From: Nitrospira sp.
GTDB lineage: Bacteria > Nitrospirota > Nitrospiria > Nitrospirales > Nitrospiraceae
Direction: 5' to 3'
Assembly (NCBI GenBank): GCA_024998595.1
Contig: JACOEK010000003.1
Span: 62,001 to 126,000, forward strand
DNA: 64,000 bases
Shown here: positions 1 to 64,000 of the stretch, one piece after another
Layout: the number at the start of each line of letters is the position of its first letter
Position numbering within the stretch: the first letter of the stretch is position 1
Notes under the pieces: model-generated
Databases searched by the model: none
The model's input: the letters and a program-made list of their open reading frames with translations, nothing else
Told to the model about the DNA's origin: nothing
Made by a program: the position numbers and the translations under genes

Positions 1-85
1 CCGTCTTAATGCCGAGCTCTTTACAGGCCCGGATAACCCGCAGGGCGATCTCTCCGCGATTGGCAACCAATACTTTTTTAAACAC
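1..85 (-). CDS. accC: Biotin carboxylase subunit of acetyl-CoA carboxylase (5' end only)
   Basis: Only the first 28 codons are in the window. The reading from a GTG start gives [20 protein letters not shown], the hallmark N-terminus of the biotin carboxylase family (ANRGEIA.R..RA). A GGAG ribosome-binding site sits 6 nt upstream of the GTG. AccC carboxylates the biotin carried by AccB in the first step of fatty-acid synthesis, and it lies downstream of accB on the same strand after a gap of about 170 nt. The related pyruvate or propionyl-CoA carboxylase subunits share this N-terminus, but the accB neighbour favours acetyl-CoA carboxylase. Confidence 0.9.
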
Positions 86-257
86 GAGATACTCCGATGC
101 GAGCCTTGCTGTGCGTCTGCATTAGTCTGCCGTTGTCCATAGCGCTCGTCCAGCCCCTACAATGATCATTGCCGGTCGGCGTCCGCCGGTGGAATAGGCG
201 TCATGAGGCTGGTGCGTCCAGGACGGGTCTCGTCACGAATCCCCATGACCTCTGCGG

Positions 258-836
258 CTAGGGCGTGGCGCTGGGGTCTATCAAGAAGAGCGGTTGTCCA
301 TATTCGACGGGCTTGGTGCTTTCCGCCAGAATTTTGGTGATGCGTCCGTCGGCTTCCGACTCAATTTCGTTCATGAGCTTCATCGCTTCGACGATGCACA
401 ACACCTGGCCCTTCTTCACGTAGTCCCCTTCCTCCACATACGGGTCTGCGTCAGGCGAGGGCGAGCGGTAGAAGGTGCCGACGATCGGTGACGTAATCGT
501 CACCTGGCCGTCCGTCTCTGCCGAGGGGCGGGTTTGTGCCGTTGGCGCCGCGCCGGGCGTCGATGATTGGGTGTGGACGGCTTCCACGGTGTGCGTCGTC
601 GTAGCGCGCACGGGCGGCTCATGCCGGATCCGGATCCGCATGCCGCTGCGCTCGATTTCCAATTCGGTCAGATGATTTCGCTTCAGAAGATCGGCCAGTT
701 GCTGAATCTGCGCGGCCTGGTCGGAATTCAAAATCATCTGGTCGGCCGCAGCCGTTCGAGGCGCATATGCGCTCGGTAACACAATGGGTTTCCCGGCAGC
801 CCGGCTTTTTCCGGTCTTTTTACGTGATGAGCTCAA
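258..836 (-). CDS. accB: Biotin carboxyl carrier protein of acetyl-CoA carboxylase
   Basis: 192 residues. An N-terminal helix region (about 35-70, with the LxxLLKxxxLTELEIE pattern) is followed by a Pro/Ala/Thr-rich linker and a C-terminal biotinyl domain (about 112-190). The biotin attachment motif EAMKLMNE puts the target lysine at residue 153. It carries CO2 between AccC and the carboxyltransferase in the cytoplasm. The start codon overlaps the efp stop (ATGA), which implies translational coupling and supports this start, although it leaves a basic N-terminal extension of about 33 residues before MILNSDQ. A shorter start at that internal Met cannot be excluded. efp-accB-accC is a common bacterial gene order. 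Confidence 0.95.
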
Positions 837-1393
837 CGCACGCGCTCCACAAATTCACGGGTTCTGGTATCGATGCGAATGACTTCCCCGATTTCCAGAT
901 AGAGAGGCACCTTGATCGTGGCGCCGGTTTCCACAATGACCGGTTTACTGCCGCCGGAGGCCGTATCGCCGCGCACGCCCGGTTCGCCGTCGACGACCTT
1001 CAGTTCGATGAAGTTGGGCAGGAGGACGGTGATGGGGCGGTGCTCATAGATGAGAATCTTGGCGATCATGTTTTCTTTGAGCAGATCGGCATTGCTGCCC
1101 AGCTGACTCTTTTCGTACGTCGACTGCTCATACGTTTCCGTATCCATGAAGGTATAAGAGTCGTTCGTGGCATAGAGGAACTGCATGTCGCATTCTTCGA
1201 TCTGGGGTGTGTCGAATTTTTCCCCGGAGCGAAACGTCCGGTCGAGCACATTGCCGGAAAGATAGCTCTTCAGCTTCGTCCGCACGAATGCTCCGCCCTT
1301 GCCGGGTTTGACGTGTTGAAATTCCACGATATAAAAGGGTTGTCCCTCTACCATTAATGGGCTGCCGTTCCGGAACTCTGCGGTCGAAATCAC
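833..1393 (-). CDS. efp: Elongation factor P
   Basis: 186 residues, the usual length. The three EF-P domains are recognisable: a KOW-like N-terminal domain with [10 protein letters not shown], and two OB-type domains ending in [21 protein letters not shown] binds ribosomes stalled at polyproline and helps peptide-bond formation. The loop-tip residue that many bacteria modify is a lysine here (K32 in PGKGG), as in the lysylated type rather than the arginine/rhamnose type; no modification enzyme is visible in the window. The start is GTG with AAGGAGAG 5 nt upstream. The 3' end overlaps accB by 4 nt. Confidence 0.96.
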
Positions 1394-1418
1394 AACAACT
1401 CTCCTTGGTGCAACAAGT

Positions 1419-1913
1419 TCAGCGGCGCAAGGCCGCGGGTTTTCTTCTGACGTTTCGCGGACGCGAGGGTGTGGTCTTGGACGCCAGATGCGTGGTCAAG
1501 GCCTCCAACGCCAGCAAGTATCCGGTCGGGCCGAAACCGGCAATCTGGCCCAATGCGACTCCCGCGATGAAGGAGTGATGGCGAAACTCCTCCCGCTGAT
1601 GGATGTTCGACAGGTGGACTTCGACCGTCGGCAGGGCCACGGCGGCAATCGCATCACGTATTGCAATGCTCGTATGCGTGTATGCGGCCGGATTGATGAT
1701 GATCCCGTCGAAATGTCCCCTGGCGTTTTGAATCCAGGTGACCAACTCCCCTTCTATATTGGACTGCTTGGTTTGTACCGCAATCCCCAGGTCGGCGCTC
1801 CGGCGGGTAATGGACTTGTCGATGTCGGGTAAGGACACCTGCCCATAGACGGAGGGTTCCCTCGTCCCCAGGAGATTGAGATTGGGACCATGAAGCACAA
1901 GTAGCCGCAGCAT
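1419..1913 (-). CDS. aroQ: 3-dehydroquinate dehydratase, type II
   Basis: Catalyses dehydration of 3-dehydroquinate to 3-dehydroshikimate in the shikimate pathway. The N-terminus [19 protein letters not shown] and the downstream [17 protein letters not shown] block are family signatures. The catalytic tyrosine lies in REPSVYG and the catalytic histidine in the FRHHS block. The chosen ATG gives 164 residues and starts directly at the first strand; a GTG nine codons upstream (1940) is in frame but has no ribosome-binding site. The basic C-terminal tail of about 20 residues is longer than usual. It lies 25 nt upstream of efp on the same strand and is probably co-transcribed with it. Confidence 0.94.
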
Positions 1914-2030
1914 GTGTCTGTCGCGCGCCTCGGTTAGCACTAGGCTGCAATGGATAGGGATGCCAGCAGCGGCGGCATTCTAACAGGCTGTCAGGGGTGG
2001 GTCAAACGCTGAAACAGGTCAGCGGGAACA

Positions 2031-2723
2031 CTAGACTCGATGGGAATCCACGTGGCGTTTTGCCTGAATGATACCGAGCCAGGTTTCAAGACGCGCAATC
2101 GTGGCGGCATGTTGAACGACGGGACGTGCAGGGACTTGGTCAGGTGTGGGATCAACTTTCGACACGGCGGGTAACGCGGCCTCGGAGAGAGCAGGCTCCG
2201 CAGCTGACCGTGTGGGAGGAACTGGTGGAACCTTGCCAGGGATTGCTTCCGTGTTGAGGCGTTTCTTGTCACGTTTCGAGGGCGGCGGGTCATCCGGCGC
2301 GCCGGTCACGCTCCGCTTGAGGGCCAACGCTTCTTCGTCGAAGGGATTTGCGTTGAGGATGGCCGTGCAGGATCGCAGCGCCAACTCAGCCTGGCCTTCG
2401 CCCTGGTAGAGCTTAGCGAGAATGCGGTGCGCGCGAAGATTGTCGGGGCGTTGTGTGACGACTTCTTCGAGAATGGTCTTGGCTTTTGCCGATTGGCCCA
2501 GTTGCTCGTACACCCTGCCCAGTGCAGCCATGGCCGTCACGAATCCCGGATAGACCTTGAGGCCATCCTCGAGGACGCCCGCAGCTTCCTGCCACATGCC
2601 GGCCTTGATATATTCTTCTGCCAGGGGAAGAAAGTCTTTCGATCGAGGATCCTTGGCGACGGCCGTTGCCAGACGATCGATTTCTGCGGCAATGGCGGGG
2701 GCGATACGCGGTGGTGACGACAC
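2031..2723 (-). CDS. TPR-repeat protein of unknown function
   Basis: 230 residues without a signal peptide, so probably cytoplasmic. Residues about 30-140 contain three to four tetratricopeptide repeats (for example A.LAE.Y...G...EA...L..GL..YP and L..VYEQLGQ..KA...LE). They are followed by a Pro/Ala-rich linker and a short C-terminal amphipathic segment (TIARLETWLGIIQAKR). TPRs mediate protein-protein contacts, but the partner cannot be read from the sequence. It lies between coaBC and aroQ on the same strand with short gaps, so it may be in the same transcript. Confidence 0.75.
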   Translation of the reverse strand: MSSPPRIAPAIAAEIDRLATAVAKDPRSKDFLPLAEEYIKAGMWQEAAGVLEDGLKVYPGFVTAMAALGRVYEQLGQSAKAKTILEEVVTQRPDNLRAHRILAKLYQGEGQAELALRSCTAILNANPFDEEALALKRSVTGAPDDPPPSKRDKKRLNTEAIPGKVPPVPPTRSAAEPALSEAALPAVSKVDPTPDQVPARPVVQHAATIARLETWLGIIQAKRHVDSHRV

Positions 2724-2761
2724 CTTCTACTCCTAGCGACGTGGGCGAAGCTTTTTGACGG

Positions 2762-3976
2762 TTACCGGCCGGTCCGTACTGTCAGTATCCGGTCGAGTAT
2801 GCGGTCCGCAACTTCGCGCTTGGGCAAGAGAGGGAGTTCCTCGGGAGCACCCTCGCGGGTGAGTAAGAAGACCCGGTTGGTATCCGATCCGAACCCCGAC
2901 CCCGCCGCTGTCACATCGTTGGCGACCAGCAGGTCAACGCCCTTAGCATGCAGCTTTTCCCTGGCGTGGGCAAGGAGATCCTCAGTTTCCGCGGCGAATC
3001 CGACGAGCACCTGATTCGTCCGGCGTTCGCCCAATTCGCGGAGAATATCGTCGGTCGCTTCGAGTTCGAGCTGAGTGAGCGGGCCGCGCCGCTTCTTGAT
3101 TTTGTGCGCGGAGGGCTTTGCGGGACGAAAGTCCGCGACAGCGGCGGCCATGATGACAGTATCGCTCCAGGCAAACCGCTGCGTGATTGCCTTCTGCATC
3201 TCTTCGGCTGTGGTCACCGGGCAGTATTCAATTCCAGCGGGTGATGGCAGCGATGTCGGGCCTGAGACCAGCACGACTTCAGCCCCGCGGGCCCGAGCGG
3301 CTTCGGCCAGAGCGTAGCCCATTTTCCCCGACGACCGGTTGGAAATGAACCGTACGGGGTCGATGGCTTCCTGGGTCGGGCCGGCTGAAATGAGCACTTT
3401 ACGGCCGGACCAATCCCGGCGGGGATGAACGGCAGTGTGAACCGCTGCCAGGATCCGTTGCTCGTCGGCCAACCGCCCCTGCCCCAGGCGGCCTGACGCC
3501 AGAGGACCATCCTCCGGTTCCACGATGATCGCACCGCGTGCTCGCAAGGCGGCGACATGTTCCACGACGGTGGGATGCTGCCACATATCCCCGTCCATGG
3601 CGGGCGCGAAAATCACCGGACACTCGGTGGTGAGAAGCATGGTGGAAAGGAGATCGTCGGCGAGTCCGAGGGCAGCCTTGGCGAGGCAATTGGCCGTGGC
3701 CGGTGCAATGACGATTGCATCCGCCTGCTCCGGCAGAGACAGGTGAAGCATCTCCTGGTGGGCTTCGAAGAGGTCCGTCGCCACATGGGCGCCGGATAAC
3801 ACCTCAAATGTCAGCGGGGTGACGAAGCGACAGGCTCCGGCCGTCATCACGACGTTGACCGTCGCGGCTTCGCGCCGGAGCAGCCGCAAGAGACTCACCG
3901 CTTTATAGGCGGCAATACTCCCCGTGACGGCGAGCACGAGACGGACACCGGGAAGTGAGGGGCCGGTGGTCTGCAC
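2762..3976 (-). CDS. coaBC: Bifunctional phosphopantothenoylcysteine decarboxylase / phosphopantothenate-cysteine ligase
   Basis: 404 residues, the normal fused length. The N-terminal flavoprotein CoaC domain (about 10-185; VTGSIAAYKA, PATANCLAKAALGLADDLL, APAMDGDMW) decarboxylates 4'-phosphopantothenoylcysteine. The C-terminal CoaB domain (about 190-400; ISAGPTQEAIDPVRFISNRSSGKMGYALA, AAAVADFRP) makes it from phosphopantothenate and cysteine. This is coenzyme A synthesis in the cytoplasm. The start is GTG. Where E. coli Dfp has catalytic Cys158 in an ACG..G.GR motif, this protein reads LASGRLGQGR, with serine instead. It lies 9 nt downstream of rpoZ. Confidence 0.94.
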   Translation of the reverse strand: MQTTGPSLPGVRLVLAVTGSIAAYKAVSLLRLLRREAATVNVVMTAGACRFVTPLTFEVLSGAHVATDLFEAHQEMLHLSLPEQADAIVIAPATANCLAKAALGLADDLLSTMLLTTECPVIFAPAMDGDMWQHPTVVEHVAALRARGAIIVEPEDGPLASGRLGQGRLADEQRILAAVHTAVHPRRDWSGRKVLISAGPTQEAIDPVRFISNRSSGKMGYALAEAARARGAEVVLVSGPTSLPSPAGIEYCPVTTAEEMQKAITQRFAWSDTVIMAAAVADFRPAKPSAHKIKKRRGPLTQLELEATDDILRELGERRTNQVLVGFAAETEDLLAHAREKLHAKGVDLLVANDVTAAGSGFGSDTNRVFLLTREGAPEELPLLPKREVADRILDRILTVRTGR

Positions 3977-3985
3977 GGAGTGGAA

Positions 3986-4348
3986 CTACTCCTCGGCCTC
4001 CGGGGCGGCGACGGGCTTGGTGGTATCGTCGACGTAGACGCTCAGTTCCTTCTTGATCTCCTTGGCGTCTTCTCCGGTCATCATGGCCAGGCGTTCGGTC
4101 TCGCCTTCCTTCACGCGCTTCGATTCCTTGATCGCATCGCGGGCTTCCTTGCCGACCAGAAACTTCACCTTGTGTCGCAACACTTCATCGAGCGCGATGC
4201 TCGTTTCTTTCGTGAATTTTGACGGACCGGTCATGCGCGCACCCTGAACCAATTGCTTGGCGCGCTGCGCCGCGACGATCACCAGCCGGTGGCGCGAATC
4301 GAATTCGCCGGTGGCGTATTCCGGTAACAACGACAACATTTCACCCAT
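3986..4348 (-). CDS. rpoZ: RNA polymerase omega subunit
   Basis: 120 residues from the chosen ATG. The segment YATGEFDSRHRLVIVAAQRAKQL is the typical omega core (in E. coli ...NRFDLVLVAARRARQ), followed by SIALDEVL and an acidic C-terminal tail. Omega helps assemble and stabilise RNA polymerase and takes part in ppGpp response in some bacteria. The chosen ATG overlaps the end of gmk by 8 nt and has AAAGGAG about 10 nt upstream. A longer in-frame reading to 4387 would overlap gmk more and adds non-homologous residues. gmk-rpoZ-coaBC is a classic conserved order. Confidence 0.92.
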   Translation of the reverse strand: MGEMLSLLPEYATGEFDSRHRLVIVAAQRAKQLVQGARMTGPSKFTKETSIALDEVLRHKVKFLVGKEARDAIKESKRVKEGETERLAMMTGEDAKEIKKELSVYVDDTTKPVAAPEAEE

Positions 4349-5057
4349 GATGCATGTGCTCCTTTGATGCGGGGGCGGAGGAGGCATTCCCCTGCCTGCC
4401 CTCTTTGTCGAGAATAAACTTTTCTTCCAACCAGGTCATGTTCAGGCGTTTGGTCTTGATGCGTTCCGCCAGAAAAATGCTTTCGAGTTCTTTCAGCGAT
4501 TGTTTCAAATCATCATTGCGGACGATGTAGTAATACTCGCGATAACTCCACACCTCTTCCTTGGCCTTTTGCAGGCGCCGTTGAATTTCTTCCGGCGAGT
4601 CCCCGGCCCTGTTCTGAAGCCTTGTTCGCAAGGTGTCGAATGAGGGCGGAAGAATGAAAATATAGACGCCGTCCTCGAATTTCTTTTTTACCGACCGGGC
4701 ACCCTGCACGTCGATTTCGAGCAGCACATCGATGCCCTGCTCCATTTTCTCCGTCAATTCCTTGCGGGGCGTTCCGTACAAGTTGCCGTAGACGTGAGCC
4801 CACTCCACGAACTCGTTCCGATCGATCATCTTCCGAAAAGAGGATTCATCCAGGAAATGGTAATCCTGTCCATCCACCTCCCCGGGCCGCGGCTTGCGGG
4901 TCGTATAGGAGATTGAATGCCACAATCCCGGCACATTGGCCGTGATCTGTTTGCACAGCGTCGTTTTTCCGCTCCCTGATGGGGCGGAAATGATGAACAG
5001 GATGCCCCGCCGTACTTGAGCCGGTTTCTCGTGAGATGGAACGGGCGCAGTGCTCAT
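4341..5057 (-). CDS. gmk: Guanylate kinase
   Basis: Phosphorylates GMP to GDP with ATP. The P-loop APSGSGKTTL lies at residues 25-34, followed by the GMP-binding SYTTRKPRPGE..GQDYHFL block and EWAHVYGNLYGTP, then IDVQGA and the lid region. At 238 residues it is about 30 longer than most guanylate kinases, because of a 16-residue N-terminal extension and a charged C-terminal tail. Start ATG. It lies 30 nt downstream of yicC and its last codons overlap rpoZ, so the genes are probably one operon. Confidence 0.95.
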   Translation of the reverse strand: MSTAPVPSHEKPAQVRRGILFIISAPSGSGKTTLCKQITANVPGLWHSISYTTRKPRPGEVDGQDYHFLDESSFRKMIDRNEFVEWAHVYGNLYGTPRKELTEKMEQGIDVLLEIDVQGARSVKKKFEDGVYIFILPPSFDTLRTRLQNRAGDSPEEIQRRLQKAKEEVWSYREYYYIVRNDDLKQSLKELESIFLAERIKTKRLNMTWLEEKFILDKEGRQGNASSAPASKEHMHHG

Positions 5058-5087
5058 AGATGATTCAGTGCCGGCCCGGCGCCGACA

Positions 5088-5966
5088 TTACTCCACATTC
5101 TGAACTTGTTCGCGCAATTTTTCCAGCTCGGCTTTCATGCGGACGACCAGCGCGGCAATCTCCGCATCATTAGCTTTCGAGCCGATGGTGTTTACTTCCC
5201 GCCCCATTTCCTGAAGCAGAAACTCCAGCGTCTTGCCCACAGACTCCTGACTCTGAAGCGTGTGGTCGAACTGTACCATATGTGACTCAAGTCTGACCAA
5301 TTCTTCCGAGATGTCGGACCGATCGGCATACACAGCCAATTCCTGCTGGAGACGGGCCGGATCCGGCAGCTCGCCCTGTAGGAGGGCCTCGATCCGTGCT
5401 TTCATACGATCAAAGGAGATTTTTGCGAGTTCCGGAGCCTTCTTCGCTACGACTGATTTGGCCGACCGGATCGCCTCCAGATGAGCGGCCAAGTCTTTGG
5501 CCAGGGCGTCCCCTTCCCGTTTGCGCATCTTCTCCAGGTCGGTCAGGGCTCCGCCCAGGACTCGCAACACAGTCTTGCCCGCATGATCCGCATCGAGCGG
5601 TTCATCCGTAATGGAGATGATGTCGCGAAATCCGGTGAGCACCGACATATCCACTGCGCCACGCAATCCGAGTGTCTTCTGCAGCTTTTTGAGAGCGGTA
5701 TGATATTGTTTGGCGAGCGCCTGATCGATCTGGACGGTTTTCAGGCTGCCGCCGGCGGCCTGGACCGACACCGACACATCGACTCTCCCCCGGAGGCAGC
5801 GTTGTTGGACGGCCTTGCGAATCTGGTCTTCCAATTGCGTCAAGGATCGAGGCACCCTGACCGCGACCTCCAGAAACCGGTGGTTGACCGAACGAATCTC
5901 TACGGTGACACCAGTCTGTTGCGAGGTGCCGTCCTTTTTTCCATATCCCGTCATACTTCGGATCAT
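5088..5966 (-). CDS. yicC: YicC/YloC-family endoribonuclease
   Basis: 292 residues from the ATG that reads MIRSMTGYGK, the family-defining N-terminus. The C-terminal DUF1732 half (SDISEELVRLESHM..F......VGK.LEFLLQEMGREVNTIGSKANDAEI) is equally clear. E. coli YicC is reported to be an endoribonuclease involved in small-RNA turnover, so a cytoplasmic RNase role is likely. The start codon overlaps the nth stop by 4 nt (ATGA). An upstream in-frame extension to 6086 lies inside nth and is not homologous to the family. The order yicC-gmk-rpoZ is widely conserved. Confidence 0.92.
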   Translation of the reverse strand: MIRSMTGYGKKDGTSQQTGVTVEIRSVNHRFLEVAVRVPRSLTQLEDQIRKAVQQRCLRGRVDVSVSVQAAGGSLKTVQIDQALAKQYHTALKKLQKTLGLRGAVDMSVLTGFRDIISITDEPLDADHAGKTVLRVLGGALTDLEKMRKREGDALAKDLAAHLEAIRSAKSVVAKKAPELAKISFDRMKARIEALLQGELPDPARLQQELAVYADRSDISEELVRLESHMVQFDHTLQSQESVGKTLEFLLQEMGREVNTIGSKANDAEIAALVVRMKAELEKLREQVQNVE

Positions 5967-6634
5967 CGTGCGATTTTCCCTTCCCAATGGCAATCGGTGT
6001 ACAGCGCGCAGAGGCCGCATTTCGGGGCGCGCGCAAGGCAGACATACCGCCCGTGCAGGAGGAGTCGCTGCGACCCTTCGGTCCATTCCTCGGCGGGCAG
6101 CAACTGCTGCAGGTCCATTTCGACTTTCTCCGGATCCGTATGGCGCGTGAGGTGTAGTCGCCCCGCTACTCGTTTCACATGGGTGTCGACCACCACAGCG
6201 GGTTTCTCGAACGCATTGCCGAGCAAGACGTTGGCGGTCTTACGCCCGACTCCGGGCAGCCCGGTGAGCGCCTCCATCGTATCCGGCACCTTGCCCTGAA
6301 ATGTGTCGACCACGGCCTTCGCACAGTGAATGAGATTCTTGGCTTTGGTTTTAAAAAAACCAGTCGGACGAATCAACGCCTCCAACTCCACCGGGTCAGC
6401 CGCCGCATAGTCGTGCGGCCGCCGATATCGACGAAAGAGAGCCGGGGTGACCTGGTTCACGCGCTGATCGGTACATTGCGCCGACAGAATCGTGGCGACC
6501 AGCAGTTCCCATGGTGTGTGGTGGTCCAACTCGACTTTCATGGCCGGTGCGGTTGCCCGCAACGTCTGCAGCATTCGCGCGAGGCGGCGCTTGTTGGTCT
6601 GAGCGGACCCGTGATGTGTGGCGGCGGATTTCAT
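5963..6634 (-). CDS. nth: Endonuclease III (DNA glycosylase/AP lyase)
   Basis: Base-excision-repair enzyme that removes oxidised pyrimidines and cleaves at abasic sites. The helix-hairpin-helix LTGLPGVGRKTANVLL supplies the catalytic lysine, and VDTHVKRVAGRL the catalytic aspartate. The C-terminus has the [4Fe-4S] motif C-x6-C-x2-C-x5-C (CLARAPKCGLCALYTDC). The start is uncertain: the ATG used here gives 224 residues, near the family length, but has no clear ribosome-binding site. The open frame continues upstream into hflX, so a start inside the hflX end is possible. The 3' end overlaps yicC by 4 nt. Confidence 0.93.
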   Translation of the reverse strand: MKSAATHHGSAQTNKRRLARMLQTLRATAPAMKVELDHHTPWELLVATILSAQCTDQRVNQVTPALFRRYRRPHDYAAADPVELEALIRPTGFFKTKAKNLIHCAKAVVDTFQGKVPDTMEALTGLPGVGRKTANVLLGNAFEKPAVVVDTHVKRVAGRLHLTRHTDPEKVEMDLQQLLPAEEWTEGSQRLLLHGRYVCLARAPKCGLCALYTDCHWEGKIAR

Positions 6635-6668
6635 GATGCGCTGCTGGTGGCGGCCAATTGTGCAGTGG

Positions 6669-8510
6669 TCAGGGGTGAGATGCAAGTGCCAGATCCGTGG
6701 GCGGCTGGTCGGCATCTGCTTCATGCGAAGGAGAACCTGGAACAACCGGCAACAGTGTTTCCAGGTGTGCGATCAAGGGCCGCAGAGTCTCCCGGTCCAA
6801 GGCGGAGACGGCAATGCCATGATACCGTGTGCAGAGCACTTCTGTCTGGTGCGCTGAGAGTCGATCGCATTTGTTCAGCACCATGATGCGGGGAATCGTG
6901 TCCATCTGAAGCGATTGCAGGACGGTGTCCACCGCCGCAATTTGCTGATCGATGTTCAGTGCGGAGGCATCGACGACGTGCAGCAGCATGTCGGCATCGC
7001 GCAATTCATCCAACGTGGTGCGGAAGGCGCCGACCAGATCCTGGGGAAGGTCCCGGATAAATCCCACCGTATCGGTCACAATGACTTCCCGATCATGCGG
7101 AAAGCGCAGGCGTCGGCTCGTGGTGTCCAGCGTTTCAAACAGGCGGTCCTGCGCAGAGATCTGGCTCTGGGTCAATGTGTTGAGCAGCGTCGATTTGCCC
7201 GCATTCGTGTAGCCCACGATGGAGAGAATGGGGAGCGCCTGGCGGAGGCGTCTGGCCCGACGCTGATCTTGATGGCGCGCGACGTCATCGATCTCGCGTT
7301 CCAGATGGGCGATACGGTCGCGGATACGGCGGCGATCGGTTTCCAATTTGGTTTCGCCCGGTCCGCGTGTGCCGATGCCTCCGCCGAGCCGTGACAACGA
7401 GGTGCCATGCCCGGAGAGCCGTGGCAAGAGATACCGAAGCTGAGCCAACTCGACTTGGACCTTGCCTTCCCGCGTGTGCGCGCGCCGGGCAAAAATATCG
7501 AGAATGAGCTGAGTGCGATCGATGACCTTCAGGTCGGTCACTTCGGAAATCGCCCGTGCCTGTGCCGGTGCCAGGTCCTGGTCGAAGATGATGAGGTCGG
7601 CACCTTTTTGCAGCGCGCGCATGACGACTTCTTTCAATTTGCCCTTGCCGATCAGATATCGCTCGTAGCCTTCATGGGTACGCTGCGCAATACGATCCAA
7701 TACGCGCACGCCCGCTGATTCAGCGAGTTCGTTCAATTCCTCCAAGTGCTCATCCTGTTCGGCGTGGCTCTTAGGTGCCGCGCTGACAAGAATGGCCGAT
7801 TCGATGCCGCCTGCGACGTCGTGCTGAGTATCCGATCGCTGCATGTCGCTTTCGAGCGCATGGAGAAACGTGTCCAGTTGCAGATCCAGATCATGGAACG
7901 GGACCGGTTTCAGGATGCGGCAGATCTCGCCCTGTTGATTGGGTGGAAGCAGGTGCGCAAGATGCAGGAGGCTGGGTTCCCCCGACTCAGTCACACCCAG
8001 GACTCCGATCATGTCCAATCGCAGCAGCCCTAAGTGAGTGAGGTCTTCCTGACTGAACGGCTCGTCATGGAGATGCGTTCGAATGAGCCGGAGGCCGCGC
8101 AATGAATGGGATCCGACTCTGAATTTGGCGAGTGATTCGAACGTGGGCGCGCACCCTGCCCCCACCAAGACTTGCTCAATGACTCCGCGGCGCGTGATCA
8201 GGAGTCCGATGGGACGGCGAATGTCACGTGAGAGCTGGGTGGTCGTTCGGGCCAACTCGGCAGTGAGTACGACCGAGGCAGGGATACGACGGCGATACAG
8301 TCGTTCCAGGGCCGCGAGATGGCTGGCTTTCAGGCCGCTGACATGTCCGTGAATAGTGGCGATGACTGTGCTCCTTGCGACGCGAACATTAGGATTTTCG
8401 ACGGACGGCTCCGCTCCCTGACCAGGCCGGCAAGGCGCAATCCGGCATGGCTTCGCAGTCGAAGGACGCGACATTGCCCTGGGAAAGCGCCCGCTGCCCG
8501 GCCGCTGCAA
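6669..8510 (-). CDS. hflX: Ribosome-associated GTPase HflX with long N-terminal extension
   Basis: 613 residues. The canonical HflX part begins near residue 240 (ILVSAAPK...EHLEELNELAESAG) and includes the GGGIGTRGPGETKLETDRR linker. The G domain has G1 GYTNAGKS, G3 DTVGF, G4 NKCD and G5 VSAL. HflX splits stalled ribosomes, especially in stress. About 230 extra residues precede the usual HflX domain; they contain regular alpha/beta-looking sequence (LLITRRGVIEQVLVGAG), seen in some other HflX proteins. The start is uncertain: the ATG used overlaps tsaD by 122 nt. Homology-like sequence seems to start near TVIATIHGHV, but no ATG/GTG exists there, so a start at Met13 (8474) or a rarer codon is possible. 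Confidence 0.9.
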   Translation of the reverse strand: MQRPGSGRFPRAMSRPSTAKPCRIAPCRPGQGAEPSVENPNVRVARSTVIATIHGHVSGLKASHLAALERLYRRRIPASVVLTAELARTTTQLSRDIRRPIGLLITRRGVIEQVLVGAGCAPTFESLAKFRVGSHSLRGLRLIRTHLHDEPFSQEDLTHLGLLRLDMIGVLGVTESGEPSLLHLAHLLPPNQQGEICRILKPVPFHDLDLQLDTFLHALESDMQRSDTQHDVAGGIESAILVSAAPKSHAEQDEHLEELNELAESAGVRVLDRIAQRTHEGYERYLIGKGKLKEVVMRALQKGADLIIFDQDLAPAQARAISEVTDLKVIDRTQLILDIFARRAHTREGKVQVELAQLRYLLPRLSGHGTSLSRLGGGIGTRGPGETKLETDRRRIRDRIAHLEREIDDVARHQDQRRARRLRQALPILSIVGYTNAGKSTLLNTLTQSQISAQDRLFETLDTTSRRLRFPHDREVIVTDTVGFIRDLPQDLVGAFRTTLDELRDADMLLHVVDASALNIDQQIAAVDTVLQSLQMDTIPRIMVLNKCDRLSAHQTEVLCTRYHGIAVSALDRETLRPLIAHLETLLPVVPGSPSHEADADQPPTDLALASHP

Positions 8511-9459
8511 TCATGGCCGCGTTATCGGTGCAGTACGAGAGTGCCGGCAAGCCCAATTCAATCCCCTCCTTGGCGGCTCGCTCAGTCAATCGGCCTCGAA
8601 GTCGCGAATTGGCTGACACCCCGCCCACAACGGCGAGGGCTGACACTCCTGCCCGTTCCACAGCGGCAAAAGCCTGTCCGACAAGGACATCCACGATCGC
8701 TTCCTGATACGCCGCGGCCAGATCGGGCTGTTGTTGGGCAATCGCATCAAGGCTCATATCCTGGAGGTGATAGAGGAGCGCGGTTTTGAGCCCGCTGAAA
8801 CTAAAATCAAACTGACCGGTTCTGACGCGTGAGCGCGGAAACCTCACGGCAGTGGGGCGACCTTTTCGAGCTGCGGCATCGATGAGCGGCCCGCCCGGGT
8901 AGCCGAGCCCGAGCATCTGCGCGCCTTTATCGAAGGCCTCGCCTGCGGCATCGTCGATCGTGCGGCCCATGAGGTGGAATCCGCCTTTCTCTTCCGCGTG
9001 AAAGAGATGCGTATGCCCCCCTGATGCGATCAGCACAACACAGTTTCTCGGGAATGCCGGGCGATTGATCCAGGCGGATGCGATGTGCCCTTCCAGGTGA
9101 CTGACGCCGACCAGCGGAATGCCCAGAGCATACGCAGTCGATTTGGCATAACTGAGGCCGACCAGAAGGGCGCCTGCCAGACCGGGTCCTTGTGTGACGG
9201 CAATGGCGCGCAGATTTCGCCATCCGAGACCGGCTTCGTCGAGCGCCCTGCGAGTTACCTGGTCTATGTTCTGGATATGAGCTCGCGATGCGAGTTCCGG
9301 CACCACCCCGCCGAACCGTTCGTGGACGGCTTGTTGCGACGAAATGATGTTGGAGAGGACTTGTCCGTTCCCATCAAGGACGGCGGCGGCAGTTTCATCA
9401 CAGGAGGTTTCGATGCCGAGGATGGGACCGAGGATTGTTGTCGAAGCAGTACTATTCAT
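8389..9459 (-). CDS. tsaD: tRNA N6-adenosine threonylcarbamoyltransferase
   Basis: Transfers the threonylcarbamoyl group to A37 of ANN-decoding tRNAs (t6A synthesis), with TsaB and TsaE. The ASKHA fold is clear: GIETSCDETAAAVLD at the N-terminus, the metal-binding pair in VSHLEGHIASAW, then IASGGHTHLF, GEAFDKGAQMLGLGYPGGP and VVGGVSANSRLR. The chosen ATG gives 356 residues; the frame is open for 38 more codons but these are unlike the family. The 3' end overlaps the annotated hflX start. A possible terminator of the upstream clpC gene lies about 150 nt before the start. Confidence 0.95.
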   Translation of the reverse strand: MNSTASTTILGPILGIETSCDETAAAVLDGNGQVLSNIISSQQAVHERFGGVVPELASRAHIQNIDQVTRRALDEAGLGWRNLRAIAVTQGPGLAGALLVGLSYAKSTAYALGIPLVGVSHLEGHIASAWINRPAFPRNCVVLIASGGHTHLFHAEEKGGFHLMGRTIDDAAGEAFDKGAQMLGLGYPGGPLIDAAARKGRPTAVRFPRSRVRTGQFDFSFSGLKTALLYHLQDMSLDAIAQQQPDLAAAYQEAIVDVLVGQAFAAVERAGVSALAVVGGVSANSRLRGRLTERAAKEGIELGLPALSYCTDNAAMIAAAGQRALSQGNVASFDCEAMPDCALPAWSGSGAVRRKS

Positions 9460-9611
9460 ACGGCAGATAAGCGCCGCCTTTCCAGAATGACGTGCCGTTC
9501 GATCGTCCGTGACGAGGGCGATGAGCCACACTGACAGATGGGGCGTCCGTATCGGGCTGAGACAGTTCGGCACTGAATGAATTCAACAATTGCTCCCGCC
9601 GTGAAAAGCGA

Positions 9612-9646
9612 CAACCCCCGGATCCGGTTGGGGACCGCGGGGGTTG
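9612..9646 (-). terminator. Probable intrinsic terminator after clpC
   Basis: CAACCCCCG (9612-9620) and CGGGGGTTG (9638-9646) form a 9-bp GC-rich stem with a 17-nt loop, about 60 nt beyond the clpC stop. On the minus strand the stem is followed by CGCTTTTC, a weak U-tract. It would separate clpC from the tsaD operon. Confidence 0.55.
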
Positions 9647-9706
9647 CCGGGTGGTGTGCAGGATCTCAACGACCGGTCGATCCTATTTTGATCAGCGCTT
9701 GCGTGA

Positions 9707-12136
9707 TTACACGCCCGCCATGGCTTCCTGTTCAATGAAGGCCGGCGCTCCGTCGCGCAAGACCACCTTGATCTTTCGGTTGTCTTTGAAACGGCCCTTA
9801 ATGAGCTCTTCAGACAACGGATCGCCGATCGCCCGTTGAATGATGCGGCGCATGGGACGTGCACCGTACAACGGTTCATATCCTTCCTTGATCAGCCACT
9901 GTTTGACTTCGTCATCCACCTCGATACTGACGCTCTTGTCAATGAGGCGGAGATTCAGCTCGTGCAGCAGAATATCCAGGATGTGGATCAGGTGTTCTTT
10001 CTCCAGTGAGTGGAAGACCACGATCTCATCGATGCGGTTCAAGAATTCCGGGCTGAAGGATCGGCGAAGCTCGCCCATCACTTCATCCTTCTTGCGTAAC
10101 GCTTGTCCGCCCTTTTCGTCGTTTTGGAATCCCAGGGAGACTCCCTTTTGAATCAGCTTGGTGCCGATGTTGGACGTCATGATGACGACCGTGTTCTTGA
10201 AATCGACTTTTCGACCCAAGCTGTCCGTCAGGACGCCGTCATCGAGTACTTGCAGCAGGACGTTAAACACATCTGGATGCGCCTTTTCGATTTCGTCGAA
10301 CAGCACCACTGAATAGGGCCGACGGCGAACCTTTTCAGTCAGCTGTCCGCCCTCCTCGTAGCCGACATACCCGGGAGGAGCTCCGAAGAGCCGCGAACTG
10401 GTGAATTTTTCCTGGTACTCCGACATGTCGATGCGGATAAGCGCATCTTCGCTGTTGAAGAGGAACTCCGCCAGGGTTCGCGCCAACTCTGTTTTTCCGA
10501 CACCGGTCGGGCCGAGGAAGATAAAGGAGCCGATGGGCTTCTTGGCTTCCTTGAGGCCGGCTCGGGATCGACGAATCGCGCGGGCGACCGCCGAGATGGC
10601 TTCGTTTTGTCCGATGACCCGCTTGTGGAGGAACTCCTCCATGCGGAGCAATTTGTTGGACTCTTCTTCTTCCAGCTTGAAGAGCGGAATGCCGGTCATT
10701 TTCGACACGACATACGCGACTTCTTCCTTGCCGATGGTCGGCTTGTGTTTTTCCTGATTCTTCTTCCATTCGCGCTTGGATTCGTCGAGCAGTTTTCGCA
10801 GACGCTCTTCTTCCTCGCGGTGACGAACGGCTTCCTCGAAATTTTGCATCGAGATGGCCAGTTCTTTTTCACGCGAGATCTTTTTGAGCTCCTGCTCCAA
10901 CGCTTTGAGCTCAGAGGGAAGCGCATAGGTCTGCAACTTCGCGCGGGAGCCGGTTTCATCGATCAGATCGATGGCCTTGTCCGGCAGGAAGCGATCGGTG
11001 ATGTAGCGGTCCGCCAACTTGACCGCTTCGACGATGGCGTCCTCCGTAATTTCGACGCCATGATGTTCTTCGTACCGATCACGCAAGCCCTGGATGATGC
11101 GAACGGTCTCATCCGTGCTCGGCGGTTGCACATGAATGGGTTGGAAGCGGCGCTTGAGGGCGCCGTCCTTCTCGATGTGCTTGCGATACTCGTCCAGCGT
11201 CGTGGCGCCGATGCATTGAATTTCACCGCGCGACAGCGCCGGCTTGAGCATGTTGGAGGCGTCGATCGAGCCTTCCGCCGCCCCTGCACCGACGAGCGTG
11301 TGCAATTCATCGATGAAGATGATGATATTGCCTGCCTGGACGATCTCCTTCATCACGACCTTGAGGCGTTCCTCAAATTGTCCCCGGTATTTCGTACCGG
11401 CAACGAGGGAGCCCAGATCGAGTGCGATCACCCGTCGAGACAACAAGTTGTCCGGGACCTCAGAGGCAATGATGCGTTGAGCGAGGCCTTCGACGATAGC
11501 GGTTTTCCCGACCCCGGACTCGCCGATGAGCACGGGATTGTTCTTGGAGCGGCGGCTGAGGATCTGCAGCACACGTTCGATTTCATCCGCGCGTCCGATG
11601 ACGGGATCCAACTGCCCTTCTTGGGCCAGTTGGGTCAGATCGCGGCCGAATTCGTCGAGTGCCGGAGTGTTGCTCTTGCGGTCCCTTTCGCGAGGGGCAG
11701 ACTTTCGCAAAAAGGTGACCGTGAGCTGCCTGGCGGTCAGGAGGTTGGCGCCAAGACTCCTCAGAATCTTTCCGCCAATGCCTTCTTCCTCACGCAGGAG
11801 CCCGAGCAACAAATGCTCGCTGCCGATATGGTTATGGCCGAGTAATCGGGCTTCTTCCACCCCGTACTCGATGACCTTCTTGACCCGGGGGCTGAAAGGA
11901 ATTTCCCCGAAGGTCATTGTCGTGCCACCGCCCGGCAGGTTGCGCTCGATTTCGAGGCGAATCTGTTCGGTCGAGAGGCCCATTTTTTTCAGGATCATCA
12001 GCGCAATCCCATCCGTCTCGCGAAGGATAGCCAACACCAGGTGCTCGGTGCCCAGGTAATCGTTCTGATGGCGCTCGGCTTCTTCACGTGCCAGGATGAT
12101 GATCTTGCGACCCTTGTCCGTGAACCGTTCGAACAT
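9707..12136 (-). CDS. clpC: ATP-dependent Clp protease ATPase subunit ClpC
   Basis: 809 residues, the usual ClpC length. Two Clp N-terminal repeats (about 1-145) come first. AAA domain 1 has Walker [14 protein letters not shown] and Walker [20 protein letters not shown]/coiled-coil middle segment follows ([24 protein letters not shown]), and AAA domain 2 has [16 protein letters not shown] and [14 protein letters not shown]. The UVR motif and missing long ClpB middle domain make it ClpC, not ClpB. It unfolds proteins for ClpP or refolds them; no clpP or mcsAB genes are in view. AAGGAGG precedes the ATG. It is divergent from nadK across 286 nt in which I found no CIRCE-type or other clear operator. 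Confidence 0.96.
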
Positions 12137-12422
12137 CCCGCCTCCTTATGGTGATGGGGTCTGTAAGAGAAGCCTTAGCTGAGTGATTCAATGCAGGTCA
12201 AAGGCTCGAAAATATTGATGATGTGATTCTAACTAGCGCAATATGGGGTGTCAAGGTATTGAGCGAAACGCGGGCGCCGCGCTGCGACTGCTGAAACAGC
12301 GGCGCGCGCAACGGAGGAAATCTCCTTCTCGCTGCGCGCTCGTTTGACAGTAAAAGAATCATCCCGATACAATCCCGCACCTTTCAACCGGCTCCTCACC
12401 TCAGCGCAACGCAGTCTCAACT

Positions 12423-13283
12423 ATGAAAAGTAAAAGCATCGGAATTCTGACGAAACCCAAATTTCCTGAAGTGAAGGCCACGGTGCAGGCCGTGGTGAGT
12501 TGGTTGCGTTCGCGAAACATCGACGTGCTCTTGGACACGACCTCGACGACGTTGCTCGAAGAGCAAGGCGGGTTTCAAAAAACTCAATTGGCCAGCAAAG
12601 CCGATGTCCTGCTGGTATTGGGCGGCGACGGGACGATGCTCAATGCGGCGCGGTTGGCCGGAGAGCGCGGCATTCCGATTCTCGGGGTGAATATGGGCGG
12701 CCTCGGATTTCTGACCGAAGTCGTCTTGGAGAATTTGTATCCGTCCCTGGAGCGCGTGTTTGCCAATGACTTTGTGCTCGATGAGCGGTTGATGCTGAAG
12801 ACGCATGTCCATCGACATGGTGAAACGGTCGCACGAGGAGTCGTCCTGAACGACGTGGTTATCAGCAAGGGGACGCTTGCCCGGATGATCGAACTTAAAA
12901 TCGCGATTCAAGGACAGTTCGTCACGAACCTCCGCGGCGACGGTCTGATCATCAGCACGCCGACGGGGTCGACCGCCTATTCCCTGTCAGCTGGGGGACC
13001 CATCATCAATCCGGCCGTCCCGTCATTGATCCTTACGCCGGTCTGTCCGCACACGCTGACACATCGCCCATTGATCGTACCGGCCAGCGCCGAGATTGAA
13101 GTCGTGTTGACCAGCAAGGATGACGGGGCCATGGCGACGCTCGATGGACAGGTCGGTGTGGCGCTGACTCAGGGCGACACGGTAGAAATTCAGGCCTCCG
13201 AGTACCTGACGAGGCTGATCAGATTTCCAGAGAGCAGTTATTATGAAGTGTTGCGGGAAAAACTGAAGTGGGGAGATGGGTGA
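12423..13283 (+). CDS. nadK: NAD kinase
   Basis: 286 residues, typical. Phosphorylates NAD to NADP. The diacylglycerol-kinase-like fold shows the GGDGTML motif at residues 67-73, NMGGLGFLTE, the NLRGDGLIISTPTGSTAYSLSAGGPI nucleotide-binding segment and a C-terminal strand set (IEVVLTSKDDGAMATLDGQ). It is divergently transcribed from clpC and convergent with the following flavoprotein gene, so it is probably monocistronic. Confidence 0.95.
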   Translation: MKSKSIGILTKPKFPEVKATVQAVVSWLRSRNIDVLLDTTSTTLLEEQGGFQKTQLASKADVLLVLGGDGTMLNAARLAGERGIPILGVNMGGLGFLTEVVLENLYPSLERVFANDFVLDERLMLKTHVHRHGETVARGVVLNDVVISKGTLARMIELKIAIQGQFVTNLRGDGLIISTPTGSTAYSLSAGGPIINPAVPSLILTPVCPHTLTHRPLIVPASAEIEVVLTSKDDGAMATLDGQVGVALTQGDTVEIQASEYLTRLIRFPESSYYEVLREKLKWGDG

Positions 13284-13287
13284 AGAA

Positions 13288-13313
13288 CGGCGGGCGCGTT
13301 ATGCGCGCCCGCG
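13288..13313. terminator. GC-rich hairpin between convergent nadK and flavoprotein genes
   Basis: A CGGGCGCG / CGCGCCCG inverted repeat with a very short loop spans the 15-nt gap and the last codons of the minus-strand gene. The outer arms (AACG / CGTT) also pair with a bulge. No T-run follows on either strand, so it may be a transcription barrier rather than a classical Rho-independent terminator. Confidence 0.35.
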
Positions 13314-14669
13314 TTCGATGTGCGCCAGCATATCGGCGTTCGATGCAAACTTAAATTCTCCGATGGCCTCGGGCGATGCGGCATGAGCTTTCTCCACCGT
13401 ATCCAGTACCTTGAGCCCTTCGAGGTCGACTGGCTTACTTTTTCGTTCCCTCAGGATACCCTGTAATTTCGAAAGGATCTGGTCTGCCGTGGCGCCTGAC
13501 TGGGAAGACTTGGTCGTCAGGTAGCGAGAGATCACTTCCGCACACCAATCCCCGTCCCGCTTGGCAATGCCCACCAGCCCTTCGCTGGCCTTACGCGCCC
13601 AACCAGCGAGAAACACACCCTCGACTACCTGCCCTGACTTTTCATCATAGGCCTGGAACAACGAATCGTCCGGATCATTGCCGGTCTTGGTCGGATTCGT
13701 GACGTACACGCCATTCTTATAAGGCAATCCCACCGTGTCATCCACCCGATCGCCGACGGCAAAGACGACGCTGTCCACCGGGAACTCGTAGAGCTGTTTG
13801 AGCCCCACCGCTGCGGTGTCCTCGCCTTTCGGTTCCAGCTTGTTTTCTTCCATCTCAAGGGCGCGCACGCGGTTGTTGGCATCGACGAGCACGCGCTTCG
13901 GTGAAGCAAGAAACCGGAACCCCATTTTTGAGGGGCTTCCGGTCGGTTCACATTTCGTGAATTCCGCGGTCAGGCTGGCCAGTACTTCATCGGCATTCTG
14001 TCCGACCGCTGCCAGCCGCTCCTTAATACGGGCAAATTCCTGCGCGATGCCCTCCTGATCCATGTTTGAGCAGACGGCGCGAATCTCCTTCGGATTGTAT
14101 TTGCGCTCGACGGGACCGCGACGCGCAATAGCGGTCACGCGCTCGACCTTCTTGTAGCGGATTAGCCAATGCGCGATATCGACCATGACGTCGCCCACTC
14201 CGATAATGGCGACATGTTTCCCCATATCGAACGGGCGATCACCGAAGCCGGGCAGGCGATTGAAGTGATACACCACATCCTTGGCATGGAAGACGCCTTT
14301 GGCGGAATCACCTTCGACACCGATGGCTTTGGTGCCCTGCGCACCGATGGAGAAGGCCACGGCGCCGGCACCCAAGCCGCGCAGCTCCTCGACGGTCAGG
14401 TCCTTCCCCTGCCCCACCGAGACATTCCCGAAATAATGCACGTTGGGCTGCTCGAGCATCTCCCAATACTGTTTCTTTAAACCGCCGCGCAGTTTAAGTT
14501 TGCTGGGGAAAATCCCGTACTCGGCCAAGCCGCCGAATTTGATGTCGCGATTGAGAATGATGACCTCATGGCCTGCATCCGCCATCTTCTTGGCGAGGGC
14601 CATTCCGGCAGGGCCTGCGCCCACCACGATGACTACATGTCCGCTTGTCTCGGAACCGGTTGCACTCAT
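13299..14669 (-). CDS. FAD/NAD(P)-dependent oxidoreductase, ferredoxin-NADP+ reductase (FprA/adrenodoxin reductase)-like
   Basis: 456 residues, no signal peptide. The FAD-binding Rossmann motif VGAGPAGMA is at residues 16-24, followed by GGLAEYGIFPSK as in the glutamate-synthase small chain/adrenodoxin-reductase group. A second dinucleotide motif IIGVGDVMVDIAHWL (about 155-169) binds NAD(P)H. The late block VFLAGWARKASEGLVGIAKRDG is typical of ferredoxin-NADP reductases of the FprA type. It probably moves electrons between ferredoxin and NAD(P)H in the cytoplasm. The C-terminal ~70 residues (ILSKLQGIL....) are an extra helical tail. It is downstream of fumC on the same strand, 203 nt away. 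Confidence 0.75.
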   Translation of the reverse strand: MSATGSETSGHVVIVVGAGPAGMALAKKMADAGHEVIILNRDIKFGGLAEYGIFPSKLKLRGGLKKQYWEMLEQPNVHYFGNVSVGQGKDLTVEELRGLGAGAVAFSIGAQGTKAIGVEGDSAKGVFHAKDVVYHFNRLPGFGDRPFDMGKHVAIIGVGDVMVDIAHWLIRYKKVERVTAIARRGPVERKYNPKEIRAVCSNMDQEGIAQEFARIKERLAAVGQNADEVLASLTAEFTKCEPTGSPSKMGFRFLASPKRVLVDANNRVRALEMEENKLEPKGEDTAAVGLKQLYEFPVDSVVFAVGDRVDDTVGLPYKNGVYVTNPTKTGNDPDDSLFQAYDEKSGQVVEGVFLAGWARKASEGLVGIAKRDGDWCAEVISRYLTTKSSQSGATADQILSKLQGILRERKSKPVDLEGLKVLDTVEKAHAASPEAIGEFKFASNADMLAHIERGRA

Positions 14670-14872
14670 TATCTACCCTTCAATGTATATCGAGAATGAA
14701 ATGAATCGTTATGTATCCAGGGCCGTCCAAAGGCTTACGAGGATGAACGGACAAAGATTCAAAATTTTGCGCACGTTAGCATAGGGGTCGTCGGGCTGTC
14801 AAAAGCAGGAAAAGGCGGGAGTCCCTTCTCTTCAGGCGACTTGACGGTCCGGCGATAACTTTTATGAAGCCT

Positions 14873-16327
14873 TTACCCACCGGCGCTGCCAACCGGTCCA
14901 CCTGCCTGGGTCATGCGCCACGGATCCAGAAGCTGACTGAGTTGCTTTTCCGGCAACACGTTTTGTTCACGAGCCACCTCCCGGACGGTCTTGCCGGACT
15001 TATAGGCGTCCTTGGCCAGTTTTGCGGCCGCCTCGTAGCCGATTACCGGCGCAAGCGCCGTGCACATCGCGAGGCTCTCTTCAATGAGGCTCTTGCAGCG
15101 CTCTTCATTCGCCTTGATGCCCGCAATGCACTTCACGGCGAAATTCGTCGATGCCGTCGCCAGCAATTCGATGGACTGCAGCAGATTGTAGGCCATCACC
15201 GGCAACATCACGATCAATTCAAAATTGGCGGCCTGTCCTCCCACCGTAATGGTGACATCATTGCCGATGACCTGGGCGCAGACCATGGTGACCGATTCCG
15301 CAATCACCGGATTGACCTTGCCCGGCATGATGGATGAGCCAGGTTGGGTTTCCGGTAGATTGATTTCGCCGAGTCCGCAACGCGGACCGGAGCCAAGCCA
15401 ACGGATATCGTTGGCGATCTTCATCAGGCTGACGGCCAAGGTGCGCAATTCCCCGCTGGCTTCAACCAGCGAATCTTGAGCCGACTGCCCTTCGAAGTGG
15501 TTGACCGCTTCCTTGAAGGTACATCCGGTTTCTTTCGAAATCAGCGCCATCACCTTGCCGGCGAATTTGGGGTGACAATTGAGGCCCGTGCCGACCGCGG
15601 TGCCGCCGAGCGCGACTTCGCTGAGTGCGGCCTGAGCCCGTTTCATCCGCGCGATGCCCAGTTCAATCTGTCTGGCATAGCCGCCGAATTCCTGTCCCAG
15701 CCGCACCGGTGTCGCGTCCTGCAAATGCGTGCGGCCGATCTTGACGACCTTGTCGAATTCGCGAGCTTTTCCGCTGAGCGCCTTGTGGAGTTGGGTCAGC
15801 GCCGGGATGAGTTGCCGTTGGATTGTTTCCGAGGCCGCAATATGGATGGCGGTGGGTATGACATCATTGCTCGATTGTCCCAGGTTCACATGGTCGTTCG
15901 GGTGCACCAGTTTGCTGCCTCTGGCGCCGCCGAGCAATTCCGTCGCCCGGTTCGAAATGACTTCGTTCGTATTCATGTTCGTCGAGGTGCCTGAACCGGT
16001 CTGAAAAATATCGACCGGAAATTCAACGTCCAGACGACCGTCGATGACTTCGGTCGCGGCGCGAATGATGGCGTCCGCCGGTTTTTTGTCCAGGAGCTTT
16101 AGCGAGTGATTGACAGACGCGGCGGCGCGTTTAATGAGTCCCATGGCTCGGATCATAGCGCGAGGAATGCGCAACGAACTGATCGGGAAGTTTTCAATCG
16201 CACGGGCCGTCTGCACCCCGTAGTACGCGTTGGAAGGAACCGCCAGCTCTCCCATCGTGTCGCGCTCCATGCGCGTGGCTGTCGTCAGTGGTGCGGTGCT
16301 GTTGGGCGTGCGCGAAGCTTTCTTCAT
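14873..16327 (-). CDS. fumC: Fumarate hydratase, class II
   Basis: Interconverts fumarate and malate in the TCA cycle. The chosen ATG (484 residues) has GAGGAG 8 nt upstream; the longer open frame to 16534 is not homologous. Signatures visible: GSGTSTNMNTNEVISNRA, HPNDHVNLGQSSNDVIPTA, GRTHLQDATPVRLGQEFGGY, and the superfamily signature GSSIMPGKVNP at residues 330-340. Aspartase and argininosuccinate lyase share the superfamily; the GRTHLQDA and HPNDHVN patterns favour fumarase (aspartase is the main alternative). A run of about 24 extra residues precedes the usual RMERDTMGE start. Confidence 0.9.
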   Translation of the reverse strand: MKKASRTPNSTAPLTTATRMERDTMGELAVPSNAYYGVQTARAIENFPISSLRIPRAMIRAMGLIKRAAASVNHSLKLLDKKPADAIIRAATEVIDGRLDVEFPVDIFQTGSGTSTNMNTNEVISNRATELLGGARGSKLVHPNDHVNLGQSSNDVIPTAIHIAASETIQRQLIPALTQLHKALSGKAREFDKVVKIGRTHLQDATPVRLGQEFGGYARQIELGIARMKRAQAALSEVALGGTAVGTGLNCHPKFAGKVMALISKETGCTFKEAVNHFEGQSAQDSLVEASGELRTLAVSLMKIANDIRWLGSGPRCGLGEINLPETQPGSSIMPGKVNPVIAESVTMVCAQVIGNDVTITVGGQAANFELIVMLPVMAYNLLQSIELLATASTNFAVKCIAGIKANEERCKSLIEESLAMCTALAPVIGYEAAAKLAKDAYKSGKTVREVAREQNVLPEKQLSQLLDPWRMTQAGGPVGSAGG

Positions 16328-16482
16328 CGTCAAATCTCCTCGAATGACTGCGGTTGACCTGCTGGAATCGCGCATATTAAACGGTCGTCCTGAAGAAGCA
16401 CAAGCATGACGTTGAGGAGACGAATGATGGGAGGCTTGCCGAGAAGGGGCCAAGTCGCGATGGGAGACCCGTGGACGAGATG

Positions 16483-16515
16483 ATAAAAGAAAAGGCCCGC
16501 CGGGGGGCGGGCCTT
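16483..16515 (-). terminator. Intrinsic terminator of hsp20
   Basis: AAGGCCCGCC (16492-16501) pairs perfectly with GGCGGGCCTT (16506-16515) over a 4-nt loop, 24 nt past the hsp20 stop. On the minus strand the stem is followed by TTCTTTTATC. A convincing Rho-independent terminator. Confidence 0.8.
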
Positions 16516-16539
16516 GCTTCTCACAGGGACGCACTCTGC

Positions 16540-16995
16540 TCAGGCGATTTTCACATCGATTTGTTTCGGTTTCGCCTTTTCCGATTTGGGCAGGTGCAGG
16601 TGCAGAACGCCATCGGTATATTCCGCCTTCACCTTGCTCTCATCCACCGTATCGGGAAGCGTGAAGCTTCGAACAAATCGGCCGTACGACCGTTCAATTC
16701 GATGATACTTCTTTCCCTTCTCTTCCTTCTCCTGTTTCCGCTCGCCCTGGAGCGTGAGGACTCCGTCTTCGACCGTCACCTTCACGTCTTCCTTCTTGAC
16801 CTCGGGAAGCTCGGCCTTGATGGCATATTCGGCGTCGGTCTCGCTGATGTCCACCGTCGGAGCCCAATCGGCAACCGTCATGACTTCCTTCCCTTGGGCG
16901 GCAGTTTGAGCGGCTCCCGGACGCGTAATCATCCGGTTCAACCGGTCGGACATTTCTTCCAACTCCCGAAATGGATCCCATCGTACGATCGCCAT
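16540..16995 (-). CDS. Small heat-shock protein, Hsp20/alpha-crystallin family
   Basis: 151 residues. The N-terminus MAIVRWDPFRELEEMSDRLNRM is the classic class-A Hsp20 start. The alpha-crystallin domain (about 45-140) has ADWAPTVDISETDAEYAIKAELPEVKKEDVKV and the GVLTLQGER signature, ending in the I-x-I-like tail PKQIDVKIA. It holds unfolding proteins for ATP-dependent chaperones. AAGGAGG lies 8 nt upstream of the ATG; the in-frame upstream sequence is discarded. It has its own terminator and a likely promoter, so it is monocistronic. Confidence 0.94.
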   Translation of the reverse strand: MAIVRWDPFRELEEMSDRLNRMITRPGAAQTAAQGKEVMTVADWAPTVDISETDAEYAIKAELPEVKKEDVKVTVEDGVLTLQGERKQEKEEKGKKYHRIERSYGRFVRSFTLPDTVDESKVKAEYTDGVLHLHLPKSEKAKPKQIDVKIA

Positions 16996-17059
16996 GGTAG
17001 AACCTCCTTGTGTGAATGTCTTGATGGTGTTCACTTGAGCCATCCTACTTACTACAAGG

Positions 17060-17087
17060 AAGGTAATCTCCACGCCGGTGAAGTCAA
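17060..17087 (-). promoter_or_regulatory. Possible sigma-70-like promoter of hsp20
   Basis: On the minus strand TTGACT (17087-17082) is followed after 16 nt by TACCTT (17065-17060), about 65 nt upstream of the hsp20 ATG. I do not see a good heat-shock-sigma pattern or inverted-repeat operator. Recognition is by eye only. Confidence 0.35.
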
Positions 17088-17124
17088 GAGCGTGGCCTGA
17101 AGAGTTATTGTCGTGGACGGGGCC

Positions 17125-17152
17125 TTGACATTGGGACCCTCGGCATTATGTA
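17125..17152 (+). promoter_or_regulatory. Sigma-70-like promoter before the 29-residue ORF
   Basis: A perfect TTGACA (17125-17130) with a 16-nt spacer and TATGTA (17147-17152) lies 30 nt upstream of the small ORF's ATG and 16 nt upstream of its ribosome-binding site. Confidence 0.5.
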
Positions 17153-17182
17153 GTAGCCCCCTTCAAACAGGAGACGATCGCC

Positions 17183-17272
17183 ATGTTGGAATACCTTTCC
17201 TATGCATTACTGGGCGGCATCATGATGGTCACGTCCGTGGTCTTGTGGTGGTTCATCGGTCGAACCGAATAA
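17183..17272 (+). CDS. Predicted single-pass small membrane protein, 29 aa
   Basis: ATG to TAA gives 29 codons: an N-terminal MLEYLSYALLGG, an unbroken hydrophobic stretch of about 20 residues (LLGGIMMVTSVVLWWFI) and a charged GRTE end. CAGGAG is 9 nt upstream of the ATG and a promoter-like TTGACA-N16-TATGTA precedes it, so it has the complete signals of an expressed gene. Length and topology resemble accessory subunits such as CydX or KdpF, but the sequence does not match those I can recall, and neither partner is encoded nearby. It lies between divergent hsp20 and convergent gltA. Function unknown. Confidence 0.55.
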   Translation: MLEYLSYALLGGIMMVTSVVLWWFIGRTE

Positions 17273-17285
17273 TCCGCCGTCCGGC

Positions 17286-18419
17286 CTAACGCCTTTCGAT
17301 CGGCACGTAATGCCGGTCATGTTCCCCGGAATAGATCTGGTCTGGCCGATACAATTTGTTCTCACGTAACTGCTCCAGCCAATGCGCCAGCCATCCGCTC
17401 ACCCGCGCCATGGCGAAGAGCGGCGTGAACAGATCGACTTCGATGCCCATCTTGTCGTAGATGATGCCCGAATAAAAATCGACGTTCGGGTAAATGCCCT
17501 TCCCCTGCAATCGTTCGCTGGCGAGTTGTTCCACCGCCACTGCCACTTCATAGAGCGGAGACGTTCCGCAGACATTGAAGAGTCGCATGCAGAGATCTTG
17601 CAGCACCGTCGCGCGCGGATCCTTCACCTTATAGACGCGATGCCCGAATCCCATCAGTTTGTTTTTGCCGTCGAGACGCGCGTCCACCGCTGCGCGGGCC
17701 TGCGCCGGAGTGCCGATTTCCCTCAGCATCATTACGACCTCTTCATTCGCGCCGCCGTGCAGGGGGCCTTTGAGCGCGCCGATTGAGGAGGCCACGACGG
17801 TATACGGGTCGGCCAGCGTCGAAGCCGTCACCATGCCGGCAAAGGTGGAGGCATTCATCGTGTGTTCGGCGTGGAGGATCAGGCAGTCATCGAAGACTTC
17901 GCTCCACAGCGGATGCGGCACGGTTTCCGTCAGCATGTAGAGAAAGTTGTCGGAAAAGGGCAGGTCGTCGCGCGGAGGGATGTATTCGTCGCCGCGTCGC
18001 AGCCGCGCCCAGGCCGCCACAATGGTGGGCAGTTTGGCGACCAGGCGCACCGCCGACCAGTAGTTGTTCTCGACATCCTTGACGTTTCGGCCCGGGTAAA
18101 ACATACCGAGCGCCGCAACCGCCGCTTGCAACGCGTCCATCGGATGCCCATGTTCAGGCATGACCTTGAGGAGATCCACAATGCGAAATTTGATCCGCCG
18201 GTGGTGCGTGACATCATCCACCCACTGTTTGAGTTCAGTCGCGGTAGGCAGGCGTGCGAACAGCAGCAGGTAACTGGTTTCGAGAAAGGACGAATGCTGA
18301 CACAGCTCCTCCACCCGAATGCCGCGATATTCGAGTACTCCTCGTAGTCCATCCACGTCGCTGATCGCTGATTTTGCGGCAGGAACACCGGCAAGACCCG
18401 GCATGAAGTCGTGCGGCAT
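17286..18419 (-). CDS. gltA: Citrate synthase, short (prokaryotic type I-like) form
   Basis: 377 residues, the length of the Gram-positive/archaeal-type dimeric enzymes rather than the 427-residue hexameric E. coli GltA. Condenses oxaloacetate with acetyl-CoA. Catalytic-site blocks are visible: LILHAEHTMNASTF, SSIGALKGPLHGGANE (His), MGFGHRVYKVKDPRA (His) and PNVDFYSGIIY (Asp). 2-Methylcitrate synthase is an alternative in this subfamily, but no prp genes are nearby. An ATG start is used. It is divergent from the two small exported-protein genes that follow. Confidence 0.92.
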   Translation of the reverse strand: MPHDFMPGLAGVPAAKSAISDVDGLRGVLEYRGIRVEELCQHSSFLETSYLLLFARLPTATELKQWVDDVTHHRRIKFRIVDLLKVMPEHGHPMDALQAAVAALGMFYPGRNVKDVENNYWSAVRLVAKLPTIVAAWARLRRGDEYIPPRDDLPFSDNFLYMLTETVPHPLWSEVFDDCLILHAEHTMNASTFAGMVTASTLADPYTVVASSIGALKGPLHGGANEEVVMMLREIGTPAQARAAVDARLDGKNKLMGFGHRVYKVKDPRATVLQDLCMRLFNVCGTSPLYEVAVAVEQLASERLQGKGIYPNVDFYSGIIYDKMGIEVDLFTPLFAMARVSGWLAHWLEQLRENKLYRPDQIYSGEHDRHYVPIERR

Positions 18420-18634
18420 AGATTCTGTCTCCTCTCTTCAACAATTCACATGGGGCATCACGCGTGATGCTATCGGCTCCACGAACGGTCCTCGCGCCTG
18501 ATTTCCTGAGGGAGGTCCGCACGGAGTCAGCTTATCACGATCGACGGGATGCACTCAGCCGTCACCTTGAATTGAGCGGACCCGCTTGGCATACTACCTC
18601 GAAACACGTATGACGATCGACCGCGGAGAAGACT

Positions 18635-18889
18635 GTGACTCGATTCGTGCGAATTCTGCTCCTGCTCGGGCTGTTGGTGGCCGGCGTGGCGCTCTTGATG
18701 CTGCGGGTGGCGGAGCGGCCGAGTGCTCAAGACAACTCCGCCGCCCCGATGGGATCACAACGGACAGGACGCAGCACGCTGAGTCATGGAGGCCCGGTTG
18801 ACGGGTCCCCTCCGGGCAACTCACAACGTCTTCCTGCGGGCGGGCGGGATGAGTCGTCCACACAGTCTTCATCCACAACTACGAGGTGA
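18635..18889 (+). CDS. Small membrane-anchored protein, unknown
   Basis: 84 residues from a GTG start with GGAG 6 nt upstream. One hydrophobic segment near the N-terminus (VRILLLLGLLVAGVALLML, about 4-22) is followed by a low-complexity Ser/Gly/Thr/Pro-rich tail, probably extracytoplasmic. No family recognised. It ends 3 nt before the next exported-protein gene and is probably co-transcribed with it. Confidence 0.55.
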   Translation: MTRFVRILLLLGLLVAGVALLMLRVAERPSAQDNSAAPMGSQRTGRSTLSHGGPVDGSPPGNSQRLPAGGRDESSTQSSSTTTR

Positions 18890-18892
18890 GGC

Positions 18893-19276
18893 ATGAGCCG
18901 GTTCCGCTGGCTGGCGCTGGGAATGTTGGTGGTATTCGCGATGAGTGTCCCCGCCTGGGCTGATGATGAACAGGTGTTTTTTGCCGTCGTCAGTGATGTG
19001 CCCAAAGATAAGATGCGTATTCCCGCGAAAGTCCTCCAGGACGGCGCGTCCTCCGACACCAAACTCATTCCGAGCGAGACGGTCGTCACCAATCCGATCT
19101 GGCGGACGTTGGAAGTCTGTCATGCCCTCAAGATCGAGGGCGTCAAAATGGGCGATGGGTTGAAGGTCATGTCCGCGCGCGTGCTGGATGCCAGCATGTT
19201 ACCGATGGGGCTACAAGGGTTTGCGGGAGATTGTCTGATCAAGAAAGCGGTGGAGATTGCGCCGTTGGCAGACTAA
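18893..19276 (+). CDS. Exported protein of unknown function
   Basis: 127 residues. A clear Sec signal peptide (MSRFRWLALGMLVVFAMSVPAWA, cleaved before DDEQ) leads a mature protein of about 104 residues with two cysteines (EVCHAL and GDCLIK) that could form a disulfide in the periplasm. The mature part looks like a single compact beta-rich domain. I do not recognise the family. It follows the small membrane protein by 3 nt. Confidence 0.7.
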   Translation: MSRFRWLALGMLVVFAMSVPAWADDEQVFFAVVSDVPKDKMRIPAKVLQDGASSDTKLIPSETVVTNPIWRTLEVCHALKIEGVKMGDGLKVMSARVLDASMLPMGLQGFAGDCLIKKAVEIAPLAD

Positions 19277-19354
19277 AACGACACAGGTGACCAACGTGAG
19301 TCCGACACTACGACGCCTCGAGGGCGGCTCAGGAATGGGGATTCGCCACAGACG

Positions 19355-19732
19355 TCAGGCGAGACAGTCCGGGCAGGTCGTCGGTTCTTCATCCCCGTCG
19401 CATTCATCAGCCGTGAGCGGGAAAAACTGCTCACAGAGCCGGCAGGTGCGGATCTCGAAATAGGCCACCCCCTGGTCATCGATCTCGGTGGGGAGCAGCA
19501 ATTCAAGCGGATCGTAGCCCAGCCGGATGTCGTCTTCGAATCGGATGATGGCCAAGCGGTCATTGAAGACCTCAAACGTGGCTTCTGTCCCCTTCCGCTC
19601 CAGCCGATGTCCTACGACAAACACCGGTTGGCCCTTGCGTTTGGTGCGTAGGTCTTTCAGGGTGCGCTGAGTGGCTGTGGCGCACGAGAATTTTCCGGTC
19701 TGGTCGCTGGTGTCGGTTCCAAAAATGGGCAT
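19355..19732 (-). CDS. Unknown protein with C-terminal zinc-ribbon-like CxxC pair
   Basis: 125 residues, no signal peptide. The middle part (FVVGHRLERKGTEATFEVFNDRLAIIRFEDDIRLGY) looks like a small beta domain. The C-terminus has two CxxC knuckles, CRLC and CPDC, 22 residues apart, suggesting a zinc ribbon. The 19-residue spacer holds the DGDEEPTT acidic patch. Function not recognised. It is divergent from the ArsC-like gene. Confidence 0.6.
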   Translation of the reverse strand: MPIFGTDTSDQTGKFSCATATQRTLKDLRTKRKGQPVFVVGHRLERKGTEATFEVFNDRLAIIRFEDDIRLGYDPLELLLPTEIDDQGVAYFEIRTCRLCEQFFPLTADECDGDEEPTTCPDCLA

Positions 19733-19831
19733 CGTGATGACTATCGCGTTGAAGTGAATATCGTGTGTCCATGTAACACAGGTGAAAAATTTGCGTCAAG
19801 GGAACCCTCTTTGAGGAAGGAAGCTAACGGC

Positions 19832-20182
19832 ATGACGGAGATTACTATTTATCAGAAACCCACCTGTTCAACCTGCCGCGAGGCCGTGCGCCTGGTGCGG
19901 GAAAGCGGGAAGTCGTTCACGGCGGTCAATTATTACGAACAACCGTTTACGAAAAGCCGACTCAAGACGTTGCTCAAAAAAGCCGGCCTCTCGGCGCGCG
20001 ACATATTGCGGACGAAAGAAGATCTCTACAAGTCGTTGAAGCTGGCTGATTCGACGCTGAGCGAAGACCATTTGCTCGATCAGATGATCGCGCATCCTGA
20101 TTTGATTCAGCGGCCCATCGTTGAAAAAGGCGACCAGGTCATGCTGGCGCGCCCGGCCGACACCGTGACCGAGCTTCTCTAA
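19832..20182 (+). CDS. ArsC/Spx-family thioredoxin-fold protein
   Basis: 116 residues from the ATG preceded by GGAAG; the upstream in-frame sequence is unlike the family. The N-terminus ITIYQKPTCSTCREAVRLVRE is a glutaredoxin-like strand-helix with a CxxC (CSTC), then NYYEQPFTKSRLKTLLKKAGLSARDILRTKE and LIQRPIVEKGDQVMLARP, as in ArsC, YffB and Spx proteins. ArsC reduces arsenate with one N-terminal cysteine, while the CxxC here recalls Spx/YffB-like members. There is no ars gene nearby, so arsenate reductase activity is not certain. Cytoplasmic. Confidence 0.8.
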   Translation: MTEITIYQKPTCSTCREAVRLVRESGKSFTAVNYYEQPFTKSRLKTLLKKAGLSARDILRTKEDLYKSLKLADSTLSEDHLLDQMIAHPDLIQRPIVEKGDQVMLARPADTVTELL

Positions 20183-20243
20183 GGTATCCGCTGGGACGAT
20201 GTAGGTACTGAGCTAGACAGAGACGGGACGTGAGGAGACAGAG

Positions 20244-20486
20244 ATGTTTGCATTCGCTTCGGTGGATCGGGTGTCGCTGCTCGGACGGTTTCTGCAGCGT
20301 CTACAGCTTCGATTCCCAACTCTGTTTGTGGTATTTGCCGTCCTCACCCTGGCGGATCTCATTGTCCCGGATGTGATTCCACTGGCCGACGAAATCGGTT
20401 TGGCGCTGTTGACCCTGTTGTTGGGGATGTGGACCGACCGCCGCTCTCTGCCCCGACAGGGGGCTGCTCGCGGGGCATCCCGCTGA
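20244..20486 (+). CDS. Small membrane protein (two hydrophobic segments)
   Basis: 80 residues, preceded by GAGGAG. After an amphipathic start (LGRFLQRLQLRFPTLF) there are two hydrophobic stretches, VVFAVLTLADLIVPDVI and EIGLALLTLLLGMW, and a basic tail. The pattern RFPTLF..FA.LT..DLI.PD.IP..DE..LALLTLLLG resembles a small uncharacterised family that I believe is DUF6116; that is from memory. No function known. Confidence 0.65.
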   Translation: MFAFASVDRVSLLGRFLQRLQLRFPTLFVVFAVLTLADLIVPDVIPLADEIGLALLTLLLGMWTDRRSLPRQGAARGASR

Positions 20487-20555
20487 GGAGGCGATGATCC
20501 CGTCGCCGAAGGATTCCGGAGTGGGCTCCAGTCCGCTAGTTCCGGGTATGCGCGA

Positions 20556-21761
20556 TTACGGCTGATCCAGATGTCCGAATCGTAGCTTGCCGATCTGCGG
20601 GTCGATCCACACTTTGAGATTTCCGGATAGGACGCTGAGCAGCGTTTCCCCCACCAATTGACGGCGCCATCCGCGTAGAACTGGAATGTCGACTTCTTCC
20701 ACGGGCGAAGTGCGTTCGACCAAGGCTTGCAAATCGCCGGTCGTGGCGATCAGAGTCGGTGCGATGTTTTCCATCGCGGCGCGGGATTTCAGCACTGCTT
20801 GCAGGAGTTCCAGGACTCCGGTGGATTCAGGATCCGGTTTGCGGTCGCGAGGCACCTCCGGCCACTCGGACTCCGGTCGCGCCAAAGCCTGTTGCATGGT
20901 GGCAAGCAGGGCTTGACCGTTACGTTCGACTTCCGAAGAATACATGCCGCGCATGCCGCGAAGCTGATCGAGCGTGCGCGGCGTTTGACGGGCCAGTTGT
21001 ACCAGCACCTCGTCACGCATCACGCGTCCTCTGGGGACGTTGCGGCGCCGCGCTTCCCCTTCCCGCCAGGCGGCAAGATCACGCAGCACGCCGGCGGCAC
21101 GCGGTTTGAGACTATCCCATCCACGAATGCGCTGATACCGTTCCTGCGGGTCCCGTGCCTGGGCTCCGAGTGAGACCTCCAGGCGGGAAAACTCTTCGTC
21201 GACCCACTCCAAACGACCCATCACCGTCAGTTTCTGGCGCAGGTGCCGATGGACAGGCAGAAGAAACGTCACGTCGTCGAGGGCATAGACCAGCTGCTCT
21301 TTGCTCAATGGCCGTTGGCTCCAGTTGGTGAAGGTATGGGCTTTGTCGAGTCTCACGCCCTGCACCCGCTGCACCAGATTGGCGTAGGCAGTCTGTGCAC
21401 CGTATCCCACCATCGCGGCCGCAATCTGCGTGTCGAAAAACGGCTTCGGCAGACGCCCGGCATGGTGCGCAAACAGCTCGAGATCCTGTCGCCCCGCGTG
21501 AAGCACCTTCTCAATGCGAGCGTCGCAGACGAGATCCCAGAAGCGTGTCATGGGCGCGCTATCCTGCACGGCAGGAAAATCGATGACGGCCGCAACCCCT
21601 TCTGCCGCCACCTGGATCAGTTCCAAGCGCGGAATGAAATGGTCTTCCCCCATGAATTCGGTGTCGATGGCGATCACGGTGCTGTCCGCCAGCTGGTCGC
21701 ACAGACGGTCGAGCAGATCATCGGATGCAATCACAGTCTGGTCTGGTTCTACGATGGCCAT
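20556..21761 (-). CDS. rnd: Ribonuclease D
   Basis: 401 residues. The N-terminal DEDD 3'-5' exonuclease domain (about 1-190) has motif I AIDTEFMGEDHFIPRLELIQ, motif II KVLHAGRQDLELF and motif III YALDDV. An HRDC-type helical region follows (about 215-290; W.......R..PR..V..DEVL..LA...P..L.QL). It trims tRNA and other structured RNA 3' ends. It starts 3 nt after the end of the J-domain gene, so the two are almost certainly co-transcribed. Confidence 0.92.
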   Translation of the reverse strand: MAIVEPDQTVIASDDLLDRLCDQLADSTVIAIDTEFMGEDHFIPRLELIQVAAEGVAAVIDFPAVQDSAPMTRFWDLVCDARIEKVLHAGRQDLELFAHHAGRLPKPFFDTQIAAAMVGYGAQTAYANLVQRVQGVRLDKAHTFTNWSQRPLSKEQLVYALDDVTFLLPVHRHLRQKLTVMGRLEWVDEEFSRLEVSLGAQARDPQERYQRIRGWDSLKPRAAGVLRDLAAWREGEARRRNVPRGRVMRDEVLVQLARQTPRTLDQLRGMRGMYSSEVERNGQALLATMQQALARPESEWPEVPRDRKPDPESTGVLELLQAVLKSRAAMENIAPTLIATTGDLQALVERTSPVEEVDIPVLRGWRRQLVGETLLSVLSGNLKVWIDPQIGKLRFGHLDQP

Positions 21762-21764
21762 GGG

Positions 21765-22394
21765 TTACTCGGTGGGACGATATTCCGCCCCGCGTGAAAT
21801 CGGCGGTTCGGTGTTGCTCAAGCTCAGATACTCTTTCAGGAATTGATAGGCTTCGAGAATGCGCCGGAGTTCGGGTTCAGAACTGCGATCACCATTACGG
21901 GCATCGGGATGCAGTTCTTTGGCGCGTTGACGGAAGGCCGTAGTGACATCTGCGAGCGGCGTGCCGAATTCCAGGCCCATCAATTGATAGGCGTCATAGG
22001 CGTTCGTAACTTCGCTGGACGTACCGGAGGGATTGCCCTCCCCTCCGGCCGCTTTGAGAAAATCGGCCAGGTTGATTTTTCGGCGTCGCCGGCGGGGACG
22101 TTCGCGTATCTCGCTGTCGAGTTCGTCCCAGCGATCTTCCACAAACTCCAAGCGTGATTCCAATCGAATGGCTCCGGACACATCCTTGACCAGGTCCAAT
22201 TCGTCTTCAATCTGCCCCAGCGAACGTTCGACTTCATCCAACGCCGGTTCGATCCGGAAATAGCTGTCCACCCGTTCCTGCATCATGAAATCGACGGCAA
22301 ATTCCATGCTGTCGATGTTCTTGGCGCGCAACATGCCGATGCGGCGGCGCATGCCCCGCTGATATTTGAACAGGCGATTGGTTGAAAATGCCAC
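21765..22394 (-). CDS. J-domain protein with N-terminal helical region
   Basis: 209 residues, no signal peptide. Residues about 1-110 are predicted helical and highly charged (DEVERSLGQIEDELDLV, then a basic RERPRRRRRKINLADFL). Residues about 133-195 form a J domain: AYQLMGLEFGTPLADVTTAFRQRAKELHPDARNG, with the HPD motif that stimulates DnaK ATPase, and the closing helix LRRILEAYQFLKEYL. No Gly/Phe or zinc-finger region, so it is a class III J protein that probably targets DnaK to a specific client. A GAGG ribosome-binding site precedes the ATG. Its stop is 3 nt from the rnd start. Confidence 0.8.
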   Translation of the reverse strand: MAFSTNRLFKYQRGMRRRIGMLRAKNIDSMEFAVDFMMQERVDSYFRIEPALDEVERSLGQIEDELDLVKDVSGAIRLESRLEFVEDRWDELDSEIRERPRRRRRKINLADFLKAAGGEGNPSGTSSEVTNAYDAYQLMGLEFGTPLADVTTAFRQRAKELHPDARNGDRSSEPELRRILEAYQFLKEYLSLSNTEPPISRGAEYRPTE

Positions 22395-22507
22395 GAGTCC
22401 TCGTTAGGCGTGACCTTGCAGAAATATGGCCAAGTCGATCGCATCTTAGCACATCACTTTGGGCTGGGATAAGTCTCGATTAATCGATTCGTCGCTGTGG
22501 TCGTCGG

Positions 22508-23767
22508 CTACAGACACCAGAACATGAGCGCGGCGATGAGTGTGGGGGGCAGCGCGGCCAGGAAGAGTCCGAGCGGGTGCACCGCCTCGTCGTCGAAATA
22601 GGTCCGCAAGATGGCCAGTCCGGCCGGATTCGGCGCATTGGCAATAATGGTCAAGCCGCCGCCGGTCACGGCGCCGGCTACCAGGGCATACTTAAAACCG
22701 TCTGAGAGACCTTCCACGAGCGATCCGAGATAGGTCAGTGCCGCATTGTCGGTGAAGGCGGTGAGGATGGTGGCCCCCACGAAAACTGCATCGGGACCCA
22801 TACCGAGCAAGATGGGCTGCAGCCACCATTGTTGGTGTCCGCCTAAGACCACCAGGCCTGCCAGGAAAAAGGCGACGAGCAATCCTTCGCGGAGAATCAA
22901 TCGATCCTGATAGCGTTCATAGGCCTGCGCGATTCCGAGAAACAAGAGGAATATCCCCAGGAACATCGCGGGATGGTGGGCGAACACCACGACCATCGCG
23001 AGCAAGGCGAGGTGTGTGACGACCAACGCCAGCGGCACCCGGTTGTGCTCCCCGTGATCGATCGAGGTCGAGAGCCGGCAGAGTTCCCGCCGAAACATAA
23101 CGGTTGTGGCGATGGCATTGATCAGCACGGCCAATCCTGCTTTCCAACCGAACATCCCCATCATGAATGCGATATCCCAATTCCAGGCATTGGCGACCAT
23201 CAACACGGGCGGCGCGGCGAACGGGGTCAGGGTTCCACCGATAGACACATTCACGAAGAGCACGCCCAGAGTGGCGTATTTCAGGCGCGTGGACAGGCCA
23301 TTGCGGAAAAATGAGTCGCGCAGCAGTAGCGCCGCCAACGTCATGGCGGCCGGTTCCGTGATAAATGACCCGAGGAGCGGAACCAGCGTCAGGACGGTGA
23401 CGTAGACACGCATGCCTTGAGGCAACGGCAGGGCGCTGCTCAGTATTCGGACGCCGGTCATGGCAGTCTGCAAGATCGGCCTAGTCCCTGCGATGACCAT
23501 GATCGCGAACACGAACATGGGTTCCGTGAAACTGCGGGAGTCGAGATACTGCGTGGCGCCGGCCGCACCGTCGGTGACGAACATGACGGAGATGAGCACG
23601 AGGGCCCAGAACCCGAAGGCGATCTCCACTTCACCGAGCAAGTGCCAGAGACCGGCGTGCGCTGGTCTCGAATGCGCCAGATGCTCGAAGAACGCCGTCG
23701 CAAACGTGTGCAGGATGGCCACGGCGAAGAGCAGCGTTCCGATAAGCTGAATGGTAGTCGGCGTCAC
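22508..23767 (-). CDS. Putative Na+/H+ antiporter-like membrane transporter
   Basis: 419 residues with about 11-12 hydrophobic segments spanning the whole length. The motifs GSFITEPAAMTLAALLL, VNVSIGGTLTPFAAPPVLMVA, TAFTDNAALTYLGSLVEG and GGGLTIIANAPNPAGLAIL match, from memory, the putative Na+/H+ antiporter family PF07399 and recall the NhaD/ion-transporter fold. It would exchange cations across the inner membrane; the ion is not proven by sequence. The start is GTG with only a weak Shine-Dalgarno. Neighbours give no functional hint. Confidence 0.75.
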   Translation of the reverse strand: MTPTTIQLIGTLLFAVAILHTFATAFFEHLAHSRPAHAGLWHLLGEVEIAFGFWALVLISVMFVTDGAAGATQYLDSRSFTEPMFVFAIMVIAGTRPILQTAMTGVRILSSALPLPQGMRVYVTVLTLVPLLGSFITEPAAMTLAALLLRDSFFRNGLSTRLKYATLGVLFVNVSIGGTLTPFAAPPVLMVANAWNWDIAFMMGMFGWKAGLAVLINAIATTVMFRRELCRLSTSIDHGEHNRVPLALVVTHLALLAMVVVFAHHPAMFLGIFLLFLGIAQAYERYQDRLILREGLLVAFFLAGLVVLGGHQQWWLQPILLGMGPDAVFVGATILTAFTDNAALTYLGSLVEGLSDGFKYALVAGAVTGGGLTIIANAPNPAGLAILRTYFDDEAVHPLGLFLAALPPTLIAALMFWCL

Positions 23768-23909
23768 ACTGGATTCCGGGTGATCGTCACTGAGTAGATG
23801 TGTGGTGAAGGTTCAACCGCACCGGCATCGGGCGTCGAGCGTACTCTACATGGATTGTGCGTAGGGTGCCAATCTTGACGAGAAAGAGAGGAGGCCGTAG
23901 ATGAGCGGG

Positions 23910-25352
23910 TCAGCGGGGGTCGTCCTCGATTTTGACACGTCGACGGGCGACCGCGGTTGCGCGAGCGGCGGCAGCCACAGCCTTGGCCACGCGGGGCACG
24001 ACGTCGCGATCGAAGACGCTGGGGATAATATAATCTTCCGACAGCGCCTCGGTCGGCACACATTCGGCAATAGCCTGCGCTGCGGCCAGTTTCATCGCTT
24101 CGTTGATCTCGCTGGCCTGCACATCGAGGGCGCCGCGGAAAATCCCCGGAAAGGAGAGGGCATTGTTGATCTGGTTGGGAAAGTCGGATCGGCCAGTCGC
24201 AAAAATACGCGACGCCTCATCGCCGACTTTCGGGTCAACTTCAGGGTCGGGGTTGGCCATCGCGAAGACGATCCGGTCCTGATTCATCCGTTCGAGATCT
24301 TCCCGATTCAGGACGTTCCCGACCGAGAGCCCGATAAACACGTCGGCGCCCTTCAGCGCGTCATGCAATGTTCCCCGAGGCTCGTCACGTTTGATGCAGG
24401 CCTGAAGGTCGGTGCGGCAGGCGCGAAGTTCCTCCGCCTCCCCCATTAAGACGATGCCTTCCTTATCGCATCCGACGAGGTGGCTGGCTCCGGCCGCCAG
24501 CAGGATGCGACAACAGGCGGTTCCTGCCGCACCGAGTCCGTTCACCACGATGCGCACGTCGTCCATCCGTTTCCCGACGACCTTGAGCGCGTTGGTGAGT
24601 GCCGCCAATAGCACGACGGCGGTGCCATGCTGGTCATCGTGCATGACTGGAATGTCGAGCGACGTTTTGAGCGCCCGTTCAATCTCGAAACAGCGTGGGG
24701 CGCTGATATCTTCCAGATTGATTCCGCCGAACCCGGGAGCAATGCCTCGAACGATGCGAATGATCTCATCCGGATCCTGCGTACTGACACAAATCGGCCA
24801 GGCATCGATCCCGGCTAACTCCCGAAAGAGCATCACCTTTCCTTCCATCACGGGGAGCGCTGCCGCAGGGCCGAGGTTTCCGAGCCCCAGCACGGCGGAC
24901 CCGTCTGTCACCACCGCTATGCTGTTGCTCTTGCTGGTGAAGGCATAGGCTTTCAGCGGATCCTTGGCAATGGCTTTACACACGCGCCCGACGCCGGGCG
25001 TGTAAATCATGGACAACACGTTGCGGGTCGTGACCGGGACTTTACTCTGAACCCTGATTTTGCCACCCAGGTGCAGGAGGAAGATTCGGTCGGATGCAGA
25101 TAGAACATTCACTTCCGGCAGCGCTTCCAGGCGTTCGAGCACCCGATCTCCGTGCGCCTCATTCTGCACGTCGAAGGTAATGTCCCGGATCATGCGCTCC
25201 GCATTGGCGGAGACGATGTCGACCGCCCCCAGGTTCGCCCCCTCCTCTGCGAGGAGCGCGGCCACTTTTGCGAAGATGCCCGGTTTGTTGAGGAGCGCGA
25301 GGCGGACGGTCAGGCGGTAGTTCGAGTAAGGGCCGATGTCGTCTGTGGTCAT
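23910..25352 (-). CDS. NAD(P)-dependent malic enzyme with N-terminal ACT domain
   Basis: Oxidative decarboxylation of malate to pyruvate. From the chosen ATG 480 residues: an ACT-type regulatory domain at about 8-80 (YRLTVRLALLNKPGIFAKVAALLAEEGANLGAVDIV), then the malic domain (IYTPGVGRVCKAI, SNSIAVVTDGSAVLGLGNLGPAAALPVMEGK) and the NAD-binding domain (VVNGLGAAGTACCRILLAAGA). ACT domains usually bind amino acids or other small ligands, so allosteric control is likely. A GTG nine codons upstream (25379) is an alternative start; neither has a strong ribosome-binding site. Coenzyme preference cannot be read safely. Confidence 0.9.
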   Translation of the reverse strand: MTTDDIGPYSNYRLTVRLALLNKPGIFAKVAALLAEEGANLGAVDIVSANAERMIRDITFDVQNEAHGDRVLERLEALPEVNVLSASDRIFLLHLGGKIRVQSKVPVTTRNVLSMIYTPGVGRVCKAIAKDPLKAYAFTSKSNSIAVVTDGSAVLGLGNLGPAAALPVMEGKVMLFRELAGIDAWPICVSTQDPDEIIRIVRGIAPGFGGINLEDISAPRCFEIERALKTSLDIPVMHDDQHGTAVVLLAALTNALKVVGKRMDDVRIVVNGLGAAGTACCRILLAAGASHLVGCDKEGIVLMGEAEELRACRTDLQACIKRDEPRGTLHDALKGADVFIGLSVGNVLNREDLERMNQDRIVFAMANPDPEVDPKVGDEASRIFATGRSDFPNQINNALSFPGIFRGALDVQASEINEAMKLAAAQAIAECVPTEALSEDYIIPSVFDRDVVPRVAKAVAAAARATAVARRRVKIEDDPR

Positions 25353-25606
25353 AGCTGGATCCGACAAGATGAGGATCACTCATGAAGAGTGTATCACAGG
25401 GTGGGCTTTTCTGAGGCACTTCGGGTACCGCACGCTCCAGATCATGCGCACTGTTCGATCCGTTCCGCTCCGAAGCCAGGTGGAGGATGTTTTCGCTGCT
25501 GAAATATACGCAAAGAGTTTCATTGACTTTTTTTTTCAGGTTGGCTACCTTCCAGGCGCCCTTGTGGTGGGCACTTATATTCTCAACCTTTCAAGGAGGG
25601 GTTTCC

Positions 25607-25831
25607 ATGAAGCGTGCTCTATTCGCATTCGTAGCGGCAGCCATTCTCGTTGCGTTCACCGCTCCGTCGTTCGCCGGAGATGACAAGAAGAAGGAAGAGA
25701 AGAAGGGCGGCCACTTCTCCCAGACTCTCTTCGGTGACGACAAGAAGAAGGAAGAGAAGAAGGGTGGACACCTGTCCCAGACCGTGTTCGGCGAAGAGAA
25801 GAAGAAGGACGAGAAGAAGGGCGGACACTAA
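25607..25831 (+). CDS. Small secreted Lys/Glu-rich tandem-repeat protein
   Basis: 74 residues from the ATG preceded by CAAGGAGG. Residues 1-23 form a textbook Sec signal peptide ending SFA. The 51-residue mature protein consists only of 2.7 copies of a 19-residue unit, GDDKKKEEKKGGHFSQTLF, ending at KKGGH. It is extremely charged (Lys/Asp/Glu) with periodic His, Phe and Gln. No family recognised. A strong terminator follows directly and there is no partner gene, so it is monocistronic. Periplasmic or extracellular location is inferred. It could bind a polyanion, metal or surface, but nothing in the sequence decides this. Confidence 0.75.
   Translation: MKRALFAFVAAAILVAFTAPSFAGDDKKKEEKKGGHFSQTLFGDDKKKEEKKGGHLSQTVFGEEKKKDEKKGGH
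25676..25828 (+). repeat. 57-bp tandem coding repeat, 2.7 copies
   Basis: Copies at 25676-25732, 25733-25789 and the partial 25790-25828, in frame with the secreted protein. Copies 1 and 2 are nearly identical at the DNA level in the Lys/Glu part and differ at synonymous and a few conservative positions, while copy 3 swaps DD to EE. This suggests recent duplication by slippage or unequal crossing-over. Confidence 0.85.
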
Positions 25832-25860
25832 TCCCCGCTTTCGACGTTCTTTCGTAGTCT

Positions 25861-25904
25861 AAATTGGCTCGCGACTCCGGATGCCGGCGCGGGCCAATTT
25901 TTTT
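25861..25904 (+). terminator. Intrinsic terminator of the repeat-protein gene
   Basis: AAATTGGCTCGCG (25861-25873) pairs with CGCGGGCCAATTT (25888-25900) with one G-T wobble, loop 14 nt, followed by a run of seven T (25898-25904). It starts 29 nt after the stop codon. Confidence 0.88.
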
Positions 25905-25980
25905 GTGTATCCCCTCCGTACCTCCTGCTCGCCTCCCCGTTTCGTTGACCCATTCAGTAAGCCCGTGTTACGGTTCGCGC

Positions 25981-28900
25981 ATGACCGACCATCACACGCC
26001 TCGCGCAGCCAACCGTCTCGCTCACGAAACCAGTCCCTATCTGTTACAGCATGCCTACAATCCCGTGGATTGGTATCCCTGGGGACCGGAGGCGTTGGCG
26101 CAAGCCGCGAAACTGAAGCGGCCGATTCTCCTCTCGATCGGCTATTCCTCCTGCCATTGGTGTCACGTGATGGAGCGGGAGTCGTTCGAAAATGAGGCGA
26201 CTGCGGCGCTGATGAACCAGCACTTCATCTGCGTGAAGGTTGACCGAGAAGAGCGACCGGATCTGGATGAAATCTACATGCAGGCGACTCTGGCGCTGAA
26301 CCGCAATCAAGGCGGCTGGCCGATGACCGTGTTTCTCACCCCCGACCAGAGGCCGTTTTTTGCCGGCACCTATTTCCCTCCGACGGATCGTTACGGCCGC
26401 CCGGGCTTCCCTAGTCTCCTGAAGAAGATCGCTGAGTATTGGGAAAAAGACCATGATGGCGTCGTGACGCAAGCGGCTACCCTGACGGCGCGACTCCAGG
26501 ACGGTAGCCACACCCCGTCTCCGACAACGGTCGGGGAAGCGGAACTCGATTTGGCCGTGACCCAGTTTGCCGAAGATTTTGACGCTAAACAGGGCGGGTT
26601 CGGCGGCGCGCCCAAATTCCCCCCGGCGACAGGGTTGTCGTTACTACTCCACTGTTATCAGCGTACGAAAGATCCCCATACACTGACGATGGTGCGAACC
26701 ACGTTGGATGCCATGGCGGCCGGCGGAATTTATGACCACATCGGTGGCGGCTTCGCCCGGTATTCCACTGATGAGCGCTGGCTGGTGCCGCATTTCGAGA
26801 AGATGCTCTACGACAACTCGCTGTTAGCGCGTGTCTACGTTGAGGCCTATCAGGTGACAGGTGACGACAACTACCGACGCGTCGCCTGCGAGACCCTGGA
26901 CTATATCCTCAAGGAAATGACCTCGCCTGAAGGAGGATTTTACTCCGCCACGGACGCCGATTCAGAAGGGGTCGAAGGGAAGTTCTTCGTGTGGACGCCG
27001 GAAGACGTACGAGTGGCGGTGGACAATGACGAAGACGCCCGCCGGTTCTGCGCCTATTACGATGTGACGGCGGGGGGTAACTGGGAACACACGAATGTGC
27101 TTCATACCGCGAAGAGCGTCGAGGCGGTCGCGAAGGAACTGGGCATCACCGCAGGCGAGTTACGGGACACCATCGCGCGCCTCAGACCGAAACTCTATGC
27201 CGCGCGCACCAAACGGATCGCGCCCGGCCTCGATGATAAGGTCATCACCGCGTGGAACGGGATGATGATCAGCGCCATGGCGGAAGCCGGGCGAGTGTTC
27301 GACATTCCGCGGTACCGGGCTGCTGCCGGGCGCGCCTGTGATTTTCTCCTGACCACGCTCTCTAAGCCGGATGGGCGACTCTTGCGGACCTATCGCGCGG
27401 GCAAGGCACATCTCGATGCCTATCTTGAAGACTACGCGTATTTTGCCGAAGGATTGATCGATACCTATGAGGCAGGCGGCAAGGAGACCTACCTGCTGGC
27501 AGCGGTTCGCCTCGCCGAGCGGATGTTGGCGGATTTTGCCGACAGCGAGCATGGAGGATTCTTCACGACCGGCACGGGTCATGAGGCGTTGATCATGCGC
27601 AGTCGGGAAGGCCCTGACGGGGCCACGCCGAGCGGAAATGCGGTGGCCGCTTCTGTGCTCGGGCGGCTTTCCTATCATTTCGGGCGGGAAGATTTCCGAC
27701 AGGCTGCGGCCGCGGCTGTTCGAGCCTATGGCCGTCAGATCGCCCGCTACCCGCGGGCGTTTGCGAAGAGTCTCATCGTCGTTGATCTCCTCACGAATGG
27801 TCCCGTGGAGATAGCCTTGGTGGGTCGACCGGGGGAACCCGGCACGGAGTCATTGCGCGCTGCCGTGAATCGAACCTATCTTCCCAATCGCGTGCTCGCC
27901 CATCGCGACCCTGAACAGGCCGAGACCGACCATCCGCTGTTGCAGGGAAAAACCTTGATCGACGGCAAAGCGGCGTTATACGTGTGCCGGAATTTTGCTT
28001 GCGGCCGGCCGATCACTGACCCGGTGGATTTCCCTGCCCTGCTGGATCCTACGCAACAGGCGCCTGTGTCTACCACATCGGAGCAGAAGGTCCTGAGCGG
28101 GACATTATGCCCGGGCCATGCGACCGTGCAGGGAACGGCAGCCTATGCCGCACGAAAGATTCATGAAAACACCGGGGCGCTGGCCAATGGATTCGGCCTA
28201 TTCGGCGCGACGGGACTGACGGTCAGCCGATTGGGGTTTGGAACGTATCGGGTCGGCCAGCGTGAGGCGGAACATCGAGAGGCCTTACGCACCGCGCTGC
28301 GCCGGGGCTGCAATTTGATCGATACCTCGACCAATTACATGGATGGTGAAAGTGAGCAGCTGGTCGGTTCGGTCTTGCGGGACATGACGCGCGCGGGCGA
28401 CTTGGCCCGCGAAGACGTCATCGTGGTGTCGAAGATCGGGTATGTGCAGGGCCAGAATTTGACGCAGGCCCAGGCGCGGGAAAAGTCGGGCAAGCCCTAC
28501 CCCGACATGGTGAAATATGGCGATGACATCTGGCATTGCATCCACCCCGATTTTCTGGCGGACCAACTGACGCTGTCGCTGGACCGGCTGGGGTTGGCCA
28601 CGCTCGATGTGTGCCTGCTCCACAATCCGGAGTATTTTCTCTCGCATGCGAACCGTCTCGGCGGAAATGAGCGACGCGACCTATCTGAATTGCGTAAGGA
28701 ATTCTATGCCCGATTGCAACGGGCCTTCGAATACCTCGAAACGCAGGTTTACGCGGGCCGGTTGCGCGGCTATGGAGTTTCATCAAATACGGCCACGTCG
28801 GCTTCCGACGATCCCGGTGCCACCTCTCTGTCTCAGATGATCGACGCGGCCAAATCTGCGGCTTCTTCAGTCGGGGCCTCGTCGCATCACTTTCACGTCC

Positions 28901-29670
28901 TGCAGTGTCCGATGAATGTGTACGAGTCCGGCGCCGCCTTGATCCATAACACAGGCACGCACAACGGAAGCACGCTCTTAGAGGAAGCGATGCGGGAACG
29001 GATCGCCGTGTTGGTCAATCGCCCGTTAAATGCCATGCCGACCCAGCGCAGTGGAGTCGTTCGGCTGGCGGATCTGCCGGTACCGGCTCCCGAGGCCGAT
29101 TTTCAGTCGCAGCAGCAGAAGGTCGCGGTCTTAGAGGAAGAGTATCGCAGCAGCCTTGCGCCTGCCGTGGCCCACAGCGGTCAGGGTATGATCCCCGCCG
29201 ACTTTTTTCGCTGGGCCGATGAACTGACCCGCATACGAGGTCAAGTGCAGGGTTTGGAACACTGGGAACAAATCGAACAACAGATGATTGCGCCGCACGT
29301 GAACCAGGTGCTTCGTGCGCTGGCGGAGGCATTTACCGGCACCGTGGCTGAACAGTGGGAATCCTGGCGGGATCGGTATGTTCCGGAACTGTTGGCGCTG
29401 TTGAGAACCCTGCATCGGGAGGCCTCAGAAAAAAGCCGCCTCAGATCCGACGAACTCCATCGAACCATCAATCCGCTTGTGCCGGAAGAACGACGCACGG
29501 CCACCTTGTCACAGAAGGCGCTGTGGGTGCTCGCCAGCACGCCGGGTGTCACCTCTGTGCTCAATGGCATGCGCACGCCGGCCTACGTAGAGGATGCGCT
29601 GCAGATTTTGCGGTGGCCGCCGCTGTCGGATTGGCGGCCTGTCTATGACCGTTGTGCCGTGAAGAAGTAA
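25981..29670 (+). CDS. Fusion: YyaL-type thioredoxin/(alpha/alpha)6-barrel protein + aldo/keto reductase
   Basis: 1,229 residues from [24 protein letters not shown]; the open frame upstream is not homologous. Residues 1-165 are a DsbH-like thioredoxin domain with CHWC at 58-61 (the YyaL/DUF255 signature [16 protein letters not shown]). Residues about 180-680 are the N-acylglucosamine-epimerase-like barrel of that family ([33 protein letters not shown]). From about 745 an aldo/keto reductase begins ([12 protein letters not shown]) with a full catalytic tetrad: Asp and Tyr in [12 protein letters not shown], Lys in VVSKIG, His in LLHNPE. YyaL-like proteins have unknown substrates; the reductase would use NAD(P)H. 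The frame is continuous across a normal-looking linker. No signal peptide. Confidence 0.88.
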
Positions 29671-29744
29671 CTTGCCTCGTTCGCACGTTTTGATTATTCT
29701 GTGCCTCGTCTAGTCCACGAACTCACCTAGCGCCGGAGGTTTTC

Positions 29745-30320
29745 ATGATCTGTTTGCGCCCGTTTGCCCTGCTCGGACTGTTGGCCGTCGCCGCCCCCTT
29801 CTTGCTTGACGGCTGCGCGAGTAAGGCAGGAACCAGCGGAGGAGCGACCGTGACTCCTCCCAAACCCCGGGTGGAGGAGCGTGTCGCCGCTGCCCCGGTC
29901 CAGGAAATTGCTCCACCTCCGGAACCGGCGCCGGTTCCCTTGCGATCAGTGGAAATGGCCGCCCGGAACGCGACCGGGGAACAGAATATTCCCTTCCCCG
30001 ACGTGTTATTCGATTTCGACCAATATGTGCTGCGGGACGATGCCCTCAACGCGGTCGAGGCTAATGCGAAACGTTTGAAAGACAATCGCATCACCAAGGT
30101 GCTGCTGGAGGGTCGTTGTGATGAAATTGGCACCGCCGAGTACAACCTGGTGTTGGGAGAACGCCGCGCGCTTTCCGTCAAGCGTTACCTGGAATCGTTG
30201 GGCTTGAATCAGCTGCAGGTGGACGTGACGAGTTACGGTAAAGATCGTCCTCTGTGCCTGCAACATAACCCGGTCTGTTGGCAGAAGAACCGCAGCGTGC
30301 ACTTCATTGTGAAAGAATAA
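29745..30320 (+). CDS. pal: Peptidoglycan-associated lipoprotein (Pal/OmpA-C family)
   Basis: 191 residues. A lipoprotein signal (CLRPFALLGLLAVAAPFLLDGC) gives an acylated Cys24-26 region with a slightly unusual LDGC lipobox. After a Pro/Ala/Val-rich linker the OmpA-C domain covers about 80-190: DVLFDFDQYVLRDDA, LLEGRCDEIGTAEYNLVLGERRA and QKNRSVHF. It anchors the outer membrane to peptidoglycan, normally with the Tol system; tol genes are not in the window. The GRCDEIGT block has Cys-Asp where many Pal proteins have GHtDxxGT, as in classical Pal (GHaDERGT). Confidence 0.85.
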   Translation: MICLRPFALLGLLAVAAPFLLDGCASKAGTSGGATVTPPKPRVEERVAAAPVQEIAPPPEPAPVPLRSVEMAARNATGEQNIPFPDVLFDFDQYVLRDDALNAVEANAKRLKDNRITKVLLEGRCDEIGTAEYNLVLGERRALSVKRYLESLGLNQLQVDVTSYGKDRPLCLQHNPVCWQKNRSVHFIVKE

Positions 30321-30345
30321 TCTGCCTCCCATCGTTTCGATACCG

Positions 30346-30374
30346 GCGGCATGGGCGGTCCTCGTCCATGCCGC
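30346..30374 (+). terminator. Possible terminator after pal
   Basis: GCGGCATGG (30346-30354) and CCATGCCGC (30366-30374) form a perfect 9-bp stem with an 11-nt loop, 26 nt past the pal stop. The following TCCTCATCTTCC is pyrimidine-rich but has no true T-run. Confidence 0.45.
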
Positions 30375-30409
30375 TCCTCATCTTCCTGCATTTCCATTCA
30401 CAGCCATTC

Positions 30410-30437
30410 GTAACAGAGAATTTACGATCGCCTAACC
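30410..30437 (+). promoter_or_regulatory. Pho-box-like direct repeats upstream of the CBS gene
   Basis: TAACA (30411), TTACG (30422) and TAACC (30433) are spaced exactly 11 bp apart, the same pattern as at the pstS and porin promoters of this window, ending 96 nt before the CBS-domain gene. Confidence 0.5.
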
Positions 30438-30532
30438 TTCCTGGAACCTGCCTGGCCTATCCTTCTTCCTAGAAGATCGGTGCGAGGAGAGCCAGCGTGC
30501 CGATCACACACATGTAAACGGGAGGAGATACG

Positions 30533-30916
30533 ATGGTCACCATCAGTGAGCTCATGACAAAGAAACTCGTAACGGTGCCGGCCGGCACGTCGGCGGCGGA
30601 TGCAGCCCGAGTGATGAACGAACGGCAGGTCGGGAGCGTGTTTATCGAACAGAATGATTGCGTCGTCGGTATCGTGACCGAATCCGATATCGTCAGAAAA
30701 GTCGTGGGGGCAAACAAACCGGTGCATTTTGTCCCGGTCGAATCTATCATGAGCAGCCCTGTGATCAGTCTCGATGAACGACGGTCGATTACGGAAGCGG
30801 CCGACCTCATGCAGCATCACCACACGCGGCATCTTGGCGTTTTGAAAAGCGGCGCGATCGTCGGAGTGCTGTCGGTCCGGGATCTGTTGCAGCCGGTGTC
30901 AGTGGACGAGTTTTGA
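30533..30916 (+). CDS. Two-CBS-domain protein
   Basis: 127 residues made of a CBS pair: CBS1 about 8-60 (LMTKKLVTVPAGTSAADAARVMNERQVGSVFIEQNDCVVGIVTESDIV) and CBS2 about 72-125 (IMSSPVISLDERRSITEAADLMQHHHTRHLGVLKSGAIVGVLSVRDLL). No membrane segment or effector domain, so a stand-alone adenosyl-ligand sensor in the cytoplasm that acts on an unknown partner. GGAGGAG precedes the ATG. The 11-bp direct repeats upstream put it in the putative Pho regulon; it precedes pstS1 on the same strand, with a 343-nt gap. Confidence 0.88.
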   Translation: MVTISELMTKKLVTVPAGTSAADAARVMNERQVGSVFIEQNDCVVGIVTESDIVRKVVGANKPVHFVPVESIMSSPVISLDERRSITEAADLMQHHHTRHLGVLKSGAIVGVLSVRDLLQPVSVDEF

Positions 30917-31259
30917 TCCTTCCTTCAAGTTACGTCTGTGTTCGTTGTGTGCCTGAACGCTCCGATCGCCTTTGCGGTCGGAGTTCCGATTCGGGCAAGG
31001 ATCGCCCCTGAAACCTCTCTCCCTTCCAGCGCCGCGTACATCAGCGGCATGCTTCGACCCACACATTTGCTGACGCCATCACGTCGGGCACTCCATTTTA
31101 TTTCACGACCTTTGGAAGAAAAGCCAGGGTTAACCGTCCCGTAACGTTGGGGTGATCCGGTTGCAATGGTTTCGATATACGTTGGTTGAGGTGTGAAGAT
31201 TCGTGCGATGCCGCGGCTCACCGTTCTGAGAACGACAATTCTACAACGAGGGAGGTTCG
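30917..31259 (+). other. Intergenic region between CBS gene and pstS1
   Basis: 343 nt without a credible gene. A hairpin with CTCCGATCGC / GCGGTCGGAG arms and outer GAAC / GTTC (30955-30986) may end the CBS transcript although no T-run follows. Pho-box-like repeats lie at 31129-31156 and serve pstS1. Short open frames on both strands lack ribosome-binding sites. Confidence 0.6.
31129..31156 (+). promoter_or_regulatory. Pho-box-like direct repeats upstream of pstS1
   Basis: GTTAACC (31129) and CGTAACG (31140) share TAAC 11 bp apart, and GTGAT (31152) is a weaker third unit in the same phase. The site ends about 104 nt before the pstS1 ATG. Confidence 0.6.
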
Positions 31260-32294
31260 ATGATGAGAAGTGTGTTCCGTGTATCCGTAGTAGCAGGCCT
31301 GATCGGGATATTGATTGGCCCCTCAGTTTCCGAGGCGCAGCTCAAGCCGGTCATTGATCCTCAGATCCAATCATATGCCAAGGCCGCAGGCGTTTCCGGC
31401 GGACTGACGGTTGCCGGGTCGGAGATGATGAAAGCGCTGTCGCACCGATGGGAGAGCAAACTGAGAGAGTTCTATCCTGGTCTCACCATTCAAATCCAAG
31501 GTATCGGATCGGAAACGGGTCCGCCGGCTCTCCTGGAAGGAAAAGCTCAAATTGCGGCCATGTCTCGCCAATTGACCAAAAAGGAAATTGAAGAATTCAG
31601 ACAACGCTATGGCTATGAACCGACGGAAGTGCCTGTCGCTGCAGACGCCTTATCCGTATTCGTGCATCGGGACAACCCGATCTCAGGCATGACCCTCCCT
31701 GAGCTCGACGCGGTGTTTTGCAAGGAGCATCGTCGCGGTTTGAATGAAGATAGAATCAGTTGGTCGCAATTCGGACTGTCCGGCGAATGGAGCGAGGCAT
31801 CGATTGCGCTGATCGGGCGAAACAAAGTGTCCGGGACAGCCACCTTCTTTCGCGAACAGGTCTGTGGGAACGGTGACTTCAAGGACACTCTGAAAACAGA
31901 GGCCGGCTCGGCCTCCGTCGTCATGGGGATCAAGAAGGATCGGTATGCCGTCGGTTTCAGCGGTATCGGGTATCGAACCTCATCCGTAAAACCTGTTCCC
32001 CTCGCGGTGGCGAAGGATAAGCCATTCATCGAACCCACTTTTGAAACGGTCACCGACGGTACCTACCCGTTGCGTCGGCACCTCTTCCTGTACGTCAACA
32101 AGTCTCCGAAGGCGGCCATGCCCGCTGCGGTGACGGAGTTTGTGAAGTTTGCGGTGAGTCTTGAGGGACAGCAGGCAGTGATCCAGGAGGGATTTTTCCC
32201 TTTACCGACCGCTCAGCTGAACAGTCTGTTTGCGGCCTGGTCCCAACCTCTTCAGGCGGCGACCGCTCCACATGCCATCCCTGCCCGCGACTGA
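31260..32294 (+). CDS. Phosphate-binding PstS-like periplasmic protein (copy 1)
   Basis: 344 residues with a Sec signal peptide (cleavage near SEAQ). Type II periplasmic binding protein of the TIGR02136-like group: VSGGLTVAGSEMMKALSHRW, IAAMSRQLTKKEIEEF..RYGYEPTEVPVAADALSVFVHRDNPI, and the ligand motif GRNKVSGTATFF that corresponds to R..SGT in E. coli PstS. The E. coli ligand Asp (in GASDAP) is replaced by the MSR loop of this group. GAGGGAGG precedes ATGATG. A Pho-box-like site lies upstream and a strong terminator downstream, so it is transcribed alone, without permease genes. Phosphate specificity is inferred. Confidence 0.85.
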   Translation: MMRSVFRVSVVAGLIGILIGPSVSEAQLKPVIDPQIQSYAKAAGVSGGLTVAGSEMMKALSHRWESKLREFYPGLTIQIQGIGSETGPPALLEGKAQIAAMSRQLTKKEIEEFRQRYGYEPTEVPVAADALSVFVHRDNPISGMTLPELDAVFCKEHRRGLNEDRISWSQFGLSGEWSEASIALIGRNKVSGTATFFREQVCGNGDFKDTLKTEAGSASVVMGIKKDRYAVGFSGIGYRTSSVKPVPLAVAKDKPFIEPTFETVTDGTYPLRRHLFLYVNKSPKAAMPAAVTEFVKFAVSLEGQQAVIQEGFFPLPTAQLNSLFAAWSQPLQAATAPHAIPARD

Positions 32295-32317
32295 CCGCAA
32301 TTCAATGATGCTCTCCT

Positions 32318-32358
32318 ATCGCGCCGCCCTGTCGGGCGGCGCGATGTTCTTTCTTTCC
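32318..32358 (+). terminator. Intrinsic terminator of pstS1
   Basis: A perfect 12-bp stem ATCGCGCCGCCC (32318-32329) / GGGCGGCGCGAT (32334-32345) with loop TGTC, followed by GTTCTTTCTTTCC. 23 nt past the pstS1 stop. Confidence 0.85.
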
Positions 32359-32398
32359 ACACCCCGTGCTACACTCCACTTTTTTTTGCGAGGAAGAC

Positions 32399-33088
32399 AT
32401 GAATCTGACTCGAATCGTCCCCTTATGCTGCATGACATTCCTTCTCGGACTCGCCGGATGCGAAAATCGGCAGTTCCCGACCATGATTCTCTATGAGAGC
32501 CCTACGAGCTTTGTGCGTCTCGAACATGATCCGATGGCACGCGGGAGCCAGCGCCACTCGCACCCAGTCGCAATCACGGCGGAAGAGATGGCGGCCGTGT
32601 GGTCGGGTCTCATGATCGTGGAACCTTCCCGCCTGTTTTCTTTTCTGGACAAAAACAAGGAGCCGCAGCGTCACCCGGCATTCAATGACGCAGAAGTTCG
32701 TTTCTTTTCACCATTGCTTGCCAAAGGACTAGGCCAAGCCACGTCTGAAGAGGTGGTGACGTTTTATCAGACCCATCAGGATACGGCGATTATCAGAAAG
32801 GTGACGTCGGGGGGAATGTTTGTGGATGGTGAAGACCTGCACATCGTATTGAGCAATTATCGTGCACCGACACATGCAGCTTCCGATCCCGGTGTCGACG
32901 ATACGACGGATGATCGGTTGACGCCCATGCGAAGAATTGCTCCGCAGGAGGCTCGCCTTGAGTTTGAACCCTCAGGTGCGATCGCCCCCTCTCAGGAAAC
33001 CGGTGTATCGAGTCTCTTCAGTGCTGAGCGCCGGGAAGTGGTGGTGCGTTATCGCCGCCTGGCACCGGCAAACGCCGGTGCCAGGTAG
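32399..33088 (+). CDS. Lipoprotein of unknown function, paralogue of the 36.7-kb lipoprotein
   Basis: 229 residues from ATG with GAGGAAG 6 nt upstream. The signal peptide ends in the lipobox LAGC (Cys19-21 region), then the mature part. The core ITAEEMAAVWSGLMI....P.F.D.EV.....LL...GQATSEEVV.F......I...TSGGMFVDGEDLHIVLSNY closely parallels the lipoprotein at 36729-37700 (LTTEDIRVLLGSLMV....P.FTDMELTRIA, TTGALFLRGRYLHIVLTDH). No named family is recognised. It has a position between pstS1 and porin 1, convergent with the porin, inside the phosphate island; an envelope role in phosphate starvation is inferred. Confidence 0.75.
   Translation: MNLTRIVPLCCMTFLLGLAGCENRQFPTMILYESPTSFVRLEHDPMARGSQRHSHPVAITAEEMAAVWSGLMIVEPSRLFSFLDKNKEPQRHPAFNDAEVRFFSPLLAKGLGQATSEEVVTFYQTHQDTAIIRKVTSGGMFVDGEDLHIVLSNYRAPTHAASDPGVDDTTDDRLTPMRRIAPQEARLEFEPSGAIAPSQETGVSSLFSAERREVVVRYRRLAPANAGAR
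33058..33085. other. Perfect 12-bp stem-loop abutting a stop codon
   Basis: CCTGGCACCGGC (33058-33069) / GCCGGTGCCAGG (33074-33085), loop AAAC; the TAG stop of the lipoprotein follows at 33086. It sits between convergent genes and would work on both transcripts, but no T-run follows on either side. Confidence 0.75.
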
Positions 33089-33120
33089 CAGCAGGAGAGA
33101 TCGGGTTTCAGTCGACCCCT

Positions 33121-34479
33121 CTAGTAATTCCACTGCAACTGAAAGCGGATCAAATTCCCATAGTTTTCCTGGTAGGGATTCGATCCCGTCGCAGCCGATG
33201 AGGTTCGATTCGTAAAAGCGTACATCGCAGTCAGCTCGATGGCCTGGTTGAACTGATACTCGATACCGAGTTCCAGCTCGCGCACGACGTTCCTCGGTGC
33301 GTTGGCTTCATGCTTTTTTCCGCCGTAGTACTCCTGGTAGCGTACGAAAGGAAAGACGTTCAGGCAATAGGTTGAACATTTGTAATTGTACATGGCTTGA
33401 ACATAGCCGCCGTAGAGATCGCTTTGATCGATCGATCTTCTGTCTGCGCTTAGTTGCGGCCCCTGTCCGACGGTATATTCGGCTTGCAAGCCGAAAGGTT
33501 GCGGATAGAGCACAAAATACGCTGCAGCTCGTTCGTCCCTGATATTGTTGTTTCCTCGTGGTGTCACGGCCGCACCCCCGGCTAGTGGCACGACAGCCGT
33601 TTTTGTCACGTTGAACATTCCTTGATACGCACTTACTCCGACCTCGAGGATTTGCCCGTTGGCAAATTCGTACGGATAGGCAGCACGGACGATCATGTGC
33701 TTGTCATCGTTCCGTTCAGGCTGGTTGGCGGTTTGACCGTTGTAGACACCGAAACCCAGCATGCCGTAATCGCCGGATCCCTTCAATCCGCTATCCACCA
33801 GCCGCCTGAAGCGTTCTCGAACATGAGTGGGCGCGTAATACAGGAATAACCCGAAATCACGTTCGTTCGACACCGCGCTGTTCAAGGCGTCGTTTCGGTC
33901 GAGCGCCAGACGGTTTTGGCTGGATTGAAGATTCTCGAATCCATAAGGAACTTTGGATTGTCCTGCCCGGAGGCGCCATTCCTTGTTCTCCGTGAGGAAC
34001 AAATCCGCGTACCAGTCGCGTAACTGAACAGCATGACTCGTGCCTCCGACAGTCGAAGCAAAATCCGGCTGGATATACACGAACAACCGTGGATGCACTT
34101 CACCGCTCAAAATCATGCGGGCGCGACGTAAGAAAAAGCCGTTATTATCTCCGATGGATTTATCACCTTGATCGCTGAGCAGATTGCCGTTCGGGTTGCC
34201 CAACCGATTGAAGCGCATCTGGCTGTACCCGCGAATGCTGATCTTTTCGTACCACTTAGCCTTGACCGGTGTGTCGCCGACGCCCCGGCTCTCTTCAAAC
34301 ACTTTCGCTTCTCGTTTTTCTTCTTCAGCCTTCAACTCCACCCACTCGTCGATCGACATCTGTCCCTTACTGAGCATCAGGTCTTCTAATCCCCCCGCAC
34401 GCGCTACTCCCGTGCCCAGGCCGCAAAGCGCCGTCAACGCACATGTACTCATTACGTACCATCCCCATCCTCGCGTCAT
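33121..34479 (-). CDS. Phosphate-selective porin-like outer-membrane protein (OprP/OprO family), porin 1
   Basis: 452 residues. Signal peptide to about ARA (28). A short periplasmic helical segment follows (LEDLMLSKGQMSIDEWVELKAEEEKRE), then a beta-barrel typical of PF07396: ISIRGYSQMRFN, RRARMILSGEVHPRLFVYIQPDF, RLRAGQSKVPYGFENLQSSQNRLALDR, ERDFGLFLYY and a C-terminal aromatic ending FQLQWNY. Such trimeric porins pass phosphate or pyrophosphate across the outer membrane; the basic selectivity loops are not verifiable by eye. GGAGGAG precedes ATG. Pho-box-like repeats lie 62 nt upstream. Confidence 0.87.
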   Translation of the reverse strand: MTRGWGWYVMSTCALTALCGLGTGVARAGGLEDLMLSKGQMSIDEWVELKAEEEKREAKVFEESRGVGDTPVKAKWYEKISIRGYSQMRFNRLGNPNGNLLSDQGDKSIGDNNGFFLRRARMILSGEVHPRLFVYIQPDFASTVGGTSHAVQLRDWYADLFLTENKEWRLRAGQSKVPYGFENLQSSQNRLALDRNDALNSAVSNERDFGLFLYYAPTHVRERFRRLVDSGLKGSGDYGMLGFGVYNGQTANQPERNDDKHMIVRAAYPYEFANGQILEVGVSAYQGMFNVTKTAVVPLAGGAAVTPRGNNNIRDERAAAYFVLYPQPFGLQAEYTVGQGPQLSADRRSIDQSDLYGGYVQAMYNYKCSTYCLNVFPFVRYQEYYGGKKHEANAPRNVVRELELGIEYQFNQAIELTAMYAFTNRTSSAATGSNPYQENYGNLIRFQLQWNY

Positions 34480-34540
34480 GCTGCTCCTCCCAATTGGTGG
34501 TGTTGAACGTGTCGTATCGCAGGGAGAGTACTGACGACGC

Positions 34541-34557
34541 GTTACCGAGGCGTTACG
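34541..34557 (-). promoter_or_regulatory. Pho-box-like direct repeats upstream of porin 1
   Basis: On the minus strand CGTAACGCCTCGGTAACG: two GTAAC units exactly 11 bp apart, 62 nt from the porin start, followed about 20 nt later by a GATACGA -10-like element. Confidence 0.6.
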
Positions 34558-34898
34558 TAGAGCTATGGCCGCAGTTAATTCTCAGAGAGCCGGGAGTGGG
34601 CTCGACCACCGGAAGAGTGATTCCACAGACTGCTGGTTGGTGAGGAGAAGTAATACGTAATTGCTCCCACTCACAATCCGATGTCGCAAGAGAGTCTGCC
34701 CTGGATGCGGAACGCGCAGACGGACAAGATGGAACTCCGTCGATGTCAATTGCCAATCTCCTGGCAACCGAGGTGAGTGTCGAAGTGTTGTTGGTGCAAT
34801 ATTTGTTGCTGCAGGTGTCGGCTGGAGAGTACGAGCTGGTTAGGATGAAATTCGCTTCGGACTGTCCACCCGACTGTCATCCGGAGCGAGAGCAGGAT

Positions 34899-34916
34899 TT
34901 AACACAGCCGTAACAT
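34899..34916 (+). promoter_or_regulatory. Pho-box-like direct repeats upstream of pstS2
   Basis: TTAACACAGCCGTAACAT: TAACA at 34900 and 34911, 11 bp apart, about 80 nt before the pstS2 ATG. Nearly identical to the sites before porin 2 and the PhoB-like gene. Confidence 0.65.
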
Positions 34917-34997
34917 GCCAGTGATGTGCCAGCAATCATGGATGCATATGATGGGCCGAGCTACAGACGAGACTACTACCTAGCGGAGGACATGAAC

Positions 34998-36116
34998 ATG
35001 TTGGGTCAAGGACAAAGTCAGGGATGGGGAAGGCGAACAGTCCTTGCGAGCTTGGCGGGGATTATGGCTACCGCAGGCTCCTTGGCCGTGCTTCCGATGC
35101 AGGTCGCGCAGGCCGAGAATGCAGGGCCGACGGCGAGTCTGGCTATTGAGGAAGGGTTGGTACAATACAACCCGCAGGCTCAAGTGGCAGGGAGTCTTCG
35201 CGTTCAAGGCTCCGATACGATGTCTCTCCTCCTGAGTCGTCTGGCCGGCGAGTTTCAACGGCGTCAGCCGAATGTTTCGATGAATGTGAGCGGTGGCGGA
35301 TCGACCAAAGCGGTGAACGAATTCATTCAACCAGCGGCCAAATTGAGCGGTAAAATAACCCTCAAAGAAGAACGGCCGACCTACGTGTCTCTGGTGGCCT
35401 CCTCACGTGAATTGCTTGATACGGAAGTCAAACAATTTGTCGCACAGCATGGATATGAACCGACCGCCATTCCCGTGGCGATCGATGCCGTGGCGCTCTA
35501 TGTCCATCGTGATAATCCCATCCAAGGCCTGACGCTTGACCAAGTGGACGCCATGTTTTCAACCACCCACAACCGCGGATTGAAAACGAATCTGTCGCAG
35601 TGGGGTGCGCTGGGCCTCCAGGAAGGTTGGGAGAAAGCTCCTGTCAGACTGTATGGCCGGGACCGGCGATCAGGAACGCGGGCTTTTTTCCAGGAGCATT
35701 GTTTGGCCGGCGGTGAGTTCGCCCCGACGCTTCGTGAGGAGCCGGGCGCCGCTTCGGTGATCCTTGACCTGACGCGTGATCAATTGGGTATCGGCTATAG
35801 CGGTTTAGGACTGGAAACTTCGAATGTGCGGATTGTGCCGCTCGCGGAGAATCAAGGCATGCCGTTTGTCGCACCCACGGCGGCAACCGTCGCGGACCAA
35901 ACCTATCCCCTTCGCCGGATGCTCTATCTCTACGTAGACAAGTCTCCGAAGGTCCCCCTTGCACCGGCTGTGCAAGAATTCCTGACGTTCGTGACGAGTC
36001 GTGAAGGGCAGGAAGCTGTGATGAAGGCCGGATTTTTCCCTCTCCCCATGAACCAGCTGAAGAAGAATTTTCTGGCACTCGGCCTCAGCAGCGGGGATGC
36101 GACGCTGACGAACTAA
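34998..36116 (+). CDS. PstS-like periplasmic binding protein (copy 2), possible Tat signal
   Basis: 372 residues from the second of two nearby ATGs, because GGAGG lies 8 nt before it and only 2 nt before the first. The N-terminus has GWGRRTVLASLAGIMATAG...AQA, with twin arginines before the hydrophobic core, suggesting Tat export. The fold resembles copy 1 (QGSDTMSLLLSRLAGEFQ, HGYEPTAIPVAIDAVALYVHRDNPI, ligand motif GRDRRSGTRAFF) but the usual MSR loop reads VASSREL, and about 15 extra residues (AKLSGKITLKEERPTYV) come before it. Ligand may thus differ from phosphate. It is a stand-alone gene with its own Pho-box-like site. Confidence 0.82.
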   Translation: MLGQGQSQGWGRRTVLASLAGIMATAGSLAVLPMQVAQAENAGPTASLAIEEGLVQYNPQAQVAGSLRVQGSDTMSLLLSRLAGEFQRRQPNVSMNVSGGGSTKAVNEFIQPAAKLSGKITLKEERPTYVSLVASSRELLDTEVKQFVAQHGYEPTAIPVAIDAVALYVHRDNPIQGLTLDQVDAMFSTTHNRGLKTNLSQWGALGLQEGWEKAPVRLYGRDRRSGTRAFFQEHCLAGGEFAPTLREEPGAASVILDLTRDQLGIGYSGLGLETSNVRIVPLAENQGMPFVAPTAATVADQTYPLRRMLYLYVDKSPKVPLAPAVQEFLTFVTSREGQEAVMKAGFFPLPMNQLKKNFLALGLSSGDATLTN

Positions 36117-36728
36117 GCCTTTCTTCCAAGCCTCTGCAGCCGCAGGTCATCGAGGCTCTCTCCTCCGGGGCCTGCGGCCTGTCTGTCGCTTCCCTCCTCA
36201 TTTTGACGAGCCACCTCCGCTAGTATCTCAGCCCAGGCATTACGGACATTTCTGAAGAACGCGACCGTATGACATTTCGCTCGTACTTGATCTGCCTCAG
36301 TTTTACCCTGACTACGGCAGCTCGCAATTTGTCCGACAGATTGGTCGAAGATATGTATCGCCGACCTACCTTTTGCGTGAAGCGACCGCCCATGTCGTGC
36401 GCCTAAATGCTTAGGAAACGGACGCTTGTCAGGGAACGGTCGCAATACGGGTCGAGAAGGGAGAGTTACGAAAGCTGAACAGACGCTGCTGACAATTCGC
36501 ATAATCATCCCCGATTCAGCCGAAAGTGGGCGGACTTTGGGGGAGATCGCCTTCAAGCAGGCACGGCGCGGAGACGTAGAGGGAACTCTACGCTGGATTG
36601 AGCTGGCGGAACTCCCCGCTCATAAGGCCTTTGCCCTCTCGGAGGTAGCACGCGCCCTCATGGATCCCAATGAGAACTAACTTCTCATCACGATAGCGGG
36701 ACGGTAGGTGCAGTTTCTGGAGAGTCTG
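36117..36728. other. Gene-poor stretch after pstS2, possible remnants
   Basis: 612 nt. A plus-strand frame at 36426-36680 ends in protein-like sequence (LGEIAFKQARRGDVEGTLRWIELAEL, a helical-repeat look) but has only a TTG to start and no ribosome-binding site. A minus-strand frame at 36113-36556 overlaps it antisense and ends plausibly too (RNAWAEILAEVARQNEEG). Both may be decayed gene pieces. An 8-bp GCCGCAGG / CCTGCGGC inverted repeat (36139-36178) could help end the pstS2 transcript. Nothing else seen. Confidence 0.45.
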
Positions 36729-37700
36729 CTATTGCGAGGTGGACTTGCGAGCTGGTTTGTTCTTTGAGCGAGCGGAGTCGAGATCCTGCTGGAGTTTCAA
36801 CAGTTGATCCTGTAAGGCCTGCATCTGCTTATGTTGATCATTCAGGCGATCACGAAGGTCCAGATTTGAGCTAGTGAGCTCACGGACCTGAAGGCGGAGT
36901 TCATCGGCCTGATTCGTTGAATTACCTGCTCCCCCCTCACTACGCGTCCCGGCTGACGCCGAATTTGTCACGGGAGGCGGTATCGACGATAACCCTCCCT
37001 GCGGGGGCGTAGCGGGCCGGTTTCGCAGGGCGATGACCTCCTTCGCGTTGACCGAGAGGTGTACTTTTTCAAAATGAGCCCAGCGTGGTTCTTCTGCATC
37101 GGGCACCGTGGCCGCTGTCGCCGGCGCCGCGACCCACAATTTCATTCCCTTTGTATCCCGTAAATCCTTGAGATCCCCTCCGGCCGTATCAGTTCCGGTA
37201 AAGGCGGAGTGATCCGTAAGCACGATATGAAGGTATCGGCCACGCAGAAACAGTGCGCCGGTCGTGCGTTCCTCGCTGTATGTCGTCTGCGATTTGGGCA
37301 AGGAGAAAAACACGCGCTCGGTGGGGCCTGCCTGTTGGAAAGCCTGTGCAATCGGTGCTGCAATACGGGTTAACTCCATATCGGTGAAGACAGGTACCGG
37401 TCGGGGCTGTTCCAAAATTCCGACGAGGGTTCCGCTCCAGCCGCTGACCATCAACGAGCCGAGGAGTACCCGAATGTCCTCCGTCGTCAGCTGCGAGGGA
37501 TGATTATTGTCTGTAGGCGCAGGGCCTCGATGGACGGTAGGATCCGACTGGATTCCAATCTGGCTGTCTTGTTGGTCATACAGCACTTTTCCGCTCGATA
37601 GGAGGGAGCAGGCGGAGGTCAGGCACATGATCGTGAGAAGGCACAGGGTGCGACGCAGTCCCGTCAGCGGGGGTGAGGTGTCTCTGGAAGTTAATTGCAT
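36729..37700 (-). CDS. Lipoprotein with C-terminal coiled coil, paralogue of the 32.4-kb lipoprotein
   Basis: 323 residues. The ATG overlaps the preceding lipoprotein gene by 10 nt; the longer open frame upstream is not used. Signal peptide with lipobox LTSAC. Core about 60-230 (LTTEDIRVLLGSLMV, PVFTDMELTRIAAPIAQAFQQAGPTERVFFSLP, GALFLRGRYLHIVLTDH) is shared with the lipoprotein at 32399-33088. A Pro/Ala linker precedes a coiled coil of about 60 residues (ELRLQVRELTSSNLDLRDRL...LLKLQQDLDSA). Last gene of the porin 2-slp-lipoprotein run. Function unknown; outer-membrane or peptidoglycan-spanning scaffold is a guess. Confidence 0.75.
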   Translation of the reverse strand: MQLTSRDTSPPLTGLRRTLCLLTIMCLTSACSLLSSGKVLYDQQDSQIGIQSDPTVHRGPAPTDNNHPSQLTTEDIRVLLGSLMVSGWSGTLVGILEQPRPVPVFTDMELTRIAAPIAQAFQQAGPTERVFFSLPKSQTTYSEERTTGALFLRGRYLHIVLTDHSAFTGTDTAGGDLKDLRDTKGMKLWVAAPATAATVPDAEEPRWAHFEKVHLSVNAKEVIALRNRPATPPQGGLSSIPPPVTNSASAGTRSEGGAGNSTNQADELRLQVRELTSSNLDLRDRLNDQHKQMQALQDQLLKLQQDLDSARSKNKPARKSTSQ

Positions 37701-38053
37701 GTGAACTGAATCCCCCACAGTCTGTCGCCTCCCATTTGCCCTCGCCAGGCTCGATCCGCGGCGGGGCTCACCTTCGGTATTTCGCCTTCTTTCTGAACGT
37801 GTGATCCGGCCGGGCATTTGCGGTTGATCAGCTCCATGGCGTCGCGCCGCTGGTTGGATGTGAGGATATCGACTTCATTCTGAAACGGATACGTGACGAG
37901 TCCTCCCGTCGGCGTGTCGCGGACGAGCTTCACATCTCCTCCGCAGGCGGTGCATGCCCACACCAGCAAGAGTGCGGAGGACGCGTGAAGCAGGGCATTC
38001 CGCCTTCCTGCTGGCCAGGTCGTTGTAAAAGCTGTCAGCGGGACTCGGCGCAA
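37691..38053 (-). CDS. Small lipoprotein, unknown
   Basis: 120 residues from a TTG start with GGAGGAG 5 nt upstream, overlapping the slp end by 19 nt. A basic N-terminus and hydrophobic segment lead to CTAC (lipobox-like) with GGDVKLVRD after it. The mature ~80 residues include three further cysteines? Two are seen: KCPAGS and the C-terminal FTCN, likely a disulfide. The pattern NRKCPAGSHVQKEGEIP recalls small periplasmic proteins with a single domain, but no family is named. Coupled to both neighbours, so it is probably made together with them. Confidence 0.65.
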   Translation of the reverse strand: MRRVPLTAFTTTWPAGRRNALLHASSALLLVWACTACGGDVKLVRDTPTGGLVTYPFQNEVDILTSNQRRDAMELINRKCPAGSHVQKEGEIPKVSPAADRAWRGQMGGDRLWGIQFTCN

Positions 38054-38574
38054 TAGGTCTCCTCCTCAAGTGGCTGATATCCTGCCCCAAAGTTCGGAAA
38101 ATCAGCAATCTCTTTTCCCCCGGTGTTCCAGATGTGAAGACACTGGGCTGTGAGAGCCGGGAGACTACGTTGACTATCTTCAATGGCGACCACCGCGGAA
38201 TTTTGTGTGGTTCCGATGGCAATGACGCGATTTCCGGGTTGCAAATGATTCGTGGGTACTTTGCCGTTGAAATACACCAGGAATTCTCCCCTTCCCCGTT
38301 CCTTGTCGGTGGGACCATAAGCCGGGTGCTCGACGATCGGCAATTGGGTCAGGACCATGCTCACCAGGCCGTCTTTTTGGGGTGCTTGAAGGATACGGCC
38401 ACCAAGCTGCACCTTCTTCCCCGCCTTGGCATTGGGGACCATACGCCAGGCCATAAAGTCAAAATTCTGATCCACCCCGTCCACTACCTGGGGTGAGAAG
38501 ATCTGCTGGGGTCCGCATCCACTGAGCATGATGCTGATCAGTACGCCCGCGATCGCTCCTCTGTATCTCTTCAT
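38035..38574 (-). CDS. slp: Slp-family outer-membrane lipoprotein
   Basis: 179 residues from ATG with AAAGG upstream. Lipoprotein signal with MLSGC, then the Slp pattern: VQLGGRILQAPQKDGLVSMVLTQLPI..HPAYGPTDKERGRGEFLVYFNGKVPTNHLQPGNRVIAIGTTQ. E. coli Slp is a starvation-inducible outer-membrane lipoprotein of unknown mechanism, so a starvation role fits. It begins 66 nt downstream of porin 2 and its end overlaps the next lipoprotein gene by 19 nt; it is likely in the porin 2 transcript under the Pho-box-like site. Confidence 0.82.
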   Translation of the reverse strand: MKRYRGAIAGVLISIMLSGCGPQQIFSPQVVDGVDQNFDFMAWRMVPNAKAGKKVQLGGRILQAPQKDGLVSMVLTQLPIVEHPAYGPTDKERGRGEFLVYFNGKVPTNHLQPGNRVIAIGTTQNSAVVAIEDSQRSLPALTAQCLHIWNTGGKEIADFPNFGAGYQPLEEETYCAESR

Positions 38575-38639
38575 GGGATACCTTTCACTTCTCTCTAGCC
38601 CGGTTTGATTTAAGTCCATCGGCAATCGCGTTCGCATCA

Positions 38640-40187
38640 CTACATGAATCGTATCTGCCACTGTACCAAGAAGGCATTCTGGGCGAAAGGGTCACCGACG
38701 CCGCGGGTGGGATCGACGACGTTGTTGGCTCCATTGCCGGAATGGTGACGGAATTCATAGTTGACCTGCAACTTCGATTGAACCTTCGGCGGAAAGTTTT
38801 CAAAGTAGTAACTCAGACCGACGATGGTTCTGGTGTAAAGGTCATTGCCGATTCTGGTGTTCGGGTCGAATTGTTCGTACATGACGACCGGCTCAAAGTT
38901 TTCGAGCGGACCGTCGGTAATCAAGTACTTGGCCAGCACATACCAGGTGCGTCGCTGCACGCCCGGGGCGCCGGAGCCGCCGCAGATGGTTTGCACATCG
39001 CAGGCCCCGTTGGCCGGCCGTCCGACCGTAGTTTGATTTGCGCCATCATGCCCCTGCCAGATTTCTCCCTGCACCATGAAGCCGGGCAGAATCTTCGATG
39101 TGTAGCGGAAGTCCAACCCGTAGCGATCGAAGGCGCCTTTGCCACGGCCGTTGATATTGGTGTTGGCGTTGTTCGACTCGCCTTGAATCGTGGTGAAACT
39201 GATAAACGACACGTCGCTCCCGAAGAGACGCACCCGTGAGTAGAAGCTCTTGGGCGCGTTCGATCCGGTCGCGTTGGCATGGTAATTGTTGTTGTTCATA
39301 ATACCGGCCACATACTCCAGCCGGTTGAACAGTTTGCCACGCATGTCGAGGAAATAATCACGCTCTTGGAGAAACTCGACTGTACCGGCGGACCCGGTAC
39401 GATTGCCCACTCCGGAACCGACCGACGTGAGGTATGGGGAACTGATGACATCGCGTAACCCACCGGACGTTTCCGTGAAGATACCGAACGGCATTCGAAA
39501 GATACCCATGCGAAAATAATTCACGTTCGGCGCCCATGATTGCACCGGCCGCACGTCCAGATAGGCTTCCCGAAAGAACGTCGATGAGGTCGGTACTCCG
39601 CCTGTGGCCGCACTGCCTCCGGTCGGCGTGTTATTCAACAGATTGATGCTTTGAAACTCCATCAACGTGTGCCATCGAGGCAGCGTGTCGCTAATGCGGC
39701 CCCAGAAGAGGATTTCCGACCGCCTGATGGACAGGTTGTCCTGGCTTCGCCCTTCCGCCACATGCGCATCCTGGTGGGTGTACAACCATTGCAGCGCATT
39801 CAGTCCGAAATTCACCTTGTCCCTGAGAATCGGCAACAACTCAGCTTTTGATTTCCATTCGTCCAGGGTGTCGACACGCTTGTCTCGTTCCCCGCCCTTG
39901 TATTCCTGTTCGGCACGAATCTGAATCCATTCCTCTTTGGTGATCGTCCCCTTCTGCATCAAGAGGTCTTCGATGGACGTGCCGCCGAGAGGAATGTCCG
40001 GTGCAGCCGGCGGAGTTGCTGGGGCGCTCGGAGATGGGCCCATGGACTGGGCTACTACGGTATGGGGCGGCGGGGTCGCGGGGCCCACCCGTGGTGACTC
40101 ATCTGCCCAGGATGCAGTTAGGCACAGACTGAACATCGCGGTCCCTGCGAGACCGCTGATGGTTGCAACCAAAGGGCGTCTTTCCAT
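38640..40187 (-). CDS. Outer-membrane porin-like beta-barrel protein, porin 2
   Basis: 515 residues from the ATG with GGAGG 9 nt upstream; the longer frame runs into the promoter and the RR gene. Signal peptide to about SWA. A Pro-rich stretch leads to IEDLLMQKGTITKEEWIQIRAEQE, the same helical motif as in porin 1 (LEDLMLSKGQMSIDEWVELKAEEE), then a barrel-like remainder (IRRSEILFWGRISDTLPRWHTLMEFQ, FREAYLDVRPVQSWAPNVNYFRMGIFRMPFGIF) ending VQWQIRFM. Alternation and aromatic ends support an outer-membrane porin. Substrate not known; Pho-box-like repeats upstream suggest phosphate or phosphate ester uptake. Confidence 0.82.
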   Translation of the reverse strand: MERRPLVATISGLAGTAMFSLCLTASWADESPRVGPATPPPHTVVAQSMGPSPSAPATPPAAPDIPLGGTSIEDLLMQKGTITKEEWIQIRAEQEYKGGERDKRVDTLDEWKSKAELLPILRDKVNFGLNALQWLYTHQDAHVAEGRSQDNLSIRRSEILFWGRISDTLPRWHTLMEFQSINLLNNTPTGGSAATGGVPTSSTFFREAYLDVRPVQSWAPNVNYFRMGIFRMPFGIFTETSGGLRDVISSPYLTSVGSGVGNRTGSAGTVEFLQERDYFLDMRGKLFNRLEYVAGIMNNNNYHANATGSNAPKSFYSRVRLFGSDVSFISFTTIQGESNNANTNINGRGKGAFDRYGLDFRYTSKILPGFMVQGEIWQGHDGANQTTVGRPANGACDVQTICGGSGAPGVQRRTWYVLAKYLITDGPLENFEPVVMYEQFDPNTRIGNDLYTRTIVGLSYYFENFPPKVQSKLQVNYEFRHHSGNGANNVVDPTRGVGDPFAQNAFLVQWQIRFM

Positions 40188-40268
40188 TACGAACATCCTC
40201 CTTGTGTCTTTGATTTCGTGGATGCGGGCGGATGGTAGTCGAGATGCATCACACCCACGTTCAAACAC

Positions 40269-40285
40269 TGTTACCGCTGTGTAAA
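40269..40285 (-). promoter_or_regulatory. Pho-box-like direct repeats upstream of porin 2
   Basis: Minus strand GTTTACACAGCGGTAACA: TTACA and TAACA units 11 bp apart, about 82 nt from the porin 2 start. It differs from the site of the PhoB-like gene by one base. Confidence 0.65.
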
Positions 40286-40350
40286 CCATGTCGTTGATTT
40301 GGCGACAGCGCAGATTATGTCTTTCTCCCAGGACGAGCTCTTGGGCCTGA

Positions 40351-41061
40351 TCAATCTGCAGACAGTTTGTAGCCCACACCCCTGACCGTGAGAATCCATT
40401 GCGGGGCTGACGGCCTGTCCTCTACTTTCTGACGGAGTGCGTGGATATGAACATCCAACGCATGCTCTTCGAGTGCGTAGTCTTCTCCCCAGACAAGGTT
40501 GAGCAGTTCCTGGCGCGTCAGCACGCGTCCCGCATGTTGCAAGAGAACACGGAGAATCTGGAACTCCTTCGGCGTGAGCTGGATCGATCGCTCATCAACT
40601 CGCACCTCGTGACGATCGAGATTCATGGAAAGCGCATTGACTCGAAATTCCCTGGGAGGCGCGGATTGTAATTCCTGCCTGCGAAGCAGTGCCTTGATGA
40701 TGGCCAGCCATTCACGATGCCGGTAGGTATCGATGACGCTATCGAAACCTGCGGCAAGGTCCTTTACGGTCTCCTCCTCCGTGCAAGCCACTCCCCGTGG
40801 TTGAAGTGCGATCATGGGAATGCGCTGAAACACGTGGTTTTGTCGCAAGACTGCAATGATCTTGTGTCGCCGGTCGATGAGCGCCAGTTTGAACGCGGCT
40901 CGCGGTGCGAGGGACAGGGCAACCTCAGCCGTCGGCGCGAGGGACACATGATACCCGTTCGGTCGCAAGAGATGGTGAACCACTGCTGCACATTCTTCGT
41001 CTTTGGTCACAAGGAGTACTGCGATTCCCTGATGCCGTAGTGGTTCCGTCGTCTGCTGCAT
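40351..41061 (-). CDS. PhoB/OmpR-type regulator with degenerate receiver
   Basis: 236 residues. The C-terminal winged-helix domain (about 140-236) is canonical: SIQLTPKEFQILRVLLQHAGRVLTRQELLNLVWG....EEHALDVHIHALRQKVED and ILTVRGVGYKL. The N-terminal receiver is shortened: the strand with the phosphoacceptor reads LALIDRRHK without the usual LMLPG loop, the switch Thr is replaced (MIALQP), and the conserved Lys near GADDYLVKP is missing (GFDSVIDTYRH). Phosphorylation-independent or differently triggered control is likely. It has a Pho-box-like site 44 nt upstream (autoregulation) and is divergent from psiE. No kinase gene adjoins it. Confidence 0.85.
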   Translation of the reverse strand: MQQTTEPLRHQGIAVLLVTKDEECAAVVHHLLRPNGYHVSLAPTAEVALSLAPRAAFKLALIDRRHKIIAVLRQNHVFQRIPMIALQPRGVACTEEETVKDLAAGFDSVIDTYRHREWLAIIKALLRRQELQSAPPREFRVNALSMNLDRHEVRVDERSIQLTPKEFQILRVLLQHAGRVLTRQELLNLVWGEDYALEEHALDVHIHALRQKVEDRPSAPQWILTVRGVGYKLSAD

Positions 41062-41104
41062 AGCCCGATGCTACCGGCAGAGGGTTGCAGGCCTGTATCC
41101 CGAT

Positions 41105-41121
41105 TGTTACGGCTGTGTAAA
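41105..41121 (-). promoter_or_regulatory. Pho-box-like direct repeats upstream of the PhoB-like gene
   Basis: Minus strand ATTTACACAGCCGTAACA: TTACA and TAACA 11 bp apart, 44 nt before the start codon, consistent with autoregulation. Confidence 0.65.
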
Positions 41122-41172
41122 TACCGCAGCGTGATGTACTTGTCGTTTGAAGTGACCCGATTTCGGGAAAAC

Positions 41173-41199
41173 GTAACCCTGTTGTAATCCGGTTGTGAA
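41173..41199 (+). promoter_or_regulatory. Triple Pho-box-like repeat upstream of psiE
   Basis: GTAAC (41173), GTAAT (41184) and GTGAA (41195) are three units at an exact 11-bp period, oriented toward psiE and about 120 nt from its start. Confidence 0.6.
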
Positions 41200-41321
41200 T
41201 GCCATGGAACAATGGGACGGTAGATTTACCCTGAAGGTCGTGGTCCACGGGATCTGGAAAGACCCACCGGGCAAGATGCTCAACCATGACCCGCTCAATC
41301 ACACGGAGGCGTACGCAGGTT

Positions 41322-41831
41322 ATGACGTTCACAAACTTTCCCGCTCGGGTGCCACGGGTCGCAGATTTCGCCAGTCGCGTCATTGAAACGGATCTCACTG
41401 ACCTCTGGATGAAGGGGATTAAAGGGGTGTTGAGTCTCCTGATTTTGACGATCCTCATTGCACTCACGGGAGGGGTCATCAAAACGTTCCTGGATATCGG
41501 ACTGTTACTGAATGCGGCGGTTGAAGTCGGGCTTCGACAGATCATTGTGGATACGCTGATCCTGCTCGCGGTGGTTGAGGTCTTCAAGACGACGCTGACC
41601 TATTTCTCGGAGGGGCGCGTCAAGGTGACGTTTATCGTCGATACGATTCTGGTCGTCATGCTGACGGAGATCATTTCCCTCTGGTTCAAAGAAGCCGACC
41701 AAGTCAAACTCCTCTCGTTGGGAGCCATCGTGCTGGCGTTGGGAGCGGTACGAGTCGTCGCCGTGCGCTGTTCGCCAGCGCAGGGCGAAGGCGGTGGCAA
41801 ATGCGGGGGCTCCTGTCGGGAAGGCATCTAG
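41322..41831 (+). CDS. psiE: PsiE-like phosphate-starvation-inducible membrane protein
   Basis: 169 residues from an ATG with GGAGG 12 nt upstream; an ATG 12 codons earlier (41286) is an alternative. Four hydrophobic segments follow a cytoplasmic start: GVLSLLILTILIALTGGVI, IIVDTLILLAVVEVF, TFIVDTILVVMLTEIISLWF and LLSLGAIVLALGAVRVVAV. This is the PsiE topology, with FKTTLTYF..GRVKVTFIVDTILVVMLTEII matching the family. In E. coli psiE is PhoB-controlled; the triple repeat upstream agrees. The Cys/Gly-rich tail (GGGKCGGSCREG) is not usual. Molecular function is unknown. Confidence 0.82.
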   Translation: MTFTNFPARVPRVADFASRVIETDLTDLWMKGIKGVLSLLILTILIALTGGVIKTFLDIGLLLNAAVEVGLRQIIVDTLILLAVVEVFKTTLTYFSEGRVKVTFIVDTILVVMLTEIISLWFKEADQVKLLSLGAIVLALGAVRVVAVRCSPAQGEGGGKCGGSCREGI

Positions 41832-41998
41832 GCCTCTGCCACATATAGTGACAAGTTAACCAAGTCTTGATGATTGGCTGATCAACGAGATATGCGAATG
41901 TTGCATGGTGGGGTGGGCGTCATAGGTTGCAGCAATCATCCGGCTCCAAGGCCAATCGGTTCTGAAACTTGAGGCAATTCTAACGAGGAGGTTCCGTC

Positions 41999-42241
41999 AT
42001 GGTTCACCACATGGCAATGCTGAGCAGCGAATGCCGGCTTCTTGAGTTATTACAGGTCAGAAAATCCCTCACGCTGGAGCAGGTGGTCACCCTGCTTCCT
42101 GAACTGAGTTGGAATCAGGTTTTCAAGACGGTTGATGAGTTGAGCCGGCGCGGGAACATCATTCTGCTGCGACGAGGGTTTGACTACGAAATCGAACGGG
42201 TTTCTTCCAGGCAGCCTGCGTTATCCTGCAGTGGATGGTGA
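41999..42241 (+). CDS. Small winged-helix-like protein
   Basis: 80 residues with GAGGAGG 8 nt before the ATG. ECRLLELLQVRKSLTLEQVVTLLPELSWNQVFKTVDELSRRGNIILLRRGFDYEI reads as a helix-turn-helix with a wing (LL...LTLEQV...LPELSWNQVFKTVDELSRRG.I.L.R), so a small DNA-binding regulator is possible. No family named. It lies between psiE and the convergent RR2 gene, whose terminator begins at its stop codon. Confidence 0.65.
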   Translation: MVHHMAMLSSECRLLELLQVRKSLTLEQVVTLLPELSWNQVFKTVDELSRRGNIILLRRGFDYEIERVSSRQPALSCSGW

Positions 42242-42268
42242 GATAATAAAAACAGGTTCGACCTGTTT
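42242..42268 (-). terminator. Intrinsic terminator of response regulator 2
   Basis: AAACAGGT (42250-42257) / ACCTGTTT (42261-42268) with a TCG loop is a perfect 8-bp stem; on the minus strand it is followed by TTATTATC. It lies 17 nt past the regulator's stop and just after the convergent small gene. Confidence 0.7.
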
Positions 42269-42274
42269 CACGTA
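42255..42274 (+). repeat. 20-bp repeat, left copy (flanks response regulator 2)
   Basis: GGTTCGACCTGTTTCACGTA recurs at 42993-43011 with a single missing C, in the same orientation. This copy overlaps the terminator stem; the other is 16 nt upstream of the regulator start. Confidence 0.55.
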
Positions 42275-42284
42275 TCGCCGGCCA

Positions 42285-42977
42285 TCAGACCTGCGATCTC
42301 AACCGATACCGGAATCCCGGCAGCATCTCAATGGTCCCCGCCCCGGTGTTTTCGAGTTTTCGACGAAGACATCGGACGTCGCGATCCAATTCTTGAGCCA
42401 TCACTCCGGGCTTCTCCCCTACCGGAAGGGCTATCAATTCTTCCGCATTCAGTAAGGTGTTCTCGCGACCGAGCAGGACGTCGAGCAGCATCGTCTCCCT
42501 TCGTGACAGGGTGAGTTCTCGTTTCCCCAACAGGACGACGAAGTAAGGTCCCTGCATCCTGAGGGACGCATTCGGAGCGGGACTGACCTCCGGGGCTGAG
42601 GATTCGCTTCGGCGTAAGACGGCTCGTACACGGGAGACGACCTCGCGTGGACTGAACGGCTTCACGACATAATCGTCTGCACCCATATCCAGGCCGGCGA
42701 TCCGTTCGGGTTCACCGCCGACCGCGGTCAGCATGATGATCGGGATCTGCCGGGTTGCGAGGCCCTGGCGCACCATCCGGCAGAGTTCCTGACCGCTGAG
42801 TCCGGGCAACATGAGGTCGAGCAGAATAAGTGACGGCAGCCTGCCTTGAATAGCTTGCCACCCGCTGGGACCGTCCGGGGACAGCAAAGTATCAAAACCT
42901 GCGAGGCGCAGTGCACGATCGAGAAGCGCAGCGTGGAGCGGTTCGTCCTCAATAATATGTACAGTCGAAATGGTCAT
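42285..42977 (-). CDS. Response regulator with intact receiver and divergent winged helix (RR2)
   Basis: 230 residues. The receiver (about 4-120) is complete: acidic pair in IEDEP, phosphoacceptor in LILLDLMLPG, switch IIMLTA and Lys in GADDYVVKPFS. The C-terminal domain (about 130-230) resembles the OmpR wing-helix but the usual VD.HI..LR.K and VRG.GY signatures are replaced by ELDRDVRCLRRKLENTGAGTIEMLPGFRYRL. RR3 (52770-53492) has the same divergent pattern. No kinase nearby. Divergent from pstS3 across 214 nt that hold a Pho-box-like site facing pstS3. Confidence 0.85.
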   Translation of the reverse strand: MTISTVHIIEDEPLHAALLDRALRLAGFDTLLSPDGPSGWQAIQGRLPSLILLDLMLPGLSGQELCRMVRQGLATRQIPIIMLTAVGGEPERIAGLDMGADDYVVKPFSPREVVSRVRAVLRRSESSAPEVSPAPNASLRMQGPYFVVLLGKRELTLSRRETMLLDVLLGRENTLLNAEELIALPVGEKPGVMAQELDRDVRCLRRKLENTGAGTIEMLPGFRYRLRSQV

Positions 42978-42992
42978 GGCATGAGAGCGTAC

Positions 42993-43011
42993 GGTTCGAC
43001 TGTTTCACGTA
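42993..43011 (+). repeat. 20-bp repeat, right copy (upstream of response regulator 2)
   Basis: GGTTCGACTGTTTCACGTA, 19 of 20 positions as in the left copy at 42255-42274. Its place just upstream of the regulator start would suit a regulator-binding site, but only two copies exist in the window. Confidence 0.5.
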
Positions 43012-43085
43012 CCTCAACGATTGTGGTCGCGGTTGTTAATTTGACGAGATCAGGGACCATGACCGCGGGAGCGTGGGAAGGGAAA

Positions 43086-43103
43086 GTTAACATGGTGTTT
43101 ACA
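43086..43103 (+). promoter_or_regulatory. Pho-box-like direct repeats upstream of pstS3
   Basis: GTTAACATGGTGTTTACA: GTTAACA (43086) and GTTTACA (43097) are 11 bp apart, about 89 nt before the pstS3 ATG and the pst operon. Confidence 0.65.
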
Positions 43104-43191
43104 TTGGGCTGATGGTGTGGAAATGCCATCACCCTATGATCGGCACTGCACTATGACATACAGGGCCCTTTTAACCGGAGGAATGTCTTCT

Positions 43192-44202
43192 ATGGCCGTC
43201 TCACGTCAGATTTGCTTGAGTCTCACGCTGACCGTGTTGGGTCCGTTTATGACCACCTGTCTAGTCAATGCCGCACAGGCTGGTGCTCCCGCGTCTCAAA
43301 CCCTCACCATCGATGCCGAGATCAAACCCTATGCGAAGGTCAGCGGCGTGTCGGGAACGATCAACAGCATCGGGTCCGATACCCTCAACAATCTCATCAC
43401 CCTGTGGGCGGAGGGATTTCGCAAACAGTACCCCAACGTCAAAATTCAAGTAGAGGGGAAGGGGTCGAGCACGGCGCCTCCTGCGCTGATCGAAAATACG
43501 GCTCAGCTGGGTCCCATGTCACGAACGATGAAGTCGAGCGAGATCGATGCGTTCGAGGCGAAGTTCGGGTACCCGCCGACTCCCTACCCTGTGGCGGTCG
43601 ATGCCTTGGCGCTCTTCGTGAACAAAGACAATCCGATCAAAGGGCTCACGGTTGCAGAGGTGGACGCGCTGTTTTCCAAATCGCGCCGCCAAGGTTCGCT
43701 CATCGACGTGACGCGCTGGGGGCAACTCGGTCATACCGGTGATTGGGCCCAGGCGCCGGTCAGTCTGTATGGTCGCAACTCGGCTTCCGGCACCTATGGG
43801 TTTTTCAAGGACCATGCGCTCAAGAATGGCGACTTCAAGGATCAGGTGAAGGAACAGCCAGGATCCGCCTCTGTGGTGCAAGGCGTCAGTGAGGATCGCT
43901 ACGGCATCGGCTACAGCGGAATTGGGTACAGCACTTCAGGGGTCAAAATGGTCCCGCTCGCGGCGAAGGCCGGGCAGCCGTTTATCGAACCGTCACATGC
44001 CAATACGAAGAACGGGACCTATCCACTGTGGCGGTATCTCTACATCTATGTGAATCAAGCGCCGGGGAAACCACTCTCCCCTATCGTGAAGGAGTTTCTC
44101 AATTACGTGTATAGCAAGGAAGGCCAGTCCGACGTGCTGAGGGACGGGTACTTCCCTGTCGATGCGAAATTGGTTGAGCAACAACTCGGCAAGATTCGGT
44201 AA
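43192..44202 (+). CDS. pstS: Phosphate ABC transporter substrate-binding protein (copy 3, operonic)
   Basis: 336 residues from the ATG 10 nt after GGAGG. Signal peptide to about [72 protein letters not shown] and the ligand motif [12 protein letters not shown] define the TIGR02136-like phosphate-binding group. It is the only copy linked to permease genes: its TAA overlaps the pstC ATG by 1 nt. It delivers phosphate to PstCAB from the periplasm. Pho-box-like repeats upstream indicate induction by phosphate starvation. Confidence 0.92.
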
Positions 44203-46430
44203 TGAACACGAACCCGCTGCGAAAATTGTTCCCGCCCGTGCGCTTGCGAACATTGATCGACCGGTTCGCCCGCACTGTCATTACGGTGGGCGGGTTGGCG
44301 ACCATCGTTAGTATTCTCGGCATTTTCTTTTTTCTCTTTCGGGAGGTCACCCCGCTCTTCACGGCGCCGAGCGCGAAGTTGAGCCAGCGCCTGAGTGTGC
44401 CTGCCCTGCTTGAAGATGAAGGCCCCGCGCAAGTGGCCGTAGATGAACATCGGGAGATCGCACAGGTATTCACTTCGGGTGCGATTCAGTTTTTTGACCT
44501 GGCCACCGGCCAGCCGATCGTGTTGGAGCTGCCGCCGCAGTTGACCTCAAGGCAGGTGACGGCCATGGCCTCAGGCGGCGGCCAGAACGCGCGTCTTGCC
44601 CTGGGCACGGCCGCCGGCGAAATCTTGTTGTTAAAGAGCGGTATCACGACGGAATTCTCCGAACAGGGCGAACGACGGAAACGGCCGCACGTTCGCGCCG
44701 GCGTACCTATCCAGATCACGAATAGCCCCATTGTTCGGTTGGCCTATCGATCCAGCGATCAGGGCAGTCTCCTTGCCCTTGCCACCAAGGAAGGGCGACT
44801 GTTTATTGCGAAGATCGCTCCGGATGAACCCGCTGGAAGCGATACGATCGTCACGGAACTGCCTCAGCCGCCGGGCGGTGTCACGTCGCTGGCTTTGGAT
44901 GCGTCGCTTGAACATCTGTACGTCGGCACCTCCGACGGCCACGTGGTCCATATAGGGCTTTCAGAAACACAGCCGCCGGAGGTGAGGGCTTCCTATGCGG
45001 TTGCTGCACCCACTACGGCAGTGACCATGCTGGGGTTCCTCAGCGGTGATCGCAGTCTGGTGGTCATGGCGGCTGACGGAGCCATTTCGACGTGGGGCCT
45101 GGTTCGGCGCGCCGACGTGCCATCGGGATGGACGCTTGCTCACATGCATACGTTCCGCTCCCACCCCGCGCCCGTGACAGCGTTCGCTCCGTCGCAACGG
45201 GTCAAAGGTTTTGTCTCCGGAGATGCGAAAGGGAATGTGTTTCTTCACCATGCCACCTCTTCTCAAACCTTGTTGCGCGTGGCCAACGGGGAGTTTCCCA
45301 TTCGTGCCGTCGCATTTGCGCCAAAAGGAGATGGAGTGATCGCTCTGGATGGAGCCGGTCAACTGTCGCTCTATCAGGTGCAGAACCCCTATCCCGAGGT
45401 CACGTGGGACACGCTCTTTGGGAAGGTGTGGTACGAGGGGTACGATCAGCCCGCGTATGTCTGGCAATCGTCTTCGGGATCGGATGAGGTAGAACCGAAA
45501 CTGGGTCTGCTTCCCTTGGCATTCGGGACCCTCAAGGGAACCATCTACGCGCTGTTCCTTGCCGTCCCTATCGCGATTCTCGCCGCCATCTGCACCTCAC
45601 AATTCATGCATCATGATCTTCGCGCAAAAGTTAAACCGATTATTGAAGTCATGGCAGCATTACCGACCGTGGTGCTTGGCTTTCTGGCCGGGCTCTGGCT
45701 GGCCCCGCTTCTCGAACGCATGCTTCCGGCCCTTGCCGGCATGGCGCTGATCTTGCCCATGATCGTCGTATTGGCCTCCTTCTCCTGGTACCTCTGTCCC
45801 TTGTCCGTCAAGCGGCATTTCTCCCCCGGGAATGAGGCGTTGATGTTGATGCCGATTCTGGCGCTCGGGATCGGCGGTTGCCTCTGGGCCCATTCTGTTT
45901 TTGAACTCTGGTGGTTCGACGGCAACATCAAGGCCTGGCTCTCGACCCGGCTCGGCATTCAATATGATCAACGTAACGCCTTGGTCGTGGGCATCGTGAT
46001 GGGATTTGCCATCGTCCCGGTGATCTACAGTATTGCCGAAGAAGCCCTCTCCAACGTGCCGAAAACCCAAATCGCCAGCTCCCTTGCTCTGGGTGCTACT
46101 CGCTGGCAAACCGTGCTGCATCTGGTGTTGTTATCCGCCAGCCCCGGAATATTTTCTGCCGTGATGATCGGGTTCGGCCGCGCAATCGGAGAAACCATGA
46201 TCGTGCTCATGGCTACGGGAAATACTCCGATCCTCGACTGGAACTGGGCCAACGGATTCCGGACCTTGTCGGCCAATATCGCCGTCGAAATTCCGGAGGC
46301 GCCGCACGGCGGAAGTCTGTACCGGGTATTGTTTCTAGCCGCGTTGCTCCTATTCATCGTCACGTTCGCCATCAATTCGCTCGCCGAACTTGTTCGCCAA
46401 CGCCTCCGGGATAAGTACAGCCATGGGTAA
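44202..46430 (+). CDS. pstC: Phosphate ABC transporter permease PstC with large periplasmic domain
   Basis: 742 residues, more than double E. coli PstC. After TM1 (about 27-47) comes a periplasmic insert to about residue 430 with repeated beta-sheet units (for example LYVGTSDGHVVHIGLSETQ, GFVSGDAKGNVFLHHATSS, VIALDGAGQLSLYQVQNP), a beta-propeller-like fold. The permease domain (about 440-735) has the EAA-loop region NVPKTQIASSLALGATRWQTVLHLVLLSASPGIFSAVMIG. Such long PstC proteins occur in other proteobacteria as well. Start overlaps pstS; stop overlaps pstA. Confidence 0.92.
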   Translation: MNTNPLRKLFPPVRLRTLIDRFARTVITVGGLATIVSILGIFFFLFREVTPLFTAPSAKLSQRLSVPALLEDEGPAQVAVDEHREIAQVFTSGAIQFFDLATGQPIVLELPPQLTSRQVTAMASGGGQNARLALGTAAGEILLLKSGITTEFSEQGERRKRPHVRAGVPIQITNSPIVRLAYRSSDQGSLLALATKEGRLFIAKIAPDEPAGSDTIVTELPQPPGGVTSLALDASLEHLYVGTSDGHVVHIGLSETQPPEVRASYAVAAPTTAVTMLGFLSGDRSLVVMAADGAISTWGLVRRADVPSGWTLAHMHTFRSHPAPVTAFAPSQRVKGFVSGDAKGNVFLHHATSSQTLLRVANGEFPIRAVAFAPKGDGVIALDGAGQLSLYQVQNPYPEVTWDTLFGKVWYEGYDQPAYVWQSSSGSDEVEPKLGLLPLAFGTLKGTIYALFLAVPIAILAAICTSQFMHHDLRAKVKPIIEVMAALPTVVLGFLAGLWLAPLLERMLPALAGMALILPMIVVLASFSWYLCPLSVKRHFSPGNEALMLMPILALGIGGCLWAHSVFELWWFDGNIKAWLSTRLGIQYDQRNALVVGIVMGFAIVPVIYSIAEEALSNVPKTQIASSLALGATRWQTVLHLVLLSASPGIFSAVMIGFGRAIGETMIVLMATGNTPILDWNWANGFRTLSANIAVEIPEAPHGGSLYRVLFLAALLLFIVTFAINSLAELVRQRLRDKYSHG

Positions 46431-48072
46431 CCCAACCACGCGCATGAAAGACTTTTGGCGAGGCGGAGAACTCTTTGTCTGGATGACGGCATCCGGCGTG
46501 GCAATCAGTTTGCTGATGGTGGCCGGCATGCTGGCCCTCATTATGTTCAATGGCCTGGGGCAGTTCTGGCCGGGGACTTTGCAACAGGTGACGCTGAAGA
46601 CGCAAGAAACAGTGATCGGACAAATCGTAGGCGAAGAGCTGATTCCCCATTCGGTGACGACCGATGCCCAATCGGGACAACGTCGCTTTCGCTATCGCGT
46701 CGGCAACCGGGATCAATTCGGTTCCGAGTATCGATGGATCAACGAAGCTGAGATCGCGTCCATTTCTTCTCCCGACGATGTGACATTCGTGGAGCGTCGC
46801 GAATGGGGCCCCGCCTATGGCCGCATCAGCCTGGCGGCAGAAGGCGGCAACGCAACGGACCGTAACCAAAACTCTTGGCCCACCATCGTGACGCTGGTGG
46901 ATCGCGCCAATCAGTTGCGCAAACGGATCGAACATCTCGAACGCGTGGACATCGGATCGATCAACTATCGTATCGAAAAAGCCAGGCTTGCGCGCCAGGC
47001 GCTGGGGTTGAAAGCTGCAACTGCTCCGGCCACCGCTGAAGCCGACCGGCGTCTCGTCGATCAGATTGCCGCCCTCGAGCACGAATACCTCTCCAAGACT
47101 GAAGCGCTCGCGCAATTGCAGAAAGAAGCAGTCCAGGACGTGGTGCTGCTCACGCTCTCCACCGGCCGATCTGTGCGTCTATCGCTCGATCAAGTTTTGG
47201 CCGTCAGTCGGCCGAATGCGATGAATTGGCTTGAGAAAGCTCTGGCCTATGTCCGCAACCTGTGGCTGTTTGTCTCAGGCGAACCTCGCGAAGCCAATAC
47301 GGAGGGCGGGATTTTTCCTGCCATCTTCGGCACGGTGTTGATGGTGTTTTTGATGACCTTGGCCGTGATGCCATTCGGGGTCATGGCGGCTGTCTATTTA
47401 CGGGAGTACGCGAAACAGGGACCGCTCGTCAGGCTGGTCAGGATTGCCGTGAACAACCTCGCCGGGGTGCCCTCGATCGTGTTCGGTGTGTTCGGCCTGG
47501 CGTTTTTTGTCTATGCGCTGGGAGGCACGATCGATCAGATCCTGTTTCCTGAATCCTTGCCCAATCCCACCTTCGGTACCGGCGGCATTCTCTGGGCCTC
47601 GCTGACGCTCGCCCTGCTGACGGTTCCTGTCGTGATCGTCGCCACCGAGGAAGGCCTGTCTGCGGTGCCGCGCGATTTTCGGGAGGGTTCGGTCGGCCTG
47701 GGCGCCACCAAATTCGAGACGATCCGGCATGTCATTCTGCCTTGTGCACTGCCTGGAATTTTGACGGGTTTAATTCTCGCCATGGCCAGAGCCGCAGGCG
47801 AAGTGGCGCCACTGATGCTCACGGGCGTCGTGAAGTTGGCCCCGGCGCTTCCACTGGACGAGTATCTTCCCTTTCTGCATCTCGAGCGAAAGTTCATGCA
47901 CTTGGGGTTTCATATCTATGACGTCGGATTTCAGTCGCCGAACGTCGAGGCGGCGAAGCCGATGGTCTACATGACCACCTTCATTCTGATTATCGTGGTG
48001 GTGTTGTTGAATCTGGCGGCGGTGATGTTGCGTAATCGCTTACGCAAGCGATTCGCGACGTCGGCGGTATGA
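46423..48072 (+). CDS. pstA: Phosphate ABC transporter permease PstA with periplasmic insert
   Basis: 549 residues from an ATG overlapping pstC by 8 nt (an upstream in-frame ATG lies inside pstC). TM1 (about 20-40) is followed by a periplasmic stretch to about 300 that includes a coiled-coil-like part (LVDRANQLRKRIEHLERVDIG; ALEHEYLSKTEALAQLQKEA). The permease domain holds five TMs with the EAA loop AVPRDFREGSVGLGATKFETIRHVILPCALPGILTGLILAMARA. It forms the inner-membrane channel with PstC. Confidence 0.92.
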   Translation: MGNPTTRMKDFWRGGELFVWMTASGVAISLLMVAGMLALIMFNGLGQFWPGTLQQVTLKTQETVIGQIVGEELIPHSVTTDAQSGQRRFRYRVGNRDQFGSEYRWINEAEIASISSPDDVTFVERREWGPAYGRISLAAEGGNATDRNQNSWPTIVTLVDRANQLRKRIEHLERVDIGSINYRIEKARLARQALGLKAATAPATAEADRRLVDQIAALEHEYLSKTEALAQLQKEAVQDVVLLTLSTGRSVRLSLDQVLAVSRPNAMNWLEKALAYVRNLWLFVSGEPREANTEGGIFPAIFGTVLMVFLMTLAVMPFGVMAAVYLREYAKQGPLVRLVRIAVNNLAGVPSIVFGVFGLAFFVYALGGTIDQILFPESLPNPTFGTGGILWASLTLALLTVPVVIVATEEGLSAVPRDFREGSVGLGATKFETIRHVILPCALPGILTGLILAMARAAGEVAPLMLTGVVKLAPALPLDEYLPFLHLERKFMHLGFHIYDVGFQSPNVEAAKPMVYMTTFILIIVVVLLNLAAVMLRNRLRKRFATSAV

Positions 48073-48090
48073 TCACTGAGAGGAGTTCGC

Positions 48091-48954
48091 ATGGATGTTC
48101 AATCAGACAGGGTGATCGCGACGGCGCCGATGGTGTCGCTTCGCCCGACCCTATCCCCTTCCCGGCTGGCGCCTGCTCAGCGCGCGCTCGGCTGTCCCGT
48201 GCAGGCGAAAATTTCGGTGCGTGATCTCGACTTTCATTACGGACATCGCCAGGCGCTGTTTCATGTGGGGTTGACGGTGCGCAGCCATTCGGTCACGGCC
48301 TTCATTGGCCCTTCCGGTTGCGGAAAGTCCACACTGCTTCGATGCTTGAATCGCATGAATGACCTGGTGGAGGGTGCGCGCGCAACAGGCCGTGTGGAGC
48401 TCGACGGCCTCGATATCTATGATGCGGCCATCGATGTCACCGATCTCCGGAAGCGCGTCGGAATGGTGTTTCAGAAATCGAATCCGTTTCCCAAATCGAT
48501 TTACGACAATGTGGCCTATGGGCCGCGATTGCATGGGACGAAAGACAAGCGGTCCCTGGACGAACTGGTCCAGCACAGTTTGCAAGGAGCCGGTCTCTGG
48601 GATGAAGTGAAAGACCGGCTGTTACAGAGTGCCGTGGGACTGTCGGGCGGCCAGCAGCAACGGCTGTGTATCGCCCGCGCCCTGGCTGTGCAGCCGGAGG
48701 TCATCCTTATGGATGAGCCCTGCTCCGCGCTGGACCCCATTGCGACAGGAAAAATCGAGGAACTCATCTATAACTTGAAGGATACCTACACGGTCGTCAT
48801 TGTGACGCATAATATGCAGCAGGCCGCGAGGGTCTCCGATCAGTGCGGATTCTTCCTCATGGGCGAGTTAGTCGAGTTCGGCGACACCAAAACAATTTTC
48901 ACCACGCCACGTGACAAGCGCACCGAAGATTACATCACCGGGCGATTCGGATAA
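48091..48954 (+). CDS. pstB: Phosphate ABC transporter ATP-binding protein
   Basis: 287 residues. Walker [14 protein letters not shown]-loop [20 protein letters not shown], signature [19 protein letters not shown], Walker [14 protein letters not shown] and H-loop [18 protein letters not shown] roughly 40-residue N-terminal tail precedes the usual [11 protein letters not shown] start. Energises PstCA. GAGGAG precedes the ATG, 18 nt after pstA. Confidence 0.97.
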
Positions 48955-48975
48955 ATCGCGAGAGGAGCCGGAATC

Positions 48976-49644
48976 ATGCAACGACACTTTGATCAAGACC
49001 TCGCGCATCTCAAGCAGCAGCTCCTTCGCATGGGCGGCCTCGTCGAGTCGCAAATCCAGCAGGCCTTGCAGGCCCTGGTGGATCGGGATTCCGATTTGGC
49101 CGTCGACGTCGTCAAGCAGGATCACGACGTCAACGGGTTGGATGTCGAGATCGACGAATTGTGCATCCAGCTATTGGCCCTTCAACAGCCTACGGCCCGC
49201 GACTTGCGATTCGTCACGACCGGCATGAAGATTTCTTCCGAACTGGAACGGATGGGTGATTTGGCCGACAACATCGCCCAGCGCGCATTGGAATTGAACG
49301 GTGAGCCGCAGCTCAAGCCCTATATCGACATTCCACGGATGGCCAATTGGACCATGCATATGGTTAAGGAGTGCCTGGACGCCTTCGTGAATTCCGATCC
49401 GGCATTGGCGCGGAAGGTCTGCGCAGATGACGATTTCGTCGACGAGTTGAACGAACAGTTGTTTCGAGAACTGCTCTCCTTTATGCTGGAGGACACGCGC
49501 ACCATCACACGCGCAATCCGCCTGACGTTCGTCGCCAAGTCGCTCGAACGCATTGCCGACCACGCCACCAATATTGCGGAACTTGTCGTGTATATGGTTG
49601 AAGGCAAGAACATCCGGCACGTCGCTCCTACCGCGAGTTACTAA
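48976..49644 (+). CDS. phoU: Phosphate transport regulator PhoU
   Basis: 222 residues with two PhoU three-helix repeats (about 10-100 and 115-205); metal-site-like blocks are visible (LQQPTARDLRFVTTGMKISSELERMGDLADNIAQRA and MLEDTRTITRAIRLTFVAKSLERIADHATNIAE). PhoU damps Pst activity and PhoR-PhoB signalling. It follows pstB by 21 nt and ppx starts at the next base after its stop. Confidence 0.95.
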   Translation: MQRHFDQDLAHLKQQLLRMGGLVESQIQQALQALVDRDSDLAVDVVKQDHDVNGLDVEIDELCIQLLALQQPTARDLRFVTTGMKISSELERMGDLADNIAQRALELNGEPQLKPYIDIPRMANWTMHMVKECLDAFVNSDPALARKVCADDDFVDELNEQLFRELLSFMLEDTRTITRAIRLTFVAKSLERIADHATNIAELVVYMVEGKNIRHVAPTASY

Positions 49645-51198
49645 ATGCCCAAGTTGGCCGTCCTCGATATCGGCACCAATTCCATTCATATGGTATTAGC
49701 CGAGGTCCAACCGGACTATTCCTATAAAATCCTCGATCGCTTCAAGGATATGACGCGCCTGGGCGACGGGGTGTTCACCGCCCGGCGCCTTTCCGATCAG
49801 GCCATGATGCGCGGGTTGGAAGTGATCAGAACCCTGGTGACCCTGGCACGTAACAAAGGCTACGAACAGATTGAGGGCGTGGCGACCAGCGCGGTGCGGG
49901 AGGCGCGAAACGGCGGTGAGTTTTTGGATCACGTTATGCAGCAAACGGGCCTGACCGTGCGCGTGATCACGGGCGCGGAAGAAGCTCGATTGATTTTTCT
50001 CGGCGTGCAGAACAGCGTGGCCCTGCCCGAGGCGCCTACGTTGGTCATCGATATCGGTGGCGGGTCGGTCGAGGTGATTGTCGGCAATCGTGAGGCCATT
50101 TTTCAAGCGCGGAGTCTCAAGCTGGGTGCGATCCGGTTGAAAGATCTGTACCTGTCGAAAACGCCTCCGTCCAAAATGATGCTCCGGGAATTGGAAGATG
50201 CTGTGACCGTTCAACTGAAGAATGGGTTGGGTTCGTATAAAACCAAACGGGTTGAACAGATTATCGCGACGTCCGGCATGGCGGGGAATCTGGCGGAAGT
50301 CATTCATCTGCAACGCACCGGCCGTCCGCTTCCGCAGCTGAATCTAGCGAAGGTCTCCGCAAAAGAGATTGCAGCCGTCGAGAAGCGCCTTGCCGACGCC
50401 TCCTTGAAGACGCGGCTGGCCATGCCGGGACTCGATCCCAAACGTGTGGACACCCTGCTCCCGGCCGCCATAGTGTTCAGAATCCTGCTCGAGTTGTTGC
50501 AGAAGTCTGAACTCACCATCTGCGATAAGGCTATCCGCGAAGGTATTATCTACGATTTCATTCAGCGGCACCATGAACGTATCCAGGCGGAGCGCGACAT
50601 CCCCGATGTGCGCAAACGCAACATCCTGGCTCTCGCCCATCGCTGCCATGTCTCGGAAACCCATGCCCTGCACGTTGCGGGACTGGCTTTGCGCCTGTTC
50701 GATCAGACGAAGGCTTTGCATGGATTCGGACAACGGGAACGCGAATGGCTGGAATGTTCGGCCATCCTGCATGACATCGGGTACATGATCAACTCGCGAC
50801 AGCATCATAAGCATGCCTATTACTTGATCAAGAACAGTGATCTCTCGGGGTTTACCGCGGAGGAAATCGATTTCATCGCGAATGTCGCCCGGTACCATCG
50901 GCGCTCGGTTCCTACGCGGAAACATGACGAATTTACGGCTTTGCCGGAGGGCTCTCAGCGCGTGATCAATGTGCTATCGGCGTTGCTCAGAATTGCCGAC
51001 GGCTTGGACCGCAGCCAGTTTTCGGTGGTGCAGAATATCGATGTCAAGATCGGCAAGACGATCCTGATCACCGCGCAGGTATCAGGTGATGCGGAACTGG
51101 AGATTTGGGCAGCGCGAGGCCGCAGTGATCTGTTTGAGAAAGTCTTCAAGAGGCCGGTACAGTTCATCACGACCACTCGTGACGACGAGACCATCTGA
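49645..51198 (+). CDS. ppx: Exopolyphosphatase / GppA-family phosphatase
   Basis: 517 residues. The N-terminal ASKHA pair (about 1-300) has LDIGTNSIHMVLAEV, GVATSAVREARNGGEFLD, ITGAEEARLIFLGVQ and VIDIGGGSVEVIVG. The C-terminal HD-type domain (about 320-500) includes AILHDIGYMINSRQHHKHAYYLI. Releases phosphate from polyphosphate or hydrolyses pppGpp. It directly abuts phoU, which points to the polyphosphate role. Last gene of the pst operon by position. Confidence 0.92.
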   Translation: MPKLAVLDIGTNSIHMVLAEVQPDYSYKILDRFKDMTRLGDGVFTARRLSDQAMMRGLEVIRTLVTLARNKGYEQIEGVATSAVREARNGGEFLDHVMQQTGLTVRVITGAEEARLIFLGVQNSVALPEAPTLVIDIGGGSVEVIVGNREAIFQARSLKLGAIRLKDLYLSKTPPSKMMLRELEDAVTVQLKNGLGSYKTKRVEQIIATSGMAGNLAEVIHLQRTGRPLPQLNLAKVSAKEIAAVEKRLADASLKTRLAMPGLDPKRVDTLLPAAIVFRILLELLQKSELTICDKAIREGIIYDFIQRHHERIQAERDIPDVRKRNILALAHRCHVSETHALHVAGLALRLFDQTKALHGFGQREREWLECSAILHDIGYMINSRQHHKHAYYLIKNSDLSGFTAEEIDFIANVARYHRRSVPTRKHDEFTALPEGSQRVINVLSALLRIADGLDRSQFSVVQNIDVKIGKTILITAQVSGDAELEIWAARGRSDLFEKVFKRPVQFITTTRDDETI

Positions 51199-51339
51199 CT
51201 TGGAACCGTTGGCAAGGCCTTATCCCCTCCTTCCTCGACCAAGTCTGTGCTGGCGAGCCGCGTCTCTTCCGGGATAGGGTCGCGTGATCGTCGGGATCGT
51301 TGCTCGCCTGAGCCACGGCTTGCGCGTAGATGCGTACAC

Positions 51340-51837
51340 TCACGCAAGTGCGCGTAACTGAGACGCCGTGAGCCACCACTCAAGGCGGCCTCTTGCCGGA
51401 CGTACGGATCCTTCGAAGTGAAGCAGACAGGCGCCTGCCTTCTTGAGTGAAAGCCCGGTGCAGGGCTTTCCTGTGAGAAGAATTCCGGCCACCGCGCTCA
51501 AGTGTGGTTCGTGCCCCACGCATAAGACGATCGCATCGGACGGCAGCGTGTTGAGTAGAGAAATCAGCGCTCGCGGCGCGACCTCTGGGTTGAGTTCGTG
51601 GCAAATCCGTAGCGGTGGTGTTGAAGGAAGCACCGATTTCACAATTTTTGCCGTTTCCTGTGCGCGTGCTAGCGGACTCGAAAGGATATGCGTCGGAATG
51701 AGGCCGAGCGTAACCACTCCTTTGCTCGATTGCCGAGTACGGAGCCTGCCTTTGTCCGTAAGTGGCCGGTCGTGGTCATTCCCGCGCCAGTCTTCACGAT
51801 CGTAGGCAATTCCATGTCGAAACAGCAGGCAATCCAT
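51340..51837 (-). CDS. sixA: SixA-type phosphohistidine phosphatase
   Basis: 165 residues, a typical short histidine phosphatase: catalytic RHG in LLFRHGIAYDREDW, DHDRPLTDKGRLRTRQSS, LSSPLARAQETAKIV and the second histidine in LCVGHEPHLSAVAG. Such SixA proteins dephosphorylate phosphohistidine proteins. It faces ppx (convergent, 141 nt apart, no clear terminator seen) and is divergent from the CHAD gene. Confidence 0.9.
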   Translation of the reverse strand: MDCLLFRHGIAYDREDWRGNDHDRPLTDKGRLRTRQSSKGVVTLGLIPTHILSSPLARAQETAKIVKSVLPSTPPLRICHELNPEVAPRALISLLNTLPSDAIVLCVGHEPHLSAVAGILLTGKPCTGLSLKKAGACLLHFEGSVRPARGRLEWWLTASQLRALA

Positions 51838-51938
51838 CAGTAGTCCTCCTCCGGGACGAACGTGAGCAGTGAGGCTATGCGATCATTCATGCGATAAACG
51901 AGATTTGGTGGCCATCGCACAGACACAGAAGAAACGAC

Positions 51939-52802
51939 ATGGCAAGCAAGCGATCATCTATTCATACAGGACCGCAGTCCCCCACTCAAGGCTTGCTCGA
52001 AGCCGCCGCGTCCAATCAGGCCACGGTTCTGGGTTTACTACGGCAAGTGATGGCAAGAGGCGAGCACGCGGACACGATACACGCCATTCGCACCCATTGC
52101 CGACGACTTCAAGCATTACTGGAACTGTGTGGCGATGTCAGACGTGCCCGCGCAATGGCTGATTGTGTGGGACAGTTGAGCAAGCTACGAGCGCTGCAAG
52201 TGTTTCGCCTGTATCTGATCGCACGCGATGCTCCGCAAAAAGATCTGACCCGGATGGATGATTGGCTTGCCAAAAGGATCAGAAAGCTGACAAGCACAGA
52301 TGCCTATCGCACGATCGAGCAAGTCGTATGGAAGCAGGCGCTTCCGGGGATCGCCTCCCCCGGTTTGTCCTTTAGCGACCGGCTTGAGCAACTCCGTCAA
52401 CAACACGAATGCCGACTGAAACAGCTCATTGAGGCTGCATCGGACAAGCCCCGCCGGAAGCGCCTCCATGCCTTGCGCCTCGCCTTGAAGACAATCCGGT
52501 ATCAGACGGAATGGTTGCCGGGTCGCGCCGCAGCGAAACACGACTTGCTCTCACGGCTCAAGCGCGTTCAGACCATATTGGGTAAGTATGAGGAGCTCGC
52601 TGATTTTCATCACTGGGGCAAGAAGCTGAGTCTGCCGATGCAGAGGGGGATTAGGCAGGACTGGAAGCGAGCGAGGAAGCGAGCCCGACGAATTCCCGGA
52701 GAGATGTCCTGGTTATTGGATGCGTTGGCAGCAGGCCATGTCTGGACTGCTGTGGATCATCACGCCGTGTTACTGAACCGCAGATCCACCGGGAGTGTCT
52801 GA
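51939..52802 (+). CDS. CHAD domain protein
   Basis: 287 residues with the CHAD helical arrangement rich in conserved basic and histidine residues: IHAIRTHCRRLQALLELCG (the H-x3-R-x2-R type motif), RRKRLHALRLALKTIRYQTEWL and a final KRARKRARRIPGEMSW. CHAD proteins bind polyphosphate granules, which suits the ppx and sixA neighbours. Its 3' end overlaps the convergent RR3 gene by 33 nt. An ATG start with a GAAG ribosome-binding site is used. Confidence 0.85.
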   Translation: MASKRSSIHTGPQSPTQGLLEAAASNQATVLGLLRQVMARGEHADTIHAIRTHCRRLQALLELCGDVRRARAMADCVGQLSKLRALQVFRLYLIARDAPQKDLTRMDDWLAKRIRKLTSTDAYRTIEQVVWKQALPGIASPGLSFSDRLEQLRQQHECRLKQLIEAASDKPRRKRLHALRLALKTIRYQTEWLPGRAAAKHDLLSRLKRVQTILGKYEELADFHHWGKKLSLPMQRGIRQDWKRARKRARRIPGEMSWLLDALAAGHVWTAVDHHAVLLNRRSTGSV

Positions 52803-53492
52803 GGCTGGTGTCATCAGGCGAAAACCGCCCGGCACGGTTTTAATGGCATCGACCGAGGAGGCTTCATCCGTCAGCTTCCGATTGAGCTGTTCCATGCACC
52901 GGTCAAGTTCCCCGTCGTGCATGAGGGTATCGTCTCCCCAGAGCAGAGACTTGAGTTCCTCGCGCGGAACGACACTCCCGACCGTACTCGCCAATCGACG
53001 CAACGCTTTCCACTCGTGCGAGGAGAGCGTCATTTTCTTTCCCCGGTACACTGCGACGTACAAATTTTCCGTCAGGGCAAGATCCTCGGCGAGTTCCTCG
53101 TCTTGCGCTTGGCTCTGCCGGCAGCGACGAAGCAGCGCGCGCACGCGTGCGAGTAGCTCCGCGCCAGAATAGGGTTTCACGATAAAATCGTCAGCCCCGG
53201 CGTCCAATGCTTCTGCTCGCCGCTCCTCGGAGGAAAACCCCGACATGACGATGATGGGGATGTGCTTGGTGGAGGGGTCCTGCCGTAAGCGTTTGCACAT
53301 TTCCCGTCCGGTCAGCCCGGGAAGATTGTCGTCGGCCATGATCAAGGATGGTTTGATGCGCCAGACATCCTGCATGCCAGCCGGGCCATCGAACGCAACA
53401 TTCGTGCGGAACGAAGCCTGTCGAAGGATCTGATCCAACAACTTGGCCTGACTCTGATCGTCCTCGACAATTTCAATGATTTCTAAAGCCAT
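52770..53492 (-). CDS. Response regulator with divergent winged helix (RR3), paralogue of RR2
   Basis: 240 residues, GGGGAG precedes ATG. Receiver: IVEDDQSQ, phosphoacceptor in LIMADDNLPG, switch IIVMSG, Lys in GADDFIVKPYS. C-terminal domain (about 140-230; VAVYRGKKMTLSSHEWKALRRLAS..GSVVPREELKSLLWG) ends DRCMEQLNRKLTD...DAIKTVPGGFRLM, so it replaces the usual LR.K..VRG.GY end as RR2 does. The adjacent gene is CHAD, overlapping by 33 nt in convergent arrangement. No kinase nearby. Confidence 0.85.
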   Translation of the reverse strand: MALEIIEIVEDDQSQAKLLDQILRQASFRTNVAFDGPAGMQDVWRIKPSLIMADDNLPGLTGREMCKRLRQDPSTKHIPIIVMSGFSSEERRAEALDAGADDFIVKPYSGAELLARVRALLRRCRQSQAQDEELAEDLALTENLYVAVYRGKKMTLSSHEWKALRRLASTVGSVVPREELKSLLWGDDTLMHDGELDRCMEQLNRKLTDEASSVDAIKTVPGGFRLMTPASDTPGGSAVQ

Positions 53493-53588
53493 GAAGACAC
53501 TCCCCTATCCCATCATCGGTCGGCACAGGGCGAAACTTGAGGGGGAACTGATCTGGAATGGGACAGGCAGGCCGCACTCGTCGTCTGT

Positions 53589-55739
53589 TTAGAGGCGGTA
53601 AGCAACACCAGAGCGTAGGCTTTGTACGGCCAGGAAGCAGGCCCGTGTCACTGCGTCGATCTGCTCAAACGGGATGACCGGGGCTTGTGCTCCCGCAACG
53701 GATTGTACAAACCGCGACATTTCTTCTGAAAACCCCTTGTCCCGTTTTGCGGTCTTGAATACGGTACTCTTGCCGTCTTTATACGTCTGCGTTTCTATGA
53801 AGTCGTTCATGACGAGCGACCTGCCGTCCGCATGGGCCTCAAAGCGTTCTTTCGGAAGTTCGCTGCTCCCCTCTGCCGTGTAGAGAATGGTGCCGATCGA
53901 TCCGTCTGCAAAATTCAGCACAATGCTGCATTGGTCATCTGTAATGCCGGAGCTATGCCGCCCGATCCTGGAGGCATAGACCGAGACGGGCGTGGATGCA
54001 GAGAGCGCTTGCATGTAATCGACGAAATGACACATTTCGCCGATGAGGCGCCCGCCTCCTATGTCCGGATGTTGCACCCAATGCTCTGCTGGAATGCGTC
54101 CTGCGTTGATTCGATACAGCATGACGAGCGGATTCACGCGCGAAGCGAAAAACCTCCCGGCTTCCTGCGCGTGCGGAGAAAACCGCCGGTTGAAGCCCAC
54201 CATCAGATGCAACCCGTCGGGTGCCTTCTTCTCATAGACGGAGCGGATATTCTCCAGTTCGTCTTCCGTCAGGCAGAGCGGTTTCTCTACGAAGACATGC
54301 TTGCCTGCGAGCAGTGCCTTGATCGTCAGGGCGGCGTGGCTGTCATGGCGGGTTCCGATCAGCACCGTATTGATGGTCGGGTCATCCAGAATGGACTGGC
54401 TGTCGCTTGTGCAATAGGCCCCAGTGATTTTCCCGGCCAGAGTTTTCGCGGTGATTCCCGAGGCAGTACAGATACCGCGAATGCCGACGTTTTCCATGTT
54501 TTGCAGCGGCGGGAGCAACATATCCTTTACGTGGTTTCCAGCTCCGATGATTCCCAGCATGACCGGGCGAGCGGCCTGGGCTGTCCTGGCGGCAATGGTT
54601 CGCGGTAAAGGACGAACCAGATCGGAGGGATATGTGATGACCATTGCGATATAAGGTGTCGAACCCTCCATCATCAGCGCATAGGCCGACTCCGCCTGCT
54701 CAATGGGAAAGCGATGAGTGATCAGCGGCTTGAGGCGCACCTTCCCTGCCGCAATGAGTTCGAGAAACGCCTGCATGTTACGCTGCTCTGTCCAGCGTAC
54801 GTACCCGAACGGGTAATCGTGCCCATGTTCCTCGTAGGCGGCGTCGTAGCGTCCTGGGCCGTAGGACATGGAGAGGCGAAGGTCAAGCTCCTTTTGATAA
54901 TACGGTTCTCGCGGTACATTCATCCCCACCGCGCCGACCACCACCACACGCCCCTTTTTTCTTGAGATTTCCCCGGCCACTTCGATCGGCCCGTTGTCCT
55001 TGGTGCTGGCCGTAATAATCACCGCATCGACCCCGTGGCCGTCTGAAAAGGCGGCGGCTGAATCCGCAATATCAGAGGACAGCGCTACGATGTCCGCTCC
55101 CAACTCACGCGCCAACTGCAACTTGGATTGATCGACATCGGATCCCAACACACGGCAACCGGATGCCTTCAACAACTGCACGGTCAGCTGGCCGAGCAGG
55201 CCAAGGCCGATCACGGCGATCCGGTCTCCCAGCCTGGGCTCCGCCTGACGAACGCCCTGCAGAGCGATGGCTCCGAGCGTCACAAAGGAAGCATCCTCGG
55301 AATCCACGCCGTCCGGAATTTTCACGCAGAGATGTTTGGGCACGTAGATCATTTCGGCATGAGACGCATAATTCTGCCCGGCACAGGCAACGCGGTCCCC
55401 GACCGTAAAGGACCCCGCATCGCGGGCGGCCTCAACAACGGTGCCGGCGCAGCTGTATCCAAGCGACGCCGGTGAGTCCAGCTTGTCGAACACACGCGAG
55501 AGTGTGAGCGCGAGTCCATCTGTCTGAATCGCGGAGAGGACCTTCTTGATCTTCTCCGGTCGCTCCATGGCCTTGCTGGCCAAAGACTTCTTCGTGTTCT
55601 GAATCGTCGACTTTTCGGTTCCCGGGCTAATGAGGGAGGCCTCGTTAAGTACGAGCAGGCCGCATCCGCGGAGGGAAGGCGGAGGAACCTCTACCACCTT
55701 CACCGCTCCGGACCGTTTATGTTGAAGAACTTGTTTCAT
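53589..55739 (-). CDS. Two-domain oxidoreductase: zinc-type alcohol dehydrogenase + Gfo/Idh/MocA
   Basis: 716 residues. The N-terminal half (about 1-375) is a medium-chain dehydrogenase (SLGYSCAGTVVEA, IAVIGLGLLGQLTVQLLKA for NAD(P) binding). The C-terminal half (about 390-716) is a Gfo/Idh/MocA sugar oxidoreductase (MLGIIGAGNHVKDMLLPPL, VFVEKPLCLTEDEL, GGGRLIGEMCHFVDYMQAL). The zinc-site cysteines of true alcohol dehydrogenases are mostly absent, so catalysis by the first half is unclear. These fused proteins occur in exopolysaccharide clusters, where they probably make or modify a nucleotide sugar. Last gene of the EPS run on this strand. Confidence 0.88.
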   Translation of the reverse strand: MKQVLQHKRSGAVKVVEVPPPSLRGCGLLVLNEASLISPGTEKSTIQNTKKSLASKAMERPEKIKKVLSAIQTDGLALTLSRVFDKLDSPASLGYSCAGTVVEAARDAGSFTVGDRVACAGQNYASHAEMIYVPKHLCVKIPDGVDSEDASFVTLGAIALQGVRQAEPRLGDRIAVIGLGLLGQLTVQLLKASGCRVLGSDVDQSKLQLARELGADIVALSSDIADSAAAFSDGHGVDAVIITASTKDNGPIEVAGEISRKKGRVVVVGAVGMNVPREPYYQKELDLRLSMSYGPGRYDAAYEEHGHDYPFGYVRWTEQRNMQAFLELIAAGKVRLKPLITHRFPIEQAESAYALMMEGSTPYIAMVITYPSDLVRPLPRTIAARTAQAARPVMLGIIGAGNHVKDMLLPPLQNMENVGIRGICTASGITAKTLAGKITGAYCTSDSQSILDDPTINTVLIGTRHDSHAALTIKALLAGKHVFVEKPLCLTEDELENIRSVYEKKAPDGLHLMVGFNRRFSPHAQEAGRFFASRVNPLVMLYRINAGRIPAEHWVQHPDIGGGRLIGEMCHFVDYMQALSASTPVSVYASRIGRHSSGITDDQCSIVLNFADGSIGTILYTAEGSSELPKERFEAHADGRSLVMNDFIETQTYKDGKSTVFKTAKRDKGFSEEMSRFVQSVAGAQAPVIPFEQIDAVTRACFLAVQSLRSGVAYRL

Positions 55740-55773
55740 GCGTGGGGGTTGTGTAGGGAATATTGTCCTTCAA

Positions 55774-57177
55774 TCAACTGTTTCCCTTCAACAGTTGTCG
55801 AACACTTTTCCAGGCCTGACCGAATCCCCACGACTGGGTGCGTGGCGGTCTTGCGGCGCGCGTCTGATCCCCTTCCAGGTGTGAAAGCCGAACCGCTGTG
55901 TCTTTAAACGTCCGATCAGTGCGAAAGATCAAACGGTACTGCTCCAGGGCCTCGGGCTTGTCTCCCATTTGCTCGAGCGTGCGCCCCAAAAGGTAGCGGA
56001 CGCTTAAACTTTGTGAGCGCGATGCGTTGTAATCCGAGCAGGCTTTTCGAAATGCGGCCACGGCCTGCGGTACGAATCCGAGTGCCCGGTAACACAGACC
56101 GATTTGCCCAAATGCCCGTAGGTGGTAGGTCGAATCCTGTGCCGCCTGTTCAAACTGCGCGATGGCGGCAATATAGTCATGATTTTTCCGCAGCGTCATC
56201 CCACGCTGATAGTGGGTTTCAGCCATGCCCGCAGCGGGGGCAGGGTCCGTTGACGGTATGGACTCTAGGGACGACGCAGGCTCTGGGATGACGTCCGGTA
56301 GACCGGACATTTCGGTATCATCTTCTACCGCGATCTGCGCCAGATCTTCAAGGTCTGCCAGCGGGAGGATCCGATTCTTCTGTCGATCGAGCGCAGCCTG
56401 GGCCAACAACTTCGCAGTAATCCGAGGGGCTTGCTGCGCATACCCATAGGTCAGAGCCATTTCGCAGACCTGGTTAATCAAGCGCGGATTTCCCCGACTC
56501 AAACGGTAGGTTAAGGCACAAGCGGCTGCGCTGAAGAGCGGGCGCGTCGATCCGGCGAGCTGGATACGATGGCGAATGTAGTGCGCAACTTCTTCCTCCG
56601 TGAAGGGTTGCAGATGGTAATCCACCACGACGCGTTGCGCGAATTGCGTCATATCCACCCGGCGTAGGAGTGTTTGTAGATCCGGCTGGCCGGAGAGGAT
56701 GATTTGTAGTTGCAGCGTCTTTTCCTGATTCAAATTGGAGAGTAACCGCAACTCCTCGAGCAGTTTCACGCCCAGATTTTGCGCCTCATCCATGATCAAC
56801 ACCACCCGCCGGTGCCGTGCTGTTTCCTGGGCAAGAAAATTGGCGAACAAGTGCTGGGCTTCGACCGGATCGACTTGTTTGCTGTTCAACCCGAGAGCGA
56901 GGAGGATCCAGGGCAGCAGATGATCAACATCGTAGCGGGCGTTGGTGAGAAACCCGATCGAAAATGCGTCGCGGGTGTCCCCGATCAATTTCTGAAGCAG
57001 CGAGGTCTTGCCCATGCCTGGATCGCCAGTGAGCACCATGAATGGCGCCTCGGTCAACAGGCCATACTCGAGCAAGCTGTACGCGGTTCGATGAGTTGCG
57101 CCCAGATAGAGAAACTCGCTATCGGGCAACAGCGAAAAGGGTTTGCTGTGAAGTTGATAGAAACTTTTATACATCAA
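55774..57177 (-). CDS. ExeA-type AAA ATPase with C-terminal TPRs (XrtA-locus type)
   Basis: 467 residues. MYKSFYQLHSKPFSLLPDSEFLYLGATHRTAYSLLEYGL is the GspA/ExeA start; Walker A is TGDPGMGKTSLL, Walker B VVLIMDEAQNL, sensor 1 LSGQPDL. From about 320 there are TPR-like helices (AGMAETHYQRGMTLRKNHDYIAAIAQFEQA, YRALGFVPQAVAAF). ExeA-type ATPases near PEP-CTERM/XrtA loci are of unknown precise role, thought to work on the cell-envelope machinery. It begins 3 nt after the BY-kinase-like gene. Confidence 0.85.
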   Translation of the reverse strand: MMYKSFYQLHSKPFSLLPDSEFLYLGATHRTAYSLLEYGLLTEAPFMVLTGDPGMGKTSLLQKLIGDTRDAFSIGFLTNARYDVDHLLPWILLALGLNSKQVDPVEAQHLFANFLAQETARHRRVVLIMDEAQNLGVKLLEELRLLSNLNQEKTLQLQIILSGQPDLQTLLRRVDMTQFAQRVVVDYHLQPFTEEEVAHYIRHRIQLAGSTRPLFSAAACALTYRLSRGNPRLINQVCEMALTYGYAQQAPRITAKLLAQAALDRQKNRILPLADLEDLAQIAVEDDTEMSGLPDVIPEPASSLESIPSTDPAPAAGMAETHYQRGMTLRKNHDYIAAIAQFEQAAQDSTYHLRAFGQIGLCYRALGFVPQAVAAFRKACSDYNASRSQSLSVRYLLGRTLEQMGDKPEALEQYRLIFRTDRTFKDTAVRLSHLEGDQTRAARPPRTQSWGFGQAWKSVRQLLKGNS

Positions 57178-57180
57178 TGC

Positions 57181-58005
57181 CTACATCATTCTCTTCATGC
57201 TCGAGGGCGTGGCCGTCGCAAAGCCGATCTTGTTGACCACGGTTCCCAGCACTGGTACGGTCTGTTTCAACAAGGCGAGAGATCGTTCCACATCCTCTGC
57301 TTTTGTGCGTCCTTCTTCAATTACGACCAGCATGGCATCGAGGTACGGCGAGAAGGCCAGCACATCCGAGGTCTGCAAAATCGGGGGCAGGTCGAACAAG
57401 ATCATACGCGATTGATAGCGATGTTTAAACTCCTCGACCAGGGCCACCATTTTAGGCGAGGTCAGAGCTTCCGCCGAGTGTGACACGGCGCGCCCTCCGG
57501 GCAGAAGAACGAAGCGGCCGATACCGGGATGCACCAGCAATTGTTCGATCGGCACATCGTCCAGCAAATAATCGGCTAGCCCCAGGCAGTCTCCCAGATC
57601 AAACATCTCGTGCACGCTGGGATGCATGAGGTTCGCGTCTACGAGCAGTACGGATTGTGTCACATCCATCGCTAAGCTGGCGGCGAGGTTGACGGAGGTG
57701 AAGGTCTTGCCCTCTTGTTCGCCAGGACTGCTCACCCCGATCACGTTCCATCCCTTTTCTCGAACCCGGTGCAACACCTGAGTGCGAAGAATTTTGAACG
57801 AATCTACAAACTGTCCTCCTTGAAATCCGGCCAGAATACGCTGCTCCCGCAGCACCGGTTCAGGGATCTGTACCGAGCGTGTGCGGCTGTAGACGATCGT
57901 GGCCGGCACCGGCCGTATGGGTTGCGTTCGTCCAGGGCCCGGTCTGGTAGGGCTTTGGTGTTGCTGTTGCTTATAGCGATCGAGCGCTGCTTGAAACCAT
58001 TCCAT
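57181..58005 (-). CDS. CpsD/CapB-like ATPase (BY-kinase type)
   Basis: 274 residues. The N-terminal ~90 are Pro/Gln-rich. The ATPase has SSPGEQEGKTFTSVNLA (Walker A; more usually PGEGKS, here with two extra residues), VLLVDANLMHPSVHEMF (Walker A', the DxD-like step) and MILFDLPPI (Walker B). It would phosphorylate the Wzz-like partner and set polymer length. There is no Tyr-rich tail: the protein ends FATATPSSMKRMM, so autophosphorylation at a C-terminal tyrosine cluster is not expected. It is just downstream of the Wzz/GNVR gene, 60 nt apart. Confidence 0.85.
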   Translation of the reverse strand: MEWFQAALDRYKQQQHQSPTRPGPGRTQPIRPVPATIVYSRTRSVQIPEPVLREQRILAGFQGGQFVDSFKILRTQVLHRVREKGWNVIGVSSPGEQEGKTFTSVNLAASLAMDVTQSVLLVDANLMHPSVHEMFDLGDCLGLADYLLDDVPIEQLLVHPGIGRFVLLPGGRAVSHSAEALTSPKMVALVEEFKHRYQSRMILFDLPPILQTSDVLAFSPYLDAMLVVIEEGRTKAEDVERSLALLKQTVPVLGTVVNKIGFATATPSSMKRMM

Positions 58006-58065
58006 GGCGAGCCCTTTCCATGCTGGCAGGCAAGTGCCACCACCGCAGGTCGTGGATGATCAGTG

Positions 58066-59835
58066 TCATTCGATCCCGAATTTCCTCAAGGTGGCGAACC
58101 AGACCACGTCCAGCGGGGTCCAGAAGAGATGACAGAGGAGAAGAAGTGTTGCCACGGCTCCCAAACCGGCGAGCCTGATCCTGGCTCGCCGGCGGAGCGC
58201 GCGGCCGACGTCCGCCTGGTTCGGCATGTAGGGAATCACCGCCAGCGGAAAGGCTTGTGTGACGCGCAACAATTGTTCCGGCGTGCGAATGGAATGGTCG
58301 AGATGTTCGGCCAAGGCAGCCGCCCCGGCACCTCCCGCCATCGCCAGAATAAAGCCCAGCAAGACGATGGCCTTCCGGTTCGGCTTCTCGGGACTTTCCG
58401 GCAAACCAGGTGGATCGATGAGGGAGAATCGTTCCCCCTTACGCTGGACTTCCAGTCCTTCCGACACCTTCGCTTCCAGCAACCGGGACCGAATGTCCTG
58501 GTACTTTTGGGCGGAGGTATCGCGATCACGGACCAGTACCAGATAGTCCGGCTCTAATGCCGGGGTCCGTTCCACACGCGTGGCATAGTCTTGAAGCCGT
58601 CGTTTGACGATTGTGCGGCTATTCTTCAGGGCGTCGAGTGACGAGACGACGGAATTGAGCTGGGCCTGGATGTTGATGTAGGCCGGATTTTCAGGCCGCG
58701 GTTGATTCCTGTTCACCGAACCGGCGCCGACTCGAGCAAGATCTTGCTGCAACGCCGCAATCGTACGTTTCGTCTGTAGCACATCGGGGTGCTCCATGCC
58801 GAGCCGATCGGTCAACGTCGCGAGTCGTGCCTTAGCATCGATCAACTGCTTGGCGATCTCCTCACCTTCCGGTCTGGCCCCGGTTTCACGCTCCAGCGCA
58901 GCGATTTCCTGTTTCATCTTGATCACATCGGGATGGTCCGGAGCGAAACTCGCCGAGGCTCCGGCATATTGGGCACGCAAGGCCCGCAATCGTTCGACGC
59001 TATCCAGAATGCGCTCGCCGGTGACGGACAGAATGGGCGTGTTGGGTTTGATGGTGGCCAGTTCGCCTTCGAGGTAGTTCTTGCGCTCCTGGAGGCTCCG
59101 GATCTGTTGATCGAGATCCACCAGCTCGCGGTCGGCCTGATTCATCATCTGGAGGTTGAGCGGCATCAACTCCGGCAAGGCGCCGCTGGCTCGCTGCTTG
59201 AACTTCGAGAGTTTACCTTCGACCTCTTCGATGTGCTGAGACAGGCTGTCCGCTTCCTGCTTGAGAAAGGTTGTCGTCTCTTGCGCCTGCCGTTCCCGGC
59301 TTTTCAAATTTTCACCGAGGAAAAGGCTGGTCAGTTCGTTGGCCACGCGCTGGGCGATCTCCGGAGTGCCGCTATTGTAGGACACGGTAAAGGCAATCGT
59401 CGCCTTGGTGGCATTGTGCGTCCGTTTGTCGATCACGTCGGCGCTAATGACTTCCACCTCGATGTCTTTGATGAAGCGTTTGATGACTTCTTCCGTGGGG
59501 TTTTCCTTTCGCATTCCGGCATAAAGGTTGTATTGCTCGACGACTTTCCCAAGACTGGAGCGGCTCATGACTTGTTGCTTGATCATTTCGATCCGCTGGT
59601 CGGCATAGCTGGTGATCGTGCTGTGGACCAACTCCGCAGGGACTTCTTGCTCTTCGATCAAGATGGTTGCTGTGGATTTGAAGGTCGGAGGCCAGAGAAG
59701 TGCAGCAATCACACTCAGGCACAGGAGAAAGCCTCCCGCGAGCAGAATGCTGCGTTTCCTGCGACGAAAAATCGTTAGATAGTCCTGGAGATTCACAGTG
59801 GACTCTGATTCCATGTGCCGTCGTTGGTCAGCCAT
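58066..59835 (-). CDS. Wzz/GNVR chain-length determinant protein
   Basis: 589 residues from the second nearby ATG, because GAAGG is 8 nt before it and 2 nt before the first. TM1 about 30-50 (SILLAGGFLLCLSVIAALLW), a long periplasmic coiled coil to about 500 (with ERTPALEPDYLVLVRDRDTSAQKYQDIRSRLLEA, the GNVR-type block), TM2 about 510-530 and a further hydrophobic part near the end. Regulates polysaccharide chain length together with the adjacent ATPase. The Wzz pair arrangement with a separate kinase-like gene is typical of these loci. Confidence 0.9.
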   Translation of the reverse strand: MADQRRHMESESTVNLQDYLTIFRRRKRSILLAGGFLLCLSVIAALLWPPTFKSTATILIEEQEVPAELVHSTITSYADQRIEMIKQQVMSRSSLGKVVEQYNLYAGMRKENPTEEVIKRFIKDIEVEVISADVIDKRTHNATKATIAFTVSYNSGTPEIAQRVANELTSLFLGENLKSRERQAQETTTFLKQEADSLSQHIEEVEGKLSKFKQRASGALPELMPLNLQMMNQADRELVDLDQQIRSLQERKNYLEGELATIKPNTPILSVTGERILDSVERLRALRAQYAGASASFAPDHPDVIKMKQEIAALERETGARPEGEEIAKQLIDAKARLATLTDRLGMEHPDVLQTKRTIAALQQDLARVGAGSVNRNQPRPENPAYINIQAQLNSVVSSLDALKNSRTIVKRRLQDYATRVERTPALEPDYLVLVRDRDTSAQKYQDIRSRLLEAKVSEGLEVQRKGERFSLIDPPGLPESPEKPNRKAIVLLGFILAMAGGAGAAALAEHLDHSIRTPEQLLRVTQAFPLAVIPYMPNQADVGRALRRRARIRLAGLGAVATLLLLCHLFWTPLDVVWFATLRKFGIE

Positions 59836-59859
59836 ATACATTACCTTCGTCGTTTCTTC

Positions 59860-61071
59860 CTATTGAGAGATCGCGAGTTTAGGTGGGTGGTACGTCAGCA
59901 TGAGGGTGAGCATATTCGATACTACCGGTTCGTTGAGCGCATCGGCATCACGCAGTCGATAGCCATATGACGCCTCAGCAGCCCACCATTCTGAAAAACG
60001 CCACGTCATCCGGGGCGTGAAGTAGAGTAGTCGTTGCTCGGACAGTGATCGCCCTCCGGATTGGGAGATGGCTCCGGTCACGAGATATGCCGCAGCATCT
60101 AGGGACATGGCTAAACGTTCCGTCACATTATAGGAGACCAATGCGCCGATACGATCAGTTTGGACTAATAGACCAAATCCGCTGGGAAAGATATCTCGGG
60201 TCATACTTAGTTGCACGTTAACTTGTTCAAACTGTTGTGACAGCGTGGCGCCATACAACCAAATCGTATCCTTCGTGGTTTGCCCAAATCCAGCGGATTG
60301 ACTCGTGGAGCTGAGAAAGCGGGGGCCGCCGTATACCGTCAATTTCAACCCTTCCGTGAAAGCATGGCTATAGGTGAACAGTGCTCCAGGATAATAAGCC
60401 CGCAACCCGACTGGAGCGTTCGTAGTATGAAAGTTCGTGTAGGTGCCAGCCAGTTGTACGTCGTCGCGTTCTGTCAAATGATACAGAAAACCTGCCGAAC
60501 CCCCGAATACCTGGTAGTCAACTAACCCTACGCGGAGAGCATCCTGGTAGGAGGCATCGCTGAATTGGAAACTACTTTGAAATGACAAACTTTCGGTGAT
60601 CATCCTCGTCCAACTTGGGTTCAGATTCCATAGGTTCCGCTGGGTGAACCGGAGGACAACGCCAGTCGTCAATAGTTCGCCCAATAACGTATTGTCGCGA
60701 GTAAATCCCCCGCTGAAACCCCATTCATCTCGTTCCGTGCGATAACGCACCGTAAGCGGAAAGTACATGTTAGTGAATTGTGTGGTCTCCCCCCCGTAGT
60801 AATTGACAAAATCCAACGTCGCCTTCCCCGTCACATCTAACCGTTCCGTTTTGCCTGAAAAATCCGTGCTGGGTGAAATCGAATAACCATATGTCGGGTC
60901 ATGGGGCAATGGAGTCAGCAGGAGATTGTCGTTGTAGTACGCTTTGGTGCTCAACGATGGGACTATCGACCACTCTGCGGCAAAGCAGGACATGCTCGCC
61001 AGAAAAAGCGATAGTGCGACTGCAAGGCCAAAGACAATCCTCGATGCGCAGCTGTTCGATACAGGCTTCAC
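59860..61071 (-). CDS. Outer-membrane beta-barrel protein of the EPS/PEP-CTERM locus
   Basis: 403 residues. Signal peptide (IVFGLAVALSLFLASMSCFA, cleaved before AEW). The rest is alternating amphipathic strands with aromatic girdles (VIPSLSTKAYYNDNLLLTP; ERLDVTGKATLDFVNYYGG; RYRTERDEWGFSGGFTRDN), ending LTLMLTYHPPKLAISQ. This is the pattern of the PEP-CTERM system-associated outer-membrane protein (TIGR03016-like), possibly the polymer exit route. It is 3 nt from the Wza-like gene. Confidence 0.78.
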   Translation of the reverse strand: MKPVSNSCASRIVFGLAVALSLFLASMSCFAAEWSIVPSLSTKAYYNDNLLLTPLPHDPTYGYSISPSTDFSGKTERLDVTGKATLDFVNYYGGETTQFTNMYFPLTVRYRTERDEWGFSGGFTRDNTLLGELLTTGVVLRFTQRNLWNLNPSWTRMITESLSFQSSFQFSDASYQDALRVGLVDYQVFGGSAGFLYHLTERDDVQLAGTYTNFHTTNAPVGLRAYYPGALFTYSHAFTEGLKLTVYGGPRFLSSTSQSAGFGQTTKDTIWLYGATLSQQFEQVNVQLSMTRDIFPSGFGLLVQTDRIGALVSYNVTERLAMSLDAAAYLVTGAISQSGGRSLSEQRLLYFTPRMTWRFSEWWAAEASYGYRLRDADALNEPVVSNMLTLMLTYHPPKLAISQ

Positions 61072-61074
61072 GAA

Positions 61075-61689
61075 CTACGGAACCATCACAACATCACCGC
61101 GCTGGAGCAGGATGTTTTGATCAAGCCCCGCTCCCTTCCGCACCTCCCCATATCGAAAGGGAAACGTCTGTTGTTGCCCCAAAGTCCGCCGAACGATTTT
61201 AATGTCGTTCTCGGCGGCGAAGGGAGTCAGCCCGCCGGCGAGACTTAGGGCCTGCAGGACATCAGTATAGTGCCCTACGAGATACTCTCCCGGCTTATTA
61301 ACCCGGCCCATCACATAAATCTTGTAACTCAGCATTTTGGTGAGCGCGACAGTGACGTTCACATTGGGGATATACTTGCCGAGACGTTTGGCGAGATCTG
61401 CGCGAAGGGTTTCAACGGTCCTTCCTTCGGCTGCCATATCACCCGCCAGCGGAAAGGAGATCATTCCGTCAGGACGGACGACAACTTCACGCGTGAGATG
61501 TTCGTCTTTCCACACGGAGATGAGCAGCACATCTTCCGGTCCAAGAAGATATCCCGGATCATCGACATTTTGCGCCGCGGGAGGAACCTCATGCACGTCA
61601 TACCATTGGCAACCTACTTGGTTGGATACAGCAAGTCCAACACAGAGTCCGAAGAGAATTCTATACGCGATTCGAACCAAACTAGGCAT
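61075..61689 (-). CDS. Polysaccharide export lipoprotein (Wza/EpsE type)
   Basis: 204 residues. Signal with a VGC lipobox (Cys 27 region), then the Poly_export domain (YLLGPEDVLLISVWKDEHLTREVVVRPDGMISFPLAGDMAAEGRTVETLRADLAKRLGKYI) and a SLBB domain (YKIYVMGRVNKPGEYLVGHYTDVLQALSLAGGLTPFA). Makes the outer-membrane channel for the exopolymer. Shorter than Wza itself (379 residues in E. coli), as in PEP-CTERM loci. Follows the TPR gene by 12 nt. Confidence 0.9.
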   Translation of the reverse strand: MPSLVRIAYRILFGLCVGLAVSNQVGCQWYDVHEVPPAAQNVDDPGYLLGPEDVLLISVWKDEHLTREVVVRPDGMISFPLAGDMAAEGRTVETLRADLAKRLGKYIPNVNVTVALTKMLSYKIYVMGRVNKPGEYLVGHYTDVLQALSLAGGLTPFAAENDIKIVRRTLGQQQTFPFRYGEVRKGAGLDQNILLQRGDVVMVP

Positions 61690-61701
61690 ACACGATGACT
61701 C

Positions 61702-64000
61702 CTATCCGCTCACTTGAGCGAGCAACTGTTCCGCCTCTCGGCGGCCTTGAAATATTTCAGCACTTTTCAATGCCTTACCCAAATAAAGTTTGGATTCGTG
61801 TTTCTTCCCCGTCCGATACAACGCAGTTCCGAAATGATAGTTAAGCACAGGACTGTCGGGTGCTTTGTTTATCGCTTCTTTGATAAGTCGCAAGGCGTCT
61901 TCCATATGTCCCATTTTCAGTCGGACCCATCCAACCGTGTCGAGGAACAACGGATGAGGCGCTTCCTTTTCAAAGTCTCGACTCAGCAGAAAGGCGCGCT
62001 CCAAATGGGGCGGATCTTGTTTGTAGTCAGCCAAGAGCGTGGCTAGATTGTTGGCCGACAGGAGATTGCGCGGATTGATTCGTAAGACAGTTTCATACGA
62101 TGCAATAGCCTCGTCGATCAACCCACGGTCGGCGAGCAATGACGCCAGCAGCATGTGCAATTCTTCGCTCGAAGGATTGGCAACCAAACCTTCCTGCACG
62201 ATCTTGATGGCCTGGTCAGGCTGTCGTTGCGCCTGCATCAAGCTTACCCAGTTGAGCCAAGGCGTCACCCAGGCTGGATTGATTTTCGTAGCCTGTCGAT
62301 AGTGTGCTGCGGCTGCGTCTCGTCGGCCGAGAATGGATGAGACCTCTCCCAATAGACCATACGCATAGGGGTGGGAAGGGTTGGTGCTTACGATGCTTTC
62401 CAGTCGCCGGCGGGCATGCTCCGCTTGTTTTTGCATGAGGTCAAGCCGAACGAGGGCCACAAGCGGATCTGCAACATTCGGGGCCATGGTTGCAGCCCGC
62501 TCAAAGGCGACGGAAGCTCTCGCATAGTCATTCCGGCTCTCGTGCAGGCGCCCCTCTGCCATAAAAAATGATGGACTGTCTCCCGTCGCTTGACGTAAAC
62601 GGTCAAGGACTGATTTGGCATGAACCCATTCACCGACCGCCAGATCTAAAAGGAATAAGCCTTCCAATGCCGGCAAGTAGGCAGGATTCATTTTGAGCAA
62701 GCCCAGGAGGCGCGCCCGTGCCTTGGGGCCATGCCCTGCTTGGGTCTCCAGTGTGGCCAATGCTAATCCCGGTTCTAAGGCACCTGGGTTGAGAGCCACC
62801 GCGCGCTCGAAACTTTCACGGGCAAGCTGGGCCTCTCTCGTCTGAATATAGGCCTGGCCCAGAAGGTGGTGGACGTGGGACAATTCTGGCTGGTCGCGCA
62901 ATACAGTCCGAAAGGCCTGTACTGCCTCTCTTCCGTTTTGCCCTAAGAGCGCAATCTTGCCTTGCAAGATTAATCCTTCGGCGGACCGCGGATTTTCTCC
63001 TAATACCGCAGCCAGCCGCTGCAGGGCCTCATCCTGCTTTCCTGCGGCGAAATCGAGTTGAGCGATTTTGACACTGGCGTCTAGGCCGGCTGGCTTCTTT
63101 TCGTATTCCTTAGCCATCGATGCATATACATTCCGGGCCGCAATCATATCCTTCTGATGCTCGTACAAGGCGCCCAATGCAAGCGGAATTTTGGTCGAGT
63201 ACGGCAGTCGTTCCATGGCCTGCCGAAATGCGGCTTCGGCGGATTCTTTTCCTCTTCGCAATCTTAAGAAATCAGCCAATGCCAGCCAGGTTTGCTCTTG
63301 GTCAGGAAGCGCCTGCAAGGCTTCGCGCAAGGTAGCTTCGGCACGGTCAAACTCATGGTGCTGGTCGTAAAACCGCGCGAGTTTCAACCGATGGTCGTAG
63401 ATGGTCGGTTCTTCTTGGACCATCTGACGCAACACCTGCTCCGTGGCGGGGTTGTCATGCGCTTGGTCTAAAATGGCCTTGAGGTTATTCAATAGATCCA
63501 AATGATGAGGATGTGAGCGGAGGGCCTGTTGCAAGATGGTTTTTGCTTCCTGTAAGCGCTGCTGATGGCCATAGAGGGTTGCTAACAGGATAGCCGTGTC
63601 CGGTTCATCAGGATGGCGCCGGTAGAGATCTTCAGCTCGTCCCACGGCTTGGGAAATTTTGTCTTGTTGGGCGAGCACGGCAATTTTCAGCGCCTCAGCC
63701 TGAGGATCTTGTGGAGTTTTTCTTTGCACTCTTTCCGCTATGCGCAGTACCTCGTCGGCGAGTTTGGCTTCCAAGTAATATTTCGCCAGCATGATGAGAG
63801 CGTCCCGGTGATCGGGATTGATATCCACCACTTGTTGGTAGTTGGCGACAGCATTACGCCAGTTCTTCTCCTTCTCTTCCACCTGGGCCACGAGGTAATA
63901 AGCCTCGGCATCCTTGGGATCAATCTTCAATACATTGCGAAGTGCGACACGGGCCTTCGGGAAGTTCCCCGCCTGGATATACTCCTGGGCTTTTGCACGG
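61702..64000 (-). CDS. TPR-repeat protein of the EPS locus (PrsT-like), 5' end beyond window
   Basis: At least 765 residues, all tetratricopeptide repeats of about 34 residues. The frame is open to the window edge: beyond an internal TTG the codons read RAKAQEYIQAGNFPKARVALRN and join the next repeat, so the real start is outside. It is the PEP-CTERM system TPR protein (PrsT) by length and place before the Wza-like gene; such proteins act as scaffolds in polymer export or protein sorting. Only the C-terminal part is visible. Confidence 0.85.
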   Translation of the reverse strand, partial: RAKAQEYIQAGNFPKARVALRNVLKIDPKDAEAYYLVAQVEEKEKNWRNAVANYQQVVDINPDHRDALIMLAKYYLEAKLADEVLRIAERVQRKTPQDPQAEALKIAVLAQQDKISQAVGRAEDLYRRHPDEPDTAILLATLYGHQQRLQEAKTILQQALRSHPHHLDLLNNLKAILDQAHDNPATEQVLRQMVQEEPTIYDHRLKLARFYDQHHEFDRAEATLREALQALPDQEQTWLALADFLRLRRGKESAEAAFRQAMERLPYSTKIPLALGALYEHQKDMIAARNVYASMAKEYEKKPAGLDASVKIAQLDFAAGKQDEALQRLAAVLGENPRSAEGLILQGKIALLGQNGREAVQAFRTVLRDQPELSHVHHLLGQAYIQTREAQLARESFERAVALNPGALEPGLALATLETQAGHGPKARARLLGLLKMNPAYLPALEGLFLLDLAVGEWVHAKSVLDRLRQATGDSPSFFMAEGRLHESRNDYARASVAFERAATMAPNVADPLVALVRLDLMQKQAEHARRRLESIVSTNPSHPYAYGLLGEVSSILGRRDAAAAHYRQATKINPAWVTPWLNWVSLMQAQRQPDQAIKIVQEGLVANPSSEELHMLLASLLADRGLIDEAIASYETVLRINPRNLLSANNLATLLADYKQDPPHLERAFLLSRDFEKEAPHPLFLDTVGWVRLKMGHMEDALRLIKEAINKAPDSPVLNYHFGTALYRTGKKHESKLYLGKALKSAEIFQGRREAEQLLAQVSG

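Follow-up and report, generated by a model that had tools for sequence, protein, structure and literature searches.

Genes and repeats of the phosphate locus

The analyzed window, a 64-kb stretch of DNA from the genus Nitrospira, carries a phosphate locus in which porin and lipoprotein genes are interspersed with genes for phosphate-binding proteins, in the order given in an earlier sequence-only reading of this DNA. The first binding-protein gene, pstS1 (31260-32294, + strand; PBP_like_2, 93 bits), scores 199.7 bits with TIGR02136, slightly below the cut-off of 206.6 bits. It is followed by lp1 (32399-33088, +), which encodes a short lipoprotein of 229 amino acids with the lipobox LAGC-E; the protein has no C-terminal helix and belongs to the Pho1 clade of the family described below. 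Because a strong terminator-like hairpin (32317-32346, +; 13 bp stem, T-rich tail, z -4.6), kept also in the related locus L012, lies between the two genes, their simple co-transcription is doubtful. Tail to tail with lp1 lies porin1 (33121-34479, -), encoding an OprP/OprO-type porin that scores 133.2 bits with PF07396 (cut-off 20.9 bits) over profile positions 16-370. The second binding-protein gene, pstS2 (34926-36116, +), reaches 109 bits with PBP_like_2 and 171.3 bits with TIGR02136, below the cut-off of 206.6 bits; its start is uncertain, as an internal ATG is located about 63 nt further in.

On the opposite strand, a cassette is formed by porin2 (38640-40187, -), slp (38035-38574, -), lpB (37691-38053, -) and lpC (36729-37700, -). 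The gene overlaps proposed in the sequence-only reading were confirmed, with 19 nt for slp/lpB (38035-38053) and 10 nt for lpB/lpC (37691-37700). The product of lpC, with the lipobox TSAC-S, is modelled as an alpha/beta domain, a disordered linker and a long C-terminal helix, and lpB encodes a small Cys-containing lipoprotein from a TTG start codon after an AGGAGGA site. The cassette was found again next to pst in 17 related loci, lpC is kept in 18, and the cassette persists beside pst operons of another type or with altered gene order.

The porin2 protein begins with a helical segment and scores 26.2 bits with PF07396 (cut-off 20.9 bits), over profile positions 2-109 only. It matches porin1 in a profile-profile comparison (E 2e-10), and its identity across Nitrospirota is 62-96%. 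Its structure model, of low confidence (pLDDT 53), has 16 strands and was matched by Foldseek to OmpC/Omp32-type porins (probability 1.00, E about 1e-10). It may be a far-diverged OprP-type member. The slp product is above the cut-off of PF03843 (45 versus 22.5 bits), the family that also holds E. coli Slp, yet far below that of the NCBIfam slp model TIGR00752 (27.2 versus 88.45 bits). The genome contains four Slp genes, two of which adjoin genes of the lipoprotein family; the two canonical Slp genes and a third lpB copy are located away from porin loci. A relative of lpB is also present at the molybdate locus, adjoining modA.

Upstream of the cassette are genes for an OmpR/PhoB-type regulator with a degenerate receiver (40351-41061, -; Trans_reg_C 103 bits, no Response_reg match, conserved Lys missing) and a psiE-like phosphate-starvation membrane protein (41286-41831, +), which is named from sequence resemblance and kept in related loci. 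The pstS3-pstC-pstA-pstB genes (43117-48954, +) were named from their sequences and conserved order; three PstS genes stand beside one pstCAB set at the locus. The following phoU (48976-49644, +; PF01895, two domains in one protein) is the genome's sole PhoU gene.

The E. coli Pho box consensus CTGTCAT-N4-CTGTCAT gave weak matches, no better than background. Its place was taken by a repeat derived from the region itself and then checked at other loci. The scan for this 11-bp-period direct repeat, GTWAACA-N4-GTWAACA, detected a repeat 131 nt upstream of pstS1 (31129-31146, +), one upstream of porin1 (34540-34557, -) and one upstream of pstS2 (34898-34915, +). Three repeat units precede porin2-slp-lpB-lpC (40258-40286, -), at the same position, about 100 nt upstream, as in the related loci L012, L013, L014 and L017. 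Further repeats are located in the gap between the regulator gene and psiE (41094-41122, -) and in that between a second regulator gene and pstS3 (43085-43103, strand unassigned). Using a score partly read from the window region itself, nine matches were obtained in the 64 kb, each of them preceding phosphate genes, as compared to none in the Markov controls; on loci not used to set the score, 85 matches were obtained against 5 expected. The Pho-box-like sites that had been proposed at the porin and pstS genes are borne out as 11-bp direct repeats. A strict IUPAC pattern, which is too strict to list all sites, gave 18 matches in the whole genome and 47 for the reversed control. Since the repeat precedes every phosphate transcription unit, in the window as well as in its reshuffled relatives, phosphate control of these units is very likely.

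The lipoprotein family and its loci

The proposed paralogy of lp1 and lpC was borne out (BLASTP E 5e-13), and the two genes define a predicted lipoprotein family that was previously unnamed and undescribed. Sequence searches of Pfam, NCBIfam and PDB revealed no relative, and no paper describing the family was found in a literature search, subscription journals being outside its coverage. Within our sample the family is confined to the class Nitrospiria, each genome carrying 6-13 copies. A lipobox is present in 55 of 58 members and Asp at position +2 in none; under the +2 sorting rule, which is derived from E. coli and may not hold in Nitrospirota, the proteins are predicted to be outer-membrane lipoproteins. 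The invariant residues are the lipobox Cys, a His-Pro pair, a Phe and a Gly. As these look structural, unlike a shared ligand site, an adaptor or assembly role would fit at least as well as capture. The model of the lipoprotein domain is of middling confidence (pLDDT 69), and none of the matches from a fold search with it was credible, Z reaching about 5 at best and this on the long helix; such a result says nothing on the novelty of the fold.

The 58 family copies of six genomes fall into 11 locus-fixed types, 10 of which correspond to one clade each, mostly with 100/100 support. Seven types adjoin an outer-membrane barrel, at loci for phosphate (two types), molybdate, sulfate, arsenite oxidase, urea and a haem protein. 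One type is located beside tolC, and three (atp, miaB and nadE/ure) have no barrel as a direct neighbour. The solutes were assigned by curated models for ModA, the sulfate-binding protein and arsenite oxidase, and by a UrtA-type binding protein for urea. A neighbourhood comparison showed 14 of the 15 OprP-type (PF07396) porin genes to be located within 2 kb of a family copy (1.3% expected), so the family does not occur mostly away from porin and pst genes. Co-loss with the barrels is observed: the distribution of the arsenite lipoprotein coincides fully with that of its barrel (four of six genomes), and the same is true of the urea lipoprotein and its barrel, in a different set of four. A second GTDB family also has a phosphate locus with a PF07396 porin and a lipoprotein.

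The sequence-only reading had tentatively interpreted the porins and lipoproteins as an outer-membrane system for phosphate that lacks dedicated permeases. A conserved, Pho-box-bearing outer-membrane module at pst, together with the tie of the lipoprotein family to porin genes, supports it in part, but the interpretation is too narrow: the lipoprotein is not phosphate-specific, most copies being located at the molybdate, sulfate, arsenite-oxidase, urea, tolC and other loci, and several of the non-phosphate loci carry permeases of their own.

The molybdate porin and the porins of the relatives are above the PF07396 cut-off, and no relationship to the OprP type exists for the barrels at the arsenite, urea and haem loci. 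The arsenite-locus and urea-locus proteins are candidate barrels, recognized by a C-terminal signature and a strand pattern that is ambiguous in the urea protein; a PDB sequence search with the two gave no match. Genome G112, from another family, carries a different barrel at its urea locus, alongside the same kind of lipoprotein. Descent of all pairs from one duplicated porin-lipoprotein operon was rejected, as the barrels belong to several unrelated families; this, together with the exchanged urea barrel, means that the pairing cannot be put down to simple co-duplication. For the molybdate and sulfate pairs, though, co-duplication does seem to be the origin.

Possible roles of the lipoproteins

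The best reading of these data is a lineage-specific porin-partner lipoprotein, which may couple barrels to periplasmic binding proteins or help to build them. More specifically, and with what we judge to be an even chance, each orthologous type would be dedicated to one envelope device, mostly a barrel admitting a scarce solute, as its partner on the periplasmic face. The phosphate types, lp1 with porin1 and lpC with porin2, would be induced alongside Pst at low phosphate via PhoB-like boxes. Attached to the outer membrane from its periplasmic side, each lipoprotein would then bind its own barrel. The barrel or its outlet would in this way be kept in touch with the cognate periplasmic binding protein or, through the C-terminal helix, with the wall. 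Solute that enters the pore would be captured without delay and handed on to the transporter of the inner membrane, with a presumed gain in uptake. Several points count against the partner model: the atp, miaB and nadE/ure types have no adjoining barrel and the tolC neighbour is only convergent, so that the role of the family may be more general; a ligand site shared by all members is not apparent from the invariant residues; the lipoprotein domain, with its middling model, gave no fold match; the arsenite and urea proteins are candidate barrels; and the predicted location relies on an E. coli rule.

A dedicated factor for barrel assembly or stability, like LptE for LptD or the accessory Bam lipoproteins, with no role in solute transfer, is a somewhat unlikely alternative. 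It would account for the pairing with several unrelated barrels, the lack of conserved ligand-like residues, the tracking of barrels by lipoproteins and the retention of the lipoprotein beside the exchanged urea barrel of G112, and it is compatible with the tolC neighbour. However, the link to binding proteins and permeases is equally tight, the atp and miaB types are barrel-less, and LptE-type factors are normally restricted to one barrel family. We consider it improbable that the family consists of envelope lipoproteins of general function, such as peptidoglycan tethers, multiplied under local regulons and linked to porins by a shared need for envelope change without forming a complex. The atp, miaB and nadE types located far from barrels, the high copy number throughout the lineage and C-terminal helices that resemble tether-like segments would agree with this, but strict locus fixation, co-loss with particular barrels and the family neighbours of 14 of the 15 PF07396 genes argue against it. 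Capture of phosphate alone, by porins, Slp, paralogous lipoproteins and PstS feeding one Pst, is highly improbable in spite of the conserved cassette, the Pho boxes and the three PstS beside one pstCAB set, since 9 of the 11 lipoprotein types are located elsewhere, lpB is also found at the molybdate locus and Slp is a general family; as an exclusive function it is already refuted by the non-phosphate types, but it may still be one of the uses to which the family is put.

Nitrospira oxidize nitrite and also oxidize ammonia completely, and they do so in soils, waters and treatment plants, often where phosphate and trace metals are in short supply. The placing of the family, copy by copy, beside channels and transporters for different nutrients, with the phosphate copies in a probable phosphate-starvation regulon, suggests a lineage-specific equipping of channels with dedicated partner proteins. 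If the porin-partner reading is true, an unnamed family that radiated over at least 11 fixed loci and is tied to porins for several nutrients would represent a new lineage-level solution for crossing the outer membrane. It would provide a list of testable barrel-lipoprotein pairs, and the type of lipoprotein alongside would permit a guess at the substrate of an unlabelled porin.

Comparison with known systems

Many paralogous pairs of barrel and lipoprotein per genome, one pair per solute and under solute-specific control, are likewise found in SusC-SusD of Bacteroidetes (PMC7782687, PMC7618045) and BtuB-BtuG (PMC10404256). Those barrels are TonB-dependent transporters, whereas the Nitrospira barrels are porins and the solutes small ions and urea. 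Up to E 1, neither lp1 nor lpC gave a SusD match in Pfam, and no TonB-dependent barrel with a plug was found, the barrels matching PF07396 alone or nothing. It seems unlikely to us that Nitrospira has a SusCD-like system that takes up ions and urea without energy input, in which the lipoprotein of each porin docks the matching binding protein to form a solute-specific trans-periplasmic relay.

MlaA also binds a trimeric porin, OmpC, from the membrane side, but it moves phospholipids and is a separate family (PMC10719372); lp1 and lpC have no MlaA match in Pfam or NCBIfam. The ExtI porin operon of Geobacter is linked to an oxyanion and its porin belongs to the same broad family, the Nitrospira porins matching NF040900 weakly, below the cut-off. 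ExtI is accompanied by cytochromes and further ext genes (PMC5877670); none of the ext models matches lp1 or lpC.

The OprP/OprO phosphate porins of Pseudomonas (PF07396) share their family with porin1, the molybdate porin and the porins of the relatives, and the phosphate locus and probable starvation-type control are further common features. We know of no lipoprotein partner of OprP; the Nitrospira porin2 differs in being located in a cassette with three lipoproteins.

Genes of the phosphate locus and their conservation

Genes were called in the window with a simple longest-ORF script, which reproduced the genes, the gene order and both short overlaps described in the sequence-only reading. 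Pfam searches identified porin1 (33121-34479, reverse strand) as a clear PF07396 porin, porin2 (38640-40187, reverse strand) as a remote PF07396 member and slp (38035-38574, reverse strand) as a member of PF03843. For the lipoproteins lp1 (32399-33088, forward strand), lpC (36729-37700, reverse strand) and the small Cys-containing lpB (37691-38053, reverse strand), a credible match was absent from both Pfam and NCBIfam. The paralogy that had been proposed for lp1 and lpC was borne out (E 5e-13). The predicted model of porin2 is a 16-strand barrel, which Foldseek groups with OmpC, OmpF and Omp32. As pstS1 (31260-32294, forward strand) and lp1 are separated by a strong, conserved hairpin with a T-rich tail (32317-32346), lp1 is possibly expressed via read-through or from its own promoter; this terminator-like hairpin may set the PstS:lipoprotein ratio high.

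Every lpC relative found in a species-level genome collection came from Nitrospira or Nitrospirae, which places the window in a Nitrospira genome. Porin2 adjoins the lpC relative in 17 of the 18 loci holding one, the sole exception (L028) being interrupted by a contig end. In these loci slp is present in nearly all cases, lpB in most, and pst genes in all except a few short contigs. Several carry a diverged pst operon type, and in others slp is shifted ahead of porin2. The phosphate cassette is a group kept through rearrangement, beyond the mere synteny of close relatives.

Elsewhere in the window, a small ORF with tandem DDKKKEEKKGGHxSQTxFG repeats (25487-25831) lies upstream of a very long ORF (25864-29670), whose translation suggests a fusion of a thioredoxin-domain protein (DUF255/YyaL type) with an aldo/keto reductase-like part.

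Pho-box-like repeats

The E. coli Pho consensus gave no useful matches on the window. On reading the upstream regions, a heptamer close to GTWAACA, repeated with an 11-bp period (GTWAACA-N4-GTWAACA), was seen. At a fixed score it matched nine times in the window, always upstream of pstS1, porin1, pstS2 (34926-36116, forward strand), porin2, a regulator/psiE pair or a regulator/pstS3 pair, and the controls gave no matches; the Pho-box-like sites suggested earlier at the porins and pstS genes were recovered. Because the score was partly set by eye on this phosphate region, the other loci, of which L012 and L013 are closely related and the remainder diverged, are the fair test: they contained 85 matches versus about 5 expected, and for 59 of these a recognised phosphate gene starts no more than 350 nt further downstream. 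Under altered cassette orders (slp-first, pstS2-first), the repeat remains ahead of the first gene. Nine regions around copies of the lipoprotein family elsewhere in the same genome (about 134 kb) held two matches.

Such repeats precede the gene at 40351-41061, beside porin2, for an OmpR/PhoB-type regulator with a degenerate receiver, lacking a Response_reg match and the conserved Lys, which could be an atypical phosphate regulator. Additionally, a ppk1-like gene is followed, after about 0.65 kb, by a near-perfect inverted Pho-box-like sequence (L077, 2691-2707).

Spread, types and anatomy of the lipoprotein family

A search with profile A3 found 11 copies of the family of lp1 and lpC in this genome, and 6-13 per genome across 25 genomes of the genus. 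In a profile scan restricted to this phylum, 41 of 118 genomes had the family, all from one class, and none was found in the other classes. The neighbourhoods of 58 copies from six genomes were read and assigned to 11 locus types: Pho1 (porin1, pstS), Pho2 (porin2, slp, lpB), Mod (modA, a second binding protein, a porin), Sul (a porin and a binding protein, adjoined in some genomes by a sulfate-binding protein gene), Aio (PiT-like permease, porin, arsenite oxidase), Urt (divergent from a barrel and the urea transporter), Heme (a CxxCH-bearing barrel), Tol (convergent with tolC), Atp (after atpC), Nad/ure and Mia. The key enzymes and binding proteins at these loci were identified by scores above curated cut-offs. 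In the family tree, ten types form one clade each and the eleventh (Nad) forms two groups.

lpC is modelled (pLDDT 69) with a lipoprotein signal and then an alpha/beta domain (36-226), which a disordered linker joins to a helix of some 50 residues; a fold search with the lipoprotein model gave no credible match. The helix is missing from the lp1, Mod, Sul and Tol types, all of them short, and one class-level relative carries a SHOCT-like C-terminal segment. The lipobox Cys, a His-Pro, a Phe and a Gly are invariant across this genome's 11 members; a lipobox was not found in 3 of the 58 copies, probably owing to start choice.

Among the compared loci, L029 (1452-8285) has genes for a PiT-like permease, a barrel and a family lipoprotein that flank Nitrospira arsenite oxidase genes. 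The predicted outer-membrane barrel encoded in L032 (7614-9104) is large and carries a CxxCH haem motif at its N-terminal end; each of the six genomes pairs this type with a family lipoprotein. Each genome has 3-4 copies of the lpB family of small lipoproteins, distributed over the phosphate locus, the molybdate locus and a third one; in L030 (3244-4176) a tandem pair lies downstream of modA.

Association with barrels and possible role

In the six genomes, 14 of 15 PF07396 genes have a family member no more than 2 kb away, versus 1.3% expected (p = 6e-26, which overstates independence because the genomes are related). The arsenite-locus barrel (G000, G001, G014, G018) and the urea-locus barrel (G000, G014, G017, G018), the latter assigned as a barrel mainly on its C-terminal signature, occur in exactly those genomes holding the corresponding lipoprotein. 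By profile comparison, the Porin_O_P-type barrels are mutually related, and no kinship of the arsenite, urea and haem barrels to these or to one another was found. The pairing of a PF07396 porin with a family lipoprotein recurs at the phosphate locus of a second GTDB family, where at a urea locus the lipoprotein stands beside urtA with a barrel of a different kind. Several lipoprotein types are therefore older than the divergence of the two GTDB families, and it is the locus, not a single barrel family, to which the lipoprotein is bound.

A role as barrel partner accounts for the fixed loci of the types, for their co-loss with barrels and for the number of different barrels involved. It is important to mention that the gene data settle which genes travel together, not the contacts of the protein, and that we infer all functional steps. 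There is about an even chance that the partner lipoprotein acts in transfer, where it would dock the binding protein. Action in barrel assembly is a less probable alternative, and a wall tether is improbable. The phosphate-only capture system of the sequence-only reading survives as one special case among the uses of this broader family.

The porins and slp belong to known families; the lipoproteins lp1 and lpC fall outside both SusD and MlaA. A search of openly accessible literature found no paper on the lipoprotein family. In outline, the arrangement of a barrel with a probable dedicated lipoprotein is analogous to pairs of barrel and lipoprotein in Bacteroidetes (PMC7782687, PMC7618045, PMC10404256).
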